Assembly (NCBI GenBank): GCA_030729385.1
Contig: JANQXM010000052.1
Location: 1-63,056, forward strand
Origin: Opitutales bacterium
GTDB lineage: Bacteria; Verrucomicrobiota; Verrucomicrobiia; Opitutales; Coraliomargaritaceae
Direction: 5' to 3'
DNA length: 63,056 bases
The notes below the pieces were generated by a model that did not search any database, was not told the origin of the DNA, and saw only the letters and a program-made list of their open reading frames with translations. Both the position numbers and the translations under genes were made by a program. Positions 1 to 63,056 of this stretch are shown one piece after another. Every line of letters begins with the position of its first letter. The stretch's first letter is position 1.

Positions 1-45
1 TTGCCAAGGTAGATGTCGAGAGTTCGAACCTCTTCACTCACTCCA
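1..45 (+). tRNA. tRNA-Gly(GCC), 3' part only (gene cut by window start)
   Basis: The first base is inside the anticodon loop: TTGCCAA (1-7) with anticodon GCC at 3-5. Then come GGTAG (3' side of the anticodon stem), a short variable region, a T-arm GAGAG-TTCGAAC-CTCTT (18-34), the acceptor 3' strand CACTCAC, discriminator T and an encoded CCA (43-45). U73 and anticodon GCC fit glycine. The 5' half lies outside the window. This is probably the functional gene, rebuilt at its 3' end when the island inserted. Confidence 0.85.
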
Positions 46-55
46 TTTTCTTAAA
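1..55 (+). repeat. Left island attachment repeat (attL-like)
   Basis: These 55 bases, from the tRNA-Gly anticodon loop through CCA and on to TTTTCTTAAA, are identical to 20395-20449. A duplicated tRNA 3' end bordering foreign-looking DNA is the classic product of site-specific integration. The repeat may extend further left, beyond the window. Confidence 0.85.
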
Positions 56-90
56 CCCCTAAGTCATTGAGACTTAGGGGTTTTCTTTTT
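56..90 (+). terminator. Rho-independent terminator of tRNA-Gly (island-supplied copy)
   Basis: A perfect 10-bp stem CCCCTAAGTC / GACTTAGGGG with loop ATTGA (56-80) is followed by TTTTCTTTTT. It begins at the base where the two attachment repeats diverge, so it is probably island DNA that replaced the original tRNA terminator, which is now at 20450-20479. Confidence 0.85.
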
Positions 91-130
91 GCCGGATAGC
101 GCCGAGATGGCGGTTTTCTACCTGCGTCAT

Positions 131-146
131 AATCCTGTGCCCTTCA
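131..146 (+). repeat. 16-bp direct repeat, left copy, flanking the transposase
   Basis: AATCCTGTGCCCTTCA occurs here and again at 1437-1452, bracketing the transposase gene. It could mark the limits of the inserted DNA or a recombination scar. It is long for a target-site duplication. Confidence 0.5.
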
Positions 147-200
147 AACTTTGGATCTGTTCTACTTGCCAATGACTTACGAAAATGAGAAAAAAGCGTC

Positions 201-1301
201 TTGAAGACGCAATTGACAATATTTTTGGCCGGATTGGCAGGTTGGATGAACCGCAAACAGCAGGATGTGATCGATTACCTGCATGCGGAGAACGAGATAC
301 TCAAAGAACAATTTGAGAAGAAAGGCGGCAAGCTGGATCTGAGCAACACCCAAAGGCGCAAGCTGGCGAAAAAGGGCAAGAAGCTCGGTCGAAAAGGGCT
401 GGTGGAATACGCGAGTATCGTTACGCCCGACACGATATTGCGCTGGCACCGCAATCTGGTGGCGCTCAAATACACGGCCAAGCGCAAGATAAAGACTGAT
501 CGGCAACAGAAAATGGAGGTCGTGAAGGAACTCTGTTTGAAGTTTGCCGATGAGAACCCGAGTTGGGGGTATGGTCGCATCCAAGGGGCACTTGCCAACC
601 TCGGTTACGAAGTCTGCGATACCACGGTCGGCAACATTCTCAGGGCCGCAGGCATTCCGCCCTCCGAGGAGCGGATGAAGAAAAGCACGTGGAAGCAATT
701 CGTGCGATCACACATGGCGACCATGTGCGTCGCCGATTTTCTGACCACGGAGGTATGGACACTTCACGGCTTGGTTCGCAATCACACACTATTCGTAATG
801 AACTTGGCTAAACGGCAAGTGCAGATTGCTCAGATCAGCTGCCAGATGAATGGCCAGGTGATGGCGCAAGTCGCCCGGAATCTGACCGATGCCGAGGATG
901 GTTTTCTCGATGGCATGAAATACTTCGTGTGCGACAACGACACCTTGTTTACGAATGAATTCTGCGAGACGCTGGAAGTGTCAGGTGTGAAAGTCATCAA
1001 GACCCGCGTGGCGACTCCTGAGCAGAACGGCTACGCCGAACGTTTCGTCAAAAGCCTGAAAGAGGAGTGTCTCGACCGGATGATATTCTTCGGCGAGCGC
1101 TCGCTGAGGAAGGCCGTAAATGAGTATATGGAGCACTATCACCACGAGCGGAACCATCAAGGCTTGGATAATCTGATTCCATTCCCGTATGCAGGGAAAA
1201 TAAAGGGCAGGAGCGGTTCGGTCGTGAAATTTGAACGGCTCGGAGGGCTGTTAAACTACTATCATCGAGAAAACGGAGAGGAGGAACGACTGGTCGGATA
1301 G
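201..1301 (+). CDS. DDE (rve integrase-core) transposase
   Basis: This 366-residue protein resembles single-ORF transposases of the IS3/IS481-like rve superfamily. An N-terminal basic helical region is followed by a helix-turn-helix-like segment (PSWGYGRIQGAL) and then the catalytic core. Acidic residues sit in VADF, in FVCDND, and in NGYAERFVKSLKEE, with a C-terminal HHERNHQGLDN segment typical of these enzymes. The start is uncertain: TTG at 201 is the first possible codon after an in-frame stop at 186, and ATG at 246 is an alternative. A heavily decayed relative of its first third lies at 19707-20170. The exact IS family is not settled because no terminal inverted repeats were found. Confidence 0.75.
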   Translation: MKTQLTIFLAGLAGWMNRKQQDVIDYLHAENEILKEQFEKKGGKLDLSNTQRRKLAKKGKKLGRKGLVEYASIVTPDTILRWHRNLVALKYTAKRKIKTDRQQKMEVVKELCLKFADENPSWGYGRIQGALANLGYEVCDTTVGNILRAAGIPPSEERMKKSTWKQFVRSHMATMCVADFLTTEVWTLHGLVRNHTLFVMNLAKRQVQIAQISCQMNGQVMAQVARNLTDAEDGFLDGMKYFVCDNDTLFTNEFCETLEVSGVKVIKTRVATPEQNGYAERFVKSLKEECLDRMIFFGERSLRKAVNEYMEHYHHERNHQGLDNLIPFPYAGKIKGRSGSVVKFERLGGLLNYYHRENGEEERLVG

Positions 1302-1616
1302 CAAAACCCCAAGAAAGCGTGATCGAAATGATCGAAATAATGCAAGGAAATCGACCCAAATTAGAGGTGCCTGAGGCGGGTCGGAAGCGTGATTCCGATC
1401 AATTTTATCGAAATAAAAATCGACGTAATAGCCGAAAATCCTGTGCCCTTCAGGCTAGCGACACCAATATTGCGCGCCTAGTGGGATTCTTCCACATGCT
1501 CAGCTACTTATACAATAAATATCTTTATGGCAGATGCTCTCCTAGAATCAATTCTGCACAAACGGGGCATGTGCAATGGCTTACTTTTAGGTCAAACTGC
1601 TGTTTAAAATAGTCCT
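1302..1616. other. Gap without a convincing gene
   Basis: There is a 97-codon open frame on the plus strand at 1319-1612, but it has no recognisable motif and a composition unlike a protein. The only structure seen is the right copy of the AATCCTGTGCCCTTCA direct repeat (1437-1452) and A/T-rich GATCGAAAT-type runs just after the transposase. Confidence 0.5.
1437..1452 (+). repeat. 16-bp direct repeat, right copy, flanking the transposase
   Basis: This is an exact second copy of AATCCTGTGCCCTTCA (left copy at 131-146). Confidence 0.5.
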
Positions 1617-2154
1617 CTAGGGTGTTCCATTCCAAGGCCGAAGACTCAAAGTTCCCGCAGTTTGCGCATTTTTTGATAGTGTAGGGGCCTGTTCAGAATC
1701 AACACGGCTAGCAGGTGATTCTACATAAATACCTATTAGTTTACTTGCTTCACCGTTGTGATCCCATTCCACTGCTTTGCCATGTAGGCGGCGGAGTTTA
1801 TTTGCCTTGAGGTAGGAAAACTCAAAAAATGCCATTGGAGCCAACACCATATTTGAGAGCTGATTGCGCAGCCTAATTCTGTCGCTAGAGGAGAGATGGT
1901 CTTTGAATGTCTGTAATGCGTCCGGCAGCTATTGCGGCCTGTCCATGAGCTTGTTCTGCACTATCAATGTAGCGAATGGTCTCGTCTGGTTGGATAATCT
2001 CCCAGAACCCGGATGCAGCCGATGCCAAATGGTGGATCATGTGACTTTTCCCACTTAGTGTGGCTTTGAACAATGCCTGAAGGTTACTTACTAGCGTCTG
2101 GAGTGATTCGACTTCCGACTTCAGTCGTTCGATTTCTGTTTGGTTATGCTCCAT
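1617..2154 (-). pseudogene. Coiled-coil protein of the signalling operon, apparently frameshifted
   Basis: The frame starting at 2154 (MEHNQTEIERL) overlaps the end of the receiver gene and encodes heptad-like residues (about 10-35), then a stretch with an FWEIIQPDETIRYID segment. It stops near 1885. A second frame, open from just after 1930 down to 1617, continues with protein-like sequence (ALQTFKDHLSSSDRIRLRNQ, then MAFFEFSYLKANKLRRL). Joined, they make about 175 residues, so a one-base frameshift (or sequencing error) near 1925-1935 is the simplest reading. No family is recognised. Its position suggests it is co-transcribed with the kinase and receiver genes. Confidence 0.5.
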
Positions 2155-2602
2155 TGCCAATTCTCTCATTTTTAAAGTGTCTTTGAATCAGTGCATGCAC
2201 ATACGGGCTGTAGTAAGGTTTGCCCTCTAGCACGGCATCGACTCCTTCGATGATCGTTTTCATACTGGACGACTTATCAACGAATCCTAGGCAGCCGCTT
2301 GAAGTTACTTTTTCGAGTGCCACGATCGTAGCAAAGGCCGTTAAAACCATTACTGGATAATCGACGCTGATTTCGTATAGCTCCTCTAGTACGCCGAAGC
2401 CATCTTTTACAGGCATTTTGAGGTCCGTTATTACTATGTCGGGGGAAGTGTGTCGACATGTTAACGCTACATTTGCACCATCTGTCTCTTCAAAAATAGT
2501 ACAATTTGGGTAGGACGCTGCTAGTGCTATCCTAAGAGCATTTCTGTATAAAGGCACGTCATCGACAATTACGATGGTGATTGGACTATTTTTTTCATTC
2601 AT
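2144..2602 (-). CDS. Stand-alone receiver (REC) response regulator
   Basis: This 152-residue CheY-like receiver has no output domain. The acidic pocket is at Asp14-Asp15 (VDD), the phospho-acceptor at Asp60 in VITDLKMP, the switch Thr at 88 (LTA) and the conserved Lys at 110 (VDK). It overlaps the end of the upstream histidine kinase gene by 8 bases, so the two are translationally coupled and almost certainly form a cognate pair. With no DNA-binding domain, its output must be a protein partner; the FHA protein and coiled-coil protein of the same operon are candidates by position only. Confidence 0.88.
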   Translation of the reverse strand: MNEKNSPITIVIVDDVPLYRNALRIALAASYPNCTIFEETDGANVALTCRHTSPDIVITDLKMPVKDGFGVLEELYEISVDYPVMVLTAFATIVALEKVTSSGCLGFVDKSSSMKTIIEGVDAVLEGKPYYSPYVHALIQRHFKNERIGNGA

Positions 2603-3731
2603 TATAAGAGTGGATGAGTGGAAGTGTAATGGTTATTGTTGTCCCGCAATTGAGTTCGCTTTCAATATTCATTGTGCCCTTGAGCGTCGCAAGGCATTGT
2701 TTGACTAAGGCTAAGCCTAGCCCACTTCCATTTGCATACTTTGAATTGCTAGCGCGATACATAAATTCGTAGATCCTCTTTTGTTCATCTTTTGGGATAC
2801 CAATCCCCGGGTCGGTTACTACTATCGTGGTGAATTGTGCACACTTTGTGATTTTAATATATACCAAGGATGCTGGCGGCGAATATTTAGCCGCATTACT
2901 AAGTAAATTTTGAATAATGTGCTTCAATAGAGTTTCGTCCGTATGGATGATTGTCTCTTTTTCGTCACCTATAATTTTGAAAACGGTGTTTTTTCCATAT
3001 CGCTTTGCTGTTAAACTAGCAATGCGTTCGATAAATTTACAGATTGTTACTGGTGATGTACTAATCTTCTGGCGCGATGCCTCTTGGGTGTTTTGAAACA
3101 CGTAGAATGCGTCGAGCAAATCGCGGAATTCTCCTACAAATTGGGAGATTTGAAAGACATGCCTCATGATGTCATCTCGTTCTAGTCTTTCGTGGTATTC
3201 TGCAAGATAATCTGCAATTAGGCCTATGCCGCCGAGTGGGGCTCTCAGCTCATGGCTGGTAAAGAGCAGTAGGCGTTCCTCCATCTCCTCTAGATTCTCT
3301 TTAAGCTTAAGATTAAAAAGTGATTGTTTTTCAATTTCCTTCACTCGTGTGATATCTCGACAAAAACAGGCCATGTTCCCATCGGGTAGAGCCTTGAGCC
3401 AGATATCTTCGTCGAACATAGAGCCGTCTATTTTGCGCGCTTTACACTCTCCTCTCCAGTAGCCTGCCTTAGAGAATTGAGGCATTACGAAGGACTCGAA
3501 CCACTGGACCCCATCCTTGTCGTATAGTTGGTGCCAAGTCCCGCCAAGTAGTTGGTTTTGGTGGGTGTAACCGAAGATCTCTAAATGTCTATGGTTTAGA
3601 TACAGAAAGCGCCCCTCTTTATCGAGTAGTGCAATACCGTCATCAGCAGTATCAAAGACATCTAATAATGCTTGTTGGAGAAGGTCGTCATGCACTGATG
3701 ACGTGATGATTGGTTCACATTTTTGATTCAT
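2595..3731 (-). CDS. PAS-domain sensor histidine kinase
   Basis: This 378-residue soluble kinase has no predicted membrane segment. A PAS fold spans about 22-130 (DTADDGIALLDKEGRFLYLN, then FCRDITRVKEIEKQ as the PAC tail). It is followed by the dimerisation/phospho-acceptor helix with His160 (TSHELRAPL) and a HATPase_c domain with an N-box around Asn275/Asn279, DPGIGIP at 308-314 and GSGLGL at 335-340. All catalytic motifs are intact. A cytosolic PAS sensor implies an internal signal such as redox state or a bound ligand; whether heme is bound cannot be read from sequence. It is the third gene of the minus-strand operon 4827-1617. Confidence 0.9.
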   Translation of the reverse strand: MNQKCEPIITSSVHDDLLQQALLDVFDTADDGIALLDKEGRFLYLNHRHLEIFGYTHQNQLLGGTWHQLYDKDGVQWFESFVMPQFSKAGYWRGECKARKIDGSMFDEDIWLKALPDGNMACFCRDITRVKEIEKQSLFNLKLKENLEEMEERLLLFTSHELRAPLGGIGLIADYLAEYHERLERDDIMRHVFQISQFVGEFRDLLDAFYVFQNTQEASRQKISTSPVTICKFIERIASLTAKRYGKNTVFKIIGDEKETIIHTDETLLKHIIQNLLSNAAKYSPPASLVYIKITKCAQFTTIVVTDPGIGIPKDEQKRIYEFMYRASNSKYANGSGLGLALVKQCLATLKGTMNIESELNCGTTITITLPLIHSYNE

Positions 3732-3855
3732 AACTTCTGCATCGCAGTCTAAGAGCGCAGCTTACAGGCTGGGGCACAAAATTTGAGTTTGAGCCGACAT
3801 TATTGCCCTTTTGTTGTTTAATAAGTGTGTGTGTCGAAAAAAAAGGGGGGGGCGA

Positions 3856-4256
3856 CTATCCTACGTGGATGGTAAAGCTGACGTCACTGTCTGCGAGCCC
3901 CAGCGTGATAGTGTGTGTGCCAGCCTTCAGTAGCGTAGTCCGTGGCCTACTTTTACTAGCTCCTAGCCGAACTCCGTTAACGAATGTGCCTAGCGTGCTA
4001 CCGAGGTCTGTTACTATCGCGTGGTCTTCCAGGGTTGTGATCATGCAGTGTTTTCTAGATATTGTAAATAGGGGTTCTTGGGGTATCTTTATAAATGTAA
4101 AACTCTTCGCAGTTCGGATTCCAGGAAGTTGCCGACCAAAAAAATGGGCTGGCGTACTTTGTAGTACAAACGAGGTGGCAGTAATTCCTTCATCTTAGCT
4201 GATTCGGGCTCGACGCATATGACTCCTAGTTCTGGAGCATTCTGTTGTTTGTTCAT
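3856..4256 (-). pseudogene. FHA-domain protein, frameshifted near its N terminus
   Basis: The C-terminal two thirds, in one frame, is a clear forkhead-associated domain: TISRKHCMITTLEDH followed by VTDLGSTLGTFVNGVRL, matching the SRxH, DxxSxxGTFVNG phosphothreonine-binding signature. That frame has no good start; it opens after a TAA. The likely start, ATG at 4256 (MNKQQNAPELGV), is in a frame that runs out of register around ESAK, about 20 codons in. A single-base slip there would restore one protein of about 133 residues. FHA domains bind phosphothreonine, but no Ser/Thr kinase is seen in the window. It may be a pseudogene or a sequencing error. Confidence 0.65.
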
Positions 4257-4281
4257 AAGTTACGTTTGTTTTGAGTCAAAA

Positions 4282-4827
4282 TTAATCATGCCAGCTCATT
4301 TTTAGCCGTGAGCGCTTTGAAAATCGAAATGCCAACGCTCCGAGGTAGATAGACAGAGCGGCAACGAGCACAACCGCTAGCAAACCTATGGCGACGATTC
4401 TAAGTGCTCCAATTTTAAGGAATGGGGGTGGGGAGTAGTAGGGCAATGGTAGGTTCTTGAACATCTGCGGAGAGATAGTACTCAGTTGATCTTGAGGAGC
4501 TTCCAGCCTCACCGCTGCGATGTTTAGAATGTAATAGTTCACTGCGCTTTGAGTGGGTAACAAGTTAAACCCTGTGGTATTTGCTGCCGTCGCTTCTCGG
4601 GTCAGTCGCTGCCAAGGGTAAGCAGTTAGTAGGTTTGAGCCGTCATAACCTAGGTAGTGTTCAGATGGAAATTGATAGGTTGCATTTTTGATAAAATAGA
4701 AAAAAATATTTACTGTAGTTTCAACGCTTTGTGTGTTGTGGTGTTCGCTGATGCTTTGTGCTGGCTGAGTCAGCCCTGCCAAATCAGCCGATTCGTCAAG
4801 TTGCAAAAGAGCCCCGCACAACTGCAT
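4282..4827 (-). CDS. Unrecognised single-pass membrane protein, first gene of the signalling operon
   Basis: This 181-residue protein has no family I recognise. The first roughly 135 residues are polar and rich in Thr/Asn/Pro and would be extracytoplasmic if the C-terminal hydrophobic helix (about 142-168, RIVAIGLLAVVLVAALSIYL) is a membrane anchor, leaving a short basic cytoplasmic tail (RFSKRSRLKMSWHD). There is no signal peptide, so the N terminus may be missing. An in-frame TAA lies shortly upstream of ATG 4827, so a longer intact form is not encoded. It precedes the FHA, kinase and receiver genes in the same direction and could be a sensor input. Confidence 0.5.
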   Translation of the reverse strand: MQLCGALLQLDESADLAGLTQPAQSISEHHNTQSVETTVNIFFYFIKNATYQFPSEHYLGYDGSNLLTAYPWQRLTREATAANTTGFNLLPTQSAVNYYILNIAAVRLEAPQDQLSTISPQMFKNLPLPYYSPPPFLKIGALRIVAIGLLAVVLVAALSIYLGALAFRFSKRSRLKMSWHD

Positions 4828-5051
4828 CAGAGTGGTGAGGTAAATGGTGATTTATTTTAATGCTAGTGGCGTCTGTTTCCCAAGATGTTTCATAGTGCAA
4901 TAATCGGCATTAACATTTTATTTACGGCAAATTGCGGTTTACAAATACTCAAAGTAGTGAATATCTAGGTAACGTTGGTGCAGGCTTTTAGAGGTCAGAT
5001 CGGGTGATATAGCTTGTTATCTCTGTTAACTGTACCGCCCGTTTCCAAGAT

Positions 5052-5720
5052 ATGATGACAGAATTGCCACAGCTAGATCCTCAGAAAATTACCCGAGTTG
5101 TTTTGGTCGAGGACGACTCGGCTTTCAGCGATGTGCTCACTGGTGCCATTCAGGCGCAGCCCGATTTTGAGGTGATTGCTTGTTTTGAAAGTGTTAACAG
5201 CGCGCTTGCCTGTAAAACCATCTGGGCGCGGGCTGATCTAGTCTTATTGGACTACCATATGCCTGGGTTATCTGGTGTTCATTTGGTGGGCCTTTTAAAA
5301 GAGACCTATCCGGGGCTGCTTTTAGTTATGATGACCTCTGAAACGGGCCGTGATGTCATTTTAGATGCGATTAAGAGGGGCGCCTCTGGTTACATCACTA
5401 AAGATGCTCCACTCGCCTCGCTAATGCAGCAGTTAAGATTCATTCGTGAGGGGGGGGCAGCGGTTAGTCCGAAAGCGGCGAGGTTCTTGCTTGAGGCGGT
5501 TGGATCGACGAATTCAGAGATTAGCGGAGTTGAACTGTCACACCGAGAGTTACAGATTTTGAACCTCATCAATGAGGGCCATGTCTACAAGGAAGTTTCT
5601 GATATGCTATCCATTAGCCACCACACCGTTCACTCGCACCTCAAGAGGATTTATAAGCGTTTAAATGTGAAACGGCGTGAGGATGCCTTGCGGCGGGCTA
5701 GGGCGCTGGGCTTACTCTAA
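5052..5720 (+). CDS. NarL/LuxR-family response regulator
   Basis: This 222-residue two-domain transcription factor has a receiver domain (about 14-135) with acidic residues at VEDD (20-22), phospho-acceptor Asp67 in VLLDYHMP and conserved Lys117 (ITKD). A GerE/LuxR helix-turn-helix follows (about 158-222), with SHRELQILNLINEGHVYKEV and SHHTVHSHLKRIYKRLNV. All key positions are present. It runs divergently from the FHA/kinase operon and convergently with the nitric oxide synthase gene. It could be the DNA-binding partner of the orphan PAS kinase, but that is inference from proximity. Start ATG 5052 or ATG 5055. Confidence 0.9.
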   Translation: MMTELPQLDPQKITRVVLVEDDSAFSDVLTGAIQAQPDFEVIACFESVNSALACKTIWARADLVLLDYHMPGLSGVHLVGLLKETYPGLLLVMMTSETGRDVILDAIKRGASGYITKDAPLASLMQQLRFIREGGAAVSPKAARFLLEAVGSTNSEISGVELSHRELQILNLINEGHVYKEVSDMLSISHHTVHSHLKRIYKRLNVKRREDALRRARALGLL

Positions 5721-5780
5721 GCAGTTCGCTTCGATGGCCTCGATGGCTTCAAGTTCGATGCTTCACTTGTGGTGCATATA

Positions 5781-6944
5781 CTATTTTAAAAGGCTATTGC
5801 CTGTCGATTTTGCTAATATGGCTTGGCCATTTGCAGTCTTCCAAGCTGGTTTTTGGTAGAAAAAGTTTGGCAGCTCCAGCTGCGGCTTCAAATTTTGATG
5901 GAAGACGCTGTTTGCAGAGCCTGACATCGGCGGCACTAGCCAGGTCCAGTCCCCATAAACACTCCGCCCGCGTTTTTGCTCAGATTTGCAAAACTGCGTG
6001 AAGCGTTCGCTTGCTTCGTGATGGTTCTCGATTCGTACTCCTGCAGCCTCGAAAGAGTGGAGCACCGCCTCCTGGAGCGCTAACATGGCGTGATCTTTCC
6101 ACAGCGGGTTAGTCCTCTGGTTAGTGTCGACTCCTATGCAATGTGCAATGCGCGGTAGTTGGTTATAGCGGCTTCGGTCGGCCAAGTTACGCGCACCAAT
6201 CTCGGTAGCCATGTAATGCCCACTGAAGGGAGCTGCGGTATGCAACGCATCAGGAGTTGCATACAGCATGTCGGCTACGACGGGGAGCGCATACCATTTA
6301 AGGCCAAGTTGGTCTATCTTTGTGTGTTTTGGATGCTGGATTGATACCTCCAGCGCATCCTTAGTCGTGATAGGGTGTAGGCTTAGTCGGCCCTTTGCTT
6401 GAATAATCAAGGGTAGTAGGTCGAATGCGCTACGTTCCTGCGGCGGGTTCCACCCAAGCGCCAGCGCTAACTCAGTGAGCTTTCGGTTCATTGGGTCGCC
6501 AATTAGGGTATTGTCGCGCGCCCGGTGGCAGGCGTAGCGTAGTAGCTGATGGTTCCAAATGCGGATTTCGCTGCTCGGATCCTCCCACTGACTAAAGACT
6601 GTCATCATGGATCGTATGTTGCCGCAGTTAGTGGCGTCTCGAAGATGCTTTCGAAGGGCGTCGAAAATATCATCGGGATCTTCGAGCTCACGAGCATCGA
6701 TTACGTTTAGGCTCTGCCAGCGGGGGCGAGCGATACAGCGTATCGAATTGCGCCACGCCAAGCGAGCATCGCTCGTCAGGTCTTGCCGGCCTTGACTCCG
6801 TTTCTCTTGGTCGCGTGAGTGGTGTGCAATGCACTGGCTTAGCGCCTCAGCCTCCCAGTGGGTATTGACGGATACTGGATGTTCGCTTTGAGAATTTTCA
6901 TGCGCAGCGAAGGGGCATTTTGTTAGCGCTTGCGGTGTGTTCAT
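5781..6944 (-). CDS. nos: Bacterial nitric oxide synthase, oxygenase domain
   Basis: This 387-residue protein matches the NOS oxygenase fold along its length: AWRNSIRC with heme-ligand Cys70 (60s to 70), the heme-stacking Trp76 in RPRW, NVIDARELEDP, ATNCGNIR, IRIWNHQLLRYA, LGWNPP, FDLLPLI, LKWYALPVVADM, APFSGHYMATEIGARN with substrate-binding Glu248, LWKDHAMLALQEAVLHSF, DHH-like ENHHEAS, and GDWTWLVPPMSG, then FHQ near the C terminus. Established family chemistry is oxidation of L-arginine to citrulline and NO. As in Bacillus, no reductase domain is fused, so electrons must come from a separate flavoprotein, which is not encoded nearby. The first 55 residues, including KCPF at 9-12, are an extra N-terminal segment. 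It stands alone, convergent to the NarL regulator, on the island. Confidence 0.93.
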   Translation of the reverse strand: MNTPQALTKCPFAAHENSQSEHPVSVNTHWEAEALSQCIAHHSRDQEKRSQGRQDLTSDARLAWRNSIRCIARPRWQSLNVIDARELEDPDDIFDALRKHLRDATNCGNIRSMMTVFSQWEDPSSEIRIWNHQLLRYACHRARDNTLIGDPMNRKLTELALALGWNPPQERSAFDLLPLIIQAKGRLSLHPITTKDALEVSIQHPKHTKIDQLGLKWYALPVVADMLYATPDALHTAAPFSGHYMATEIGARNLADRSRYNQLPRIAHCIGVDTNQRTNPLWKDHAMLALQEAVLHSFEAAGVRIENHHEASERFTQFCKSEQKRGRSVYGDWTWLVPPMSGSANSVFHQNLKPQLELPNFFYQKPAWKTANGQAILAKSTGNSLLK

Positions 6945-7141
6945 CTAGGGTGATTTCGGTGTTTTTATCTGTTGCTAGAATGATCCCATAGGGAGGGCTT
7001 GCTTGAATCAAAGGTATTATAACAAGAAGATGCATTACCCAAGTTTCAACCATTTTCATGGCTTGGCTTAGGTGTCCTGGGTCTTCGCTTTCGCCCCGCA
7101 TGAAAATTAACACCGCAACATTAAAAAATATAAAAGTTTTC

Positions 7142-8147
7142 TAAGCTTCTCAAATTAACAGCTTCAGCCCTAACTAAGGTTTGCATTTCGAGTCTGGCGG
7201 CAGTTAATTTAAGTTTTGAGTTCACCAAAGCGATCTATAACGGTGGAGCGGGTGGCAACACCGTTTGGGATCTAAATGGAAGTGCCCTTTTTGTCGACGA
7301 TAATGGTGTCAGCCCTAGCGAAAGGCTCCGTTTAACTTCTGCCAATAATGACCAAGGGGGAGCTGCATGGCTGGATGCGCAGTCTTTTGACTTAAGAGTC
7401 TGTCGGATTGAAACCGTTAAGTGTGCGATATTTCTAAGGCAACTAGCATTGGTTCGAGGTGAATTGAGGCTCGGATGTGTTCAGGGAGGTGTTATGGAGA
7501 TTACACCTGAATTTCCTTGAAATTCGACAGACTCCTACACCACGGCGACTGGTGGTTTGGCTATGCTTGCGAAATATCTTACCCTGGTTCTTAAGGTGCG
7601 GATGGTATGGGCATGCATCTTTATGACGATGATAACACGGAAAGTTTGATTTCGGATCAAGATGGTTGGAATCTGGCGAATTCAGTGCTCAGTGTGACCA
7701 TTGATGCGCTCGACAACGGTGGGGAGGATCCATCGGACTATCACATTACTCTCTGGGATGGTAATACTAAGTTAGGAGAAACTGATCTGTTTGTCCAATA
7801 CGATGTATTTTCAGTGGATCTAACATATACTGCGTCATCGAATTCATTGGCAGCTACACTTCATAATGGTGAGCAATTCGAAACTTCCGTCGGAATCATT
7901 GGTGTGTTTGAGAATGCCTTTCCAGAGGCTAGGCTCGAAGAGTTCTCGGCGATGTAATGTGGCTTCATGCTCGGGCGGGTGGATCGAACCAAAACCATGA
8001 TGTTTTGTTTGCTGAGGCTTCTGTGGCTGTCCCCGAACCGAACGCCTTTGCTATCCTTTTAGCCCCGGATAAGGTGGATGTCTTGAGCTGGAGTCAAAGT
8101 TCAATGGATCGATGGAATACCTTCTTTGGGATACCCCTGAGTCGATG
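7142..8147 (+). pseudogene. Decayed PEP-CTERM (exosortase-sorted) secreted protein
   Basis: Conceptual translation gives a signal-peptide-like start without ATG, then secreted-protein sequence (LSFEFTKAIYNGGAGGNTVW, FDLRV), interrupted at 7396-7534 by a MITE-like insertion. It resumes from about 7590 (DDDNTESLISDQDGWNLANS, ITLWDGNTKLGETDLF), stops at 7957, shifts frame, and ends with a VPEPNAFAILLA segment that resembles the PEP-CTERM sorting motif. The arginine cluster expected after the hydrophobic stretch is lost. PEP-CTERM proteins are exported and handled by exosortase; none is in this window. At least one insertion and one frameshift mean it cannot be functional. Confidence 0.65.
7396..7534. 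mobile_element. 139-bp MITE-like insertion with 14-bp terminal inverted repeats
   Basis: GAGTCTGTCGGATT at 7396-7409 is the inverted complement of AATTCGACAGACTC at 7521-7534, with one mismatch. The similarity extends about two bases outward with one more mismatch. The interior has no ORF. It interrupts the secreted-protein reading frame between the SFDLR segment and the following domain, as expected for a small non-autonomous transposable element. The IS family that mobilised it cannot be named from the ends alone. Confidence 0.7.
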
Positions 8148-8277
8148 ACTTGTTGATTCAAGGTCGAGTTGCAGTACTACTGGGGTGCAATGTCTATTGC
8201 CCTGTAATTACCCAATAATAAGATTGGACTGCAAATCCAGATGAGCAGTAAGATTTTCTTTATTATAATTTAATATT

Positions 8278-8997
8278 ATGAAGACCCCATTTGAAGACAG
8301 TAAAAATTTTGATAGCTCCATCTCCAAGGTGCTTAAAGTTGTTGTGATTGAAGACCATGCGTCGATTGGAGAAATGGTGTGCGATGTGATTAACCAAATG
8401 CCAACACTCGAGGTTGTTGGGCATGCCCAAGATGGGGCGGAGGGCTATTCGCTTTGCATGGATAAGAAGCCTGATGTCTTGATCCTTGATGCTATGTTGC
8501 CCACCATGAATGGGGTTGAGATACTGCGGCGCCTGATGCAGCATCTACCACGTGTGCGTACACTGGTATACACTGCGGGTTGTGCGCGATACACGATATC
8601 AAGTTTACTTCGGTATGGATTAGCTGGATACATACGCAAGGACTCAAGTCTGGCCGACTTCAAGTCTGCTGTCGAGTCGGTTGCAATGGGAGCAAGCTGC
8701 TACGGGGCTGAGGTAGTAGAAGTATTGCGTGCTACTTTAGAATCTTGTGGGGAGCTAAATGGGTTAAGTGTTTTAACTGAGCGAGAATTACAAGTCGCTC
8801 AACTTGTTGCAGAAGGATACTCTAATAAACTAATCGCGAAGAAGCTAGAAATTATGCTTCGAACTGTCGACTCACATCGCCTGAGCATATATTGCAAACT
8901 GAATGTTTGCGGAGTTGCGGACCTGACTCGTTGGGCGGTGGCGCATGGGCTAGTCGAAGCAGTTCGTACTGAAGAACCTTCTTCTCTCAAGGGTTGA
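8278..8997 (+). CDS. NarL/LuxR-family response regulator upstream of the pseudopilus operon
   Basis: This 239-residue regulator has a receiver domain (about 18-140) with acidic pocket IEDH, phospho-acceptor Asp71 (LILDAMLP) and Lys121 (IRKDSS), followed by a LuxR helix-turn-helix (about 166-230: LTERELQVAQLVAEGYSNKL, IAKKLEI, LRTVDSHRLSIYCKLNV). Asp24-Asp-type double acid is Glu25-Asp26 here, which is common. No kinase is adjacent. It ends 200 bases before the pilin operon and points the same way, so control of that operon is a reasonable guess. It is clearly different in sequence from the regulator at 5052-5720. Confidence 0.88.
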   Translation: MKTPFEDSKNFDSSISKVLKVVVIEDHASIGEMVCDVINQMPTLEVVGHAQDGAEGYSLCMDKKPDVLILDAMLPTMNGVEILRRLMQHLPRVRTLVYTAGCARYTISSLLRYGLAGYIRKDSSLADFKSAVESVAMGASCYGAEVVEVLRATLESCGELNGLSVLTERELQVAQLVAEGYSNKLIAKKLEIMLRTVDSHRLSIYCKLNVCGVADLTRWAVAHGLVEAVRTEEPSSLKG

Positions 8998-9080
8998 GCA
9001 ACTCGGTGATAGCTATCGCTGCTTACAGTTTTTTTACGCATCCATTGACCCGAAATTGCCTATAAACTATGTTTGATTGA

Positions 9081-9111
9081 TTGATTTGTTGGGCTCTTGC
9101 TTAGTTATAAT
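9081..9111 (+). promoter_or_regulatory. Possible promoter of the pseudopilus operon
   Basis: TATAAT at 9106-9111 is a consensus -10 hexamer, about 85 bases before the first pilin ATG. TTGATT at 9081-9086 could be the -35, although the 19-base spacer is long. The surrounding 200 bases are very A/T-rich. Confidence 0.35.
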
Positions 9112-9196
9112 GATTGATGGCTGTGAATGAATTACTACCACTGATCATTCCTTCAAAAAATTATAAACAACGTAAAGTAATCATTGGTAAAAATAT

Positions 9197-9913
9197 ATGA
9201 ATAAGGTAACACAAAAAAGAGTTAATAACGGATTCACGCTTATCGAGATGATTGGCGTTCTGGCAATTATAGGTATCCTCTCAGCAATTGTGGCACCCCG
9301 GGTCATTGAATCGATACGCGACGCGAAGGTGACTTCGGCGATCGGTTCGGTCAACTCCGCGAAGTCGGCCGCACTCAGCTATTATCAACGATATGATCGT
9401 TTTCCCGAAGACGGTACTTTGGCGACAATCGTCGATTATCGCACGGACCCTACCGGTAGCACGACGATTTCTGGGGGTGATGCTGATTTCGGTGATTTGC
9501 TTGTTCGTCAGGAGCAACTTCTCGAGGCGGAGAGGACCCCAATTGGTGATGATACCAATGGCAAAGAATGGGCTGTCGGCTGTGCCACATTGGCTGCTGG
9601 GGGGAATCTATCCGCGGGCGGCGGCACCGCAACTGGTTACGGCACTGCTCCTTTCGCTTTCAAATCGGCCGGGCGAGCCAGTCGAATAGTCTATTTTTTC
9701 ATGCCTAACCTTACGACTCAGGAGGCTGCGGCCCTTGCTACCAAGGTGAACGGTCCTTTCCCTAACACAGTTATGGGGGACCTTAGTGTTATCGGTGAAT
9801 CCTTGACTGGCGGCGGCGGTAACCCTTTGAACAATATCGATGGAGCCAACGCTTGGTTTACGGACAATGGGGACAGCACTTATGACGCATTTCTCTACGT
9901 AGCGCATCAGTAA
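9197..9913 (+). CDS. Type II secretion/type IV pilus-like prepilin (major pseudopilin candidate)
   Basis: This 238-residue prepilin has a short basic leader (MNKVTQKRVNNG) followed by the prepilin peptidase site G|FTLIE and a hydrophobic helix (MIGVLAIIGILSAIVAPRVI). The mature protein has a Gly/Ser/Thr-rich body, including a TISGGDAD loop, and ends FLYVAHQ. Family knowledge: such proteins are processed by a PilD/GspO peptidase and polymerise into a (pseudo)pilus. It is first in a colinear operon with an assembly ATPase and platform protein. The leader motif E-x-I-G-V-L is shared with the second pilin at 12910, unlike the core pilin at 56058. Confidence 0.88.
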   Translation: MNKVTQKRVNNGFTLIEMIGVLAIIGILSAIVAPRVIESIRDAKVTSAIGSVNSAKSAALSYYQRYDRFPEDGTLATIVDYRTDPTGSTTISGGDADFGDLLVRQEQLLEAERTPIGDDTNGKEWAVGCATLAAGGNLSAGGGTATGYGTAPFAFKSAGRASRIVYFFMPNLTTQEAAALATKVNGPFPNTVMGDLSVIGESLTGGGGNPLNNIDGANAWFTDNGDSTYDAFLYVAHQ

Positions 9914-9931
9914 CCCCGCCGGAGTTCATTT

Positions 9932-11704
9932 TTGCTTTTGAATCCCAAGCAGCAGACCGAAGAAACAACTTTTCACCGGGCTTCCATTTCGATGGAGGCC
10001 TGGTTTGTTTCGGAGCGAATGCTCTCGTTGTCTCAGGTGGCCTTGGCGAAGCGTGAAGGCGCCCGGCTCGGCCTTAGTTTCAGCGAAATTGTCAAGCGGC
10101 TCGGTCTTGTCACGGGTGAAGAGCTTTCGCGTTACCGTTCGATGCGCGGTCAAGTCCGCACGGCTAGTGAATTCATCCGAGAAGGGAAGGGATATGACCA
10201 CCATCTCAGCCTCCGGCGGCTTATTTTGGATGAAGATCTCCGTGCGAAGTTACCCTTGGATTTGTGCCAGAGCCTGGCCGCAGTCCCTGTGGCGGAGCGG
10301 GAGGGCGTGCTTTGGGTCGCGTCGGCAAATCCCTTTGACTTGCCGACCCTGAAGCGTCTACAGGCGGCGGCAGGACAGCCGGTCGAAGCCTTGCCCGCAT
10401 CGGAGACGGACATCCGACTAGCTATCAGCCGGAATTATACGGCGCGCGACGCCCTCTACGAGGCGGTAGGCGCCTTCATTCAGATGGATGCGGCAGCGTT
10501 GAACGAACAAAGCCAAGACGACCCTCCAATGATTCGTCTAGCGGAGCAGATTCTGATGCACGCGGCCACGCGGGAAGCCAGCGACATTCACCTTCATCCC
10601 GAAGAGCGCTTCTGCCGAATCCGCTTGCGAGTGGACGGTGTTTTGGAAGAGGGATTGCTCCTTCCGAACGCGATCCGCAGTGCCCTGACGGCGCGCTTCA
10701 AGATTCTCGCTGGAATGGACACGGCGGAAGATCGCTTGCCGCAGGACGGACGAATTCAATTCGCCATCGGAACTGAAGAAATCGACGTTCGGGTCTCGAG
10801 TCTGCCAACGAGCAATGGTGAAAGCGTCGTCATGCGACTGCTCGATCAATCTCGCCTCCAATTGGAGCTTGGGGCTCTGGGGTTTTCGGCTACGCAGCAG
10901 TCACAGTTTGGTCAAATCCTTGACCAACCGCACGGGGCATTTCTCATCACCGGGCCGACCGGGAGCGGCAAAACGACGACTCTCTACACGCTGCTTTCGA
11001 TGCTCGATGCTGAGGAACGTAGTGTTTTTACACTGGAGGATCCGATCGAGTATCGTCTGCCCCTGATTCGCCAGACTCAGATCAAAGATGAAATCGGCCT
11101 TTCCTTTGCGAGCGGACTTCGCACCCTACTACGCCAAGATCCGGATGTAATTTTGGTCGGTGAGACTCGAGACCAGCAGACGGCAGAGCTCATGGTTCGG
11201 GCGGCGCTCACAGGGCACTTGGTTTTCTCGACACTCCATACCAACGATGCGATCAGCTCGGTCCCGAGGTTGACGGACCTGGGCATACCGCCCTACCTGC
11301 TCTCCAGTAGTTTGTTGGGCTTGAGCGCGCAGCGCCTGGCCCGCCGCCTTTGCCAGTTTTGCAAAGAGGAGGTTAGGTTGACCCCGGATGAATGGACTGC
11401 GGCGGGCGGTCAGCAGGTGGATTCCGATGTCTCTCTTTACCGGCCCGTGGGCTGCCAGGCATGTGGAAATAAGGGCTATAACGGTCGAATCAGCCTAGCT
11501 GAAATCATCCGGGTGGATGCTGAATTACAGCAGCGTATTGACGAGCATGAGTCTGTCTCGAAATTGAAGAGTTGCCTGCGAGAGCGCGGCCTCCCCTTAA
11601 TGCGCGAGGATGGTCTGTCCAAGGCACTGGCTGGGCTCACGAGCCTTGAAGAGGTGGGCCGTGTTGTTCAATTGAAGATGGGAGCATCGACGAGCGATGC
11701 CTGA
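9932..11704 (+). CDS. GspE/PilB-type assembly ATPase
   Basis: This 590-residue protein has an N-terminal MshEN/GspE-N-type region (about 20-180), then the secretion ATPase core. Walker A GPTGSGKTTT starts at about 341, followed by an Asp box (TLEDPIEY), Walker B (DVILVGETRD), and the His box (GHLVFSTLHTND). A tetracysteine zinc site CQFC...CQACGNKG lies at about 473-513, as in GspE and PilB. It would power pilus assembly at the cytoplasmic face of the inner membrane. TTG 9932 is chosen because GGAG lies 7 bases upstream (9921-9924); ATG 9992 is the alternative. It overlaps the next gene by 8 bases. Confidence 0.92.
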   Translation: MLLNPKQQTEETTFHRASISMEAWFVSERMLSLSQVALAKREGARLGLSFSEIVKRLGLVTGEELSRYRSMRGQVRTASEFIREGKGYDHHLSLRRLILDEDLRAKLPLDLCQSLAAVPVAEREGVLWVASANPFDLPTLKRLQAAAGQPVEALPASETDIRLAISRNYTARDALYEAVGAFIQMDAAALNEQSQDDPPMIRLAEQILMHAATREASDIHLHPEERFCRIRLRVDGVLEEGLLLPNAIRSALTARFKILAGMDTAEDRLPQDGRIQFAIGTEEIDVRVSSLPTSNGESVVMRLLDQSRLQLELGALGFSATQQSQFGQILDQPHGAFLITGPTGSGKTTTLYTLLSMLDAEERSVFTLEDPIEYRLPLIRQTQIKDEIGLSFASGLRTLLRQDPDVILVGETRDQQTAELMVRAALTGHLVFSTLHTNDAISSVPRLTDLGIPPYLLSSSLLGLSAQRLARRLCQFCKEEVRLTPDEWTAAGGQQVDSDVSLYRPVGCQACGNKGYNGRISLAEIIRVDAELQQRIDEHESVSKLKSCLRERGLPLMREDGLSKALAGLTSLEEVGRVVQLKMGASTSDA

Positions 11705-12905
11705 ATATAACTACAGAGCTGTCACCGTAAATGGCCGCTTGGTGGAAGGTCGGCGTGAGGCGGAGACTGTCCAACGGCTGGCCGATTTGCTGGCTCAAAA
11801 CGGACAAGAACTGATTGACGCGAAGCAAAGCAATCGACGGGATTCATACCGACTCTCAAAGTTGAAAATGAAACCTCAAGAACTCGCCAATTTGATTTTT
11901 CAAGTAGGCATTCAACTGAGGGCGGGTGTTTCGATTGTCGAAGCATTGAAGGCAAGAGAAGAGGAAGAGACCTCAGGCGTGGGGGCGACCGTCCGTCAGC
12001 ACTTGAGTGAACTCGTCGAGCAAGGGACGCCTCTAAGCAGAGGGCTGGAGAAGTTTCCGAAAATTTTCCCAGGCTATATCCGCAATATCGTCCAAGTGGG
12101 TGAGCAAAGCGGATCGCTCGATGCCAATCTAATCGAGCTTCGCGACTATTTGGAGTGGATGAATAATAATTGGAAAGCATTCAAGCAAGCGATGCTCTAC
12201 CCGGCTTTTGTCGTCACCGCATTGATTGCTTTTATTTTCATCGCTCTACGCTTTGTTTTTCCGACGGTCACGGAGCTTCTCTTTGAACTGGACATACCTC
12301 TCCCTTGGATAACCCAGAAGATGATCACGCTCAGTGATTTTGTGGTCGACTATTGGGGCGCGATTTTGGCTTTCGTCTTTCTGACCCCTCCTGCGTTGCG
12401 CGTTCTCTTCAAGTTCTCGCCCCAAGCGGTCCTTTTTCGGGATCATTTGCTTTTGAAACTGCCTTTTCTTGGCGAAGTGATTCTGACTCTGGCCGTCGCT
12501 CGTTTCCTGCGCAGTCTGATACTGATGCAACAAGCGGGCATTGTCATTACTGAGTCGCTTTCAATGGCGCGCGATGTGGTCGGTAACTCAGTGATCGAGC
12601 GCAGTGTGCAAAGAATCGAGACTGCCGTTGCTAACGGTGCCCCCATGAGCAGTGGAATGGCCGAGGATAAGATTTTCCCTCCGCTGGTGCGAACTATGGT
12701 CGGCGTCGGCGAGCGAAGCGGTTCGCTCGACACCTCTTTGCAAGCGGTGGTCGATTACTACGACGATCTCGTCCCTCGGAAGATCAAGACCTTCTTCGCA
12801 ATTTTGGAGCCCGGGCTCATTGTTTTGACGGTGTTTCTCGCCGGTTTGGTCGCCGCCGCAGTCTTTTTGCCTCTCGTTAACATGCTTAGCCCCGGTGCCT
12901 ACTGA
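11697..12905 (+). CDS. GspF/PilC-type inner-membrane platform protein
   Basis: This 402-residue protein has the two tandem T2SSF domains of the platform family. The first carries RAGVSIVEALKARE and YIRNIVQVGEQSGSLDANL; the second repeats the pattern with QAGIVITESLSMARD and LVRTMVGVGERSGSLDTSL. Hydrophobic segments lie near 160-185, 220-245 and 370-395. In this family the protein sits in the inner membrane and transmits ATPase motion to the growing pseudopilus. The start overlaps the end of the ATPase gene, so the two are probably translationally coupled. Confidence 0.93.
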   Translation: MPEYNYRAVTVNGRLVEGRREAETVQRLADLLAQNGQELIDAKQSNRRDSYRLSKLKMKPQELANLIFQVGIQLRAGVSIVEALKAREEEETSGVGATVRQHLSELVEQGTPLSRGLEKFPKIFPGYIRNIVQVGEQSGSLDANLIELRDYLEWMNNNWKAFKQAMLYPAFVVTALIAFIFIALRFVFPTVTELLFELDIPLPWITQKMITLSDFVVDYWGAILAFVFLTPPALRVLFKFSPQAVLFRDHLLLKLPFLGEVILTLAVARFLRSLILMQQAGIVITESLSMARDVVGNSVIERSVQRIETAVANGAPMSSGMAEDKIFPPLVRTMVGVGERSGSLDTSLQAVVDYYDDLVPRKIKTFFAILEPGLIVLTVFLAGLVAAAVFLPLVNMLSPGAY

Positions 12906-12909
12906 TCTC

Positions 12910-14163
12910 ATGAAAATGGCGCACTTACTCAGGTCCTCAAAAAAACGCTCGGGTTTCACCCTGCTGGAGCTGATTGGAGTGTTGGTGGTGATCGCCTTGC
13001 TCCTGACGACGGTTATACCCAGTGTCATCAATTTGATTCGCGTCCAGCGCGCGGTCGACGAAGCGGCGGAGCTCCCGAAGATAGCTTCTGCTCTCGAACT
13101 AGCCATTTTGCGTGAGCAGATGTTTCCGATTGACGAGAACGACGGAGCCACCGCACTCAGCGCCAACCCCTCCTTTTGGTGGAATTTGGCGGCTCGCCAC
13201 GGCGGAGGCAGTGCCAATCAAGTCCGTTACCCATTGGGAGTGCGGTCCGGCGAGGGCGCTACGCGGAAGTTATATTTTGCCGAAACTAGCTGGTCAGGTC
13301 GCACCTTTTTTGAGATTGTTGGCGATGGGCAGACTTGGCTTGCGGATCCCTTGGATCCGCGCGAACTTCGACTGCTGTTAGTGTCCACTGCTAACCCTGA
13401 TCTGCCCTTGCCTGACGAATTAACTCCGAGCCAGTTTGAGCGGTTTTGGAATGATTGGAGTGTGGGCCCCGGCGGAAATCCGATTGGCGGGGTCGATGCA
13501 TGGTCTAACTACGGCCTTCGTTCTTCCGAATGGGCTGGGCGGGCACCTGAACTGAGCCTCGAGCGGCTTGATCTTCGCGATCAGCTCTGCACGCTCGTGA
13601 TTGAAAACCGAAGAGCGATTCAAGCTGGAAGCGGGGCAAGCTTTGACGATTCCTCTCCCAATTACTCGGGCACTCAACTGCTCGATGACTGGGATTTGCG
13701 CTCTGTGTATACCTATCCTGAAAATCAAGTCGGCTCCGAGATTGTCTTAAGAGTCCGAGAAATCGTAAAGTCAGGAATCCAGTATTCGCAAGTGACCGGC
13801 ATCGATCTGGCAAGGCGCGGAATCATGGTCGATGAGACTGAGGAAGTGAGTGTCCGGGTAAAGGGCAGTAAATCAGTGGTCTCCGAGGACTCCGGTCAGG
13901 TGGTGACCACTGCAGTCGAGGGAATTTTGGAGCTTGAGCTGACGGATCGAGCACCGATCGCTCTGCTCAACCCCAACGACAGCGCCAACCCCTTGTCTTT
14001 GGAGGGCTGGGAAAATAGTGCCCCTTATCTACAGAACCGTTATTTCCTGCCAACTCAAGAACTCCTCCTGGGGGAGCCCTGGAGCCAATCTGAGATAGGC
14101 ATTTTTACAATCACGAAACCTTTCGATACCCTTCGTTTCGACGGGCTACGCTGGCGTTACTAA
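12910..14163 (+). CDS. Large prepilin-like protein (minor pseudopilin candidate)
   Basis: This protein of about 417 residues begins with the leader MKMAHLLRSSKKRSG, the cleavage site G|FTLLE and the helix LIGVLVVIALLLTTVIPSVI. The long mature part (over 380 residues) is much larger than an ordinary pilin, which suggests a tip or adhesive subunit like GspK-type minor pseudopilins; that is inference. GTG at 12895 is an upstream in-frame alternative, but ATG 12910, four bases after the platform gene stop, gives a typical leader length. No further domain is recognised. Confidence 0.8.
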   Translation: MKMAHLLRSSKKRSGFTLLELIGVLVVIALLLTTVIPSVINLIRVQRAVDEAAELPKIASALELAILREQMFPIDENDGATALSANPSFWWNLAARHGGGSANQVRYPLGVRSGEGATRKLYFAETSWSGRTFFEIVGDGQTWLADPLDPRELRLLLVSTANPDLPLPDELTPSQFERFWNDWSVGPGGNPIGGVDAWSNYGLRSSEWAGRAPELSLERLDLRDQLCTLVIENRRAIQAGSGASFDDSSPNYSGTQLLDDWDLRSVYTYPENQVGSEIVLRVREIVKSGIQYSQVTGIDLARRGIMVDETEEVSVRVKGSKSVVSEDSGQVVTTAVEGILELELTDRAPIALLNPNDSANPLSLEGWENSAPYLQNRYFLPTQELLLGEPWSQSEIGIFTITKPFDTLRFDGLRWRY

Positions 14164-14177
14164 CCCCCTTTTTCAAA

Positions 14178-15515
14178 ATGGCTTTGACTATAATCACCTG
14201 GGATCACCGATCTGTCTGCATTTGGGGGAGGACTCGTTCTGGCGCGAGTCTGCTCCATCAAGCGGACGCTAGCGATATGGGGGGATTCTTGGCTCTGCTG
14301 GAGAGCCAAGCGGAGCCGCTCAAGATCGAAAGATTTCGACTCTATTTGGATCTGCCTTCGCTCGATCACCATGTGGAACGCGTCCCAAAAATCGCCCTAA
14401 AGATGCAAAAGCAGCTTTTGCGGCGACGCCAGGAAATGCTCTATGGTGATGAGGAACGGGCATGGGCAGCTCTTCCCATGCGTTCGGATATAGGTGGGGC
14501 ACAGCAGCTGTTTTTGGTCAGCAGTCTCGCCAACCGTATACCGTGTTCAATCGGAGAATGGAGTCTGAAAAATGGAATAATCTTAGAGGGGGTATTCAGC
14601 CTACCCTGCGCGATTGCCTCGCTGGAGGAGGGTGCCGCCGCCGCAGGCGAAGCTTCCATCCATTTTCGTGCGCACGGAGAGGCCGGCTATTTGATCGCTC
14701 GCGATGTTTCGAATGAATTACTCTTTTTTACGCGTCTGGACGGCGGTCGCCCGAGCCCACAGCAGTTGCAGGATGGAGCCCGGCGGCTTGGTCTCTTCGT
14801 TGAGCAAGAGTTCGGCGTCGAACCTGTCTTGCGAGACCCCGAGGAAGCGGAATCGATGCCAGATGAGTTCGTTGTCGGGCAGCTCGGCCGACAAAAGCCT
14901 AACAGAAGCTCAAACCTATTGGATGCTAAGGGAGCTGCCCGGCAACGTAATACCCGCTTGAGGCACCGCGCCTTCGCACTCCTGTGCCTGCTTCTATTGG
15001 CTTCGATCTTTGTATCGCTCCCTTTGATCGAAAAAAAACAGCAACTAGAGTTGAGCTTGAGCGAACTGAACGCCGAAATTGTCTCAAAGACCATTTCGAT
15101 CAATAAAGTGCGCAATGGTATCCTCGACAATCAGAAATACTACAATGTCATTCGCTTCAGTCTGGGGCGCGAGACCCTCGAGACCGAGGCGGCAGTGCCC
15201 ACACCGCTCTCTGTCATGATGCACGCGATCTCCAATGCTTTGCCGCCGACCGTGGAGCTTGATGCCTACTCCGGTCGGATCGAGCATGGAGACAGCGCTG
15301 CCTCATTCAGGATGGTTGGTCGTCCACTGACCGCCGACTTGGATTTGTCTTCGGCGATCCGTCAAATACACGATAAGCTAGTCAAACAAGGCTGGCGGGT
15401 CGGTGCGCCCGAAGTTATCTTCGAGCAAGAAAGGGGAGACTCTCGGTTTGGTGATCAGCGTGGCCGCTTGAGAAAATTCACGCTCGAATTCACAATTCTC
15501 CCATCGGCTTCCTGA
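14178..15515 (+). CDS. GspL-like (PilM-PilN fused) assembly scaffold protein
   Basis: This 445-residue protein has a cytoplasmic part (1-260), in the position and general form of an actin-fold PilM/GspL domain although weakly conserved. One membrane helix follows (about 263-283, FALLCLLLLASIFVSLPL), then a coiled coil (QQLELSLSELNAEIVSKT) and a PilN-like periplasmic domain. This is the domain order of GspL, or of PilM fused to PilN. In these systems it links the ATPase to the periplasmic ring proteins. The call rests on topology and operon position more than on motifs. Confidence 0.6.
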   Translation: MALTIITWDHRSVCIWGRTRSGASLLHQADASDMGGFLALLESQAEPLKIERFRLYLDLPSLDHHVERVPKIALKMQKQLLRRRQEMLYGDEERAWAALPMRSDIGGAQQLFLVSSLANRIPCSIGEWSLKNGIILEGVFSLPCAIASLEEGAAAAGEASIHFRAHGEAGYLIARDVSNELLFFTRLDGGRPSPQQLQDGARRLGLFVEQEFGVEPVLRDPEEAESMPDEFVVGQLGRQKPNRSSNLLDAKGAARQRNTRLRHRAFALLCLLLLASIFVSLPLIEKKQQLELSLSELNAEIVSKTISINKVRNGILDNQKYYNVIRFSLGRETLETEAAVPTPLSVMMHAISNALPPTVELDAYSGRIEHGDSAASFRMVGRPLTADLDLSSAIRQIHDKLVKQGWRVGAPEVIFEQERGDSRFGDQRGRLRKFTLEFTILPSAS

Positions 15516-15532
15516 GCGAATCATTTCAGACT

Positions 15533-16186
15533 ATGCGAAAGCGACTTTACACTCTCTATAACTATCTCGCGTCTTACCCCGTGATCGCGCTGCTCCTTGC
15601 CGCGACCGTGCTTGTCGTTTATAATGGTCGGCAGTATCGACCATTCGAATCAAAGCAGCAAGCCTTGCTCCTCCAGAATATGGAACTGAGCCAAGAACGG
15701 CAGGAGCTAAGGGAGGAGCTGAACAGCCTCCGACAAGAAGATTTGCGCAAGCGCTACATTCTGTTCAACCAAGACTTTTTGTCTCTTTCCGAAGCGAACG
15801 CCGACAACCTGGAGAACACCTTCCAGTCTGTCTTCACAGCCAACGGCTGGGTTATTTCAAGCACGAAAGTTGTGCCTTTGGACGGTGAGGCCGTCAGCGA
15901 GGCTGACGCGGAGTTGGAGGAAGCGGCAGTCGAGTATGGGGTTCAAGGCCGGGAGTGGGTCATTAGGGTAAGTGCTCCGCGGAAAGAAAATGAGGGCGAC
16001 GAGAATTTTTTGCCCCTCTACTCGCTCACTCAATGCATTCGCTTCCTGTGGAGCCGATCGCCCGTTATGGAGTGCCGGAGTATAGAATTGAGTCGTCTCG
16101 GCGACGGTTACGAGGCGACACTCAGCTTTTTTCTGCCGCTGCGTGATCCTAACGGACTAAATGAACCCCTTCCGGCTGAATTGTAA
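15533..16186 (+). CDS. PilO/GspM-like inner-membrane protein
   Basis: This 217-residue protein has a short basic N terminus, one membrane helix (about 17-33, VIALLLAATVLVVYN), and a strong coiled coil (about 45-75, LLLQNMELSQERQELREELN). A periplasmic domain rich in Glu follows. This topology and its place after the GspL-like gene match PilO/GspM, which forms the inner-membrane alignment complex with PilN. Its stop overlaps the start of the next gene (TAATG). Confidence 0.6.
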   Translation: MRKRLYTLYNYLASYPVIALLLAATVLVVYNGRQYRPFESKQQALLLQNMELSQERQELREELNSLRQEDLRKRYILFNQDFLSLSEANADNLENTFQSVFTANGWVISSTKVVPLDGEAVSEADAELEEAAVEYGVQGREWVIRVSAPRKENEGDENFLPLYSLTQCIRFLWSRSPVMECRSIELSRLGDGYEATLSFFLPLRDPNGLNEPLPAEL

Positions 16187-17046
16187 TGCGGAAGTATCTG
16201 AACAACCCTCGCGTGGTCTTGCCGTTCGCGCTTTTTGCCCTGCTGTGGGGGCTCCACAGTTATGGTTTGCTGGAGGACCTGTTACCTGAATTTTCCGGTA
16301 AGCCGAAGCCTGGAGTTCAGCCCGTGGCATCCCGCGAGGAAAACATGGATATGAACATTGGCGGGCAGGTGATGCAGAGTCTGACTCGGCAGCAATGGCT
16401 ACCCAGAAACTGGGAAAAATACAGCGCCATTCGAAAGGAACCTTTCGTGGCGAATTACAGTTTTGAAAAAGAGGTAGCACCTGAGATAGAGGAACAGGCC
16501 GAACCTTTGATCGAGGAGATAGTCGTCGTCGATCCCGATATGCTGGACAGTTACATTGCTAAGCATATCGGGTTGGATGAACGTGGATTTTTTGTAAGTT
16601 TTGGAGTCATTCGTAAGCGAAAGGGGGATTCTCTGCGGACTACCAGAGGCACAGATTTGGTGGTAGGTTCTATCGCAGTAGCAGAGCGTAGTCGCACAGC
16701 TGAAGAGCATGCCGAGCTGGTTCGCAGCACTCTAGCTAGATTACGCCTTAGTGGTGTTATGGGTTTAGACAGTGACGTCCTTGACCAAGTAGATGCCGGT
16801 GCATTAGAAACCGTGGAGAATGGCTTTAGGGAAGGTGACACTGTCAATTTGCGGTCAGTAAACACAAAGCAGAAAGTTAACATAGAGTCGTCTGCTGTCA
16901 TTTATGGTGGGCGTAATGCCAGCGATTTCTATAAACAGGGAGACCTCGTTACGGTTGAACCAGCCCTTGGGCTGGCGAAAGTTTATGAGGGGGCGGTCTC
17001 GTTGGTTGATCGCTATGGCGAAACGTTCATTCTACCTTTAGACTGA
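16186..17046 (+). CDS. Unrecognised pseudopilus-operon protein (GspC/PilP-like position)
   Basis: This 286-residue protein has an N-terminal hydrophobic helix (about 11-28, VLPFALFALLWGLHSYGL) preceded by basic residues, so it is inner-membrane anchored or secreted. A long linker follows (RQQWLPRNWEKYSAIRKEPF; FEKEVAPEIEEQAEPLIEE). The C-terminal half has a repeated small beta pattern (AVIYGGRNASDFYKQGDLVT ... GAVSLVDRYGETFILPL), which could be a GspC/PilP homology-region fold. I cannot confirm the family. It is the last gene of the operon and starts within the stop of the PilO-like gene. Confidence 0.5.
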   Translation: MRKYLNNPRVVLPFALFALLWGLHSYGLLEDLLPEFSGKPKPGVQPVASREENMDMNIGGQVMQSLTRQQWLPRNWEKYSAIRKEPFVANYSFEKEVAPEIEEQAEPLIEEIVVVDPDMLDSYIAKHIGLDERGFFVSFGVIRKRKGDSLRTTRGTDLVVGSIAVAERSRTAEEHAELVRSTLARLRLSGVMGLDSDVLDQVDAGALETVENGFREGDTVNLRSVNTKQKVNIESSAVIYGGRNASDFYKQGDLVTVEPALGLAKVYEGAVSLVDRYGETFILPLD

Positions 17047-17087
17047 TTTGTACTTACAGACCGGAGCGAAGCCACGGACGCAGGTGA

Positions 17088-17225
17088 TCATGACGCTCCT
17101 TTCATTGCCCAACTCTCGCGATATTTCTGTTTGGGACTCATCCCCAAGCTCTGATGCTTGCTGGCATTGTATTTACGGAAAAACGCGCTCAAACCTTGAT
17201 AGAGTTCGCTCTTATTGGGGTTCAT
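17088..17225 (-). pseudogene. C-terminal fragment of an rve-type transposase
   Basis: The minus-strand frame from 17225 encodes 45 residues, including SELYQGLSAFFRKYNASKHQ followed by SLGMSPKQKYRES. This is the usual C terminus of IS3/IS481-like transposases (short helix, YN..., HQSLG, P-x-x-Y). Upstream sequence in that frame is not transposase-like, so the rest of the gene is gone. It lies immediately beyond the pseudopilus operon. Confidence 0.5.
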
Positions 17226-17464
17226 CGCCCTGTGTCTAGTCGGTGCAAGGCACCGAATCTAGCTCCGCGGAAATGAGCCTCGGGTTTTGGCCAGTCTTGA
17301 ATTTTACTAAGTCCCCATTTTATTCAGATTTTTTAAAAGTAGTATCGGATAAAAAGGTAAGCTACGCGTGTAAAGAGCGTTCGATTCCCTGGGCATTTAT
17401 AAACATCCGATGGCGCAGGCTGCCGTTCTGGGCGTGGCATTTTTTAGCAAAGGCGGCGGCGTAG

Positions 17465-18300
17465 CTGCCTTGCTTCATTCTCTGTGCGCTTTTTCCTGCG
17501 GCACTCTGTGCGTATACAAATACGACTTTGCAGCTGGTAGCCTCTGCTAACGAGGCCTCTGGCATCGGTTACACTTCGAAAGGTGCGATTCCTGCGTCGG
17601 GAGGCACTGTCGCGCAGTCCAATATTTATACTCACTACTCGGGAGATGCGGCAGCTTACATCTTAAAGCTAGACTTGCAACGTGGTGGGGTGGTGTATGA
17701 ATGGATTGTAGATAGCGATGCCGACTCTCTAAGCGACCTAATCGAGATCCGCTTGAAGTCGAATCTGTATGCGTCCTATTCAGACAACGACGGTCTCACC
17801 GACGCGGATGAGTATCTGATTCATGGTACCAGCCTGACGCATGCCGACACCGACCATGATGGTTCAATTGATTCCGATGAAGTGGTCGCGGGCACTTCAC
17901 CGCTCGATTCAGATAGTCGTTTTGTAGCCAGCCTTCAGCCAGCGGATGACGGGCAGCTAAACTTTCGCTGGTATGGATCCTCGGTCGCAGCTATCGAATC
18001 GAGTCGACGCTCACGCCATCGGGCCCATGGTTTAATCTTTTGGTTTTAGTTTTCTCCGGTAGCGATTCGTGGATGGAATTAGAAATTACACCCTCTGATA
18101 CAGAGAAAAAAAGCGTTCTACTGGGTTACACGATTCAAGGGAGCTTCGACCTCGGCGCCCTTGATGCGCCCGTGCGCGAAACCACCCCGCTCGCAGAGGC
18201 GACGTCTCCAGCTGGTTATCGTGTGCGGGCTTTCGAGTTCAATGCCAACGATGCACCCAAAGGCTTCATGCGCATGTCGCTCAAGCCTGTCGCCGATTGA
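17465..18300 (+). pseudogene. Frameshifted secreted protein with calcium-binding (TSP3-type) repeats
   Basis: The first frame has a signal-peptide-like start without ATG (FILCALFPAALCAYTNTT), then DSDADSLSDLIEI, SDNDGLTDADEYLI and DTDHDGSIDSDEVV. These Asp-rich loops are typical of thrombospondin type 3/dockerin-like calcium sites. The frame breaks at about 17990. The true continuation, in another frame, begins YRIESTLTPSGPWFNL and ends at 18300 (MRMSLKPVAD). Restoring one base gives a contiguous extracellular protein whose C-terminal half resembles verrucomicrobial repeat-bearing surface proteins. It follows the pseudopilus operon and could be a lost substrate; that is speculation. Confidence 0.6.
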
Positions 18301-18828
18301 GCGCGTGCGCAACGCATGATTTGAACCGTTAATGCACGTCAATGAAAGTTAATGGTGAAAGTATGTTTTTCCAGTGTAGCCTGCGCCCTTCATCGCTTTT
18401 CAAGCTACGCAGGCCGCAGCCGCTCATGTGCGCTGATGGACGCTTATCAAGAACGCTTTAATTTGATTCACTGAGTTGTTATGTACGAGAATATCTGGTC
18501 TCATTTCTATAAGCGACAATAAGCGACAATAAGCGGTCCCCCAGTTTTGCTGGGTCTGTGGCGAAGTAGTAGTGGTCGCCTAGTTTGTCTGCCACACACA
18601 CACCACTGTTCAGTAAAAATAAAATGGAATCAACACGGGACGTATGATTACCCGCGAAGCGTCGCCTAGTTTACCTGAAGTAAAGAGGGGGATTCTTTGC
18701 AATCTCTGTAAGCATTCCAGATTTGTCCGTATGTCATGGCAAACCTCTGCGATTGCTGACGTGCTTGATCGTAAGCGGTAACCCATCCCGCACTTATTCA
18801 CGACTGGCGTTTGGGCTATTCTGCCCGG
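18301..18828. other. Gap without a gene, holding repeat fragments
   Basis: No credible ORF is seen. From 18324 there is AACCGTTAATGCACGTCAATG, related to the inverted-repeat element at 46443-46594. Further right are a CATGTGCGCTGATGGACGCT segment of the same general type, a short tandem ATAAGCGACA repeat near 18512, and debris leading into the IS66 remnant. Confidence 0.5.
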
Positions 18829-19077
18829 ATGCAATTTGATAAATCAAAAGTAGTTCTCTTTCATGGCGTGGTCGATTTACACAAAGGTGGCTCTGGGCTG
18901 ATAGCCTTGGTCGATGAGCCGCAGCCGGAGACCTGGTATTTATTTGGTAACCGCAGTCGCAGCTTGATGAAGTGCGTGCGGCGAGATCGCTCCGGCCTAT
19001 GGATGGGCTCGCGGCGCTTAAAGCAGGGGGCACAACCTCTGGGTGGAGCGAAGTCGGGGCACTTCGGTTTTGAGTGA
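18829..19077 (+). pseudogene. IS66-family TnpB remnant
   Basis: An 82-residue frame matches the IS66 accessory protein TnpB: LFHGVVDLHKGGSGLIALV corresponds to the family's PVDMRKxFDGLAALV, and WYLFGNRSRSLMK plus SGLWMGSRRLKQG to LFVFRNRRxDRLK and GFxLWYKRLExG. It is shorter than the usual 110-120 residues and its C terminus is out of register. The upstream TnpA is not recognisable. With 19198-19726 it forms the remains of one IS66 element. Confidence 0.65.
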
Positions 19078-19197
19078 TCGAGCAGCGGAGGATCTATGTG
19101 CAGGCAAAAAGCCAAATATCTACGAATAATCGTCTGTTTTGACTTTTACTTTAATCAATCTAATCGTGCGTTTACTAGATTAATTATAAAGTGACAG

Positions 19198-19726
19198 TCA
19201 AGCATTTGCTAGCCGCAGGAGCGCTAGCAGCTGCTCCGCCGCGATGAGCGTAATAGTCGTGAGATCGTGCGGCTGACTCGGTTGATCGGCGCCTTGCGGC
19301 AAAGTTGTTTGGCACGGGCCGAGGTGAGAAGGTCGATCATGCTCAACTGGAGATCCAATTGGGGTTGGTCGAGGACAGCTGACCAGCTTGCACGCCAAGA
19401 GTGCTGAGCGTGAAGATGAGGTCATCGGTGAGTTGGTCGCTGCAGCTTCGAGCCAAGCAAAGAAGCCGCAGCTGGAGGAGCGGATCAAGCGCTTCAGTCT
19501 GCCCGATGATATCGAAGAGCGCACCGAGCGAATCGCCCCGACGAATCGCCCCGACGAAGTGATCGCCGGCCCAGATCGCTATCTTGAGATAGGCGAGATG
19601 GAAGTCACTGAGATCATCGATCTAGAGCCAGCCAAGTTCATCAAAATTCTACAAGTCTTCCGTCGCTATGTGGACAAGTCAGAGCGTGAGGGGATCAACT
19701 TTAGAAACTGTTCTCCTAGCGAATGA
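19198..19726 (+). pseudogene. IS66-family transposase (TnpC) N-terminal remnant
   Basis: Pieces in different frames match the IS66 transposase N-terminal region: LTRLIGALRQ, then a shifted GEKVDHAQLEIQLGLVED, then from 19388 FSLPDDIEERTERIAP and EIGEMEVTEIIDLEPAKFIK, which is the region before and around the zinc-binding part. The catalytic core is absent; the sequence is cut where homology to the left-end transposase begins (19707). At least two frameshifts. Confidence 0.65.
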
Positions 19727-20170
19727 CTTACGAAAATCAGAAGCGACCTGAAGATGCAAATGCTCATTTTCTTAGCCACTTTGGGGGCTGGTTGAACCGC
19801 AAACAGTCCCGCGCCTGCGGAATGAACATGTATTTGAATGCGGTTCCGAGGAGCAACGCGACTACAGCGTAATGCAAACAAACGAGAGACTAAAAACAGC
19901 TGTAGAATACGTGGGGGCTAGAAGTTGAGCAATAATCAATTGTATAAATAAATTGGTCAAGCGCGGCAAAAAAACTAGGAAACAAGGGACTGATGGAGTA
20001 TACAAGTATTGTGCACCCGATGCAATCCTCACATGGCACCGCAAACTGATCGCTTTAAAGTGTACTGCTAAGTTTATGTTTAAGGCGTAGCGGGGGCGCC
20101 AGAAGCGCATGGGCGTTATTCAGGGGCTGTGTGTTCAATTTGCCTAGATTTATGAGCTAACTCATCATGC
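19707..20170 (+). pseudogene. Decayed second copy of the left-end rve transposase
   Basis: From CTGTTCTCCTAGCGAATGAC onward the DNA parallels 158-545. It has the same ATGACTTACGAAAAT lead-in, the same TTGAACCGCAAACAG segment, and a translated stretch LGNKGLMEYTSIV, then ILTWHRKLIALKCTAK, against LGRKGLVEYASIV and ILRWHRNLVALKYTAK in the intact gene. Numerous frameshifts and stops are present, and homology ends near 20150. Two relatives of one IS therefore bracket the island, but the right copy is far older. Confidence 0.75.
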
Positions 20171-20394
20171 TGCTTGCTCGTTGGGATTCTTGTGAGATTT
20201 CAAGTCGAGGTAGATTGCTTCAAATGGTCGCTTTTGATGGGGATTAACTAGCAGGTCAGTTCGTGTTGTAGTAGTGATTGGTGAGTCGGCATTTATCGTT
20301 TTGCCTAATCTAAGTTGGCAGGTTGCAGGAATTATAGTGAACAAATACTGATCGTTGGATTGCAAGTCATTGGTAATCAAGGTCGATGGACACC
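20171..20394. other. Island right margin, no gene seen
   Basis: About 220 bases separate the decayed transposase from the right attachment repeat. An open frame on the minus strand runs out of the tRNA fragment, but it is a known artefact type (its start is antisense tRNA). No integrase domain is recognisable. Confidence 0.5.
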
Positions 20395-20439
20395 TTGCCA
20401 AGGTAGATGTCGAGAGTTCGAACCTCTTCACTCACTCCA
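20395..20439 (+). tRNA. tRNA-Gly(GCC) 3' fragment at the island right end
   Basis: Identical to positions 1-45: anticodon loop, variable region, T-arm, acceptor 3' strand and CCA (20437-20439). Upstream of it the sequence (GATGGACACC) does not continue as a tRNA; only ACC fits the anticodon stem. It is a truncated copy left by integration and would not make a tRNA. Confidence 0.85.
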
Positions 20440-20449
20440 TTTTCTTAAA
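20395..20449 (+). repeat. Right island attachment repeat (attR-like)
   Basis: 55-base exact copy of 1-55. Homology to a rebuilt tRNA-Gly suggests the shared core could include three more bases (ACC, 20392-20394), placing its edge in the anticodon stem. Confidence 0.85.
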
Positions 20450-20479
20450 GGTCTCCGATTAATCTCGGAGGCCTTTTTT
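20450..20479 (+). terminator. Rho-independent terminator, probably the original tRNA-Gly terminator
   Basis: The stem GGTCTCCGA / TCTCGGAGGCC (one G-T pair) with a short A/T loop is followed by TTTTTT. It starts right where the attachment repeat ends, so it is the chromosomal partner of the island-supplied terminator at 56-90. Confidence 0.8.
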
Positions 20480-20917
20480 GTTGGACACCTCAGACCTACG
20501 ACCGTTCTGCTGGCTCACAGTCGGGCAAGGCTCATGCCGAGGAGAATGGGGCGGTTACATGCTGGGTCGGTCGGTAAGCCTGTGTCATTCTGTAGCCACG
20601 TCACTCTCCCGACCTGAGCTTGTCGAAGGTGTGACGTGTCCTGAGGGGAGTTTCGTTGCTAAGGCTCAACACGGCAGAGACTGCCGTGGCTACAGTTTGG
20701 TAATATAGTTACCGCACCCTGCTGCCGTGCATTGTTGTGGGGTTGTCTTGCTGTGAACACTTCACAGAGAGTAGCCAGGCATACACTTAATTGTTTCTGT
20801 GAGGTTCTGTTGGCTAAATTCCTGATCGCCATTGACTCGCATCGTCATGTTTATTGAGTGCCTGCTTTGCTTTGGCGCAGATTGTCTGCGTATGGTTTAA
20901 CTGTATTACTTTTTATT
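20480..20917. other. Intergenic gap upstream of gltX
   Basis: No gene is seen. It holds one copy of the CACGGCAG/GTGACGTG hairpin element (20592-20693) and otherwise featureless DNA up to the gltX start. Confidence 0.5.
20592..20693. repeat. Hairpin repeat family A, copy 1 (rearranged, with insertion)
   Basis: GTAGCCACG at the left end and CGTGGCTAC at the right end form terminal inverted repeats. Inside, CACGTCAC...GTGACGTG and CACGGCAGAGACTGCCGTG are two hairpins. The first hairpin loop is interrupted by about 24 bases containing CCTGAGCTTGTCGAAGG, a sequence resembling REP-type intergenic repeats of other bacteria. The unit order is the reverse of copies 2-4. Confidence 0.75.
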
Positions 20918-22282
20918 ATGTCACAAGTTCGCGTTCGTTTTGCTCCGAGTCCAACCGGTTTCTTCCACATCGGAAGCGCCCGCACGGCATTATTTAATTG
21001 GCTGTATGCTCGTCATACAGGGGGCACTTTTGTGCTGCGGATTGAAGATACCGACAAGGAGCGTAATACGGATGAAGCACTGCGTGTGCTGTTGGAAGGT
21101 ATGCGCTGGCTCGGGCTCGACTGGGATGAAGGACCTGAAGCTGGCGGCGACTATGGACCTTATTTTCAGAGTCAGCGTCAGTCGATCTACGATGAGTATC
21201 TTAAAAAGCTGGTCGATGCTGGTCGCACTTACGAGAAAGACGGTGCGATCTGGTTCAAACTGGAAGGGGAGCGTTACACGGCTTACGACGAGTATCTAAA
21301 AGCTGAGATCGAGAAGGTCAAAGCTGCGCCAGTCGTGATTGACGACGCAGTCCGTGGTCGTGTCGAGCGCGCGGAGGAGAAGGATTTCGTTCTTGTTCGT
21401 AAGGACGGCAGCCCGGTTTTTCACTTTGTCAATGTGGTCGACGATATCGCCATGGGGATCACTCACGTCATTCGCGGTGAAGACCATCTTTCCAATACGA
21501 GTAAGCACGTCGAGCTCTTCAACGCGTTCGGCGTTGAGCCTCCTGTGTTTGCCCATATCCCCTTGATTCTGAAAGAAGAAGGCTCGGGCAAAATGAGCAA
21601 GCGCGACAAAGGGGCATTGATCGAAGAATACGAAGAGCGCGGTTTTCTTGCTGCAGCGGTGAGGAACTATATCTCCTTGCTCGGTTGGAATCCGAAAGAC
21701 GAGCGTGAGAAGATGGATATCGGTGAAATTATCGATCTGTTTGATTTCCCTGGTATCAACAAAGGCAACTCACGTTTCGACGAGAAGAAGCTGTCTGCGC
21801 TGAATGCCGAGTATTTGCGTGAATTGAATCTGGAGAGCTTTACCTTCCTCGCGCGTCCATTGCTCAACCAAGCTGGGGTGGTTGCAGAAGATGAGGACGA
21901 AGATTATTTGCAAGCCGTTTTGGGGCTCTGCCAACCCAAAGCACGTTCACTCGATACAATGAGTGAGATGTGCGCCTACTTTTTCCAGGACGAGTATACG
22001 ATGGATGAAAAGACGGGTGCTAACATATCGAGGAAAGCGGATCCGAAAGTATTGCTCGCCGAGGTGCTGCCTATTTTGGAAACAATTGAGCCCTTCGATG
22101 CGGATACTTTGAAGTCGGCGCTGGAGGCACATGCAGAGTCTCAGGGACAGAAGGTCTTCGCCTATTTCCCTGCCCTGCGCTATTCCGTAAGTGGGCAGGG
22201 CGGTGGACCTGATTTGTTGCCGATGCTAGCAGTGATGGGGCGCGACCGTGTGGTTTCTCGGATTCAGCGATTCATTGCTTAG
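20918..22282 (+). CDS. gltX: Glutamyl-tRNA synthetase
   Basis: 454 residues, the usual length for a bacterial class I GluRS. The class I signature appears as [20 protein letters not shown] with HIGS at 17-20, and KMSKR is at 225-229 ([12 protein letters not shown]). RIEDTDKER is also conserved. It charges tRNA-Glu in the cytoplasm. The frame is open from 20858 but the conserved N terminus ([14 protein letters not shown]) fixes the start at ATG 20918. It is the first chromosomal gene after the island. Confidence 0.97.
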
Positions 22283-22497
22283 CGGAATCGCGGCGTTTCG
22301 CTAAATACTGTAGGCGAGAAAAGAGTTGAAATGCTAAAACCTCTGCGTAAAAGTGGGCGTTCTTGTATGGTTAACCAATCACAACCAATTATGGTATGAA
22401 GCGACACTTAAGCGGACAGCACGGAGCTGTCCTCGCTTTGTCTTAGGTTTTTACTGGCTGAAATCCGATACAAGATGCACATCTCCCTCAATAATTA
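22283..22497. promoter_or_regulatory. infC leader region with a hairpin
   Basis: 215 bases between gltX and infC. GGACAGC-ACGGA-GCTGTCC (about 22413-22431) forms a 7-bp hairpin about 65 bases before the infC start. There is no T-run close enough to call a terminator. It could belong to a leader control of infC; that is inference. Confidence 0.3.
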
Positions 22498-23151
22498 ATG
22501 GCAAAATACCCGAATTCTCGCGGCAACTATCACAACCGTAATCAAGGACCCAAAGGTCTAAGAAGAAACGATCGCATACGCGCGGCTGAAGTCCGTGTGA
22601 TTGGCCCTGAAGGCACCAACATCGGTGTGATGCCTCCGAAAAAGGCATTAGAACTGGCCAAGAAAGTAGGACTCGATTTAATCGAAGTATCGCCGGCTGC
22701 TCGTCCACCGGTATGCCGTATTTTGGATTTCGGCAAGTTCCTCTACGAGGAGAGTAAAAAGGCTAAGGATACGAAGCAGCACAGCACCAAGATGAAAGAG
22801 GTGAAGTTTCGTGTGTCGATTGGTAGCCATGACTTTGAAACCAAACTGCGCCGTGCGGAAAATTTCCTCCATCATGGCAATAAGGTGAAATTAACTTTGC
22901 AGTTCCGTGGTCGTGAGAATGAGCACCGCGAGCTTGGCTTTAATCGTGTAAATTTGGCAAAAGATGAGTTGGCTGGTGTCTCCACCGCTGATTCACCACC
23001 ACGCTTGGTGGGTCGTCAAGTGACCGCTATTTTATCACCACTTCCGGAAGGTAAACGTAAATTGAAATTCAATCGTCCTGATGTGGAACTAGATACTAGT
23101 GAAGATCATGATGACGATGATTTTGAAGTAGAAGAAGAGTCAGATTCCTAA
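22498..23151 (+). CDS. infC: Translation initiation factor IF-3
   Basis: 217 residues. Both IF-3 domains are clear: the N domain ([59 protein letters not shown]) and the C domain ([38 protein letters not shown]). The C terminus carries an extra acidic tail (about 200-217, [19 protein letters not shown]) absent from the E. coli protein. It binds the 30S subunit and controls start selection. The start is a plain ATG, not the rare AUU of E. coli. rpmI and rplT, which usually follow, are not here. Confidence 0.96.
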
Positions 23152-23179
23152 TTAAGGCATGCGGGTCGGAGCCCATCAG

Positions 23180-24187
23180 ATGAGTGCTTCACGACTCGCG
23201 TTTCGTCCGGGTGGCTTGTTCTGTTTTTGTTTCGTCCTCTTGTCGTTTTTAACTGCGACAACACTTTCGGCGCGTGAAATACAAGTTTCGGGTCGCGCCT
23301 ATGTCGATCTCGGCACAGTGGCTCAACGCTTTGGTATGCAGGGTTACTGGCTTGCCGGATATGAAACTTATCGGCTGAAAAGTCGCTGGACCACGATTGA
23401 TGCAGGTAAGAACGCGAAGACGCTTCAAGTGAATCGCTTGCCTGTGTATCTTGGGTTTCCGATGGTGGAGTCTCGCGGGCAGTTGTTTATCGCAAAGGCT
23501 GACTATCAACATGTGTTGCAATCAGTTTTGACCCCGCAAGCCTTTCGACCTGTGCCAGGGTTGCGGCGTATCGTGATAGATGCAGGGCATGGCGGTAAGG
23601 ACAGCGGTGCGCGCAATGATGCTTATGGTTTGAAGGAAAAAGAGCTTACCTTGGATGTCTCTCGGCGGCTAAAGTCTTTGCTTGAGCGTGCGGGCTATGA
23701 TGTGGTCATGACTCGTGACAGCGATGTCTATATCCCGCTCGATCAACGACCCAAGGTGGCGAATCGAACAAAGGGTGATTTATTTCTAAGTTTGCATTTC
23801 AATGCCGCTGGTTCGTCCACGGCGGCGGGGTTTGAGTCCTATGCTTTAACGCCACAATACCAGGCTTCTTCAAAATACGCTAAGCCAGAAGCTCATGATA
23901 ACATTGCCTATACCGGCAATAAGCAGGATGCATGGAATACATTGATTAGCTATCATGTGCAGCGTGCTTTGGTGCAGCGCTTGGGTGGACCGGATCGCGG
24001 TTTGAAGCGTGCTCGCTTCCTTGTTTTGAAACACTTGGACTGTCCAGGTGTCCTAGTGGAATTGGGTTTTGTTTCCCATCCCGACACCGCACAGAAGCTG
24101 CGGACCGCTGCTTTTCGTCAAACACTTGCTCAAAGTCTTTTCGAAGGCATCGTTGCCTACCGTAACCGATTAGCACGTATTCAATAA
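23180..24187 (+). CDS. N-acetylmuramoyl-L-alanine amidase (Amidase_3), secreted
   Basis: 335 residues. A signal peptide (about 1-30, ending LTATTLSA) is followed by an N-terminal domain, then the catalytic Amidase_3 domain from about residue 127. Zinc-site features are visible: IDAGHGGKDSGA, the Glu of LKEKELTLDV, LHFNA (His), and VELGFVSH (catalytic Glu) near the end. It cleaves the peptide from the glycan in peptidoglycan, in the periplasm. ATG 23180 is preferred because GGAG lies 8 bases upstream (23168-23171); ATG 23159 is also in frame. The TIGR03790 gene follows closely. Confidence 0.9.
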   Translation: MSASRLAFRPGGLFCFCFVLLSFLTATTLSAREIQVSGRAYVDLGTVAQRFGMQGYWLAGYETYRLKSRWTTIDAGKNAKTLQVNRLPVYLGFPMVESRGQLFIAKADYQHVLQSVLTPQAFRPVPGLRRIVIDAGHGGKDSGARNDAYGLKEKELTLDVSRRLKSLLERAGYDVVMTRDSDVYIPLDQRPKVANRTKGDLFLSLHFNAAGSSTAAGFESYALTPQYQASSKYAKPEAHDNIAYTGNKQDAWNTLISYHVQRALVQRLGGPDRGLKRARFLVLKHLDCPGVLVELGFVSHPDTAQKLRTAAFRQTLAQSLFEGIVAYRNRLARIQ

Positions 24188-24191
24188 CACT

Positions 24192-25844
24192 ATGACTTTT
24201 AGAAACTGCTTTGCCCATTTTTGGATACTTGTAACCGCGTCATTATTCGTAGGTGCTGTTGCGTTCGCGAGTGATGAAGTCGCGCGTGTGGTCATACTGG
24301 TCAATGGCAACGATGCAGAATCGGTCGAGATCGGGGAGTATTACGCATCGAAGCGTGGAATACCTGAGAAAAACATTATACACCTCGCTACCAGTAAGGC
24401 AGAGACAATCACGATATCTGAATATGTTGAGACGATTTACAACCCGTTGCTTTCGAAACTGATCGAAGGCAACTGGGTGGAGGGTGTTCGTGCGTCGGGT
24501 TCGGATCGTTATGGTCGGCAGGGCATGTCGGTCGCGGTGCATTCCATTAGTTATTTGGTCACAGTTCGGGGTGTGCCTTTGCGGATTTCAAACGCACCGG
24601 AGTTGATCGAAGCGAATACGGGAAAGATGAATGAGGAGTTTAAGGTCAATCGAGGCGCTGTTGATGGAGAGTTGGCGCTTTTACTGGCTCCATCCCACGT
24701 CTCAATGACTGCGTTTATTCCGAATCCGCTATTTGAAAAGAAAAGTCCGTTGGCGGGAGATTTGAGCCGATTGATACGTGTCACTCGCCTAGATGGTCCG
24801 AAGGCAGGCGATGTAATGAAGCTCGTCGATCGCACATTGGAAGCAGAGCGCACTGGTCTGATGGGTCGTGCATATTTCGATATTGGTGGACCGCATAATA
24901 GTGGTGACGAGTGGATGAATGCTGCGGGTGATCTCGCGAAAGCGGCTTATTTTGATACTTCATTTGAAACGACGAAGCGCCCGATGGGTATGAATGATCG
25001 TTACGATGGTCCCGCAATTTATATGGGTTGGTATCGCCCCAATGCTTATGGTCCTTGGCTGGCGCCGCGCTGGTCTGTGCCTCCCGGTGCGATAGGATTT
25101 CATTTACATAGTTATTCCGCCCCTACAGTGCGTAGTGCCAAACAAGGTTGGTTGGGACCATTCGTCGCTCAGGGGTATTGTGCGACAATGGGCAATGTGT
25201 ATGAGCCGTATTTACAGTTTACGCATCGGCCACAGTTGCTTTTGGAGCATTTATTGACGGGGCATACCTTTGGAGAGGCAATTACGTATTGTAATCCGAG
25301 TTTGAGCTGGATGGGGGTAGCGATCGGAGATCCTCTCTATCGTCCATTTAAAATTGATTTGGAGGAGCAGTTGGCAAAGGTGCCGGAGGGTCCCTTTGCG
25401 GTGTATGTGCATCTGCGTGAGATCAACCGATTGAAGGCGGAAGTCAGTCAGTCAGCGGCTTTGGCTTATGCTCGAAAGACTTTTGTTGCCCAGCCTTCGC
25501 TCGCATTGGCCTATGAGCTGGCTCAGCTGTTTGCTGCTGAAGGACAAAAGAAAGAGTCCGTCGAAGCGCTTAAGCTTATTCGTTACATCGACGAATATTC
25601 TGATGACGAACAGATCTTAGTGAAGCAGATTGCCGATTTTCTTTATAAGCAAGGGGAGGGGGCTGCTGCTATGGAAATTTATGAAAGCCTCATCGGGCAA
25701 AGATATCTCGATAAGCAATTACGTATCGCATTGCTGGAGGGAGGGGCAAAAGTTGCCGCCACCGCTGGCACTTCGACACAGGCATCACGCTGGAATCTGG
25801 AGGCGCGTGAGCTGAAAGCGTCGCCTTCGCCGAAGAAAAAATAG
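24192..25844 (+). CDS. TIGR03790-family secreted protein
   Basis: 550 residues. A signal peptide (FWILVTASLFVGAVAFA) precedes a large domain that I recognise as the TIGR03790 family, found mainly in Verrucomicrobiota, Planctomycetota and Acidobacteriota. Typical segments are VVILVNGNDAESVEIGEYYA, YLVTVRGVPLRI, GRAYFDIGG, GAIGFHLHSYSAPTVR and GATMGNVYEPYL-like CATMGNVYEPY. The C-terminal 150 residues contain TPR-like helical pairs. No function is established for the family. It starts four bases after the amidase stop, so the two are probably co-transcribed. Confidence 0.85.
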   Translation: MTFRNCFAHFWILVTASLFVGAVAFASDEVARVVILVNGNDAESVEIGEYYASKRGIPEKNIIHLATSKAETITISEYVETIYNPLLSKLIEGNWVEGVRASGSDRYGRQGMSVAVHSISYLVTVRGVPLRISNAPELIEANTGKMNEEFKVNRGAVDGELALLLAPSHVSMTAFIPNPLFEKKSPLAGDLSRLIRVTRLDGPKAGDVMKLVDRTLEAERTGLMGRAYFDIGGPHNSGDEWMNAAGDLAKAAYFDTSFETTKRPMGMNDRYDGPAIYMGWYRPNAYGPWLAPRWSVPPGAIGFHLHSYSAPTVRSAKQGWLGPFVAQGYCATMGNVYEPYLQFTHRPQLLLEHLLTGHTFGEAITYCNPSLSWMGVAIGDPLYRPFKIDLEEQLAKVPEGPFAVYVHLREINRLKAEVSQSAALAYARKTFVAQPSLALAYELAQLFAAEGQKKESVEALKLIRYIDEYSDDEQILVKQIADFLYKQGEGAAAMEIYESLIGQRYLDKQLRIALLEGGAKVAATAGTSTQASRWNLEARELKASPSPKKK

Positions 25845-25899
25845 CGACCAACGTTTGCAGTATGGTATTCTCATGCCTAAACATGCTTAATTTCTTTTA

Positions 25900-25924
25900 A
25901 TAGGTTCTTGACTCAAGAACCTAT
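25900..25924. promoter_or_regulatory. Perfect 25-base palindrome upstream of cysC (operator or leader hairpin)
   Basis: Arms ATAGGTTCTTGA and TCAAGAACCTAT are perfect complements around a single C at 25912. The spacing, 58 bases before the cysC start, suits either a dimeric repressor site or an RNA hairpin. No other copy of this sequence was noticed in the window. Confidence 0.6.
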
Positions 25925-25952
25925 GATAAGCAGAAACCGGTTCACTTTTGAG

Positions 25953-25979
25953 CTTAAACCGCTTTCATCGCGGGTTTTT
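25953..25979 (+). promoter_or_regulatory. Attenuator-like hairpin directly before cysC
   Basis: AAACCGC and GCGGGTTT can pair around TTTCATC (with one bulge), followed at once by TTTTT and then the cysC ATG. This looks like an intrinsic terminator or a hairpin that covers the start. With the palindrome at 25900-25924 it suggests a structured leader. It does not match a riboswitch class I can name. Confidence 0.4.
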
Positions 25980-25981
25980 CC

Positions 25982-26599
25982 ATGTCCACACCTGATAACA
26001 TACACACAGAATTTCACCGCATGCTTGGTCGCGAGTCCAAGGAGGCGCAACTGCGTCAGCGTGGGCATGTTTTCTGGTTTTATGGGCTCTCTGGTTCTGG
26101 TAAGAGCACGCTAGCCAATGCTTTAGAACGTAAACTCGTCGAGCTCGGCTATGTGACCAAGATATTAGATGGGGATAATATCCGTAGCCGCTTGAACTCG
26201 GATCTGGGGTTTTCTGATGAGGATCGTCAGGAAAACATTCGTCGTATTTCCGAAGTTGCCCGCCTCTTTCTCGACATGGGCGTGGTTGTTTTCACCTCTT
26301 TCATCACGCCGAAACGCGACCTTAGAGCGTCGGCTCGCGAAATCGTTGGCTCGGAAGATATGACACCAGTTTACGTGCAAGCATCATTCGAGACATGTGC
26401 CGAGCGCGATGTGAAAGGGCTCTACGCTAAAGCCGCTGCGGGTGGCGTTAAAAACTTTACCGGTAAGGACTCCTCTTTCGAAGCACCCGAAGCGGGCGAC
26501 CCGGACTGGACGATTTCGACTGATAACAAAACCGAAGAAGAATCGCTCAATGAACTCCTCGAAAGGGTCCTTCCTTTAATCAAGAAAATAGAAAACTAG
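25982..26599 (+). CDS. cysC: Adenylylsulfate (APS) kinase
   Basis: 205 residues, typical CysC length. The P-loop GLSGSGKS is at 35-42, followed by LDGDNIRSRLNSDLGFS (APS binding), ENIRRISEVARLF, FISPxR-like FITPKRDLR, and DPDWTISTD near the C terminus. It phosphorylates APS to PAPS in sulfate activation. It begins the cluster cysC-cysD-cysN, behind the leader described at 25900-25979. No RBS stands out. Confidence 0.95.
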   Translation: MSTPDNIHTEFHRMLGRESKEAQLRQRGHVFWFYGLSGSGKSTLANALERKLVELGYVTKILDGDNIRSRLNSDLGFSDEDRQENIRRISEVARLFLDMGVVVFTSFITPKRDLRASAREIVGSEDMTPVYVQASFETCAERDVKGLYAKAAAGGVKNFTGKDSSFEAPEAGDPDWTISTDNKTEEESLNELLERVLPLIKKIEN

Positions 26600-26640
26600 T
26601 TCACTTCTAAATTCTAACTCCTAAATTCTTTTTAAATATC

Positions 26641-27549
26641 ATGTATCAAGATTACACCATCACTCACCTCAAGCAGTTGGAGTCCGAAGCGATTTATATC
26701 CTTCGTGAAACCGCCGCACAGTTTGAGAAGCCTGTGCTGCTCTTTTCCGGCGGTAAGGATTCCATCGTTATGGCGCACCTTGCCAAAAAGGCTTTCTGGC
26801 CTGCGAAGCTGCCGTTTCAGTTGTTGCATGTCGACACCGGTCATAACTTCCCAGAAACCATGGAGTTTCGCGATAAGTATGTCGCAGAGCTCGGTGCGGA
26901 ATTGATAGTTGGTTCTGTTCAGAAGTCGATCGACGAAGGTAAAGTTGTTGAAGAGAAGGGCGCACGTGCTAGCCGTAATGGTTTGCAAACAGTGGCTCTG
27001 CTCGAAGCCCTTGAAGTCGGTCAATACGATGCCGCGCTTGGTGGTGGACGCCGTGACGAAGAAAAGGCACGTGCTAAAGAGCGTTTCTTCTCGCACCGTG
27101 ATGCCTTCGGTCAATGGGATCCGAAGAACCAACGCCCAGAGCTCTGGAATATTTTCAATGGTCGTAAGCAGCACGGCGAGCACTTCCGTGTCTTCCCGCT
27201 CAGTAACTGGACGGAGATGGATATCTGGCAATATATCAAGGCTGAAGAAATCGAGTTGCCGCACCTCTACTTCTCACACGAGCGCGATTGCTTTGTGCGT
27301 GACGGTGTGATCATGGGTGTCTGTGACTTTATCGAACTTCTCCCCGGTGAGAAGGTTGAGAAGATGATCGTTCGCTTCCGCACGATTGGTGATGCGACTT
27401 GCACGGGTGCATGTCTATCGACTGCCGATAACCTCGATGACATTATCGACGAGGTCGCGGCTGCCCGTCAGACAGAGCGTGGCACACGTGCCGATGACAA
27501 GCGTTCTGAAACCGCGATGGAAGACCGTAAAAAACAAGGTTACTTCTAG
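26641..27549 (+). CDS. cysD: Sulfate adenylyltransferase subunit 2
   Basis: 302 residues, the usual CysD length. The PP-loop SGGKDS at 36-41 binds ATP. Other conserved blocks are LHVDTGHNFPE, ALGGGRRDEEKARAKER, NWTEMDIWQYI and RTIGDATCTGA. With CysN it makes APS from ATP and sulfate. 42 bases separate it from cysC and 50 from cysN, all on the same strand, which suggests one transcript. Confidence 0.97.
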   Translation: MYQDYTITHLKQLESEAIYILRETAAQFEKPVLLFSGGKDSIVMAHLAKKAFWPAKLPFQLLHVDTGHNFPETMEFRDKYVAELGAELIVGSVQKSIDEGKVVEEKGARASRNGLQTVALLEALEVGQYDAALGGGRRDEEKARAKERFFSHRDAFGQWDPKNQRPELWNIFNGRKQHGEHFRVFPLSNWTEMDIWQYIKAEEIELPHLYFSHERDCFVRDGVIMGVCDFIELLPGEKVEKMIVRFRTIGDATCTGACLSTADNLDDIIDEVAAARQTERGTRADDKRSETAMEDRKKQGYF

Positions 27550-27598
27550 GCCAACCCGCATCAGTCATTACCAATTTAGCTATTAAATATTTAAAATC

Positions 27599-28879
27599 AT
27601 GAGCGAAGATAATAATTCAGGATACCTCGATATGGACCTACTGCGGTTTACCACCGCTGGTTCTGTTGACGACGGTAAGAGCACATTGATCGGACGTCTA
27701 CTTTACGATAGTAAGGCAATTTTCGAAGATCAAATGGAGGCAATGGAGTTGAGTTCCAAAGCTCGCGGCGACGAGCACGTGAACCTTGCATTGCTAACAG
27801 ACGGTCTCCGCGCAGAACGTGAGCAGGGCATCACCATCGACGTGGCATACCGCTATTTCGCGACACCAAAGCGTAAGTTCATTATCGCTGATACGCCAGG
27901 GCACATCCAATACACACGTAACATGGTGACCGGTGCTTCCACCGCGAATCTTGCGATTGTGTTGATCGATGCGCGTAAGGGTGTGATCGAGCAAACTTGT
28001 CGCCACTCATTCATCGCTAACTTGCTTCGCATTCAGCACGTCGTTGTCTGCGTCAACAAGATGGACTTGGTTGATTGGGACGAAGGTGTGTTCAACAAGA
28101 TCGTAGCCGACTTTAAGAGCTTTGCTTCGCGTCTCGATAACATCGTGGATGTGACTTTCATTCCAGCCAGTGCGCTGATCGGTGATAACATCGTCGATAA
28201 GTCCGAGAACATGCCTTGGTATCAAGGACCAACACTGCTCTATCATTTGGAAACTGTTTATATCGGTGCCGATGAAAATCACGTCGAAGCACGCTTCCCT
28301 GTTCAGTGGGTCATTCGCCCACACTCTGACCAGTATCATGACTTCCGCGGATTCGCAGGTCGTGTGGCTGGTGGCGTCTTCAAGCCAGGTGACGAGGTGA
28401 CGGTATTGCCATCTGGATTTACATCGAAGATCAAAGCGATCGAATCGATGGACGGTCCTCAACAGGAAGTTTTCGCGCCCATGTCGGCGACGATCACACT
28501 CGAAGATGAGATCGATATGTCGCGTGGTGATATGCTTGTGAAGGCAAATAATCGCCCAGAGCCGACGCAAGACATTGATGCAATGATTTGCTGGTTCTCA
28601 TCCGACAAGAAACTCGCTGGTAGTGGAAAATATATCCTTCGTCACACAACGAAGGAAGTGAAAGCCATCGTGACCGAAGTTCGTTACAAGATGAACATCA
28701 ACACGCTTCACAAGGTTGAAGATGATTTGATCTTCAACTTAAACGATATCGGCCGCATCAAAATCCGCACATCCGCGCCTTTGATTGCAGATAGCTACAA
28801 GTCCAACCGCATCACCGGTAGCTTCGTGCTGATCGATGAATTGACCAATGCAACCGTTGCGGCGGGCATGATCATCTAA
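27599..28879 (+). CDS. cysN: Sulfate adenylyltransferase subunit 1 (GTPase)
   Basis: 426 residues. EF-Tu-like GTPase motifs: G1 GSVDDGKS (21-28), G3 ADTPGH, G4 NKMD. Further conserved are REQGITIDVAYRYF and MSRGDMLV. GTP hydrolysis drives APS formation by CysD. There is no APS kinase domain fused at the C terminus, which fits with the separate cysC. A strong terminator follows at 28901. Confidence 0.96.
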   Translation: MSEDNNSGYLDMDLLRFTTAGSVDDGKSTLIGRLLYDSKAIFEDQMEAMELSSKARGDEHVNLALLTDGLRAEREQGITIDVAYRYFATPKRKFIIADTPGHIQYTRNMVTGASTANLAIVLIDARKGVIEQTCRHSFIANLLRIQHVVVCVNKMDLVDWDEGVFNKIVADFKSFASRLDNIVDVTFIPASALIGDNIVDKSENMPWYQGPTLLYHLETVYIGADENHVEARFPVQWVIRPHSDQYHDFRGFAGRVAGGVFKPGDEVTVLPSGFTSKIKAIESMDGPQQEVFAPMSATITLEDEIDMSRGDMLVKANNRPEPTQDIDAMICWFSSDKKLAGSGKYILRHTTKEVKAIVTEVRYKMNINTLHKVEDDLIFNLNDIGRIKIRTSAPLIADSYKSNRITGSFVLIDELTNATVAAGMII

Positions 28880-28900
28880 AGTTGATCACTTGAAATTTCA

Positions 28901-28930
28901 AAAGGCGGTCCTTATCGAGGCCGCCTTTTT
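28901..28930 (+). terminator. Rho-independent terminator of the cys cluster
   Basis: AAAGGCGG (28901-28908) pairs with CCGCCTTT (28921-28928), with inner pairing CCT/AGG, and a T-run follows. It lies 22 bases after the cysN stop. Confidence 0.85.
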
Positions 28931-28976
28931 TGTGCCTCTGCTAAGAACTAGGGTATAGGCATCTTCTATCTGGTGA

Positions 28977-29056
28977 TAGGTAGAGGCGGTCGTCTCGACC
29001 GCAATTGCGTTGATTCAGCCATACTGATGGCGCTTAGGGACAAGCACCGCTACCTA
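28977..29056. repeat. Inverted-repeat intergenic element (GGTAG type)
   Basis: Ends TAGGTAG and CTACCTA are perfect inverted repeats, and the match extends inward (AGGCGGT versus GCACCG). Inside the left arm, GCGGTCG-TCT-CGACCGC is a perfect hairpin. 80 bases in total, just past the end of the minus-strand membrane protein gene. It has the same design as other small elements in this window but different sequence. Confidence 0.55.
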
Positions 29057-29884
29057 GAACAATACTAGGAACCCTAACAGCAAGGCGCCATCAGCGAGGA
29101 CTCGGTAGTTTTCAGAGGAGAGCGTTTTGTGGAAAATGCTGAGACAATTCAGCGCCATGAGTGGTATGACTAAACTAAGCAGTAGATTTTGAGGGACTGC
29201 TAAAAGGCTTATGAATGTGCAGAGTGCAACGACGCCAATGACTGAAGGGTGGAGGTTGCGGCTCAACGAGCGGACCTCCATCGCGGAATCGACGGTATTT
29301 TCTTTTCGACCGATCATGAGGCAATTCATCAGACACAGGAGCGCTAAGCTACCAGCCGTAGGCCATAAACTTGATGCTGGTAGAAAGACTAAAACGCCGC
29401 CGGCGAATATCATCGCGACGCACACTTCTTTCGGGAAGAAGCGTTTGGATAGTTTCTGGTTCAGTGCCGTGTAGGTGAGGCAGGCGGCGAGTAAGTAGAA
29501 ACCGTGCATGAGTTGTTCGCGCTCCAGCATGGTGAAGGCGAGGGCGATGTTCGTGATGAGGGCGACGCTCCAGATGCGCCAAAGCACGATGCGATACTTT
29601 GCGGCAAAGCGATGGCGCAGCGAGAGAAGTTGCTCCGGTTTACGTTGCTGCACATCAAACAATCGGTCGGCCATATAGGTCAGCCACACAGATAGCCCGA
29701 GCACTATTTGGGCGGCAATGGTCAGTGTGAAATCAATGCTCTGCGCGAAGATGCTTTGCCAGATCACTGCGATCATTGCGGCGTCGATCGCTAGAACGTT
29801 CGGCCATTGCCACAGTTTTGTTTGGCTGACGGACGGCGGGGTCGGCGATTCCACCCCAGCAATGGCGTTCTTGCGACTATTCAT
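29054..29884 (-). CDS. Multi-pass membrane protein, UbiA prenyltransferase-like
   Basis: 276 residues with about eight hydrophobic helices. A segment [20 protein letters not shown] resembles the Asp-rich region of UbiA-superfamily proteins seen in Verrucomicrobiota, but the second Asp motif (DxxxD in helix 6) is not obvious. I therefore call it UbiA-like with reserve. The start overlaps the end of the upstream helicase gene by 8 bases, so the two are translationally coupled. Confidence 0.5.
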
Positions 29885-32216
29885 TTTCGTTCGCTAACCA
29901 ATCAAGTAGTGCAGCGTCGTTGCGTAGTTCGACGGCATCTTGGTATTCGGGGGCGAGTTGCTCTTTGTAGGCTGCTTCCGCGTAGCGTTTGCCGTGGAGT
30001 AAGACTTTGGCGCGTTGACCTGGGGCGCGCACGATGCGGCCGAGTGCTTGATGAATGCGGCGCATCGCGGGGATGATATAGACGTCGCGGAAGTTCTCGT
30101 CACGGGAGAGGGAAGGGTGGGCATCCATCTTGGCTTTTTGCACGGAGTTTACTTCGGGGAGGGCCGGGCCGACGATCATCACGGTGTTGATCTGACCGCC
30201 AAGTTTGTCGACACCCTCTGCGTAGCTGGAGCCAAGGATCAGGAATAGGCTGTCGGCCATGAGTAGACCTTCGTCTATGAATGTTTCTTGGGCTGCTAGA
30301 TCGACACCTCTCGGTTGTAGCATGACGCGGGCGGCTGGATCGATGGCGTTCAGGTAGGTCTGTATGTTTTCCGCATACAAGTATGAGGCAAAGAACACAG
30401 CGACGGGCACGGCAGGGCTCTGTGCGATCAAAGCGGCGATTGTGCGAGCGGTGGTTTCATAGTATTTCTCGCGTTGAGTATAGCGTGTGTCGACGCGGCA
30501 ATCGATGGCGACATCGTAGGCGTGGTCACGCCAAGGAGCATGGCCGATTGCGAGGGTGGTGCCTTCTTTCGTCAATCCGCAGCTATCGCGAAAGGATTGT
30601 ATCGGTTGTAGCGTCGCCGACATGAGTAGGCTGCTGCCGAATGGCTGGATGCAGCGAGCGATCCATTTGCTGGCGTCGAGACAGGTGGTTTCGAAGGTGT
30701 TGGCGCGAGGTATCCAATGGTGCCATTCGTGGCTAGGTTCGGCGAGGCGTTGTGCCAGCTCAGGAATGCGCCAAATGAGGTCGAGTGCGAAGGGCGCAAT
30801 TTGCTCGTATTCAAAATGAGCTTCTTTGAGTTGCCGGGTGAAGTCTTCGCAGAGGTCGAGTAGTTCGTAGGCGGCGTTACCGCTCAGTGCTTGATCTGAT
30901 TTTTGGGCATCGATGCAGCGGCTGAGCTCGTTGCCAATCGAGATTAAACGGCGAGGCGCACCGGCGGCGCGAAGTTCTTCGAGGGCAAAGAGAAGTTCGC
31001 CAGTGTTGATTTGCACGCTGAGCGCGTCAGCCACACGGTCGGGTAAATTATGCGCTTCATCAATAATCAATAAGGTCTTGGCGGGGTCGAAGCCCTGTTG
31101 CTCTAAGAAGACGGATTGGCTGGCTGGTGCGAAGATGTAGTTGCTGTCGCCGATCCAGATTTCGGCAAAGGGTAGGCAGCCTTTAGTTAGCGCATAAGGG
31201 CAAACGCCTGTTTCCGCTCCGAGCGCTTTTGATCGTTCTAAACTGAAGGTGGCATCCTGAAATAGTTCGGGTGGATGGATGCCCGCTTCGAGCCAGCGTT
31301 GCCCGAGGTCTTCGTTGCACTGTGCGTCTCCCGTGCAAGTGTGAGCGGCGCTGTCGATCGCATGCTCATGCCGATTGCGCATTTGGATGTAACGCACTTG
31401 GTCGCCGATCATCCCGCGTAGTTGGCGAATCGTTTCTAGTTGACCAGTTGATTTACTGGTGAGGTAGATGCAGCGCTCGTAGAGCCCGCTTTGCATTTGA
31501 CGCAGAGCGTGTTCGAGGACGATGCCGGTTTTGCCAAACCCGGTCGGTGCTTCGAGGAGAACGGTCTTCGATTGGAGGCTGGCCTTTTCTAAAGTTTCAA
31601 ACAGCTCCGCCTGACCTTCTCGCAAGTTTGTGAAGGCGGGTTGTATGACGGCGTCGGCGAGTTGAATACGGCAATTCCGCCGATCATTGAGAAAGGGGAT
31701 CAGTGCGTCTAGTTGCTGAGTGAAGAGGTCGGCGTCTTCATCTGTTAACGGCTCGCCTTGAATCGCACCGTTGGTGATGTCGATAAACTGTAGTTCCGCG
31801 GTCAGTGTTTTGTCGGCATATTGCGGCAGCACGCGGGCGAGTCCTAGATAGATCGCGACTTGCGCGAAATAGTCTGGATAGCGTTCGGTAAGTGCTTCGC
31901 GACTCGCGGGCAGTGGGGTGCGGATCGTTTTGACCTCCCGGATACAGAGTGCGTCTGCTTGTGGCAGAAGTTGGTCGATGCGACCCTGAATGTGGAAGGT
32001 CCAGTCGCGGTGCCGCCATTGTCCTTTTAGGGTCACTTCGAATTGCGCTTCCGGCTCAATCGCGCGGGTTTGTTGCTCGGATGTTTTATGCCATTCTTGT
32101 CCGACTGCCGCACGCCATGCTTGCCAGCCGTCACCATCGCCGGTGGGCGCATTGCGGTAAGCCGCTAGTTCGCGCACACTCAGTTGCACGCTTCGAGCGA
32201 TGGGATCAATTTGCAT
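29877..32216 (-). CDS. PD-(D/E)XK nuclease fused to a DinG/XPD-type helicase
   Basis: 779 residues. An N-terminal PD-(D/E)XK (RecB/Cas4-like) domain is visible: GRIDQLL (Asp81), IREVKT (Glu94, Lys96) and [10 protein letters not shown] (Gln119). Then a superfamily 2 helicase with Walker [10 protein letters not shown] (about 223-231), four cysteines that could hold a 4Fe-4S cluster (Cys294, Cys300, Cys339, Cys347), DEAH at 386-389, and the C-terminal helicase domain ending LHQxLGRIxR-like [10 protein letters not shown]. Predicted role is DNA repair or R-loop/flap processing; the fusion resembles the Dna2/Cas4-helicase logic. Length and motifs are intact. Confidence 0.85.
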
Positions 32217-32298
32217 CGTCAGTGATGGCTGCTGAATCCCGCCCTGAGGTCAAGCATTGGTGCTGTCTGTCGCTCGGATCGTGAAATCGGAGTGTGCA

Positions 32299-33138
32299 TT
32301 ATTGCGCTACGGGGCGCTGACGGAGCACAGGTGTCTTATCGATCGGGGTGTAGAAAATCTTTGTATCTAGATCGACGTTCGGCGTGATGCTATCGAATGT
32401 GATGGTGCCAAATGCAGAGCCCTCAACTAGTAAATCGATTTGCTTTGGGAGGAGCACTCCGTTGACTTTTGCGAAACGTGTAGCGCGGTAGTCGAGGTAT
32501 TCTTCGACGCCGGCAATTGTGCCGAGACCGCCCCAGCGAGTGAGGAGGAAGGTTTCTTTATCGAAGTAAAACCACGTGCGCTCGTCCTTTTTTCCATAGC
32601 CGACGACAACATGGGCAGGGCGACCACCGACTTTGTCCGCTCCCTGATATTTAAAATCGTAGGCTGCTTTGAGTGGCACGACGAGTGGTTGGATGAACCA
32701 GCGTTGATTGATGAAGTGTTGGGCGTCTCGTCCGCCGTATGGTTTGGCGGGGAATTCTTTGGGAGACAGTTTTTGAGTCCAAGCATTCACGCCATCGAAG
32801 GACGTGACTTCGACATACTCGCGTCCGAGTAGTCGCCATGAGAAAGTCAGCTTGCGTTTGCCGTCCTGTGTTTTGATGAGTTCGAACTTTTTGGTTTTGC
32901 CGGCTTCTTCGATGGTGCCTTTGGCAACAATGTTGCGCAGGTTGATGTGCGCTTGTTTACCTCCCGTCACCGCGAGGAAATTCTGGATCAATTGACGACT
33001 CGCTTTATCAGTCTCTTTTGGTCGTGGGTTGACTTGCACTTCGGGCTCCTCGGTGGGTGCTGGTGTCTCTTGAGCCCAAGAGGCACAGGGCACGCTGCAG
33101 GCGAGAAGGAGTAGAGGGGCAATTTTTAAGTAATTCAT
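32299..33138 (-). CDS. Secreted LolA/outer-membrane lipoprotein-sorting-like protein
   Basis: 279 residues. A signal peptide (IAPLLLLACSVPCASWA) is followed by a Pro/Glu-rich linker and a beta-rich domain with alternating segments: ELIKTQDGKRKLTFSWRL, YVEVTSFDGVNAWTQKL and WFYFDKETFLLTRW. This resembles the LolA/LolB-like fold of outer-membrane lipoprotein-sorting proteins, where a curved sheet binds lipid. The assignment is by pattern, not by a defining motif. It stands alone between the helicase gene and the divergent UDP-glucuronate decarboxylase gene. Confidence 0.6.
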   Translation of the reverse strand: MNYLKIAPLLLLACSVPCASWAQETPAPTEEPEVQVNPRPKETDKASRQLIQNFLAVTGGKQAHINLRNIVAKGTIEEAGKTKKFELIKTQDGKRKLTFSWRLLGREYVEVTSFDGVNAWTQKLSPKEFPAKPYGGRDAQHFINQRWFIQPLVVPLKAAYDFKYQGADKVGGRPAHVVVGYGKKDERTWFYFDKETFLLTRWGGLGTIAGVEEYLDYRATRFAKVNGVLLPKQIDLLVEGSAFGTITFDSITPNVDLDTKIFYTPIDKTPVLRQRPVAQ

Positions 33139-33226
33139 CTTAGTTCTTTCCTGAAAAAAAGGTTTCCATGCGCGTCGGTCAGTCTAGTGTCCTAAAAGAT
33201 TACAAAAATCACAACCTGATTTAATT

Positions 33227-34162
<936 letters not shown>

Positions 34163-34179
34163 ACGTAGGCTGAACAATA

Positions 34180-34243
34180 ACACGGCAGGGGACTGCCGTG
34201 GCTACAATTTCATGATGTAGCCACGTCACTCTGTGACGTGTCC
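34180..34243. repeat. Hairpin repeat family A, copy 2
   Basis: CACGGCAG-GGGA-CTGCCGTG (34181-34200) then GCTAC, a short A/T spacer and GTAGCCACGTCACTCTGTGACGTG to 34240. The bases GTGGCTAC and GTAGCCAC can pair across the spacer instead of the two outer hairpins. It lies between two convergent genes, where it may also act as a terminator for either. Confidence 0.75.
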
Positions 34244-34246
34244 CGG

Positions 34247-35458
34247 CTAAGGCTCAATTGGTCTTGCGCCCCATCTTGGATGTTTGCGGACGAACTCGAA
34301 TAGCACCACGGAGAGGGCGATCAGCACTAGCCCGACGATGGCGACTACTTTGGGCGCGGATTGACTGAGGATCCAATACCCTATGAAGGGTGCCAGCGTG
34401 CCGCGAAACCCCGTAAGTGCCATGTGGATGCTCATGTAGGAAGAAGCTTTCTCGTCGGGTGCGATCTTAGTCACCCACAGACTCCAGACGATCTTGCCGC
34501 CGCCCATTGCAACACCGAGCAGTGCCATCGCGAAAGTCAGTAGCACTAAGTTGGTCGTGAAAAAGAAGCATGCGATACTGAGCATGAAAAAGACATTCAG
34601 CATGTTGCGCGTGGTGATCAGGTGCAGCCGATCAAAGAAATGGCCCCACAGTTTGGTGCTGAGCACACGCGCCGTTGCGGGCACGATGAGCACAAGAAAC
34701 GCAATCGAGGTATTACTCGCATTCACGCCATAGTCAGGGTTGGCGAGATATTCGACACGAATTGGTAGGGTGATGAGGTTGCCAAACCCGAGCAGCATCC
34801 AACTGCCGAGGAGATAACCAAACAGTTTATCTTTCCAAATCAGACTAAAGCTCTGCCATGGATTGCCGATGTGCTCGGTCGTAAGTGCTTTGCTCGGTAT
34901 CCGTGAGACCGCCCATGCCGCGCCCACAGCTGCCAGTGTGATGACTGCAAAGAGTATGCGGTAGTTATTGATGGAGGCGTCAAGTAGCTTGCCGCCAAAG
35001 TAAGCGAAGAGACTTGTGCAGAGCGCCATCAGAATAAACGGCACCGTCATTCGGCTGCCACGTTCTTTAGAGGTATAATTATCGGAGTAGATCTGCAGCA
35101 TCAACGGACCTTGTTGAGCCGTCGCAATCTGGCTGAGCATAATCAGTAAGGTGAAGATTAGCAGGCTTTGCGCGAGTGTCGCACCCACCATCAGCACCGC
35201 CGAGGCACCAAACATACAAGCACAAGCGAGACTCGAACGATAACGCAATTTCGCCACCAAGTAGAGTGTCAGCGGAGTGAGCAAAAACCCCATCGACCAC
35301 GCGCCAGCGATAAATGATTTATATTTATCAGGTGCTTCGAAATAGCGAATCGCGATGACCAGTGCGAACGTGCTCCAACCCGCTTCGAGTATCCCGTAGA
35401 ACGGCGCCCGAAGGATGTCGTAGCGATAGGTTTGCTCGGCTTTGGTGGATGTGTTCAT
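34247..35458 (-). CDS. MFS-type membrane transporter
   Basis: 403 residues with 12 predicted membrane helices in two halves and a central loop near SRIPSKALTTEHIGN, the layout of the major facilitator superfamily. The usual motif A after helix 2 is weak. No substrate can be inferred. Its stop is just outside repeat copy 2, and it stands alone. Confidence 0.7.
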   Translation of the reverse strand: MNTSTKAEQTYRYDILRAPFYGILEAGWSTFALVIAIRYFEAPDKYKSFIAGAWSMGFLLTPLTLYLVAKLRYRSSLACACMFGASAVLMVGATLAQSLLIFTLLIMLSQIATAQQGPLMLQIYSDNYTSKERGSRMTVPFILMALCTSLFAYFGGKLLDASINNYRILFAVITLAAVGAAWAVSRIPSKALTTEHIGNPWQSFSLIWKDKLFGYLLGSWMLLGFGNLITLPIRVEYLANPDYGVNASNTSIAFLVLIVPATARVLSTKLWGHFFDRLHLITTRNMLNVFFMLSIACFFFTTNLVLLTFAMALLGVAMGGGKIVWSLWVTKIAPDEKASSYMSIHMALTGFRGTLAPFIGYWILSQSAPKVVAIVGLVLIALSVVLFEFVRKHPRWGARPIEP

Positions 35459-35698
35459 TGGGTCTTACTTAAGTCTTAATCCTGCTCTTACTCATAATCT
35501 TAATCTGGCGTTATGGTAATCGCCCGTTCCCTTTGGTCACTTGAGATCGCAAAGAACGTTGAGAGGATAACAGGTAATAATCTCTGTGCTCTCCGCGTCC
35601 TCTAGCGCAGCGGGCGGTTAAACCACGAATCGACAGCGCAGATGACTGGCGTAGAGATTAGGAGTAAGAGTAAAATTAGGATTGTGGCCGATTGGATA
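35459..35698. repeat. Intergenic inverted-repeat element (AATCTTA / TAAGATT type)
   Basis: GTCTTAATCCTGCTCTTACT at about 35472-35491 and GATTAGGAGTAAGAGTAAAA at about 35656-35675 are inverted, imperfect copies flanking about 165 bases of otherwise plain DNA. A tighter version of the same sequence is found at 49311-49393. No gene is seen between. Confidence 0.5.
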
Positions 35699-36682
35699 CT
35701 ATCGGCTCCAATCCAACATGCGCTTGAGTGGCACGTAGGCTTGTTCACGGACGGCTTCATCCATCTCAATCGCTGGTGCCATGTCGCGCAAGCAGTTGCG
35801 GAGCTTTTCGATCGTATTCATCTTCATGAAACGGCAATCATTGCACGCGCAAGTGTCAGTGGGTCCAGCAATGAAAGTCTTGTCCGGTGCTTCACGTTGT
35901 AAGCGGTGGATCATGCCTGTTTCCGTGATAATGATAAATTGCTCGGCATCGCTGTCCTTACAGAAACCGATCATTTTTTCTGTGCTGCAAACGATGTCCG
36001 CATTGTCGCGAACGGTTTCTACGCATTCTGGGTGAGCGACGACGAGTGCGTCCGGGAATTTCAGTTTGAGCGCTTCGATCGCTTGCTGAGTGAACAGCAC
36101 GTGTGCGTAACAAGAGCCGGGCCAGAGTTGCATCGCGCGACCAGTTTGCTTCGACACCCATTGACCGAGGTTTTGATCCGGGACGAACAATATGTCGCGG
36201 TCAGCCGGCACGTTATCGATAATGGTTTTCGCATTGCCGCTGGTGCAAATCACATCGCAAAGCGCCTTCACCGCGGCCGAGCAATTGATGTAGGCAACCA
36301 CATAAACATTCGGATTGGCGGCTTTGTATGCGGCTAACTTCTCAGCAGGGCAGGAATCAGCCAGCGAGCAACCCGCATTCATGTCCGGCAGGAGCACGGT
36401 CTTGGTAGGGTTCACGATCTTGGCGGTTTCGGCCATGAAGTGGACGCCACAAAATACGATGCAGTCGGCTTCCGCTTCGGCCGCATGATAGGCCAGCCCG
36501 AGGGAATCGCCCACATAATCGGCTACCCGTTGAATCTCATCGACCTGATAGTTGTGAGCCAGGATCACTGCATTACGCTCTTTCTTCAGCGCGAGCACTT
36601 CCAATTGCAGCGCAGAGAGCGGAGCTTCCTCAGCGCGAGGAGTGAAAACCATGGGTTCGTAATTAAGTGTCGCAGTAGCCAT
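35699..36682 (-). CDS. nadA: Quinolinate synthase
   Basis: 327 residues. Features: LAHNYQVDEIQRVADYVGDS near the start, MNAGCSLADSC with Cys105, WPGSCYAH with Cys191, and CACNDCRFM at the C terminus with Cys278-Cys283. These are the places where NadA's three 4Fe-4S ligands sit. It condenses iminoaspartate with dihydroxyacetone phosphate to quinolinate in NAD synthesis, a cytoplasmic step. nadB and nadC are not in this window. Confidence 0.95.
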   Translation of the reverse strand: MATATLNYEPMVFTPRAEEAPLSALQLEVLALKKERNAVILAHNYQVDEIQRVADYVGDSLGLAYHAAEAEADCIVFCGVHFMAETAKIVNPTKTVLLPDMNAGCSLADSCPAEKLAAYKAANPNVYVVAYINCSAAVKALCDVICTSGNAKTIIDNVPADRDILFVPDQNLGQWVSKQTGRAMQLWPGSCYAHVLFTQQAIEALKLKFPDALVVAHPECVETVRDNADIVCSTEKMIGFCKDSDAEQFIIITETGMIHRLQREAPDKTFIAGPTDTCACNDCRFMKMNTIEKLRNCLRDMAPAIEMDEAVREQAYVPLKRMLDWSR

Positions 36683-36839
36683 AATGCAGGAAATAAAGCG
36701 TAAAGAATCAGTGGCGGGCGGATTTAAGTCAAGTCTGGGCGTGGTGGTGTGGCGTTAGCCCATCCTAAGCATACAACTTCTCTCGCTCAACTGACGAACG
36801 GCGTGTTGGGAGAACCCGCCCTACCTTTTGAAGTCATCA

Positions 36840-39800
36840 CTAAATCAGTTTCAGCGCTCGTTGAATCTCTTCTGCTAGTGTGTCCAATCGTTTTTCGGAT
36901 GTTTTTTGTGCGGTGCCGAGCTCTTGGGCGTAAACGGAGACTTTGAATTCTTCGAGTAGTAAGTGGTAGGGCTTTGTTGCTGAACGGGAGTGCTTCTTGG
37001 CTAGTTTTTCGAGCTCCTGTAGTTTGGCTTCGTAGGGGGCGACGCGTTTTGATTTATCGATGTCGCGTTGGATGCTTTCTTTGGTGCGTTCGGCGCGGAT
37101 GCGCATGGCGCGGAGGTAGCGGGCCACGTGAGGTAATTCGTCGAACTCGTAGTCGCTGAGTAAAGTTGACGGAGCGACTCGATCCAAATGCGAGCGCATG
37201 CCGGGGTAGCTGATGGCTTTGTTGGTTTTCTTTTGCTCGATCAGGAGGAGGACGTCTTGTCGTATTTCTAAGACTTCGCTGAGGCGTTGTATGAGTTGAT
37301 GAACGATTCCTTTGCGTTCCTCGTCGGCTCTTTTGCAGACCTTTTCAAATGCTTGGGCTTTTAATGGGCGCTTGTTGTCTGATCGAAAGAGGTGTCGGCG
37401 TAAATGCAACCAGGCGTTTTCTTTGATCGTATCGAAACTACCGAGTGGGAGTAGTTGTGCACCGAGTTGTTTGAGCTCTTTGAGGTCGCGGCGTATCCAC
37501 GCGAGGTCGCGGCCCATTACTTTCTCGCCGAGTGCGGGCCATGCTTGCTCGGTTGCGGTGGTCGCGGCGGCCTTGTCGGCTAGCAGCCTTAAATGGACGT
37601 TGTCGCCCTCTAGGACGAGTGCGGGGTAGGCCTTGAGTGGTAGTCCGGCATCGCCGGTTAAGTCGATCGATTCGGGGAGGTCGCCAAAGTTCCAACTGCT
37701 CAGATTTTCCTTTTCGTAGCGAGCGGTCGCGGCTTGCCATGCGGGGATGGCTTCGAGACCAGTGCCTTTGGAGACTTCTTTGGCAGTTGATTCCAGTTGT
37801 TTGCGCAGCGCATCGAGCTCGCGGCCATTGGCGAGCACTTCACCTTTTGTATTCTCAATCTGAATACGTGGTTTTAGGTATTCGGGGATTTCGGTTTTGG
37901 CCCAATCGTCTTTGAAAGTTTGTATGCCGTGATTCTTGAGCAGTGCTTCGGCGAGCTGTTCGCGCAGGGGTAGGGCGGAAGGCTTTAATTCTTTGCGAAG
38001 TTCTGCAGAGCGCTCTTTCAGTGGATGGAGACTGATGCGGATCTGCTTGGGGAGGCCACGCAAGAGGCTTTCGATTTTTTCTTCGATGTGTCCGGGCACC
38101 GCCCAGTCGAGTGTGCCTTGTTGGATGGCGCCCAATTGTGAAACGGGCACGCGCAGGGTGACGCCGTCGGTCTCGTTGCCCGGTTCATGGCGATAGAGCA
38201 AGTCCATCGTGGTGCCGCCAATCATGACTTCGCGGGGGAAGTCGTCTGCATTGTCGACCGTGTCTTCGGGGGCGATGAGGTCGTGGAGCTCCGCTCTTAG
38301 GAAGCTGAGGTCGCCGCCATGTTTTGCTTTTGCGTAACTTCGCAGCTCGGGAAAGGAGCCGACGGCTTGTAAGCGATGTTGGTAAAAATCAAAGAGCGCG
38401 TCATCGATAACGAGGCCCGAACCAAGACGACGGCGAGCGATTTCGGATTCCGCCTTTTCGCGGATGTCGGCGTTGTGTGTTAGGAATTTAGGCTGCTCCT
38501 TGATGCCTCCTTCGACGAGGCCATTGCGCACGAAGATATCGGTGGCCTCTTCGGGGTCGATGGGTGTGTAGCTGACGTTGGCGCGGTTGATCTCTAAACC
38601 AAAGAGAATCTTGCGTTGCTTACAAAGGGCGGCTGCAGATTTGGTGCTCCAGAAAGGCTCGGAGTGACGCACTTGCATCAAGTCGCCCGCGAGTTCTTCG
38701 ATCCATTTAACTTCAATCTTTGCTGCCGTGCGTGCAAATAGGCGGCTGGTTTCCATCCACTCACCGCAGACGATCCAGTCGGGCGCGGAGGTCTTTGCTG
38801 GCTTAGGTTTGGCTTTCTTGGCGTAGCTTGCTTTGCGCTGCTTTTTTGCAGTTTCGTGATCGAACAATCCCGAACCAGGGAAGAGTAAGGCTTTGCGGTT
38901 TCGCGGTCCGCGATAGTTGTGCTCCTCTTCTTTGATAGCAATGTTGCTCAGAAGACCAGTGAGGATGGATCTATGAATCGCCGCATAACCTGCATCCGTT
39001 TTGGAGTCGGGGCCTTTAGCGGTGTCTTTGCCTAGAAGTTTGAGGTTCTTCAGGATCCGCTCGAGTTGGTGGTGTATGTCGCGCCATTCGCGCATGCGTT
39101 GGAAGGAGACAAAGTGCTTCTTGCAGAACTTACGCAGCTGACCTTGCGAGAGGCGATCCATCTCGTCGTGATACGCATCCCAAATATTAAGTATGGTGAG
39201 AAAGTCGGATTCTTTATGGACGAAGCGCTTCTGCATTTCGTCGGCTTCCTTCGCGAGCTCAGCAGGACGTTCGCGCGGGTCTTGAATGGAAAGCCCGGAA
39301 GCAATGACCAGCACATCCTCCAAAACGCCTTCCGTTTTTGCCTGAAGCAGCATGCGCGCGACGGTGGGGTCGACTGGTAAGTGTGCGAGCTTACTGCCGA
39401 GCTTTGTCAGACGGTAGGCGTCTTCGTTATCAGTATGCTGATCACCATACACCGCGCCGAGCTCGTCGAGCAGGCGGTAGCCGCCTTTGATAGCTGTGTC
39501 GGATGGCGGATCTAGGAAAGGGAAGGTGCGGATGTCGCCTAATCGGAATGCGAGCATGCGCAGAATAACCGATGCTAGGTTCGAGCGATGGATCTCTGGT
39601 GTGGTGAAGCGTGGGCGTCCTAGAAAGTCTTGCTCGGAATAAAGACGGTAGCAGACGCCATTGCTGACACGTCCGCAGCGTCCCTTGCGTTGTTCGGCGC
39701 TGGACTGAGCCACAGGTTCAATCGGGAGGCGCTGTGTGCGCGAGGTGGCACTGTAACGGCTGATGCGCGCGAGCCCTGCATCGACGACGTAACGAATGCC

Positions 39801-40691
39801 GGGCACCGTGAGCGATGTTTCGGCGATATTCGTCGATAGAATGATACGTCGACGTTGGCCGCTGGGGTGGAAGATGCGCTGCTGGTCGGCGTTGGCTAGG
39901 CGTCCATAGAGTGGTAGAATATCGCAACTACGTGCGCGCGTGTCTCCAAGTTTGCGGTTTAGTTCGTGGATGTCGCGTTCACCGGGTAGGAATACGAGGA
40001 CGTCGCCCGGGTGGTTGTCTTCAATGATCTCGGTGATGATTTCCGCAGCTGCCTCGATGTAGGTGATGTCGCCGGATTCTTGCAGCATCTCTTCAATCGG
40101 GCGGTAGATGGTCTCGACGGGGAACATGCGTCCCGAAACTTCGATGATGGGGGCACCGCCAAATGCTTTGGAGAATATCTCGGTATCAATCGTTGCCGAA
40201 GTGATGATGATCTTTAGATCTTTGCGCTTCTCGGAGAGCAGGCGTAGGAAGCCGAGAATGAAATCGATATTCAGGCTGCGCTCGTGGGCTTCGTCGATGA
40301 CGATGGCTTCGTATTTCTTGAGCAGCGGGTCGTCTTGTATCTCGTTGAGCAAGATACCATCGGTCATCACTTTGATGATGGTGTCTTTGCGTGTTTGATC
40401 GGTGAAGCGGATTTTGGCGCCGACTTCGTTACCGTAGGTGACGCCGAGCTCTTCGGCGATGCGTTGGGCGACGGAGAGTGCGGCGACGCGTCGCGGTTGT
40501 GTGCAGCCGAGCAGTCCTTTGTGACCTAGCCCCGCATCAATGAGGAACTTTGGGATTTGAGTGGTCTTGCCCGATCCGGTTTCGCCGGCAATGACGATGA
40601 CTTGATTGTCCTGAATGGCGCGAATGATTTCCTCGCGCCGGGCATGGATCGGGAGTTCTTCAGAGTAAGTCGGCTGGAGGGACTGTTTCAA
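36840..40691 (-). CDS. hrpA: ATP-dependent RNA helicase HrpA
   Basis: 1283 residues, matching full-length HrpA. Motif [11 protein letters not shown] at 36-45, DEAH in [14 protein letters not shown], motif III SAT ([12 protein letters not shown]), motif [13 protein letters not shown], and motif [10 protein letters not shown]. Then the helicase-associated and OB-like domains and the long DUF3418-type C terminus. E. coli HrpA acts on ribosomal collisions. The start is 19 bases after the cyclase stop, so both are likely in one transcript. Confidence 0.95.
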
Positions 40692-40709
40692 AGTCGGTGA
40701 CCAGTGGGC

Positions 40710-41681
40710 TTACGCGTCGTCGTGCCTGAAAGACCAGATGTTGTGCCGACCATAGGGTTTAATATGGGCGACGGCTTCGTCCTTCTTCAAACTTAGGGGA
40801 ATGTTGGGCACCGAGCGGTCGACATAGACCTGATCGCCCGGGCAGGCACTGCAGAGACGGCTCGCGATGTTGATCGGGCGGCCGATGTAATCGTTGCCGA
40901 CTTCAAGGTGACTGGCGAGGCCGAAGCAAATGCCGGATCCGATTCCTTCGGGGGCTCCGTGGGTGAAGTGAGGAGAGTCTTTGACCATCGCCCAGCGGTG
41001 ACGTAAATCGAGGGCGGCCTGAAGTGCGATGTTGACGGCAATTTCGCGATCGGCAGGGCTGGTTTCCCAAATCGCGAGCACGCCGTCGCCGAGGAACTTA
41101 GTCATCTCGGGCGGGAAGCGCTGGAGCGAGCGATTGACCATATTATAAAATGCAGACATGAGTCCACAGGTGTAGGGCGATTCGATGTCGGGTTGCTCGC
41201 AAAATAAACTGAAGCCGCGGATGTCGATGACGAGCGCGAGCACTTCGCAGGGTTTGCCGAATTCGACTTCGGGCTCGAAGCTTTCGATGAAGGGGTAGGT
41301 CGCGTAGATTTCTTCCTCGAATTGGTAGTAACTCGGTTTGCCGATGGAGTCGCTGTAAAAGCTCAGACCTTTGAGGTAGCGGTCGTATGTATTTGGACGG
41401 TATTGCAGTTCGGAGACGCCGTAGCCTTCAGTGTATTGAGTGCGGCTGGTGTAGAATCGAGCGGAGAACTTTCGGATGCGGTCTTCTTTGCCTTCTAGCT
41501 TTTTTAGGACTTTGGAAACCTCCGGTTCGTCGAGAACTAGAAAAGAGTCGTGGCCGTCCACCGTGAAATAAACATGACGATACTCCGGATGCACTGTTTG
41601 GAAACGGCTACAGATATCCCAGAAATCTCGAAAACTGAGATTGGGGATGGGGTAGTGTCGTCGTATGATCGTGGAGGACAT
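40710..41681 (-). CDS. Class III adenylate/guanylate cyclase
   Basis: 323 residues. The N-terminal 140 residues are unassigned. The C-terminal catalytic domain has metal-binding Asp153 in LVIDIRGFSLF, Lys195 and Asp199 in TKFLGDGVLAIWE, and GRPINIASRLC, which carries the transition-state Asn/Arg region. Substrate choice cannot be fixed by eye, though Lys195 hints at ATP. No transmembrane helix. No cAMP receptor was seen nearby. It is likely co-transcribed with hrpA downstream. Confidence 0.85.
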   Translation of the reverse strand: MSSTIIRRHYPIPNLSFRDFWDICSRFQTVHPEYRHVYFTVDGHDSFLVLDEPEVSKVLKKLEGKEDRIRKFSARFYTSRTQYTEGYGVSELQYRPNTYDRYLKGLSFYSDSIGKPSYYQFEEEIYATYPFIESFEPEVEFGKPCEVLALVIDIRGFSLFCEQPDIESPYTCGLMSAFYNMVNRSLQRFPPEMTKFLGDGVLAIWETSPADREIAVNIALQAALDLRHRWAMVKDSPHFTHGAPEGIGSGICFGLASHLEVGNDYIGRPINIASRLCSACPGDQVYVDRSVPNIPLSLKKDEAVAHIKPYGRHNIWSFRHDDA

Positions 41682-41828
41682 TTCTGCTAAGAAGTGAGTA
41701 GCTAGGAGTGAGAAGTTAGATGACTACTGAATCAAGCTATTATACGTTGCGAAGGCGTGCAGTTAAATAGTTAAAATTGGTGTTTTGTTCGCGAAATCTA
41801 GAGGCATGGGTGGAACGACTGAAGATGA

Positions 41829-41940
41829 ACACGGCAGAGACTGCCGTGGCTACAGTTTGGTTGAGGGTGTAGCCACGTCACTCTGTGACGTGTCCTGTGT
41901 GGAGTTTCCGTCGCTGAAGAAACACGGCAGGAGACTGCAC
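41829..41940. repeat. Hairpin repeat family A, copy 3 (one and a half units)
   Basis: ACACGGCAGAGACTGCCGTG then GGCTACA, a spacer, TGTAGCCACGTCACTCTGTG to 41895, a linker, and then a second, partial AACACGGCAGGAGACTGC (41921-41938). The trailing partial unit shows that the building blocks occur in series. Confidence 0.75.
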
Positions 41941-41960
41941 ACTTCTTTTAGCTAGGCACA

Positions 41961-41990
41961 AAAAAGCCCCGGGCTGGCCGGGGCTTTTCA
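41961..41990 (-). terminator. Rho-independent terminator of rpmB
   Basis: AAAAAAGCCCCGG / CCGGGGCTTTT is a very stable stem; read on the minus strand it is followed by TTTTTT. It lies 24 bases past the rpmB stop. Confidence 0.85.
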
Positions 41991-42013
41991 GGAATTCTGT
42001 GTGCGTTCGTGAA

Positions 42014-42244
<231 letters not shown>

Positions 42245-42322
42245 GGGAGTTCCTTATTTTGAAATTAAAGGACGGGAAAGTAGGGTGCAGAGGCACACTA
42301 GCAAGCGTTTTCTTCGAAAAAA

Positions 42323-43321
42323 TCACCCTTTGCGAATTCCCCATAATACCTGAAAACGACGTCCCATATGGGCTGGGTGGATGAGTTCCATCAGCGTTTG
42401 ACGCCCATGACTAAAGGATCCAGCGCTTTGTTCGACGATTTCGGCGGCGGCTCGTTGGGCGCGTTGGACGAGGAAAGATTCTTGGCTTTCGAAGGTGGTG
42501 GGGGCGAAATTTGCCTTTTTGAGTGCTTCGATCAGCGGATCCCAGCAAATATCGCAGGTTATATCGATTTCGCCGGGTTGGTCCAAAAGGTTGTTTCCTT
42601 GGGTGTGCTTTGAGAAGGTGCGGGCGGTGCCGGATGGGCAGGCTTGGAGCAGCGCGGGCCAGCTTTTGCCATAGTCAAAGAGCATCAGCATACCGGTCCA
42701 GTCTTGGTCTAATAGGCTCGCGAGGGCTGTTTCGGTCTCTAAAGGCAGGTCCAATTCGTAGCCGTCTTCGATGGTTTCGGGTAGGCGTTCGGCGATGGCT
42801 TCGACCGGTGCGCTTAGGTTTTCGAGTAAAATTTCCTCTAACTGCCCCTCCGAGGTCATGCTGACTCCGCGTTCACGCCAAGCGCCGTCGCGAAAGATCA
42901 AGCGGTGGAAGGGGAGCGCATCGAGCCATTCGTTAGCAAACAGCACGACAGGGCCGTTAGCGCAAATCAGGTCGCCTTGGCGGATGACCTTGGAGTCGGC
43001 AAAAGGGTGTGTTTCGAGGTGGCTGAGCAATTCGGCTCCCGGCTCGGCGGCGATTTCGATGAAGGTGCTTTGTGCTGCCATGCCTTCGGGTAGCGTGTCC
43101 TCTGCTGCCGTCACGACCATTTTGGCAAATACCGCGCCGAGGCTTTCTGCTGTATAGAAGTCACGCTCTGGCGTGCGCCCGACGCGTTCTTTAGGTCGTG
43201 TGTAGTAGCCGCAATTTTCCGCGTAGAGTGCCAGATTGATATATTCGCAGTAGTTGATCGGCCCGTTGGCACAGGCGGCCTGTAGTATTTCCTGCAACTG
43301 TTTCGTTTCCTCGCCCATCAT
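42323..43321 (-). CDS. MidA/NDUFAF7-type SAM-dependent methyltransferase
   Basis: 332 residues. Family features: an N-terminal segment with INYCEYINLALYAENCGYY, then RDFYTAESLGAVFAKMV, the nucleotide pocket FIEIAAEPGAELLSHLE and LFANEWLDALPFHRL, and a C-terminal LMLFDYGKSWPALLQ with DICWDPL. In eukaryotes NDUFAF7 methylates an arginine of complex I; the bacterial substrate is not established. The gene overlaps by a little with the alternative start region of the divergent ctpA gene, but the true ctpA start at 43359 avoids this. Confidence 0.75.
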   Translation of the reverse strand: MMGEETKQLQEILQAACANGPINYCEYINLALYAENCGYYTRPKERVGRTPERDFYTAESLGAVFAKMVVTAAEDTLPEGMAAQSTFIEIAAEPGAELLSHLETHPFADSKVIRQGDLICANGPVVLFANEWLDALPFHRLIFRDGAWRERGVSMTSEGQLEEILLENLSAPVEAIAERLPETIEDGYELDLPLETETALASLLDQDWTGMLMLFDYGKSWPALLQACPSGTARTFSKHTQGNNLLDQPGEIDITCDICWDPLIEALKKANFAPTTFESQESFLVQRAQRAAAEIVEQSAGSFSHGRQTLMELIHPAHMGRRFQVLWGIRKG

Positions 43322-43358
43322 TATTTACAAATGCCAAGAAGGTGCACACAGTGCCCCG

Positions 43359-44609
43359 ATGGACAAGCGCTATGTTAAGTGGCTGATACCAGTCGCACTG
43401 CTTTCAATCCTCGCTGCACAATTTTGGGCGAGACCGGAACTGCGTGCCTTGTTGTCAGCAGATTATTGGCAGAGCCTGTTTCGCTATGGGAAAGTCATGC
43501 GCTTGGTGGAGTCGGAGTATGTGCATGCCGACGAGGTCGAGTTTGAGCATTTGACCGATATTGCACTACGTGAAGCGGTCCGTTCGTTGGATGATTATTC
43601 CGACTACATGATCGCCGAAGATTACGAGGCCTTCAACATGGCTGCCAATCAAGAGTATGTCGGTGTGGGGATTGAGATCAGTGAGTTCTCCGGTCGCGTC
43701 ATCATCGCCAATGTATTTGAGCAAGGCTCGGCAGGCGGTGCCGGTATAATCGCGGGTGATATAATTGTCGGCATCGATGAGGTCGACACGCACGAGGAGT
43801 CGCTCGCTGAAGTGGTGACTCGTATTCGTGGAGAGCCTGGCACGATGGTAAATATACAAGTCGAGCGGCCCATCACGCATGAGCAACTCAGTTTCGAGCT
43901 CGAACGTAAGGCGATTGCACTCGATTCGGTGGTTGAACTTGAAATGAAAACCGAAGACGTGGGTTATTTTCAGATACGTCAGTTTATTGATGCCACGGAC
44001 GTCGAAATGATTGCTGCAATCAAAGCACTGAGTGCGCAAGGCATGCGCGGTCTGATCATTGATCTACGCGGTAATCCCGGTGGTCGATTAGATACTGCGG
44101 CGCGAATGGCAGAGGTCTTTTTGGAAAAGGGGCAGACGATTCTCACGGTGCAATCGCGTCGTGGGGTAGAGGAGGTCTTTCAATCGCGTGGTGCGAAGCA
44201 AGCCTATCGCGGTCCAGTTGTCATTCTCATTGACGGCAACAGCGCCAGTGCCTCCGAGATTTTAGCCGGAGCTATGCGCGACCATGGACGGGCTTTGCTC
44301 GTCGGTCAGAAGTCTTACGGTAAAGGGTCGGTGCAATCGGTGATTGGTTTCCCCGGAGGTGACGGACTGAAGCTCACCAGTGCGCGCTATTTATTGCCGA
44401 ATGGAGAAGCCATCAACGGCACTGGCGTGTATCCCGATATCACGGTCGAAAGCACTCCGGAACATCAAGTGGTATTGATGCTGCAAAAGCACCATTTACG
44501 TTCGCATACGTCCGAAGACTTTACCCGAATCTTTGGCTTCGCTCCCGTTCAGGATGAGGCACTTCAAGTTGCCACCGACACACTCGAAACCGTGCTGTTG
44601 AAGCTATGA
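43359..44609 (+). CDS. C-terminal processing peptidase, S41 family
   Basis: 416 residues. One N-terminal membrane helix (VKWLIPVALLSILAAQFWA), then a PDZ domain (about 95-180, VGVGIEISEFSGRVIIANV, GGAGIIAGDIIVGIDE), then the S41 core with catalytic Ser297 (GNSASASEIL) and Lys322 (SYGKGSVQSV), 25 residues apart as in characterised members. It degrades or trims periplasmic proteins. The frame is open further upstream to 43254, but the signal-anchor makes ATG 43359 the natural start. It overlaps tsaD by four bases (ATGA). Confidence 0.92.
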   Translation: MDKRYVKWLIPVALLSILAAQFWARPELRALLSADYWQSLFRYGKVMRLVESEYVHADEVEFEHLTDIALREAVRSLDDYSDYMIAEDYEAFNMAANQEYVGVGIEISEFSGRVIIANVFEQGSAGGAGIIAGDIIVGIDEVDTHEESLAEVVTRIRGEPGTMVNIQVERPITHEQLSFELERKAIALDSVVELEMKTEDVGYFQIRQFIDATDVEMIAAIKALSAQGMRGLIIDLRGNPGGRLDTAARMAEVFLEKGQTILTVQSRRGVEEVFQSRGAKQAYRGPVVILIDGNSASASEILAGAMRDHGRALLVGQKSYGKGSVQSVIGFPGGDGLKLTSARYLLPNGEAINGTGVYPDITVESTPEHQVVLMLQKHHLRSHTSEDFTRIFGFAPVQDEALQVATDTLETVLLKL

Positions 44610-45628
44610 TATTTGCGATTGAAAGTTCCTGCGACGAATCCGCACTCGCGCTTTTTGATCCTGAGAAAGGGATCGTCGGCGAGTGGGTGCATAGTCAGAT
44701 CGATTTGCATAAAGAGTATGGAGGCGTGGTGCCTGATCTCGCCAGTCGCGAACATTTGAAGAACTTTTTCCCTTTGTTGGAAGCTTCCGAAGTGTTGGCG
44801 CAACAGAAGAAGATCACCGGAATCGCCGTGACACATGGTCCGGGCTTAGCGGGTTGCCTCGCCCTGGGCATCGCCTTTGCCAAGAGCCTCGCGCTCGCAT
44901 GGGATGTGCCGCTCTGCGGAGTGAATCATCTTCGCGGTCACGCTTACTCACCCTTTATCGCACTGCATGAGCACGATCCAGCATCGTATGCCGAATCTTT
45001 TAAAGGGCTCTTGCCTCACCTTGGGTTGATCGTTTCCGGGGGGAACACTATCCTTTTTGAAATCACTGTTGAAGGCGCACTCAACGTGCTCGCCGAAACT
45101 GTCGACGACGCCGCGGGCGAAGCGCTCGACAAGGGAGCGAAGCTACTAGGTTTACCGTATCCTGGCGGTCCGCACGTCGAGAAACTCGCAGCGACAGGCG
45201 ATGCGAAAGCATTTGATTTTCCGAAAGCCATCGCACCACGTAATGAGCGACGATTCAGCTTTTCCGGGCTTAAAACCAGCCTTCGTTATCGAATCGAGAA
45301 GATGGACGATGCGGAACTAGAAGCTGCCATGCCCGACATCTGCGCTTCTTATCAAAGCGCCGTCATCGATCAACTCTTTGGCAAGACCAAGCACGTCTTA
45401 GAAGTTGATTGCTACCAAAGTCTCGGCCTCTCCGGAGGTGTCTCCAATAACAAATCCTTGCGCGCTGCGATGGAACGACTCGCCAAACGCTACCGCATGC
45501 CGTGCTTAATCGCGCAACCAAAACACACCGGCGACAATGCCGCTATGATTGCCTTTGCCGCCTTTGCCGACCCGGCAGGAACTGCAACTGATCAGGTCAG
45601 TATTGAGCCAGCCTTGAGAGTTGGGTAA
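44606..45628 (+). CDS. tsaD: tRNA threonylcarbamoyladenosine biosynthesis protein TsaD
   Basis: 340 residues. The iron-binding histidines are His108 and His112 (VNHLRGHAYSPF), the ATP-binding core includes SSCDES near the N terminus, GGVVPDLASREHLKN, GPGLAGCLALGIAFAK, and GGVSNNKSLR near the end. It transfers threonylcarbamoyl to A37 of tRNAs. Starts inside the ctpA stop (ATGA), so the two are coupled. Confidence 0.95.
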   Translation: MIFAIESSCDESALALFDPEKGIVGEWVHSQIDLHKEYGGVVPDLASREHLKNFFPLLEASEVLAQQKKITGIAVTHGPGLAGCLALGIAFAKSLALAWDVPLCGVNHLRGHAYSPFIALHEHDPASYAESFKGLLPHLGLIVSGGNTILFEITVEGALNVLAETVDDAAGEALDKGAKLLGLPYPGGPHVEKLAATGDAKAFDFPKAIAPRNERRFSFSGLKTSLRYRIEKMDDAELEAAMPDICASYQSAVIDQLFGKTKHVLEVDCYQSLGLSGGVSNNKSLRAAMERLAKRYRMPCLIAQPKHTGDNAAMIAFAAFADPAGTATDQVSIEPALRVG

Positions 45629-45654
45629 AGGAGAAGCCGCCATTTTTAGTATCG

Positions 45655-46257
45655 ATGTTAGACGAAACTGTAGAGCAGTCCGCCGACTTACACGCCTTAC
45701 TGCGTGACGAGAAGTTGATGGAGCATTTGGAAGGCAGTGGGTTGAAGCGAATACCAGCATTGCAACGCTTTACTCAGACTGCAGCCATCGTTGCTCAGTT
45801 AGACGCTGATAAAGCCGTGAAAGGAGAGTGGCGGGTCGCGCACTGGAAACGTAAATACAACGATGCTGAATCAGTTTCAAAAACTGTGCTTACTTTACCG
45901 CTGGCGTTTGTTCATCTGTGGCGCCTGCGGGATAAGGAAATCGCTTATACCACGGTGCACCGACTGCACCCTGAGTCGGTCAGTGAATATCGGATTCAGC
46001 GTTACTCTGCTGCGATGATTCAGGCGCTGTTAGCGGTATTCACGGCTTTCTTATCTCTGAGCACGGTAAGTTTACTTTTTGCGCTTAGATCAGAAGGCGC
46101 AGTGGCCAGTCATTATCTTTTGCTGCTGCCAGCTTTATTTATGATCTGGCTATGCATCCGCGGTTATAAATGGGCGAAACGTTATGGAGTGCCCGAACCT
46201 TTACGTATGTTTAGCGCGAACGGCCTATTTGAGTTTCATGGCCTAAAGAAAAAGTGA
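45655..46257 (+). CDS. Unrecognised membrane protein with two helices
   Basis: 200 residues. The first 115 are soluble and rich in charged residues. Two hydrophobic helices follow (about 122-146, MIQALLAVFTAFLSLSTVSL; about 155-172, YLLLLPALFMIWLCI). There is no signal peptide. No family is recognised. It follows tsaD in the same direction with 26 bases between. Confidence 0.5.
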   Translation: MLDETVEQSADLHALLRDEKLMEHLEGSGLKRIPALQRFTQTAAIVAQLDADKAVKGEWRVAHWKRKYNDAESVSKTVLTLPLAFVHLWRLRDKEIAYTTVHRLHPESVSEYRIQRYSAAMIQALLAVFTAFLSLSTVSLLFALRSEGAVASHYLLLLPALFMIWLCIRGYKWAKRYGVPEPLRMFSANGLFEFHGLKKK

Positions 46258-46267
46258 TCCGTCACTT
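46245..46267 (-). terminator. Possible terminator on the minus strand
   Basis: AAGTGA-TCCG-TCACTT (46252-46267) is a perfect 6-bp stem; read on the minus strand it is followed by TTTCTTTAG. It overlaps the stop of the plus-strand membrane protein and would serve the peroxidase fragment that ends at 46262. Confidence 0.4.
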
Positions 46268-46363
46268 CAGTAAGGCTGGTGCTTGGGTGTATTCCTCGGG
46301 GAGAGGACCGGTTAAAGACTTGAGGAAGGCTTCGAGAGCCTTGACGATTTTTGCCTGCGAATC
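46262..46363 (-). pseudogene. C-terminal scrap of a di-heme cytochrome c peroxidase-like gene
   Basis: The minus-strand frame reads DSQAKIVKALEAFLKSLTG followed by PLPEEYTQAP and a stop. This is the usual end of MauG/CcpA-type di-heme peroxidases (IVAFLxxLTG-x-LPEE). An in-frame stop lies immediately upstream and no heme motif is near, so only the tail survives. Confidence 0.45.
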
Positions 46364-46828
46364 TTATGGATATTCGTGAATCTAATTTTGTGGATGTTCT
46401 TATGATCCTAAACTTGGCAGTTGGTATTGGCTATGATTCTTAAACCGTTAATGGACGTTAATTAACGTGAATCTGATTTACTGCCAAAATTGCGAATGGG
46501 CTAGGGCTCGATTCCTCGTAGAGATGTCACTCAACTATTTAAACACTATGTATTAGGACCTCTGATTAACGTGCATTAACGTTAATTAACGGTTCAACTC
46601 ATTTTTTTAGGATGATGTGGTTAGAGGAGTTCGGTTCTTTGGCAGAATAATTTAGGGCAGAACAATTTTTTGAATAGGTTTCGCTGAGAGAAGTCCATTA
46701 GCGGACTCATTGCGTTTTGATTGTTTCGCGGTTCACATTTCCGGTTTAGCCTGCAATACTTGCAATTGTCCGCTTGCCTTTGCCTTCAATTTTACTAATA
46801 CTAGTTCGTTTTAACATTAGAAACTAAT
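46364..46828. other. Intergenic gap upstream of the fumarase gene
   Basis: No gene beyond the peroxidase scrap. The main structure is the large inverted-repeat element at 46443-46594. Confidence 0.5.
46443..46594. repeat. 152-bp element with long terminal inverted repeats (AACCGTTAAT type)
   Basis: The left end AACCGTTAATGGACGTTAAT and the right end ATTAACGTTAATTAACGGTT belong to 31-base terminal inverted repeats that match at about 26 positions. The middle is unremarkable. A partial relative is at 18324 on the island. Confidence 0.65.
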
Positions 46829-48517
46829 ATGTCCAAGCCAATCCCTCCATTTCACTTTCAAAAGCAATTTCCGCTTGGCGCGGATCGCACGGAATACCGT
46901 CTCCTGACCAACGAGTTTGTGGAGACTGTCGATTTTAACGGAGAAACCATGCTGAAGGTCGATCCTGCTGCTTTGACCTATTTGGCAGAGACCGCGACGC
47001 GTGAGATTTCCTTTAAGCTGCGCACGGAGCACTTGGAAAAAGTGGCGGCGATTTTGGAAGATCCCGAAGCGACGGAAAATGACCACACGATTGCGTTGAC
47101 CATGCTGCGTAATGCCGAGGTCGCGGCCCATGGGGTGCTACCATTTTGTCAGGATACCGGCACTGCGATTATTCTCGGTAAAAAAGGCCAGCGTGTTTGG
47201 ACCGGTGGCGGTGACGAAGCTGCGCTCTCACAAGGTGTCTATAACACCTACACAAAGGAGAACCTGCGCTACTCGCAGACTGTGCCGCTCTCCATGTATG
47301 AAGAGAAGAACACCGGCACGAACTTGCCCGCGCAAATCGATATTTTGGCGACCGACAGTGCCAGCTATGATTTCCTATTCGTCGCGAAGGGTGGGGGTTC
47401 GGCGAATAAGACCTTCCTTTTTCAAGAAACCAAAGCGTTGTTGAATCCTGCGAACTTGGAAAAGTTTTGTATCGAAAAAATGGGCACGCTGGGCACTTCT
47501 GCCTGCCCGCCGTATCACATTGCGATCGTGATTGGTGGCACTTCTGCAGAGACCACGATGAAGACGGTCAAACTGGCATCGACCAAATACTACGATGAAT
47601 TGCCGACTGTGGGTAATGAGCACGGGCAAGCTTTCCGCGACTTAGCGCTCGAGCAAAAGCTGCTCAATTACACCCGTAAAATGGGTTACGGTGCGCAATT
47701 TGGTGGTAAATATTTTGCGCTCGATGTGCGCGTGATTCGTTTGCCACGTCATGGTGCTTCTTGTCCTGTCGGGATCGGCGTATCCTGCTCCGCTGACCGC
47801 AATGCGAAAGCGCGGATCGATAAAGACGGCGTGTGGTTGGAGAAACTGGAAGAGAACCCAGGTCGCTTCATCCCTGCGGTGACCGGTGAAGAGAAGCCGG
47901 ACGAATCGATCAAGATCGACCTGAACCGTCCAATGGCCGACATCCTTGCTGAGCTCAGTGAGTATCCGGTGACGACACCACTCTCACTTAGCGGCACGAT
48001 TGTGGTCGCTCGCGATATGGCCCATGCGAAGATTCAAGAGCGCTTGGATCGTGGCGAAGGCATGCCAGACTATATGAAGAATCACCCGGTCTATTACGCG
48101 GGTCCGGCGAAGACACCTACGGGTAAGCCTTCCGGTTCCTTTGGACCGACGACGGCGGGTCGGATGGATTCCTATGTTGGACCGTTCCAAGCCGAAGGTG
48201 GCTCGATGATCATGCTTGCAAAGGGCAATCGCTCGCAGCAAGTAACGGATGCTTGTCAGAAATACGGTGGTTTTTATCTCGGTTCGATCGGCGGTCCCGC
48301 TGCGTTGTTGGCCGAGCATAATATCAAGAATGTTGAAGTCTTGGAGTATCCCGAGCTTGGCATGGAAGCTATCTGGAAGATCGAGGTAGAGAACTTTCCC
48401 GCTTACATTTTGGTCGACGATAAGGGCAATGATTTCTTCGCCGGTATTCGTGAGACTTGTTCCAAGTGTGCGGTGCAAGCCTTTGAAACCGCAAAGGCTG
48501 ACGCGGCGAAGGGGTAG
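46829..48517 (+). CDS. Fumarate hydratase, class I (iron-sulfur)
   Basis: 562 residues, the length of E. coli FumA/FumB. Candidate 4Fe-4S ligands are Cys107 (PFCQDTGT), Cys226 (GTSACPPYH) and Cys320 ([11 protein letters not shown]), at spacings close to those in FumA. Other conserved blocks: [45 protein letters not shown]. It hydrates fumarate to malate in the TCA cycle. It stands alone. Confidence 0.94.
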
Positions 48518-48569
48518 ATGATTTTTCGGGGCTGATGCATGCGGCGATCGAGATCGTCGCTAGAGAAAA

Positions 48570-48632
48570 CACGGCAGAGACTGCCGTGGCTACAATTTGA
48601 TTTGTGATGTAGCCACGTCACTCAGTGACGTG
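48570..48632. repeat. Hairpin repeat family A, copy 4
   Basis: CACGGCAG-AGA-CTGCCGTG, GCTAC, a 14-base spacer, GTAGC, CACGTCAC-TCA-GTGACGTG. Cleanest copy after copy 2. Located between the fumarase stop and the next gene. Confidence 0.8.
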
Positions 48633-48710
48633 TTCTGTGCGCGGTCTCTTTGGCTCAGAATTTGGAAAGTATGATGTGATTCCTGTCTTCAGTTGTGCTA
48701 CGGTCTTGGC

Positions 48711-49295
48711 ATGTCGAAGAACTGGAACGCTGCTTACGAGAATGATGATATCCCTTGGGACAAAGGGGTGGCTGCACCGCCATTGGCTGAGTTTTTAGAA
48801 ACGCATTCGATTGCTGGGCGCGTGCTTGTGCCGGGTTGCGGATTGGGACATGACGTGCGCTTGTTGGCATCGCAGGGTGCTTCGGCGCTGGGTTTGGATA
48901 TTGCCCCGAGTGCGGTGCGTAAGGCGCAGACAATTCCTGCCGTTGCGGATGAAGGCTTTGTTGCTGGTGATTTTCTGGATCTCTCAACCGAATGGGAGGG
49001 GCAGTTTGATTGGGTGGTTGAGCATACTTGTCTGTGTGCCTTGGAACTGGATCAACGCGAAGACTATGCTGCTTCGGTTGCGAAGGCACTCAAGCCGGGA
49101 GGCAATTACTTGGCGGTCTTTTATCGTGAAGTGGCGGATTACAAAGGCGATGGTCCGCCACATCCGATTTTATCCGAAGCGATTGATGCTTTGTTCGGCG
49201 CTCACTTTGAGCGGGTCGAATCCTTTGTGCCTAGCAAGAGTTATCCGAGTCGCCCGCATGGCTGCGAGGAAGTGGTCTGGTTTCGTAAGCGTTAA
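48711..49295 (+). CDS. TPMT-family SAM-dependent methyltransferase
   Basis: 194 residues. The nucleotide-binding core VLVPGCGLGHDVRLLASQG is followed by VLGLDIAPSAV-like ALGLDIAPSAVRKA, FVAGDFLDL, and the family-specific FDWVVEHTCLCALE, in which the catalytic Asp/Glu lies. N-terminal NWNAAYENDDIPWDKG is typical of thiopurine/thiol and halide methyltransferases. Substrate unknown. Start taken at ATG 48711; a few codons upstream (48693) are also open. Confidence 0.85.
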   Translation: MSKNWNAAYENDDIPWDKGVAAPPLAEFLETHSIAGRVLVPGCGLGHDVRLLASQGASALGLDIAPSAVRKAQTIPAVADEGFVAGDFLDLSTEWEGQFDWVVEHTCLCALELDQREDYAASVAKALKPGGNYLAVFYREVADYKGDGPPHPILSEAIDALFGAHFERVESFVPSKSYPSRPHGCEEVVWFRKR

Positions 49296-49310
49296 GTAGT
49301 GCTTCATTTC

Positions 49311-49393
49311 TTAATCCTACTCTTAATCTATTTTTAGGGCTCTGGCCACAGGTGTAGGGGGATTATGATTAAGATTAGGAGTAAGAGTAAGAC
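49311..49393. repeat. Inverted-repeat element (CTTAATCCTACTCTTAATC type)
   Basis: TTAATCCTACTCTTAATC at 49311-49328 mirrors GATTAAGATTAGGAGTAAGA at about 49367-49386, with about 38 bases between. It lies between convergent genes, so it could terminate both. A looser version is at 35472-35680. Confidence 0.6.
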
Positions 49394-49414
49394 GGGGAGA
49401 GTAAGACGATTCGT

Positions 49415-51217
49415 TTACCCGTGCTTTTGTTTGTCGTTAACCGGATCAACGTAAATCGAGACGTTGGCGGTAGTGTTGCCGAGGTGCTCTTTGGCTCTTT
49501 TGAGGGCTTTGGCTGTCGAAAGTGTGGGGTTCAGCGGTTCGTCGGTGAAGATGTTGCGCTCTTTGATGATGTCATAGAGCCCGGAGTTTCTGAGCACACG
49601 TATGATGTCGACTTTGACTTCGCTGAGAATGAGGTAACGCCCTTTTTCAGTCATGTAGAGCATGAGCTCCTCTAGAGCCATGACTGCGGTGGCATCCATG
49701 TTATAGGCATTGCGCATTTTGAGGACGACGATCTTGAGATTGGGGTCTTCGCAGATACGGCGCATTTGATCGCGAAAGAGGTCGGCGGCACCGAAGAAGA
49801 GTTCGCCTTCGACGTGAACGATTGAGACCTCGGGTGTTTCGCGATGCTCGGGCTTTGCCATTTGTGTGAGTTGGCCTTCTTCGTTGAAGGCATACTCGAC
49901 CATTTCCGGACGGGCGACCTTTTTGAGGAAAAGCACGATGGACGTGCCGACACCGACATAGATTGCGGTATCGAGTGGCATGAAGAGACCACTGGTGAAT
50001 GTGGCTCCAAAAACAACTGCGTCGGACCGGGTCGAGCGCGTGACGATACGTATGGCATGCTTATTGATCAGCGAGATACCGATGGCTATAACGAGCACCG
50101 CTAGCGTGCATTGTGGAATGTAACTGGTGAAGGGCCCGAGGGCGAAGGCACCGATGAAGACAATGATACCGCTTATGTAGCTGGCGAGGACAGTGTGTCC
50201 GCCGCTGGTCGCACTGAGGGTCGAGCGGGTTAATGATCCCGAGGCGGGCATGCCGGAAAAGAAGGCGCAGCCGATATTTGCCATACCGATCGAAAACATT
50301 GCCTGATTGGCATCCAGCCGTGAGCCGGTTTTAGCGGCGAGTGACTTACCGATCGAAATACCTTCGAGTATGCAGAGCAGGGCAATTGCCAGGGCCGGGC
50401 TGGCGAGCATCTGCAGGCTGCTGAGTGAAATTTGAGGTGCCTGGAAAGACCAGTCGGCTGCATTGATGCCGGGTAGTAGAACGATGTCGGACTGATGCTG
50501 AAACGCTAATTCCGTGAGTATGGAAACCGCGATCAAACAGATGGCGACATTCGGCAGCGCTTTGAATTTCTTATTTAAGAAAATAAACAATATAGCGGTG
50601 ATGATACTGACAGCAACGGTCTCCCAGACCACGGTGTCGATAGATCCTGCCATGAGTAGCACCGATTCGTAAAAGGTCGCGCCTTTACGCTCCATCGTGA
50701 GCCCGATTGCTTTGGGTATTTGATTGGTGATAATCAGCAGCGCGGCCGCAGAAATGTAGCCGGTAATGACCGAGCGCGAAATGTATTGGACGAGATTGGC
50801 GACTTTCAGGTAGGCGCCGATGACGATAAAAAGCCCGACCATGAGGATCAGCAGCGGCACCAGCGTCAGCATTTCGTTGCCCATGATGCCGAGGCTGGCA
50901 AAGGCGCTGAGCAGCATGACCGAAGTAGCATTGGTCGGCCCGAGCGTTATGAAGTGACTTTTGGCAAAGATCGGCGCGACGATTGCGGCGATTGCCGAAC
51001 CGTAGATGCCATATTGAATCGGCAGGCCCGCAATCAAGGCGTAAGCCATGCCTTGCGGGAACGCGAGTAGGGCGACGTTGAACCCCGCACGGCAGTCGCC
51101 TGCGAAGTAATTTTTCTTATAGCCCCCTAGTGATTTGGTAAGCGGGAAGTAGTCTAGACAATTGTATTCCTTCGCCGCGGTGACGGCGTTTTTCAAAAAT
51201 TGTAGGACTTGTGCCAA
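49415..51217 (-). CDS. SulP-family inorganic anion transporter
   Basis: 600 residues. 10-12 membrane helices in the SLC26/SulP arrangement: GFNVALLAFPQGMAYALIAG, PIQYGIYGSAIAAIV, ITLGPTNATSV, FFSGMPASGSLTRS. Then a C-terminal STAS domain (about 465-560, IVHVEGELFFGAADLFRDQM, RNAYNMDATAVMALEELM). Imports sulfate, bicarbonate or another anion; a role with the cys genes is possible but unproven. The end lies close to the repeat at 49311-49393. Confidence 0.92.
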   Translation of the reverse strand: MAQVLQFLKNAVTAAKEYNCLDYFPLTKSLGGYKKNYFAGDCRAGFNVALLAFPQGMAYALIAGLPIQYGIYGSAIAAIVAPIFAKSHFITLGPTNATSVMLLSAFASLGIMGNEMLTLVPLLILMVGLFIVIGAYLKVANLVQYISRSVITGYISAAALLIITNQIPKAIGLTMERKGATFYESVLLMAGSIDTVVWETVAVSIITAILFIFLNKKFKALPNVAICLIAVSILTELAFQHQSDIVLLPGINAADWSFQAPQISLSSLQMLASPALAIALLCILEGISIGKSLAAKTGSRLDANQAMFSIGMANIGCAFFSGMPASGSLTRSTLSATSGGHTVLASYISGIIVFIGAFALGPFTSYIPQCTLAVLVIAIGISLINKHAIRIVTRSTRSDAVVFGATFTSGLFMPLDTAIYVGVGTSIVLFLKKVARPEMVEYAFNEEGQLTQMAKPEHRETPEVSIVHVEGELFFGAADLFRDQMRRICEDPNLKIVVLKMRNAYNMDATAVMALEELMLYMTEKGRYLILSEVKVDIIRVLRNSGLYDIIKERNIFTDEPLNPTLSTAKALKRAKEHLGNTTANVSIYVDPVNDKQKHG

Positions 51218-51234
51218 TTGACTACGGTTTGGAA

Positions 51235-52020
51235 TTAACTTTCAGGGTAGAGCACTTTCATGACTTCGGCATGTAGCGGGGCTTTGGCCGCAATAATGGT
51301 TCGTTCATCAAATGAGTCGCCACCATACCAACCAGTAACGGTGAAGCCTGCGCCTTGCAAGCATGGGATGATCGCTGCGCAGTCCCAAATCTCCATGAGA
51401 GGATCACACATGACGTCAATAAAGCCGGTGCAAAGTAGGATGTAGCCGCCGGCATCGCCCCATGAGCGATAGAGTGCGGTCTTCGGTGGCAGGTCGCTCC
51501 ATTGAGCATTGTTCTGCCAAAGTTGTTTACGGATGGGGTCGGTGGTGCAGAGCGTGGCTTCACTTAGTTTACATGGAGCGCGTCCACTTACTGGCTTGCC
51601 GTTCAGAGTGGTGGTCTCGCAATCGCCGATCACCATCTGCTTCATCACTGGCTGATTGATCGCGCCGATGACTGGGCGACCTTTGTAGAGTAGTGCGATG
51701 AGGGTGGCGAAAAGCGGCACCCCAGAAATGAAAGACTTGGTGCCGTCGACAGGATCGAGGACCCATACGAAATTCGCATCGGTGCGTTCCTTGCCATATT
51801 CCTCACCAATGATGCCGTGGTCCGGATAGCGCTCAGCGAGAATTTCGCGGATGCGTTTCTCTGCATTACGATCCGCTAAGGTGACGGGTGTGGCGTCGGA
51901 CTTGCGTTCGATCTCCACATCCGGCCCGTAGTGAGGCATGATTTCCTTCGCTGCCTCTTCACAGAGGTAGGCGATGAATTCGATGAATTCGTCTTTTTGA
52001 GCGCGTGTAAGTTCTGACAT
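51235..52020 (-). CDS. Inositol monophosphatase-family phosphatase (histidinol-phosphatase-like)
   Basis: 261 residues from ATG 52020 (MSELTRAQK). Metal-site motifs: Glu73 (GIIGEEYG), Asp89-PVDGTKSF, and WDCAAIIPCLQGAG near the C terminus. All are intact. Closest by feel to HisN-type histidinol-phosphate phosphatases, since PVTLADRNAEKRIRE and ISGVPLFATLIAL are shared with that clade. The frame is open 45 codons further upstream, but that extension falls in low-complexity repeat DNA. Confidence 0.85.
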   Translation of the reverse strand: MSELTRAQKDEFIEFIAYLCEEAAKEIMPHYGPDVEIERKSDATPVTLADRNAEKRIREILAERYPDHGIIGEEYGKERTDANFVWVLDPVDGTKSFISGVPLFATLIALLYKGRPVIGAINQPVMKQMVIGDCETTTLNGKPVSGRAPCKLSEATLCTTDPIRKQLWQNNAQWSDLPPKTALYRSWGDAGGYILLCTGFIDVMCDPLMEIWDCAAIIPCLQGAGFTVTGWYGGDSFDERTIIAAKAPLHAEVMKVLYPES

Positions 52021-52120
52021 GACTGCTGCTTTAATTGGATAAAAGACTAAAATGTGGTCAGTGATTTCTGGATAGGCAACCGCATAGTCATTGAATTCAA
52101 TGTTCGACCTTCGAAGTTCG

Positions 52121-52798
52121 ATGTTCAACCATTGCCTTGTGTTGACGACCCCCATTCATGTGATCGATTTTGAAGGCAGCCGCCAGAGCGGGATTGTCGA
52201 ATATGGCGTGGTCACATTGCACGGCGATCAGGTCGAGGCTACCTACACACGGCTCTGCGCGCCGATTGGCACGATTTCGGATCGTGATCGTTTGCAACAT
52301 GGGATTTCTGAGGAACTAGCATCGGAACATGACCGCTTCGAGGAGGAATGGGCGCTTTTTTCAGGACTCCGCGAAACAGGACCACTCTGTGCGCACAATG
52401 TGGCAGTTGAAGACGGCTTGTTGCGAAGCGTGTGGCCGTATCCGCGCAATTCACCGGATTTTGCGGAAGCGGGGCAATTGACTGCAAGTTGGGGACCTTG
52501 GTTGGACACTCTGTATTTGTATCGCCGGATCTATCCACAAATGGAGAGCTACAAGTTGGAAGATTTGATCGCTGTCTTTGGGCTCGGTGAGGAGTTGACC
52601 GCACAGGCTGCACTCTATTGTCCGGAAAAACGAGGTCGCTACCATTGTGCGCTTTACGATGCCTTGGCCTCGGCCTTACTACTGAAGCGTCTCTATGCGG
52701 AGCCTGAGTTGGGAGACTTGAGCCTGCGCTGGTTGATCATGAACAGTGCCGCTTCGTCTGCGAATCGTGATGCGATCGGACAACAAGATTTATTTTAA
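52121..52798 (+). CDS. DEDDh-type 3'-5' exonuclease (DnaQ-like)
   Basis: About 225 residues. Exo I VIDFEGS, Exo II AHNVAVEDGLL and Exo III HCALYDALASALLL carry the DEDDh acidic residues and the catalytic His. The start is doubtful: ATGs at 52091, 52100 and 52121 all lie in a repeated TTCGACCTTCGAAGTTCGA stretch, and GTG 52139 or TTG 52142 may be the real one. Ends seven bases before fmt, so the two are probably one transcript. Could act in DNA or RNA trimming; no domain beyond the nuclease. Confidence 0.8.
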   Translation: MFNHCLVLTTPIHVIDFEGSRQSGIVEYGVVTLHGDQVEATYTRLCAPIGTISDRDRLQHGISEELASEHDRFEEEWALFSGLRETGPLCAHNVAVEDGLLRSVWPYPRNSPDFAEAGQLTASWGPWLDTLYLYRRIYPQMESYKLEDLIAVFGLGEELTAQAALYCPEKRGRYHCALYDALASALLLKRLYAEPELGDLSLRWLIMNSAASSANRDAIGQQDLF

Positions 52799-52805
52799 CA
52801 GAACG

Positions 52806-53777
52806 ATGAGTGAAAAACCAAATGTAGTCTTTTTTGGATCGGATGCGATTTGCCTACCAGTGCTGAATTACCTCTTAGGCGAGGGCGCGTCGCAATGCAC
52901 ATTATGCGCTGTGATTTCGCAACCTGATCGTCCGCAAGGGCGGGGCAAAAAGATGCAACCTAATCCCGTGGCCGCATGGGCGACAGAGAATGGTGTAGAG
53001 CTGCTCCAACCTGAAAAGCCAGATGCTGCCTTGGTTGATTGGATCGTGTCTGCCGAGGTCGTGGTCGCATTCGTCATGGCCTATGGGCATTTCTTGCCGA
53101 AGTCGCTGCGCGAAGCGCCGCGTCATGGGATGGTGAATTTCCACGGATCGATCTTACCAAAGTATCGCGGTGCCTCGCCAGTCGAGACTGCGATTGCGAT
53201 GGGTGAGTCCGAAACAGGTGTTGGCTTGATGCAAGTGGTGAAGGCAATGGATGCCGGCGGCGTGGCAGACGTGGAAAGAGTCTGTATTGAAAATGCTGAT
53301 ACCAGTCCTGATGTGCGGGTGAAAATCGGTGAGGCGGTCGTGCCTCTGTTACGCCGTAATCTCGAGACGATACTCCGTGGCGATTTGGATTTTGTGCCGC
53401 AGGACACTGCGGCTGTGACGCATTGCCGTAAAATTAGTAAAGAAGACGGCGCCTTGGATTTCACTTTATCGGCACAGGCGATCTATGATCGCTTGCGAGC
53501 CTTCACGCCATGGCCTGGCGGGTATTTTGATCACGATACCGTGCGTATCAAAGTCGGGCGTGCGACGGTTGATTTAGCATCAAGTGAAGTGGCTCCGGGC
53601 ACTGTTCTATCCCTTGAGTCGGGGCTAGCAGTCGCGACGGGTGAGAGCACGGTAGTGTTTCACGAATTGCAACGCCCTGGCGGGCGTATGCTGCCGGTCG
53701 CAGATTTTTTGCGCGGGTATCCGATCGCGGTTGGCGAAGTCTTGAAGAGTTCTGTCGCGCAATCGTTGCTGGTTTGA
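52806..53777 (+). CDS. fmt: Methionyl-tRNA formyltransferase
   Basis: 323 residues from ATG 52806 (MSEKPNVVFFGSD). GART fold with catalytic Asn111/His113 in VNFHGSILPKYRGASPV and the downstream Asp in KAMDAGGVADVE. C-terminal OB-like domain with FTPWPGGYF. Transfers formyl to initiator Met-tRNA. def, its frequent neighbour, is absent. The frame extends upstream, but the first residues of the family fix this start. Confidence 0.95.
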   Translation: MSEKPNVVFFGSDAICLPVLNYLLGEGASQCTLCAVISQPDRPQGRGKKMQPNPVAAWATENGVELLQPEKPDAALVDWIVSAEVVVAFVMAYGHFLPKSLREAPRHGMVNFHGSILPKYRGASPVETAIAMGESETGVGLMQVVKAMDAGGVADVERVCIENADTSPDVRVKIGEAVVPLLRRNLETILRGDLDFVPQDTAAVTHCRKISKEDGALDFTLSAQAIYDRLRAFTPWPGGYFDHDTVRIKVGRATVDLASSEVAPGTVLSLESGLAVATGESTVVFHELQRPGGRMLPVADFLRGYPIAVGEVLKSSVAQSLLV

Positions 53778-53784
53778 TCGCGCC

Positions 53785-54024
53785 TCAACCGCCGGTCATC
53801 GGTGGGAGGAAGGCGATGGAGTCGCCGTCTTTTAATTCTGCTTCATGAGCGGAGAGCTCATGGTTGATAGCGACTTGTAGTTGCTTAAACGTATGTGGGA
53901 AATGATATGCGGTCTGAAGTTCGTCGTAGAGCGCGGCGGGAGAAGTGTTACTCAGCTCGCGTGTCTCTTCAGTTTTACCGGCGAGGTCAGCGAGTTGGGC
54001 GAAGTAGAGGATCTTAATTTGCAT
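53785..54024 (-). CDS. moaD: Molybdopterin synthase small subunit (MoaD/ThiS-like)
   Basis: 79 residues ending in the required Gly-Gly (LPPMTGG). A beta-grasp ubiquitin-like protein that carries sulfur as a C-terminal thiocarboxylate. It starts ten bases inside the mobA gene, so the two are coupled. moaE, its partner, is not in this window. Confidence 0.88.
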   Translation of the reverse strand: MQIKILYFAQLADLAGKTEETRELSNTSPAALYDELQTAYHFPHTFKQLQVAINHELSAHEAELKDGDSIAFLPPMTGG

Positions 54025-54604
54025 CTTGAATGGCTTCGTATTCGGCGGCGGTGTTGATGTTGTCGAGACTGCGTGGATCGTCTTGGTCGACGAGTTTAGC
54101 TTCGTTAACGATGAGCAGTTTGCGTGGGCAGCTTTTACCCAGTTCTTGCGAGAGTTGCAGCAAGCCTTGACCGGAACCGCTGGGATAGATCGCGCAGAGT
54201 GGCTCGGGCAGGCCGTCGTGGCTACTTTTGTAGGCGGTCAGTTCCGGCGTGGCGGCTTGGAATGTGCGGATGAGCTTTTCCAGAGTGGGCACTTGTAAAT
54301 AGGGCAGGTCACAGGCGAGAACGAGCCAATGTGCTTCGGGATGTGTCTGCATCGCGGAGAGGATACCGCAGAGGGGGCCCTTCGCTTCGCTTACCGAATC
54401 GTAGATCGCTTCGGAGCCTTCGGGGCAGGGGAAGGCTTGTTCTTCGCGTTGCGAAATATAGACGCGTTCGCAGACCGATTGGAGGAGTGCGGCAGTGCGT
54501 TCAAGTTGCGTGCCTTGGCCGTCATAGCTAAGGAGCGCTTTATCGCGGCCCATGCGTTGGCTTTTGCCGCCGACGAGGACGAGACCATAAAGTGGAGAAT
54601 CCAT
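54014..54604 (-). CDS. mobA: Molybdenum cofactor guanylyltransferase
   Basis: 196 residues. The nucleotide-binding N terminus LVLVGGKSQRMGRDKALL is the family signature, followed by LACDLPYL and the loop GLPEPLCAIYP. Transfers GMP to molybdopterin. Lies between moaC and moaD in one direction, overlapping moaD. Confidence 0.9.
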   Translation of the reverse strand: MDSPLYGLVLVGGKSQRMGRDKALLSYDGQGTQLERTAALLQSVCERVYISQREEQAFPCPEGSEAIYDSVSEAKGPLCGILSAMQTHPEAHWLVLACDLPYLQVPTLEKLIRTFQAATPELTAYKSSHDGLPEPLCAIYPSGSGQGLLQLSQELGKSCPRKLLIVNEAKLVDQDDPRSLDNINTAAEYEAIQDAN

Positions 54605-54624
54605 GGAATTTAATGTAGCGGAGG

Positions 54625-55095
54625 CTATCGTTTGTAGTCGGATTTGCCGCCGGTCTTTTCAACCAGACGGGTGGACTCGATGACGATGTCTTTAGAGACC
54701 GCTTTGCACATATCGTAGATTGTGAGTGCTGCGCCACTGACGGCGGTGAGTGCTTCCATTTCGACGCCGGTTTGGTCGAGTACTTTGACTCGGGCTTCGA
54801 TTCGTAGACGGGCTTCGTCGACTGGTTTAATGTCGATCTTAACCGACTTTAAATTAAGTGGATGGCAAAAGGGGATCAGCTCGGAAGTTTTCTTTGCCGC
54901 CATGGTGCCGGCGATAATGGCGGTATCGAGGATGGGACCTTTTTTTGAGGTCCAGCCTGAATCGCTAAAGGCCTTCATGATGTCGGGTCCAAGAAAAACG
55001 AAACACTCGGCGATCGCAGTGCGTTCAGTTGCGCTTTTTTCCGATACATCGACCATTGTGGGTCGTTGGTCTTTGTCGAGGTGCGTGAATTCCAT
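54625..55095 (-). CDS. moaC: Cyclic pyranopterin monophosphate synthase
   Basis: 156 residues, the MoaC length. Landmarks: MVDVSEKSATERTAIA, GTMAAKKTSELIPFCHPLNL (catalytic region), GVEMEALTAVSGAALTIYDM and DIVIESTRLVEKTGGKS. It makes cyclic pyranopterin monophosphate. First gene of the moaC-mobA-moaD set; moaA is elsewhere. Confidence 0.95.
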   Translation of the reverse strand: MEFTHLDKDQRPTMVDVSEKSATERTAIAECFVFLGPDIMKAFSDSGWTSKKGPILDTAIIAGTMAAKKTSELIPFCHPLNLKSVKIDIKPVDEARLRIEARVKVLDQTGVEMEALTAVSGAALTIYDMCKAVSKDIVIESTRLVEKTGGKSDYKR

Positions 55096-55172
55096 AATAT
55101 ATGATCGTTGGCGTTTGTGGACTGCTTGGCAAGTGACATTCCTTTGGCTCTTGGGGTGTATTTACTTTATAG

Positions 55173-55257
55173 CTGGAGGGTTGCGCTCCGTCGCAACCGC
55201 CGTTGGTTCGATAAGGTTCTTAAGTATCTGCGGCAATGACGGAGCATTGCCCTCCAG
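55173..55257. repeat. Inverted-repeat element (CTGGAGGG type)
   Basis: Ends CTGGAGGG and CCCTCCAG are perfect inverted repeats. Each half forms its own hairpin: GGTTGCG-CTCCGT-CGCAACC and GGCAATG-ACGGAG-CATTGCC. 85 bases in a 230-base gap, between the divergent moaC and sufT genes. Confidence 0.6.
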
Positions 55258-55324
55258 AATGTTCATTTGCCGATACTGTGTGAGGTGAATTGACAGCGTA
55301 GCGGATTTCAATCTGTGTGTGTGG

Positions 55325-55891
55325 ATGAACTTTAGCGAAGAATTAACTCTGTCTCGGGATACCTCAGCGACGATTATTCCGGCAGGCGAAGTGCAAACGC
55401 TTAAAGCGGGCACACGTGCTGTGATTTCTCAGGCCTTGGGCGGCACGGTGACGATCCGCACGGATTCGGGGCTGTTTCGCTTAGCGAGTAAAGATTGGGA
55501 TGCGCTCGGTGCTGAAGCAAAAGCACAACTTTCGGCTGTGGCTGACGCGGCGGAGTTGGATCAAAATGATACACCTTTCAGCGAAGCGCTGGTTTGGGAA
55601 GCGATGAAGAGCTGTTTCGATCCAGAGATTCCGGTGAACATTGTGGACCTCGGCTTGATTTATGATCTTCAAATCGGAGAGCCTGATGCGGATGGAAAAC
55701 ATCTCATAAATGTGAAGATGACTTTGACGGCACAAGGCTGTGGTATGGGCCCGGTGATCGCGGATGATGCTAAGACGAGTATCGAAGCGCTGGATAGTGT
55801 TTCACAAGCTCAGGTAGATATCGTATGGGATCCACCGTGGACACCGCATATGATCTCCGATGAAGGACGTAAGAAACTAGGTATCGAGTAG
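55325..55891 (+). CDS. sufT: SufT-type iron-sulfur cluster assembly factor (DUF59/MIP18)
   Basis: 188 residues. N-terminal beta-rich SufT domain (residues 1-80, DTSATIIPAGEVQTLKAGTR), then the MIP18/DUF59 domain (about 85-185: FDPEIPVNIVDLGLIYDLQI, TLTAQGCGMGPVIADDAK, VDIVWDPPWTPHMISDEGRK) with its Cys in GCGM. The arrangement matches SufT rather than a lone DUF59. No suf genes adjoin. GTG 55319 is an alternative start. Confidence 0.85.
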   Translation: MNFSEELTLSRDTSATIIPAGEVQTLKAGTRAVISQALGGTVTIRTDSGLFRLASKDWDALGAEAKAQLSAVADAAELDQNDTPFSEALVWEAMKSCFDPEIPVNIVDLGLIYDLQIGEPDADGKHLINVKMTLTAQGCGMGPVIADDAKTSIEALDSVSQAQVDIVWDPPWTPHMISDEGRKKLGIE

Positions 55892-56057
55892 GTTGGCATT
55901 TTTACGAATCCGTTACGATTTGTAAGTTGTTTAATGGTAGCGTTTTGCGTGTCATATTTTGGCGGCATTAAACCTGTGCTTGCGCGAGTGATACTATGGG
56001 GCAACGGTAAGTGTGCTTTTAATTATGCACGCGATATTTCGCTAACCCGAGAATATC

Positions 56058-56537
56058 ATGCCGACTACCAATACTACCAAAATACTCAGTCGCCGTTCGC
56101 GCGGCTTTACCCTTGTCGAGATCATGATCGTTGTCGTGATCATCGGTTTGTTGGCTGCTATGGCTTTGCCCGCTTTTCAGAAGGCACGGCTTAATAGTAA
56201 TGCCAGTCGTTTTGCCAATGACTTCCGCGTCTTCGCAGGTGCCTTTGAAACGCATGTTCTGGAATCGGGGCAGTGGGCGCCCGACGGAATGGGCAATAGC
56301 TTACCTGCAACTGTTTTAGAATATTTGGAAGGCTCGGCTTGGTTTCAACCTGTGCCCGGAGGCGGTTATTGGGACTGGGAGCTCAATCGGTTTGGCCATA
56401 AGGCCTCAGTCGGCTTGGCATTGGATGAGGATCGCCCTGACATCATGCAGAAAGTCGACGACATCTTAGACGATGGCAACTTAGCGACTGGCAGCTTTCG
56501 TAAAGCATCCGACCGCTATATCTATATTTTAGAGTAG
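56058..56537 (+). CDS. Type IV pilin / pseudopilin, core-chromosome copy
   Basis: 159 residues. Leader MPTTNTTKILSRRSRG, cleavage G|FTLVE, helix IMIVVVIIGLLAAMALPAFQ. Mature body ends YIYILE. Compared with the island pilins, the helix has the common IMIVV form. Solitary, with no assembly genes nearby, so it is either a minor pilin or a substrate of a system elsewhere. Confidence 0.88.
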   Translation: MPTTNTTKILSRRSRGFTLVEIMIVVVIIGLLAAMALPAFQKARLNSNASRFANDFRVFAGAFETHVLESGQWAPDGMGNSLPATVLEYLEGSAWFQPVPGGGYWDWELNRFGHKASVGLALDEDRPDIMQKVDDILDDGNLATGSFRKASDRYIYILE

Positions 56538-56546
56538 CGTTTCGAT

Positions 56547-58460
56547 CTACTCGACCTCGGCGTGTTGCGCTTTGGAATCTTTGATCGATTCGATACGACC
56601 GAGGACTTGGGCAAAGATCGATTCGGCGTCGAGTCCCACTGTAGCGCGTAGCTGACTGACAGAATTACCGTGTTCCACAAAAGTGTCGGGCCAGCCGATA
56701 CGTTCGACGGGGCGCATGCAGTTACCTGTTTGCAATGCCTCCATGACTGCGGTTCCGAAGCCGCCAGTGATGACATGGTCTTCCATGGTCACGATCAATT
56801 GGGTGTTGGCTGCTGCGGATAGCAAGTTCTCGGTGTCCAGTGGTTTTGCAAAGCGCGCATTGACGACGCCTGCTTTGATACTGTGCTCGCTCAAGCGTGC
56901 AGCTAGTTTTTCAGCGTCGGCCACCATCGAGCCGATTGCCCAAATATCGATTTCACCAGCTTCTTGGAGGCGAACAGATTTGCCGACTTCCAGGGCTTTC
57001 GGTGTTTCTTTGATCGGAGTGCCGACTCCTTCGCCGCGAGGGTAGCGGATGAAGGCAGGACCTTGGTAGGCGATGCCGGTTGCCATCATGTCGGCGAGTT
57101 CATCTTCGTTGGCAGGCGCCATGATGAGTGCCTCGGGCACGCAACGCAGATAGGAAATATCGAACAGACCGTGGTGAGTCGCGCCGTCGTTGGGCGAGAG
57201 ACCGGAGCGATCCATGCAGAAGAGCACAGGTAGTTTTTGCAGCGCAATATCGTGTATGATCTGGTCGTAAGCGCGCTGTAGGAAAGTGGAGTAGATTGCG
57301 CAGACAGGGTGGAAGCCGGAAGTGGCCATCCCCGCGGCAAAGAGCGCGGCGTGTTCCTCGGCGATGCCGACATCGAAGAATTGCTCGGGTAGCGCTTTTT
57401 CGAGAATGTTCATGCCAGTGCCTGCTGGCATGGCGGCGGTGATGCCGACGATCTTCGGGTCTGCAGTCGCCAACTTGACCATGGTCTCGCCCATGACGTC
57501 TTGATATTTCGGTGGTGCAGTCTCCGCTGATGGGGCACCTTTGCCGGTGTTGACATCGAAAGGGCTGGCTCCGTGGAAACGCTCGGGATTGTTAATCGCG
57601 ACGTCGTAGCCTTTGCCTTTAGTCGTTAAAATATGCAGCAGCACGGGTTGCTCGGCGTTTTTCGCAAACTCGAGGTAGTGCTCTACTTGCTTGTGGTCGT
57701 GGCCATCGATCGGACCGATGTAGCGGACGTTGAATTTCTCAAAGAGGGAGGAGGAAACGAAGAAGTCTTTGGTTTCCTTTTTCCATTTAGAACCAAAGTT
57801 AATGATCGATTCACCGCCAGGCATTTTTTGCAGCAGCGCCTCGATGTCGTCATTCAGGCGATTGTAAATCGGGTTGGTGATGAGCTCGTTGAAGTAGCGA
57901 GGTAGGGCGCCTACGTTCTTGGCGATGGACCATTTGTTGTCGTTGAGAATGATGATCAGGCGCTTGGTCGAAGTGGCGACATTGTTGAGCGCCTCCATCG
58001 TGATCCCGCAGGAAAAGGCGGCGTCACCGCAGAGCGCGACGACATGCTCATCGCTGCCACGCTTGTCGCGGGCGGTGGCCATACCAAGTGCAGCGGAGAG
58101 TGCGGTGCCTGCGTGACCTGCGCCAAAGGCGTCGTGCTCGCTTTCTTGGCGATTGAGGAAACCACTCAGACCTTCGTTCTGGCGTAGTTTATCAAATCGC
58201 TCATCGTTGCGACCGGTGAGTAGTTTGTGGACATAGCCTTGGTGGGCGACGTCGAAGACAAAGCGGTCTTCCGGTGTATTGAAGACTCTATGCAGTGCGA
58301 TGGACAGTTCGACCACACCGAGGTTCGGCCCCACGTGTCCCCCATTACGAGAGGTGACAGAAATGATGCGCTCGCGAATTTCTTGGGCGAGTTGCGGGAG
58401 CTGGTCTTCCGACAGTTTTTTAACGTCGGCAGGTGATTGAATGCTGTCTAAAAGAGACAT
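56547..58460 (-). CDS. dxs: 1-deoxy-D-xylulose-5-phosphate synthase
   Basis: 637 residues. Thiamine diphosphate motif CGDAAFSCGITMEALNN with LNDNKWSIAKNVGAL, pyrimidine domain FDVGIAEEHAALFAAGMA and DRSGLSPNDGATHHGLFD, then the C-terminal transketolase domain with VTMEDHVITGGFGTAV. Commits pyruvate and glyceraldehyde-3-phosphate to the MEP isoprenoid pathway. 51 bases downstream of xseB; both transcribed leftwards. Confidence 0.96.
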   Translation of the reverse strand: MSLLDSIQSPADVKKLSEDQLPQLAQEIRERIISVTSRNGGHVGPNLGVVELSIALHRVFNTPEDRFVFDVAHQGYVHKLLTGRNDERFDKLRQNEGLSGFLNRQESEHDAFGAGHAGTALSAALGMATARDKRGSDEHVVALCGDAAFSCGITMEALNNVATSTKRLIIILNDNKWSIAKNVGALPRYFNELITNPIYNRLNDDIEALLQKMPGGESIINFGSKWKKETKDFFVSSSLFEKFNVRYIGPIDGHDHKQVEHYLEFAKNAEQPVLLHILTTKGKGYDVAINNPERFHGASPFDVNTGKGAPSAETAPPKYQDVMGETMVKLATADPKIVGITAAMPAGTGMNILEKALPEQFFDVGIAEEHAALFAAGMATSGFHPVCAIYSTFLQRAYDQIIHDIALQKLPVLFCMDRSGLSPNDGATHHGLFDISYLRCVPEALIMAPANEDELADMMATGIAYQGPAFIRYPRGEGVGTPIKETPKALEVGKSVRLQEAGEIDIWAIGSMVADAEKLAARLSEHSIKAGVVNARFAKPLDTENLLSAAANTQLIVTMEDHVITGGFGTAVMEALQTGNCMRPVERIGWPDTFVEHGNSVSQLRATVGLDAESIFAQVLGRIESIKDSKAQHAEVE

Positions 58461-58511
58461 GTTCCGTTGGTAGAAAGTAGTGGGCAGAGTGAGCGTATGC
58501 TGACCTGCGGA

Positions 58512-58754
58512 TTAATTGTCGGCGGTGGTCTCGTCGAACGGTTCGACTTCACCGGTCTTGATGTTGAGTTTCTCGATCTTGATTTCAGCCTTTTTCAATT
58601 GTGCTTGGCACACTTTGAGTAGGGTAGAGCCTTCTTCAAATTTCGCAACCAGATCGGCCAATGGGATCTCGCCGGACTCCATTGAATGAATGATGCCTTC
58701 AAGTTGTTCGAGGGCGGTCTCGAAGGAGAGTTCGTCTGTTGGTTTTTTTGGCAT
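58512..58754 (-). CDS. xseB: Exodeoxyribonuclease VII small subunit
   Basis: 80 residues. SFETALEQLEGIIHSMESGE, then PLADLVAKFEEGSTLLKVCQ and LKKAEIKIEKL, the XseB helical hairpin. The large subunit XseA is not here. Neighbouring xseB and dxs is common in bacteria. Eleven bases separate it from the upstream gene. Confidence 0.95.
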   Translation of the reverse strand: MPKKPTDELSFETALEQLEGIIHSMESGEIPLADLVAKFEEGSTLLKVCQAQLKKAEIKIEKLNIKTGEVEPFDETTADN

Positions 58755-58765
58755 GTGTCGGGTCG

Positions 58766-59959
58766 TTAAATGTTAAGGGCGACTGACTCGTCGGCGCGGA
58801 AAGCGCCACGGATGACATCGAGATCGATGTTCTTGGTGATCAAATCTTTAATGATCGGAATTTTGTCGCTGTCAGTAGGTTGTGTTTTGACAGTCATATT
58901 GTTGATCTTTGAGGCCACACCGTAGCTTTCGTCGTTACAGATGACGACGGGGATGCTGGTTTTGGCGATCATGTCCATCAACTTCGGGTGGGGAAGCACG
59001 TTTCGGGTGAGGATGAGTCCCGAGAGCACGCGCTTACCGGCGATGCCTTCTGCGGCGATCGCGGCGAGGATGATGTCTTCGCGGTCACCAGGAGTGACGA
59101 TGAGAATGCCGGGTTGTAAATAATCGACTAGACCTTTCGCGGCCATGGCACCGATGATCACTTTGTCCACACGTTCGGACTCGCCGTGTTGGCGGCCGTT
59201 TAGCCAGCGCCCCTTTACTTCTTCGACGATCTGATTGAGGTTCGGTCGAGTGAGCCTCTGCTCCATTGGTATGCAACCGAGTAGGGGAATACCCATGCGC
59301 TCGAGTGCGATACGGCAGTATTTATCGACCATCTCGATTTTGCTGGGCTCCACCTTATTGATGATCGCTCCAATCACATCGACGCCTGCTTTTTCAAACA
59401 GGGCTTTGTTTAAGGCAATCTCATCAATCGGCCGACCCACACCGCCACGTGCGACGATAATGACTTTAGCATTCAACCGCTTGGCGACATCGGCGTTGGA
59501 AAGATTAAAGACGGAGCCGACACCTGCGTGGCCCGTGCCTTCGATGATGATGTAATCGTTTTGAAATGCAGCACGGTCGAAGGCGCGGCACATCTTGTCG
59601 ATCAGTTGCTCGTGGCTTTGGCTCGGGTTGTCTAAGAACTCACGCGTAAAGGTGTGATGCACAGCAATCGGGCTCATTGCCTGAATCGGTATTTTGACGT
59701 CGAAGATACGATTTAGCAGGACGGAGTCCTCATCGATTTGGTGACCGTCAATTTCGACGAAACGCTGGCCGACTGGTTTGATGAAGCCGACTTGTTTGGT
59801 AAACGTGCGGAGCGCGGCAAAGAGGGCGAGACTGGTCGTCGTCTTACCATCGTTCATACGCGTGGCTGCGATGAAGATGCGCTTGGTCGATTTGTTGCGC
59901 GGTGCCGTCAGAATCTCGTTGTCGTCGGGTTCTGTGAAGAGCTTCTTTGGAGTGGGCAT
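58766..59959 (-). CDS. Phosphotransacetylase N-terminal-like ATPase/DRTGG protein (split Pta)
   Basis: 397 residues. An N-terminal P-loop-like domain (RIFIAATRMNDGKTTTSLAL, degenerate but recognisable) of the BioD/CobQ-like type, with IIEGTGHAGVGSVFNLSNAD, then a DRTGG-domain half (about 215-340: KVIIGAMAAKGLVDYLQPGI, VTPGDREDIILAAIAA). This is the N-terminal part of long, two-module Pta proteins, here encoded separately, directly downstream of the catalytic module. Likely regulatory for the Pta next door. Confidence 0.8.
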   Translation of the reverse strand: MPTPKKLFTEPDDNEILTAPRNKSTKRIFIAATRMNDGKTTTSLALFAALRTFTKQVGFIKPVGQRFVEIDGHQIDEDSVLLNRIFDVKIPIQAMSPIAVHHTFTREFLDNPSQSHEQLIDKMCRAFDRAAFQNDYIIIEGTGHAGVGSVFNLSNADVAKRLNAKVIIVARGGVGRPIDEIALNKALFEKAGVDVIGAIINKVEPSKIEMVDKYCRIALERMGIPLLGCIPMEQRLTRPNLNQIVEEVKGRWLNGRQHGESERVDKVIIGAMAAKGLVDYLQPGILIVTPGDREDIILAAIAAEGIAGKRVLSGLILTRNVLPHPKLMDMIAKTSIPVVICNDESYGVASKINNMTVKTQPTDSDKIPIIKDLITKNIDLDVIRGAFRADESVALNI

Positions 59960-59993
59960 CGTCGCGTGTGTTTACAAGTTGGCTGGCTGCTGC

Positions 59994-61064
59994 TTAATCG
60001 ATTTTGGTGACGTCTTCGTTGAGGTCGTCGCCATCGGTTGGATAGAGCAGTTTGTGGTCGATTGCTTGCGAGGCGACCATGACGGCGGTGCCGAAGATGT
60101 CGCTGGCAGTGGCACCACGGCTGATCTCGGCCGCTGGCTTAGAGAGACCTGTTAAAATAGGACCATAGTTGCGCGCCCGGGTGAGCACATCGACCAGTTT
60201 AGAAGCGATATTGGCTGAGTGGAGATCGGGGAAGATGAGCACGTTGGCACGACCCGCGACAGTGCCGTCGATTTTCTTCGTATGAGCGACTGCAGCGTCG
60301 AGGGCCGCATCGACTTGGAGCTCGCCGTCAATTTCCATCGGGATGCCGAGGCTGAGGGCCTTTTTACGAGCAAGCTCGGTGGCCGCTTTCATCTTAGCGA
60401 CGGTCGGGTTCTTACTTGAAACGCTCTTACTGGAATAGCTGAGCAGGGCGACGCGTGGCTTGGAATTCGTCAAGTGATAGCGCAGGGCCGCCGTGGTGAC
60501 GGCGATGTCGCAAAGTTGCTCGCTGGTTGGATCGGGAATAACCGCGCAGTCCGCGAGGAAAAGCTCTCGGTCTTTACCAGTTTTCGGATCTTCCATGTCG
60601 AAGATGTTGAGCGAAGACATGGTTTTGACGTCTTCATGCAAAGGAATGATCTGCAAGAGTGGGCGCAGTGCGCTGGATGCATTACTGGTCGCACCCGAAA
60701 CGATGGCATCGGCCTGGCCAGTTGCTAGCATCATTGTGGCGAAATAGTTCGGGTTCTCAAGGTAGGTCTCGGCGTCTTTGTCGTTCAAGTTTTTGAAACG
60801 GCGAAGCCCTTGGAATTTCGTGACGAAGCCATCCCACTCGCTGCTGCGGCGTGGCTCGATGATGCGGATGTGCTCGAGGTTGATGTCGAGCTTTTCGGCA
60901 TTCTCCTTAATTTTAGCACGATCACCGATGAGGATGGGGATACCAAGTCCGCGGGTGGCAAATTTACGAGCGGCTTGGAGGATACGAGGATCGCTGCCTT
61001 CAGGGAAGACAACGCGTTTCGGGTGGCGCTTGAGGCGCTCGGCAAGTTTAGCAATTAAAGGCAT
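59994..61064 (-). CDS. pta: Phosphate acetyltransferase, catalytic module
   Basis: 356 residues: the PTA_PTB catalytic domain of short Pta proteins. VVFPEGSDPRILQAARKFAT, GQADAIVSGATSNASSALRP, VALLSYSSKSVSSKNPTVAK, DGELQVDAALDAAVA, NVLIFPDLHSANIASKL. Interconverts acetyl-CoA and acetyl phosphate. It is the first gene of a two-gene operon with the DRTGG protein; ackA is not in the window. Confidence 0.93.
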   Translation of the reverse strand: MPLIAKLAERLKRHPKRVVFPEGSDPRILQAARKFATRGLGIPILIGDRAKIKENAEKLDINLEHIRIIEPRRSSEWDGFVTKFQGLRRFKNLNDKDAETYLENPNYFATMMLATGQADAIVSGATSNASSALRPLLQIIPLHEDVKTMSSLNIFDMEDPKTGKDRELFLADCAVIPDPTSEQLCDIAVTTAALRYHLTNSKPRVALLSYSSKSVSSKNPTVAKMKAATELARKKALSLGIPMEIDGELQVDAALDAAVAHTKKIDGTVAGRANVLIFPDLHSANIASKLVDVLTRARNYGPILTGLSKPAAEISRGATASDIFGTAVMVASQAIDHKLLYPTDGDDLNEDVTKID

Positions 61065-61228
61065 GATAAATTGTGTTTAATATGAAGAAGTAAGTTTATG
61101 GGTGGGGGTTGAATAAATGACTAAAAGTTGAACAGCATCCACATAGAGCATGAAATATACAATTGCCAAAGTTTTTTCCCGAGTAGTTTCTAATTATAGG
61201 CAGTCAAATTCTGCCGAATGCTGTATTT

Positions 61229-62782
61229 ATGCCAACTAAACTCAAAAATATCGCTGTGGTGAGCCTATCTACCGTGGGTTCACGCGTTTTGGGCTTATTA
61301 CGGGATATTTTGATTTTTGCGGCTTTGGGCGCGAGTTTGTGGAATTCAGCCTTCATTTTAGCGTTTACCCTGCCGAATTTGTTTCGGCGTCTGCTCGGAG
61401 AGGGCGCACTGACCTCCGCGATTGTGCCGGTTTTTTCCGATGTGATGGAGCGCGAGGGGCGTGAGCGGGCATTTGATTTTTTCAACCAAGTGATCGTGCG
61501 GCTCAGCATTGTGCTGTGTATTTTGGTCACGGGCGGGATGTGCTTGCTCGGGTTTTTAGCGCACAGCGGTTGGCTGTCGGAACGCTGGGCGCTGGGCTCG
61601 GAGCTGGCGGTCGTGCTCTTACCCTATATGATCTTTATTTGCCTGGCTGCAATCGTGTCGGCCGGGCTGAATCTGGTCGGTCGGTTCGCGGTGGCGGCTT
61701 GCACGCCGATTTTGCTGAATTTGGCGATGATCGGGGCGGTGGCTGCCGGTTTGTTCTTGGAGGCAGAAACGGCTCAACTGGTTTACTGGCTTTGCGGAGG
61801 TGTGCTGTTTGGTGGTTTATTGCAATTGCTGGCACCCGCGTGGGATCTAAGCCGACAAGGTTGGCGGCCGCGTTTGAAGGTGAAAGCCAACGCGGCGATG
61901 GGGGAGTTGTGGCGCTTGTTTTTACCCGGCCTGATGGGGGCGGCGATTCTACAGGTCAATATTCTCGTTTCGCGACTGCTTGCATTTACTTTGGATGATT
62001 CGTCGGTATCCGTGCTCTATCTCGCCAGCCGTTTGATGGAGTTGCCCTTGGGTATTTTTACCGTGGCCGTGGTCACCGTCTTTTTCCCACTCATGGCACG
62101 TGCCTTGTCGGCTCAAGACGCAGATGGATTTGCGAAAGTGTTTTTACAAGGCATGCGATTAGTGGTGGGGATTTCGGTGCCGGCGGGGGTCGGGCTTTGC
62201 GTGCTCGGCGAGCCGATCCTCGGGCTGCTGTTTCAGTGGGGTGCTTTTGACCAAACCGATGTCATCGCGACGATTCCATTGATCGCGATTTATGGGATTG
62301 GTTTGCCGTTTTATTCCGCCGCGACTTTTGCGACCCGTGGGTTGCACGCGGGCAAAGATATGAAAACCCCGGTGCGCGTGGCGGGGCTCTGCTTGGCAGT
62401 CAATGCGGTTTCGGGGATCATCCTCATGCAGTTCTTTGGTGCCAGTGGCTTAGCGGCCGCCAATGTGTTGGCAGCGCTTGTTCAAGCAGTGGTGCTCTGG
62501 CGCGCGCTTTCAAAGCAGCGTCCGGATATTTCGTTCAGTCGCTTGCGTCCCGCCATATTGAAAGTCATCGGCGCTGGATTACTGATGGGTGTATTTTGCG
62601 CCCTCGGTTTGGCTTTCTTCAACCAATTTGAATGGTCCGAAAAATTACATGCCGGATTGACCGTGGGCACACTAGTTCCAGCAGGTGCCGCCTTTTATTT
62701 CGGACTGCTCTACCTCTTTAAATTCGAAGAACTACAAGAGATGTGGGCCTTGGTGCGCCGTGTCCTGCCCGGCGACCGATAG
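61229..62782 (+). CDS. murJ: Lipid II flippase MurJ
   Basis: 517 residues, about 14 membrane helices, MVF/MviN family. N-terminal SLSTVGSRVLGLLRDILIFA, FALPNLFRRLLGEGALTSAI-like LPNLFRRLLGEGALTSAIVP, and central LPLGIFTVAVVTVFFPLMAR are diagnostic. Moves lipid II across the inner membrane. Divergent from pta, with a 164-base promoter region between. Confidence 0.95.
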   Translation: MPTKLKNIAVVSLSTVGSRVLGLLRDILIFAALGASLWNSAFILAFTLPNLFRRLLGEGALTSAIVPVFSDVMEREGRERAFDFFNQVIVRLSIVLCILVTGGMCLLGFLAHSGWLSERWALGSELAVVLLPYMIFICLAAIVSAGLNLVGRFAVAACTPILLNLAMIGAVAAGLFLEAETAQLVYWLCGGVLFGGLLQLLAPAWDLSRQGWRPRLKVKANAAMGELWRLFLPGLMGAAILQVNILVSRLLAFTLDDSSVSVLYLASRLMELPLGIFTVAVVTVFFPLMARALSAQDADGFAKVFLQGMRLVVGISVPAGVGLCVLGEPILGLLFQWGAFDQTDVIATIPLIAIYGIGLPFYSAATFATRGLHAGKDMKTPVRVAGLCLAVNAVSGIILMQFFGASGLAAANVLAALVQAVVLWRALSKQRPDISFSRLRPAILKVIGAGLLMGVFCALGLAFFNQFEWSEKLHAGLTVGTLVPAGAAFYFGLLYLFKFEELQEMWALVRRVLPGDR

Positions 62783-63056
62783 TGGAGTAACGTGGAGGAC
62801 TGGCAACCCAGCCTGAGTGATGTGTGGTCTAAGTGGTTGTCGAATAACTAGCGCGTAAATGGGATTGACCAGCTCCGTCTGGATGTAGCTCTCAAAGTGG
62901 CTGATAGGTGCCAATAGGTCGAGTGCTTTCAGTCCGTCGTTCTAGATTTGTTTAACCGCAGATCAATGCAGATGAACGCTGATGGGATACAATTCTCTTC
63001 GTCATAAATCTGCGTGTATCCGCGTGCATCTGCGGTTCCAAATTCAGTGTTCATTT
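62783..63056. other. End of window, no gene
   Basis: The last 274 bases hold no credible gene. They contain the GCAGAT inverted repeat at 62955-63038. Confidence 0.5.
62955..63038. repeat. Inverted-repeat element (AACCGCAGAT type)
   Basis: AACCGCAGAT at the left end and ATCTGCGGTT at the right end are perfect inverted repeats. Further inside, GCAGATGAACGC and GCGTGCATCTGC extend the symmetry. 84 bases. The GCAGATGAACGC motif resembles a common intergenic repeat of this phylum, from general knowledge. Confidence 0.6.

Follow-up and report, generated by a model that had tools for sequence, protein, structure and literature searches.

The window analysed here, a stretch of 63,056 nucleotides from an Opitutales bacterium of the family Coraliomargaritaceae, begins with a genomic island that carries a gene for a nitric oxide synthase (NOS) oxygenase together with genes for signal transduction proteins, a secretion- or pilus-like gene cluster and insertion sequence elements (Table 1). 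The PAS kinase and the NarL-type regulator, which a preliminary description made from the sequence alone had placed near NOS, agree with the domain matches. The pilus-like cluster comprises pilins, GspE and GspF, with uncharacterised open reading frames (ORFs) downstream, and its GspE is 71-80% identical to proteins of other genera, where the gene is located on contigs other than that of NOS or, as in G019, at a distance of about 35 kb from it. Two further regions of the island deserve note: the FHA-like frame overlaps another frame that has a start codon and is probably a frameshifted gene, and positions 7134-8148, which adjoin NOS, contain broken frames with a PEP-CTERM-like stretch (VPEPNAFAILLA) at their end and are probably the remains of a decayed gene.

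Table 1 Features of the NOS-bearing island, with positions counted from the first letter of the window
Feature	Position	Strand	Remarks
Genomic island, about 20.4 kb	1..20394	.	tRNA repeat borders; same site in G002 without island
Left border: tRNA-Gly(GCC) 3' part + 10 bp	1..55	+	Exact 55-bp direct repeat; contig starts inside tRNA
IS3/IS481-like transposase ORF, left end	201..1301	+	rve_3; IS3/IS481 NCBIfam models below cut-offs
PAS sensor histidine kinase	2595..3731	-	Profile match; paired with receiver protein at 2144-2602
FHA-like ORF	3856-4194	-	ISRKHC...DLGSTLGTFVNG, FHA by eye; without start codon; wider reading 3856..4259
NarL/FixJ-type response regulator	5052..5720	+	Response_reg + GerE; convergent with NOS
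NOS oxygenase gene	5781..6944	-	387 aa, single domain; PF02898, PDB sequence match, AlphaFold/Foldseek
KCPF motif codons (residues 9-12)	6909..6920	-	Disordered N-tail; CP in 22/22 clade members; also in KatG
Second NarL/FixJ-type response regulator	8278..8997	+	Response_reg + GerE
Type II secretion / type IV pilus-like cluster	9197..17046	+	N_methyl, T2SSE, T2SSF
Decayed IS relic, right end	19697..19806	+	75.7% over 115 bp with 147-260 (start of left IS)
Right border: 55-bp repeat, truncated tRNA-Gly 3' end, then terminator-like hairpin + gltX	20395..20449	+	Repeat

The reading frame of the NOS gene is complete, with an in-frame stop codon immediately 5' of the ATG. Its product matches the PFAM family PF02898 with 398.4 bits (E 3.6e-119; curated cut-off 22.7 bits), the match extending over residues 39-369 (331 residues) and positions 34-362 of the 362 positions of the profile, and none of the NCBIfam models was found in the protein at E 0.001. 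The best sequence matches in the PDB are the NOS of Geobacillus (2flq, E 2.9e-88) and that of B. subtilis. In the alignment with the latter enzyme, Cys70, Trp76, Glu248, Arg252 and Asn253 are equivalent to C66, W72, E243, R247 and N248 (chain numbering), and the pterin-stacking tryptophan (W333/W335) is likewise aligned; most of these pocket residues (heme Cys and Trp, Glu, Arg/Asn, pterin Trp) are invariant or nearly invariant across the NOS compared. Asn253 and His132 are of the bacterial type. The AlphaFold model has a pLDDT of 88.6, with values below 50 in residues 1-20 only, and NOS heme domains account for all of the best 50 Foldseek matches of the model in the PDB (E 9e-40, TM 0.79, RMSD about 5 Å). 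PF02898 is the sole domain found, and a fused C-terminal flavin reductase domain was not detected in the protein. The family search, the structural model and the alignment thus bear out the preliminary description, which had proposed a complete NOS oxygenase with Cys70 as heme ligand and Glu248 as binding partner of the substrate; it had also noted that no reductase lies nearby.

Judged from its sequence and modelled fold, the gene product is a genuine NOS oxygenase, and its homology makes NO synthesis very likely. At the heme b ligated by Cys70, L-arginine would be converted via N-hydroxyarginine to citrulline and NO in a reaction with a pterin as cofactor, and the electrons would presumably come from a flavodoxin or ferredoxin reductase of general use in the cell, the gene of which lies elsewhere. 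With the NOS of B. subtilis and Geobacillus the protein shares the PF02898 domain, the heme Cys-Trp pair, the substrate-binding Glu, Asn253 and the lack of a reductase domain, whereas it differs in belonging to a separate Verrucomicrobiota clade, in the KCPF motif of its divergent N-terminal tail and in Val223, which replaces Ile218 of B. subtilis at a position that is valine in mammals (PMC9500659). SyNOS of Synechococcus PCC 7335 also possesses the oxygenase domain, but in addition has globin and reductase domains (PMC6104048), both of which are missing here. At five other loci (L056, L057, L064, L104, L112), which belong to Gammaproteobacteria, Polyangium, Sericytochromatia and a Reyranella MAG, ORFs of about 1080-1200 amino acids contain a NOS oxygenase and are probably multi-domain NOS.

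The description of the island as tRNA-bordered was right in substance. According to self-BLAST, positions 1-55 are identical to the repeat at the right border, with no further copies in the 2.59-Mb genome, and the repeat spans the tRNA-Gly(GCC) gene from the anticodon loop to the CCA end plus 10 bp; because both borders are only 3' fragments, neither ARAGORN nor Rfam reported a whole tRNA at them. In G002, a genome of the same genus, the equivalent site (locus L142) is free of the island and holds an intact tRNA-Gly(GCC) gene with a similar terminator after it; this tRNA gene lies about 870 bp upstream of gltX, and its 3' part matches the repeat of the window with 98% over 55 bp. In the window, about 410 bp separate the right repeat from gltX downstream of it, and the order tRNA-Gly then gltX is common to both genomes. 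The border repeats and the intact tRNA gene before gltX in G002 place the approximately 20.4 kb within the tRNA-Gly gene. As the contig starts within the repeat, another contig would carry the left half of the tRNA gene, and we infer the left side of the island from the repeat. A border repeat and an empty site in a relative, as expected of a tRNA-targeted island, are thus present, and an integrase of its own was not found: no match to the tyrosine recombinase family PF00589 was obtained on the contig (C52), which makes present mobility of the island doubtful. We infer mobility from the borders, and the integrase may have been lost or be supplied in trans.

The preliminary description had regarded NOS as rare in the phylum, a view that does not hold: NOS is present in 22 of 57 relatives, a sample in which all 22 carriers belong to the family of the window, and in 11 of 241 genomes of a phylum sample. 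The relatives in the genome scan were recovered with an alignment as query, a single-sequence query giving none. Named NOS-bearing relatives are Puniceicoccaceae, Akkermansiaceae, Luteolibacter and Pelagicoccus. A short passage of a 2017 MAG paper reports NOS in Opitutae-type MAGs (PMC5673642); according to this passage, the gene resembles that of the window in its type of host and in that toxin genes do not adjoin it, and tag, island and tree lie outside the passages found in that paper. Plasmid-borne NOS are present elsewhere, and a scan of IMG/VR yielded NOS oxygenases on three viral-classed contigs (L117, L118, L119), none of them close to the window NOS.

In a tree built from the catalytic core, with the tails left out, the protein is placed inside NOS and within an all-Verrucomicrobiota clade (bootstrap/SH-aLRT 100/99), its nearest group consisting of members of the same family and one Akkermansiaceae MAG (100/94). 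The NOS of G002 is 46% identical to that of the window and about 90% identical to those of G211, which belongs to another family, and of an uncultured Verrucomicrobiales MAG; in G001, again of the same genus, no NOS was found. This pattern fits a history of repeated transfer, and NOS appears to move between Verrucomicrobiota families on accessory DNA. Several other loci deserve mention in their own right. In genus g5, whose genomes are small (L023, L025, L026, L028-L030), a different NOS with a KCPYH end is found in conserved synteny beside amino-acid metabolism genes and looks chromosomal and vertically inherited. On plasmids of Novosphingobium and Jannaschia (L185, L186), the NOS gene comes immediately after a radical SAM gene and lies near glycosyltransferase genes, possibly as part of a biosynthetic unit. 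In two NOS lineages of the window's family, genes read as photolyase- or cryptochrome-like, of two kinds and about 500 amino acids long, are located near NOS.

The N-terminal segment of about 55 residues had been considered an extra part of the protein, but its length is normal, since in other sampled NOS, too, the AWR motif is preceded by about 50-75 residues; what sets the tail apart is its divergent sequence. The KCPF motif noted in it is present. The pattern CP[FYLV][SAH], which contains the core of the Cys-Pro heme regulatory motif, occurs in the N-terminal tail of all 22 NOS of the window's Verrucomicrobiota clade, the adjoining tail residues being variable. Cys-Pro followed by a hydrophobic residue was found in a terminal tail of 46 of 82 NOS (N-terminal in 26, C-terminal in 20, the core position GSACPVFH, equivalent to SGSANSVFHQ in the window protein, being left out of the C-terminal counts), in a sample in which Bacteroidota and cyanobacteria are sparsely represented. 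This terminal tag is also found in the NOS of Rhizobium (N-terminus), Deinococcus (C-terminus) and Nostoc (C-terminus). It is missing from 36 of the 82, most Firmicutes among them, and is therefore dispensable for catalysis in general. Among 665 other proteins of the same loci, Cys-Pro-hydrophobic was present in the first 50 residues of eight and in the last 35 residues of one. The enrichment in NOS (Fisher p 1e-41) was computed on tips, and both this value and the tip counts are inflated because the NOS tips are related; on the tree built without tails, presence and absence of the tag require at least 11 changes, and the states N-terminal, C-terminal and none at least 14. A phmmer search with the N-terminal tail of one clade alone gave no matches, and a codon scan of 19 genomes for KCPFH gave no match at the terminus of any long gene. 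In the open-access literature searched, outside of which lie most subscription journals and all preprints, a Cys-Pro tag on bacterial NOS or KatG is undescribed, and the tail motif on NOS looks like a new observation.

The second protein carrying the motif in this genome is the catalase-peroxidase KatG. Only two of the 11 exact matches to the KCPF codons in the genome are located in ORFs of more than 100 amino acids, namely those of NOS and KatG, and in both the motif lies no more than 20 residues from the start, the N-terminus of KatG reading ESKCPF. Seven Verrucomicrobiota KatG with a readable N-terminus, that of the window's genome included, bear the tag, in the form CPV in two of the other six. 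The KatG chains 7jz6 and 5ksk of the PDB, which we take to be those of E. coli and of a Burkholderia-type organism, contain TGKCPFHQGG and EAKCPFHQ, respectively; they share KCPF near the N-terminus with the window NOS, whereas their fold and chemistry are unrelated to it.

A comparable arrangement, Cys-Pro followed by an aromatic residue, is known from the heme regulatory motif, which occurs as GCPWHD in the bacterial Irr protein and is found in further proteins (reviewed in PMC11442138). Irr is a regulator, whereas the motif described here is located on the terminal tail of an enzyme with a heme site of its own, and in this tail it would be a putative heme contact. By its sequence, the tail motif of NOS is most likely a heme-handling tag resembling a heme regulatory motif. 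The Cys-Pro of the flexible tail would ligate heme transiently and thereby aid heme loading of NOS, or, alternatively, it would sense the heme or NO state. The wider proposal that the Cys-Pro-aromatic tag, gained at either end of the protein, is a portable heme-handling device common to NOS and KatG, as unrelated heme enzymes of NO and peroxide metabolism in the bacterial cytosol, is put forward tentatively, as a possibility of somewhat less than even odds.

Cys-Pro is known in non-heme roles too. The cysteine of the CP[FY] tail might be a redox-active, S-nitrosated or dimer-linking residue or a zinc ligand instead of a heme contact, and two points agree with this: the tag is borne by two enzymes dealing with NO or peroxide, and a lone free cysteine in a tail predicted to be disordered would be accessible. 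However, a bare redox cysteine accounts less well than a heme-binding Cys-Pro motif for the strictly conserved proline and aromatic or aliphatic residue after the cysteine, and the zinc site of mammalian NOS involves a Cys-X4-Cys pair (PMC9500659), whereas the tail of the window NOS has a single cysteine. We consider such a role unlikely. Somewhat less probable still is that the tag on NOS and KatG serves as a signal for protein interaction or proteolysis, that is, for adaptor docking or turnover. Its occurrence at the N- or C-terminus of different NOS is as expected of a portable peptide, and KatG is degraded by Lon according to the literature (PMC12288459), but no adaptor has been identified and degrons usually prefer one terminus.

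With respect to the physiological role of the enzyme, NOS might help the cell to recover from damage by UV or oxidation, a role reported for Deinococcus radiodurans and cited in PMC9500659. In three sister genomes (L018, L019, L022), photolyase- or cryptochrome-like genes are located 4-6 kb away from NOS, and in one distant Puniceicoccaceae locus (L077) the distance is 2-4 kb. Against this idea, which we regard as improbable, speak the small number of independent cases and the fact that no photolyase-like gene was seen in the window; moreover, the names of these genes come from reading their sequences. Finally, the NO-linked signalling that the preliminary description had thought imaginable, with NOS forming a module with the PAS kinase, the NarL-type regulators and the FHA protein, is highly improbable, since proximity on the island is weak evidence and no neighbour is conserved with NOS: the island regulators do not recur beside NOS in 99 other loci, which share only generic receiver/HTH and kinase-domain matches, both NarL-type regulators lie on the strand opposite to NOS, and an H-NOX gene was not found in the window's genome.

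Overall, we favour, with a probability of roughly 0.7, the reading that the gene encodes a competent stand-alone NOS, that it is an accessory gene on an island in tRNA-Gly(GCC), and that the Cys-Pro-Phe of its N-terminal tail would act as a handle for heme handling. The spread of NOS through the Verrucomicrobiota extends a distribution that has been little noticed. How apo-forms of heme enzymes acquire and retain heme in the bacterial cytosol is poorly understood, and a tag that recurs on both termini of NOS and on the N-terminus of KatG would be a simple candidate for this question of heme supply, and one that is open to testing.
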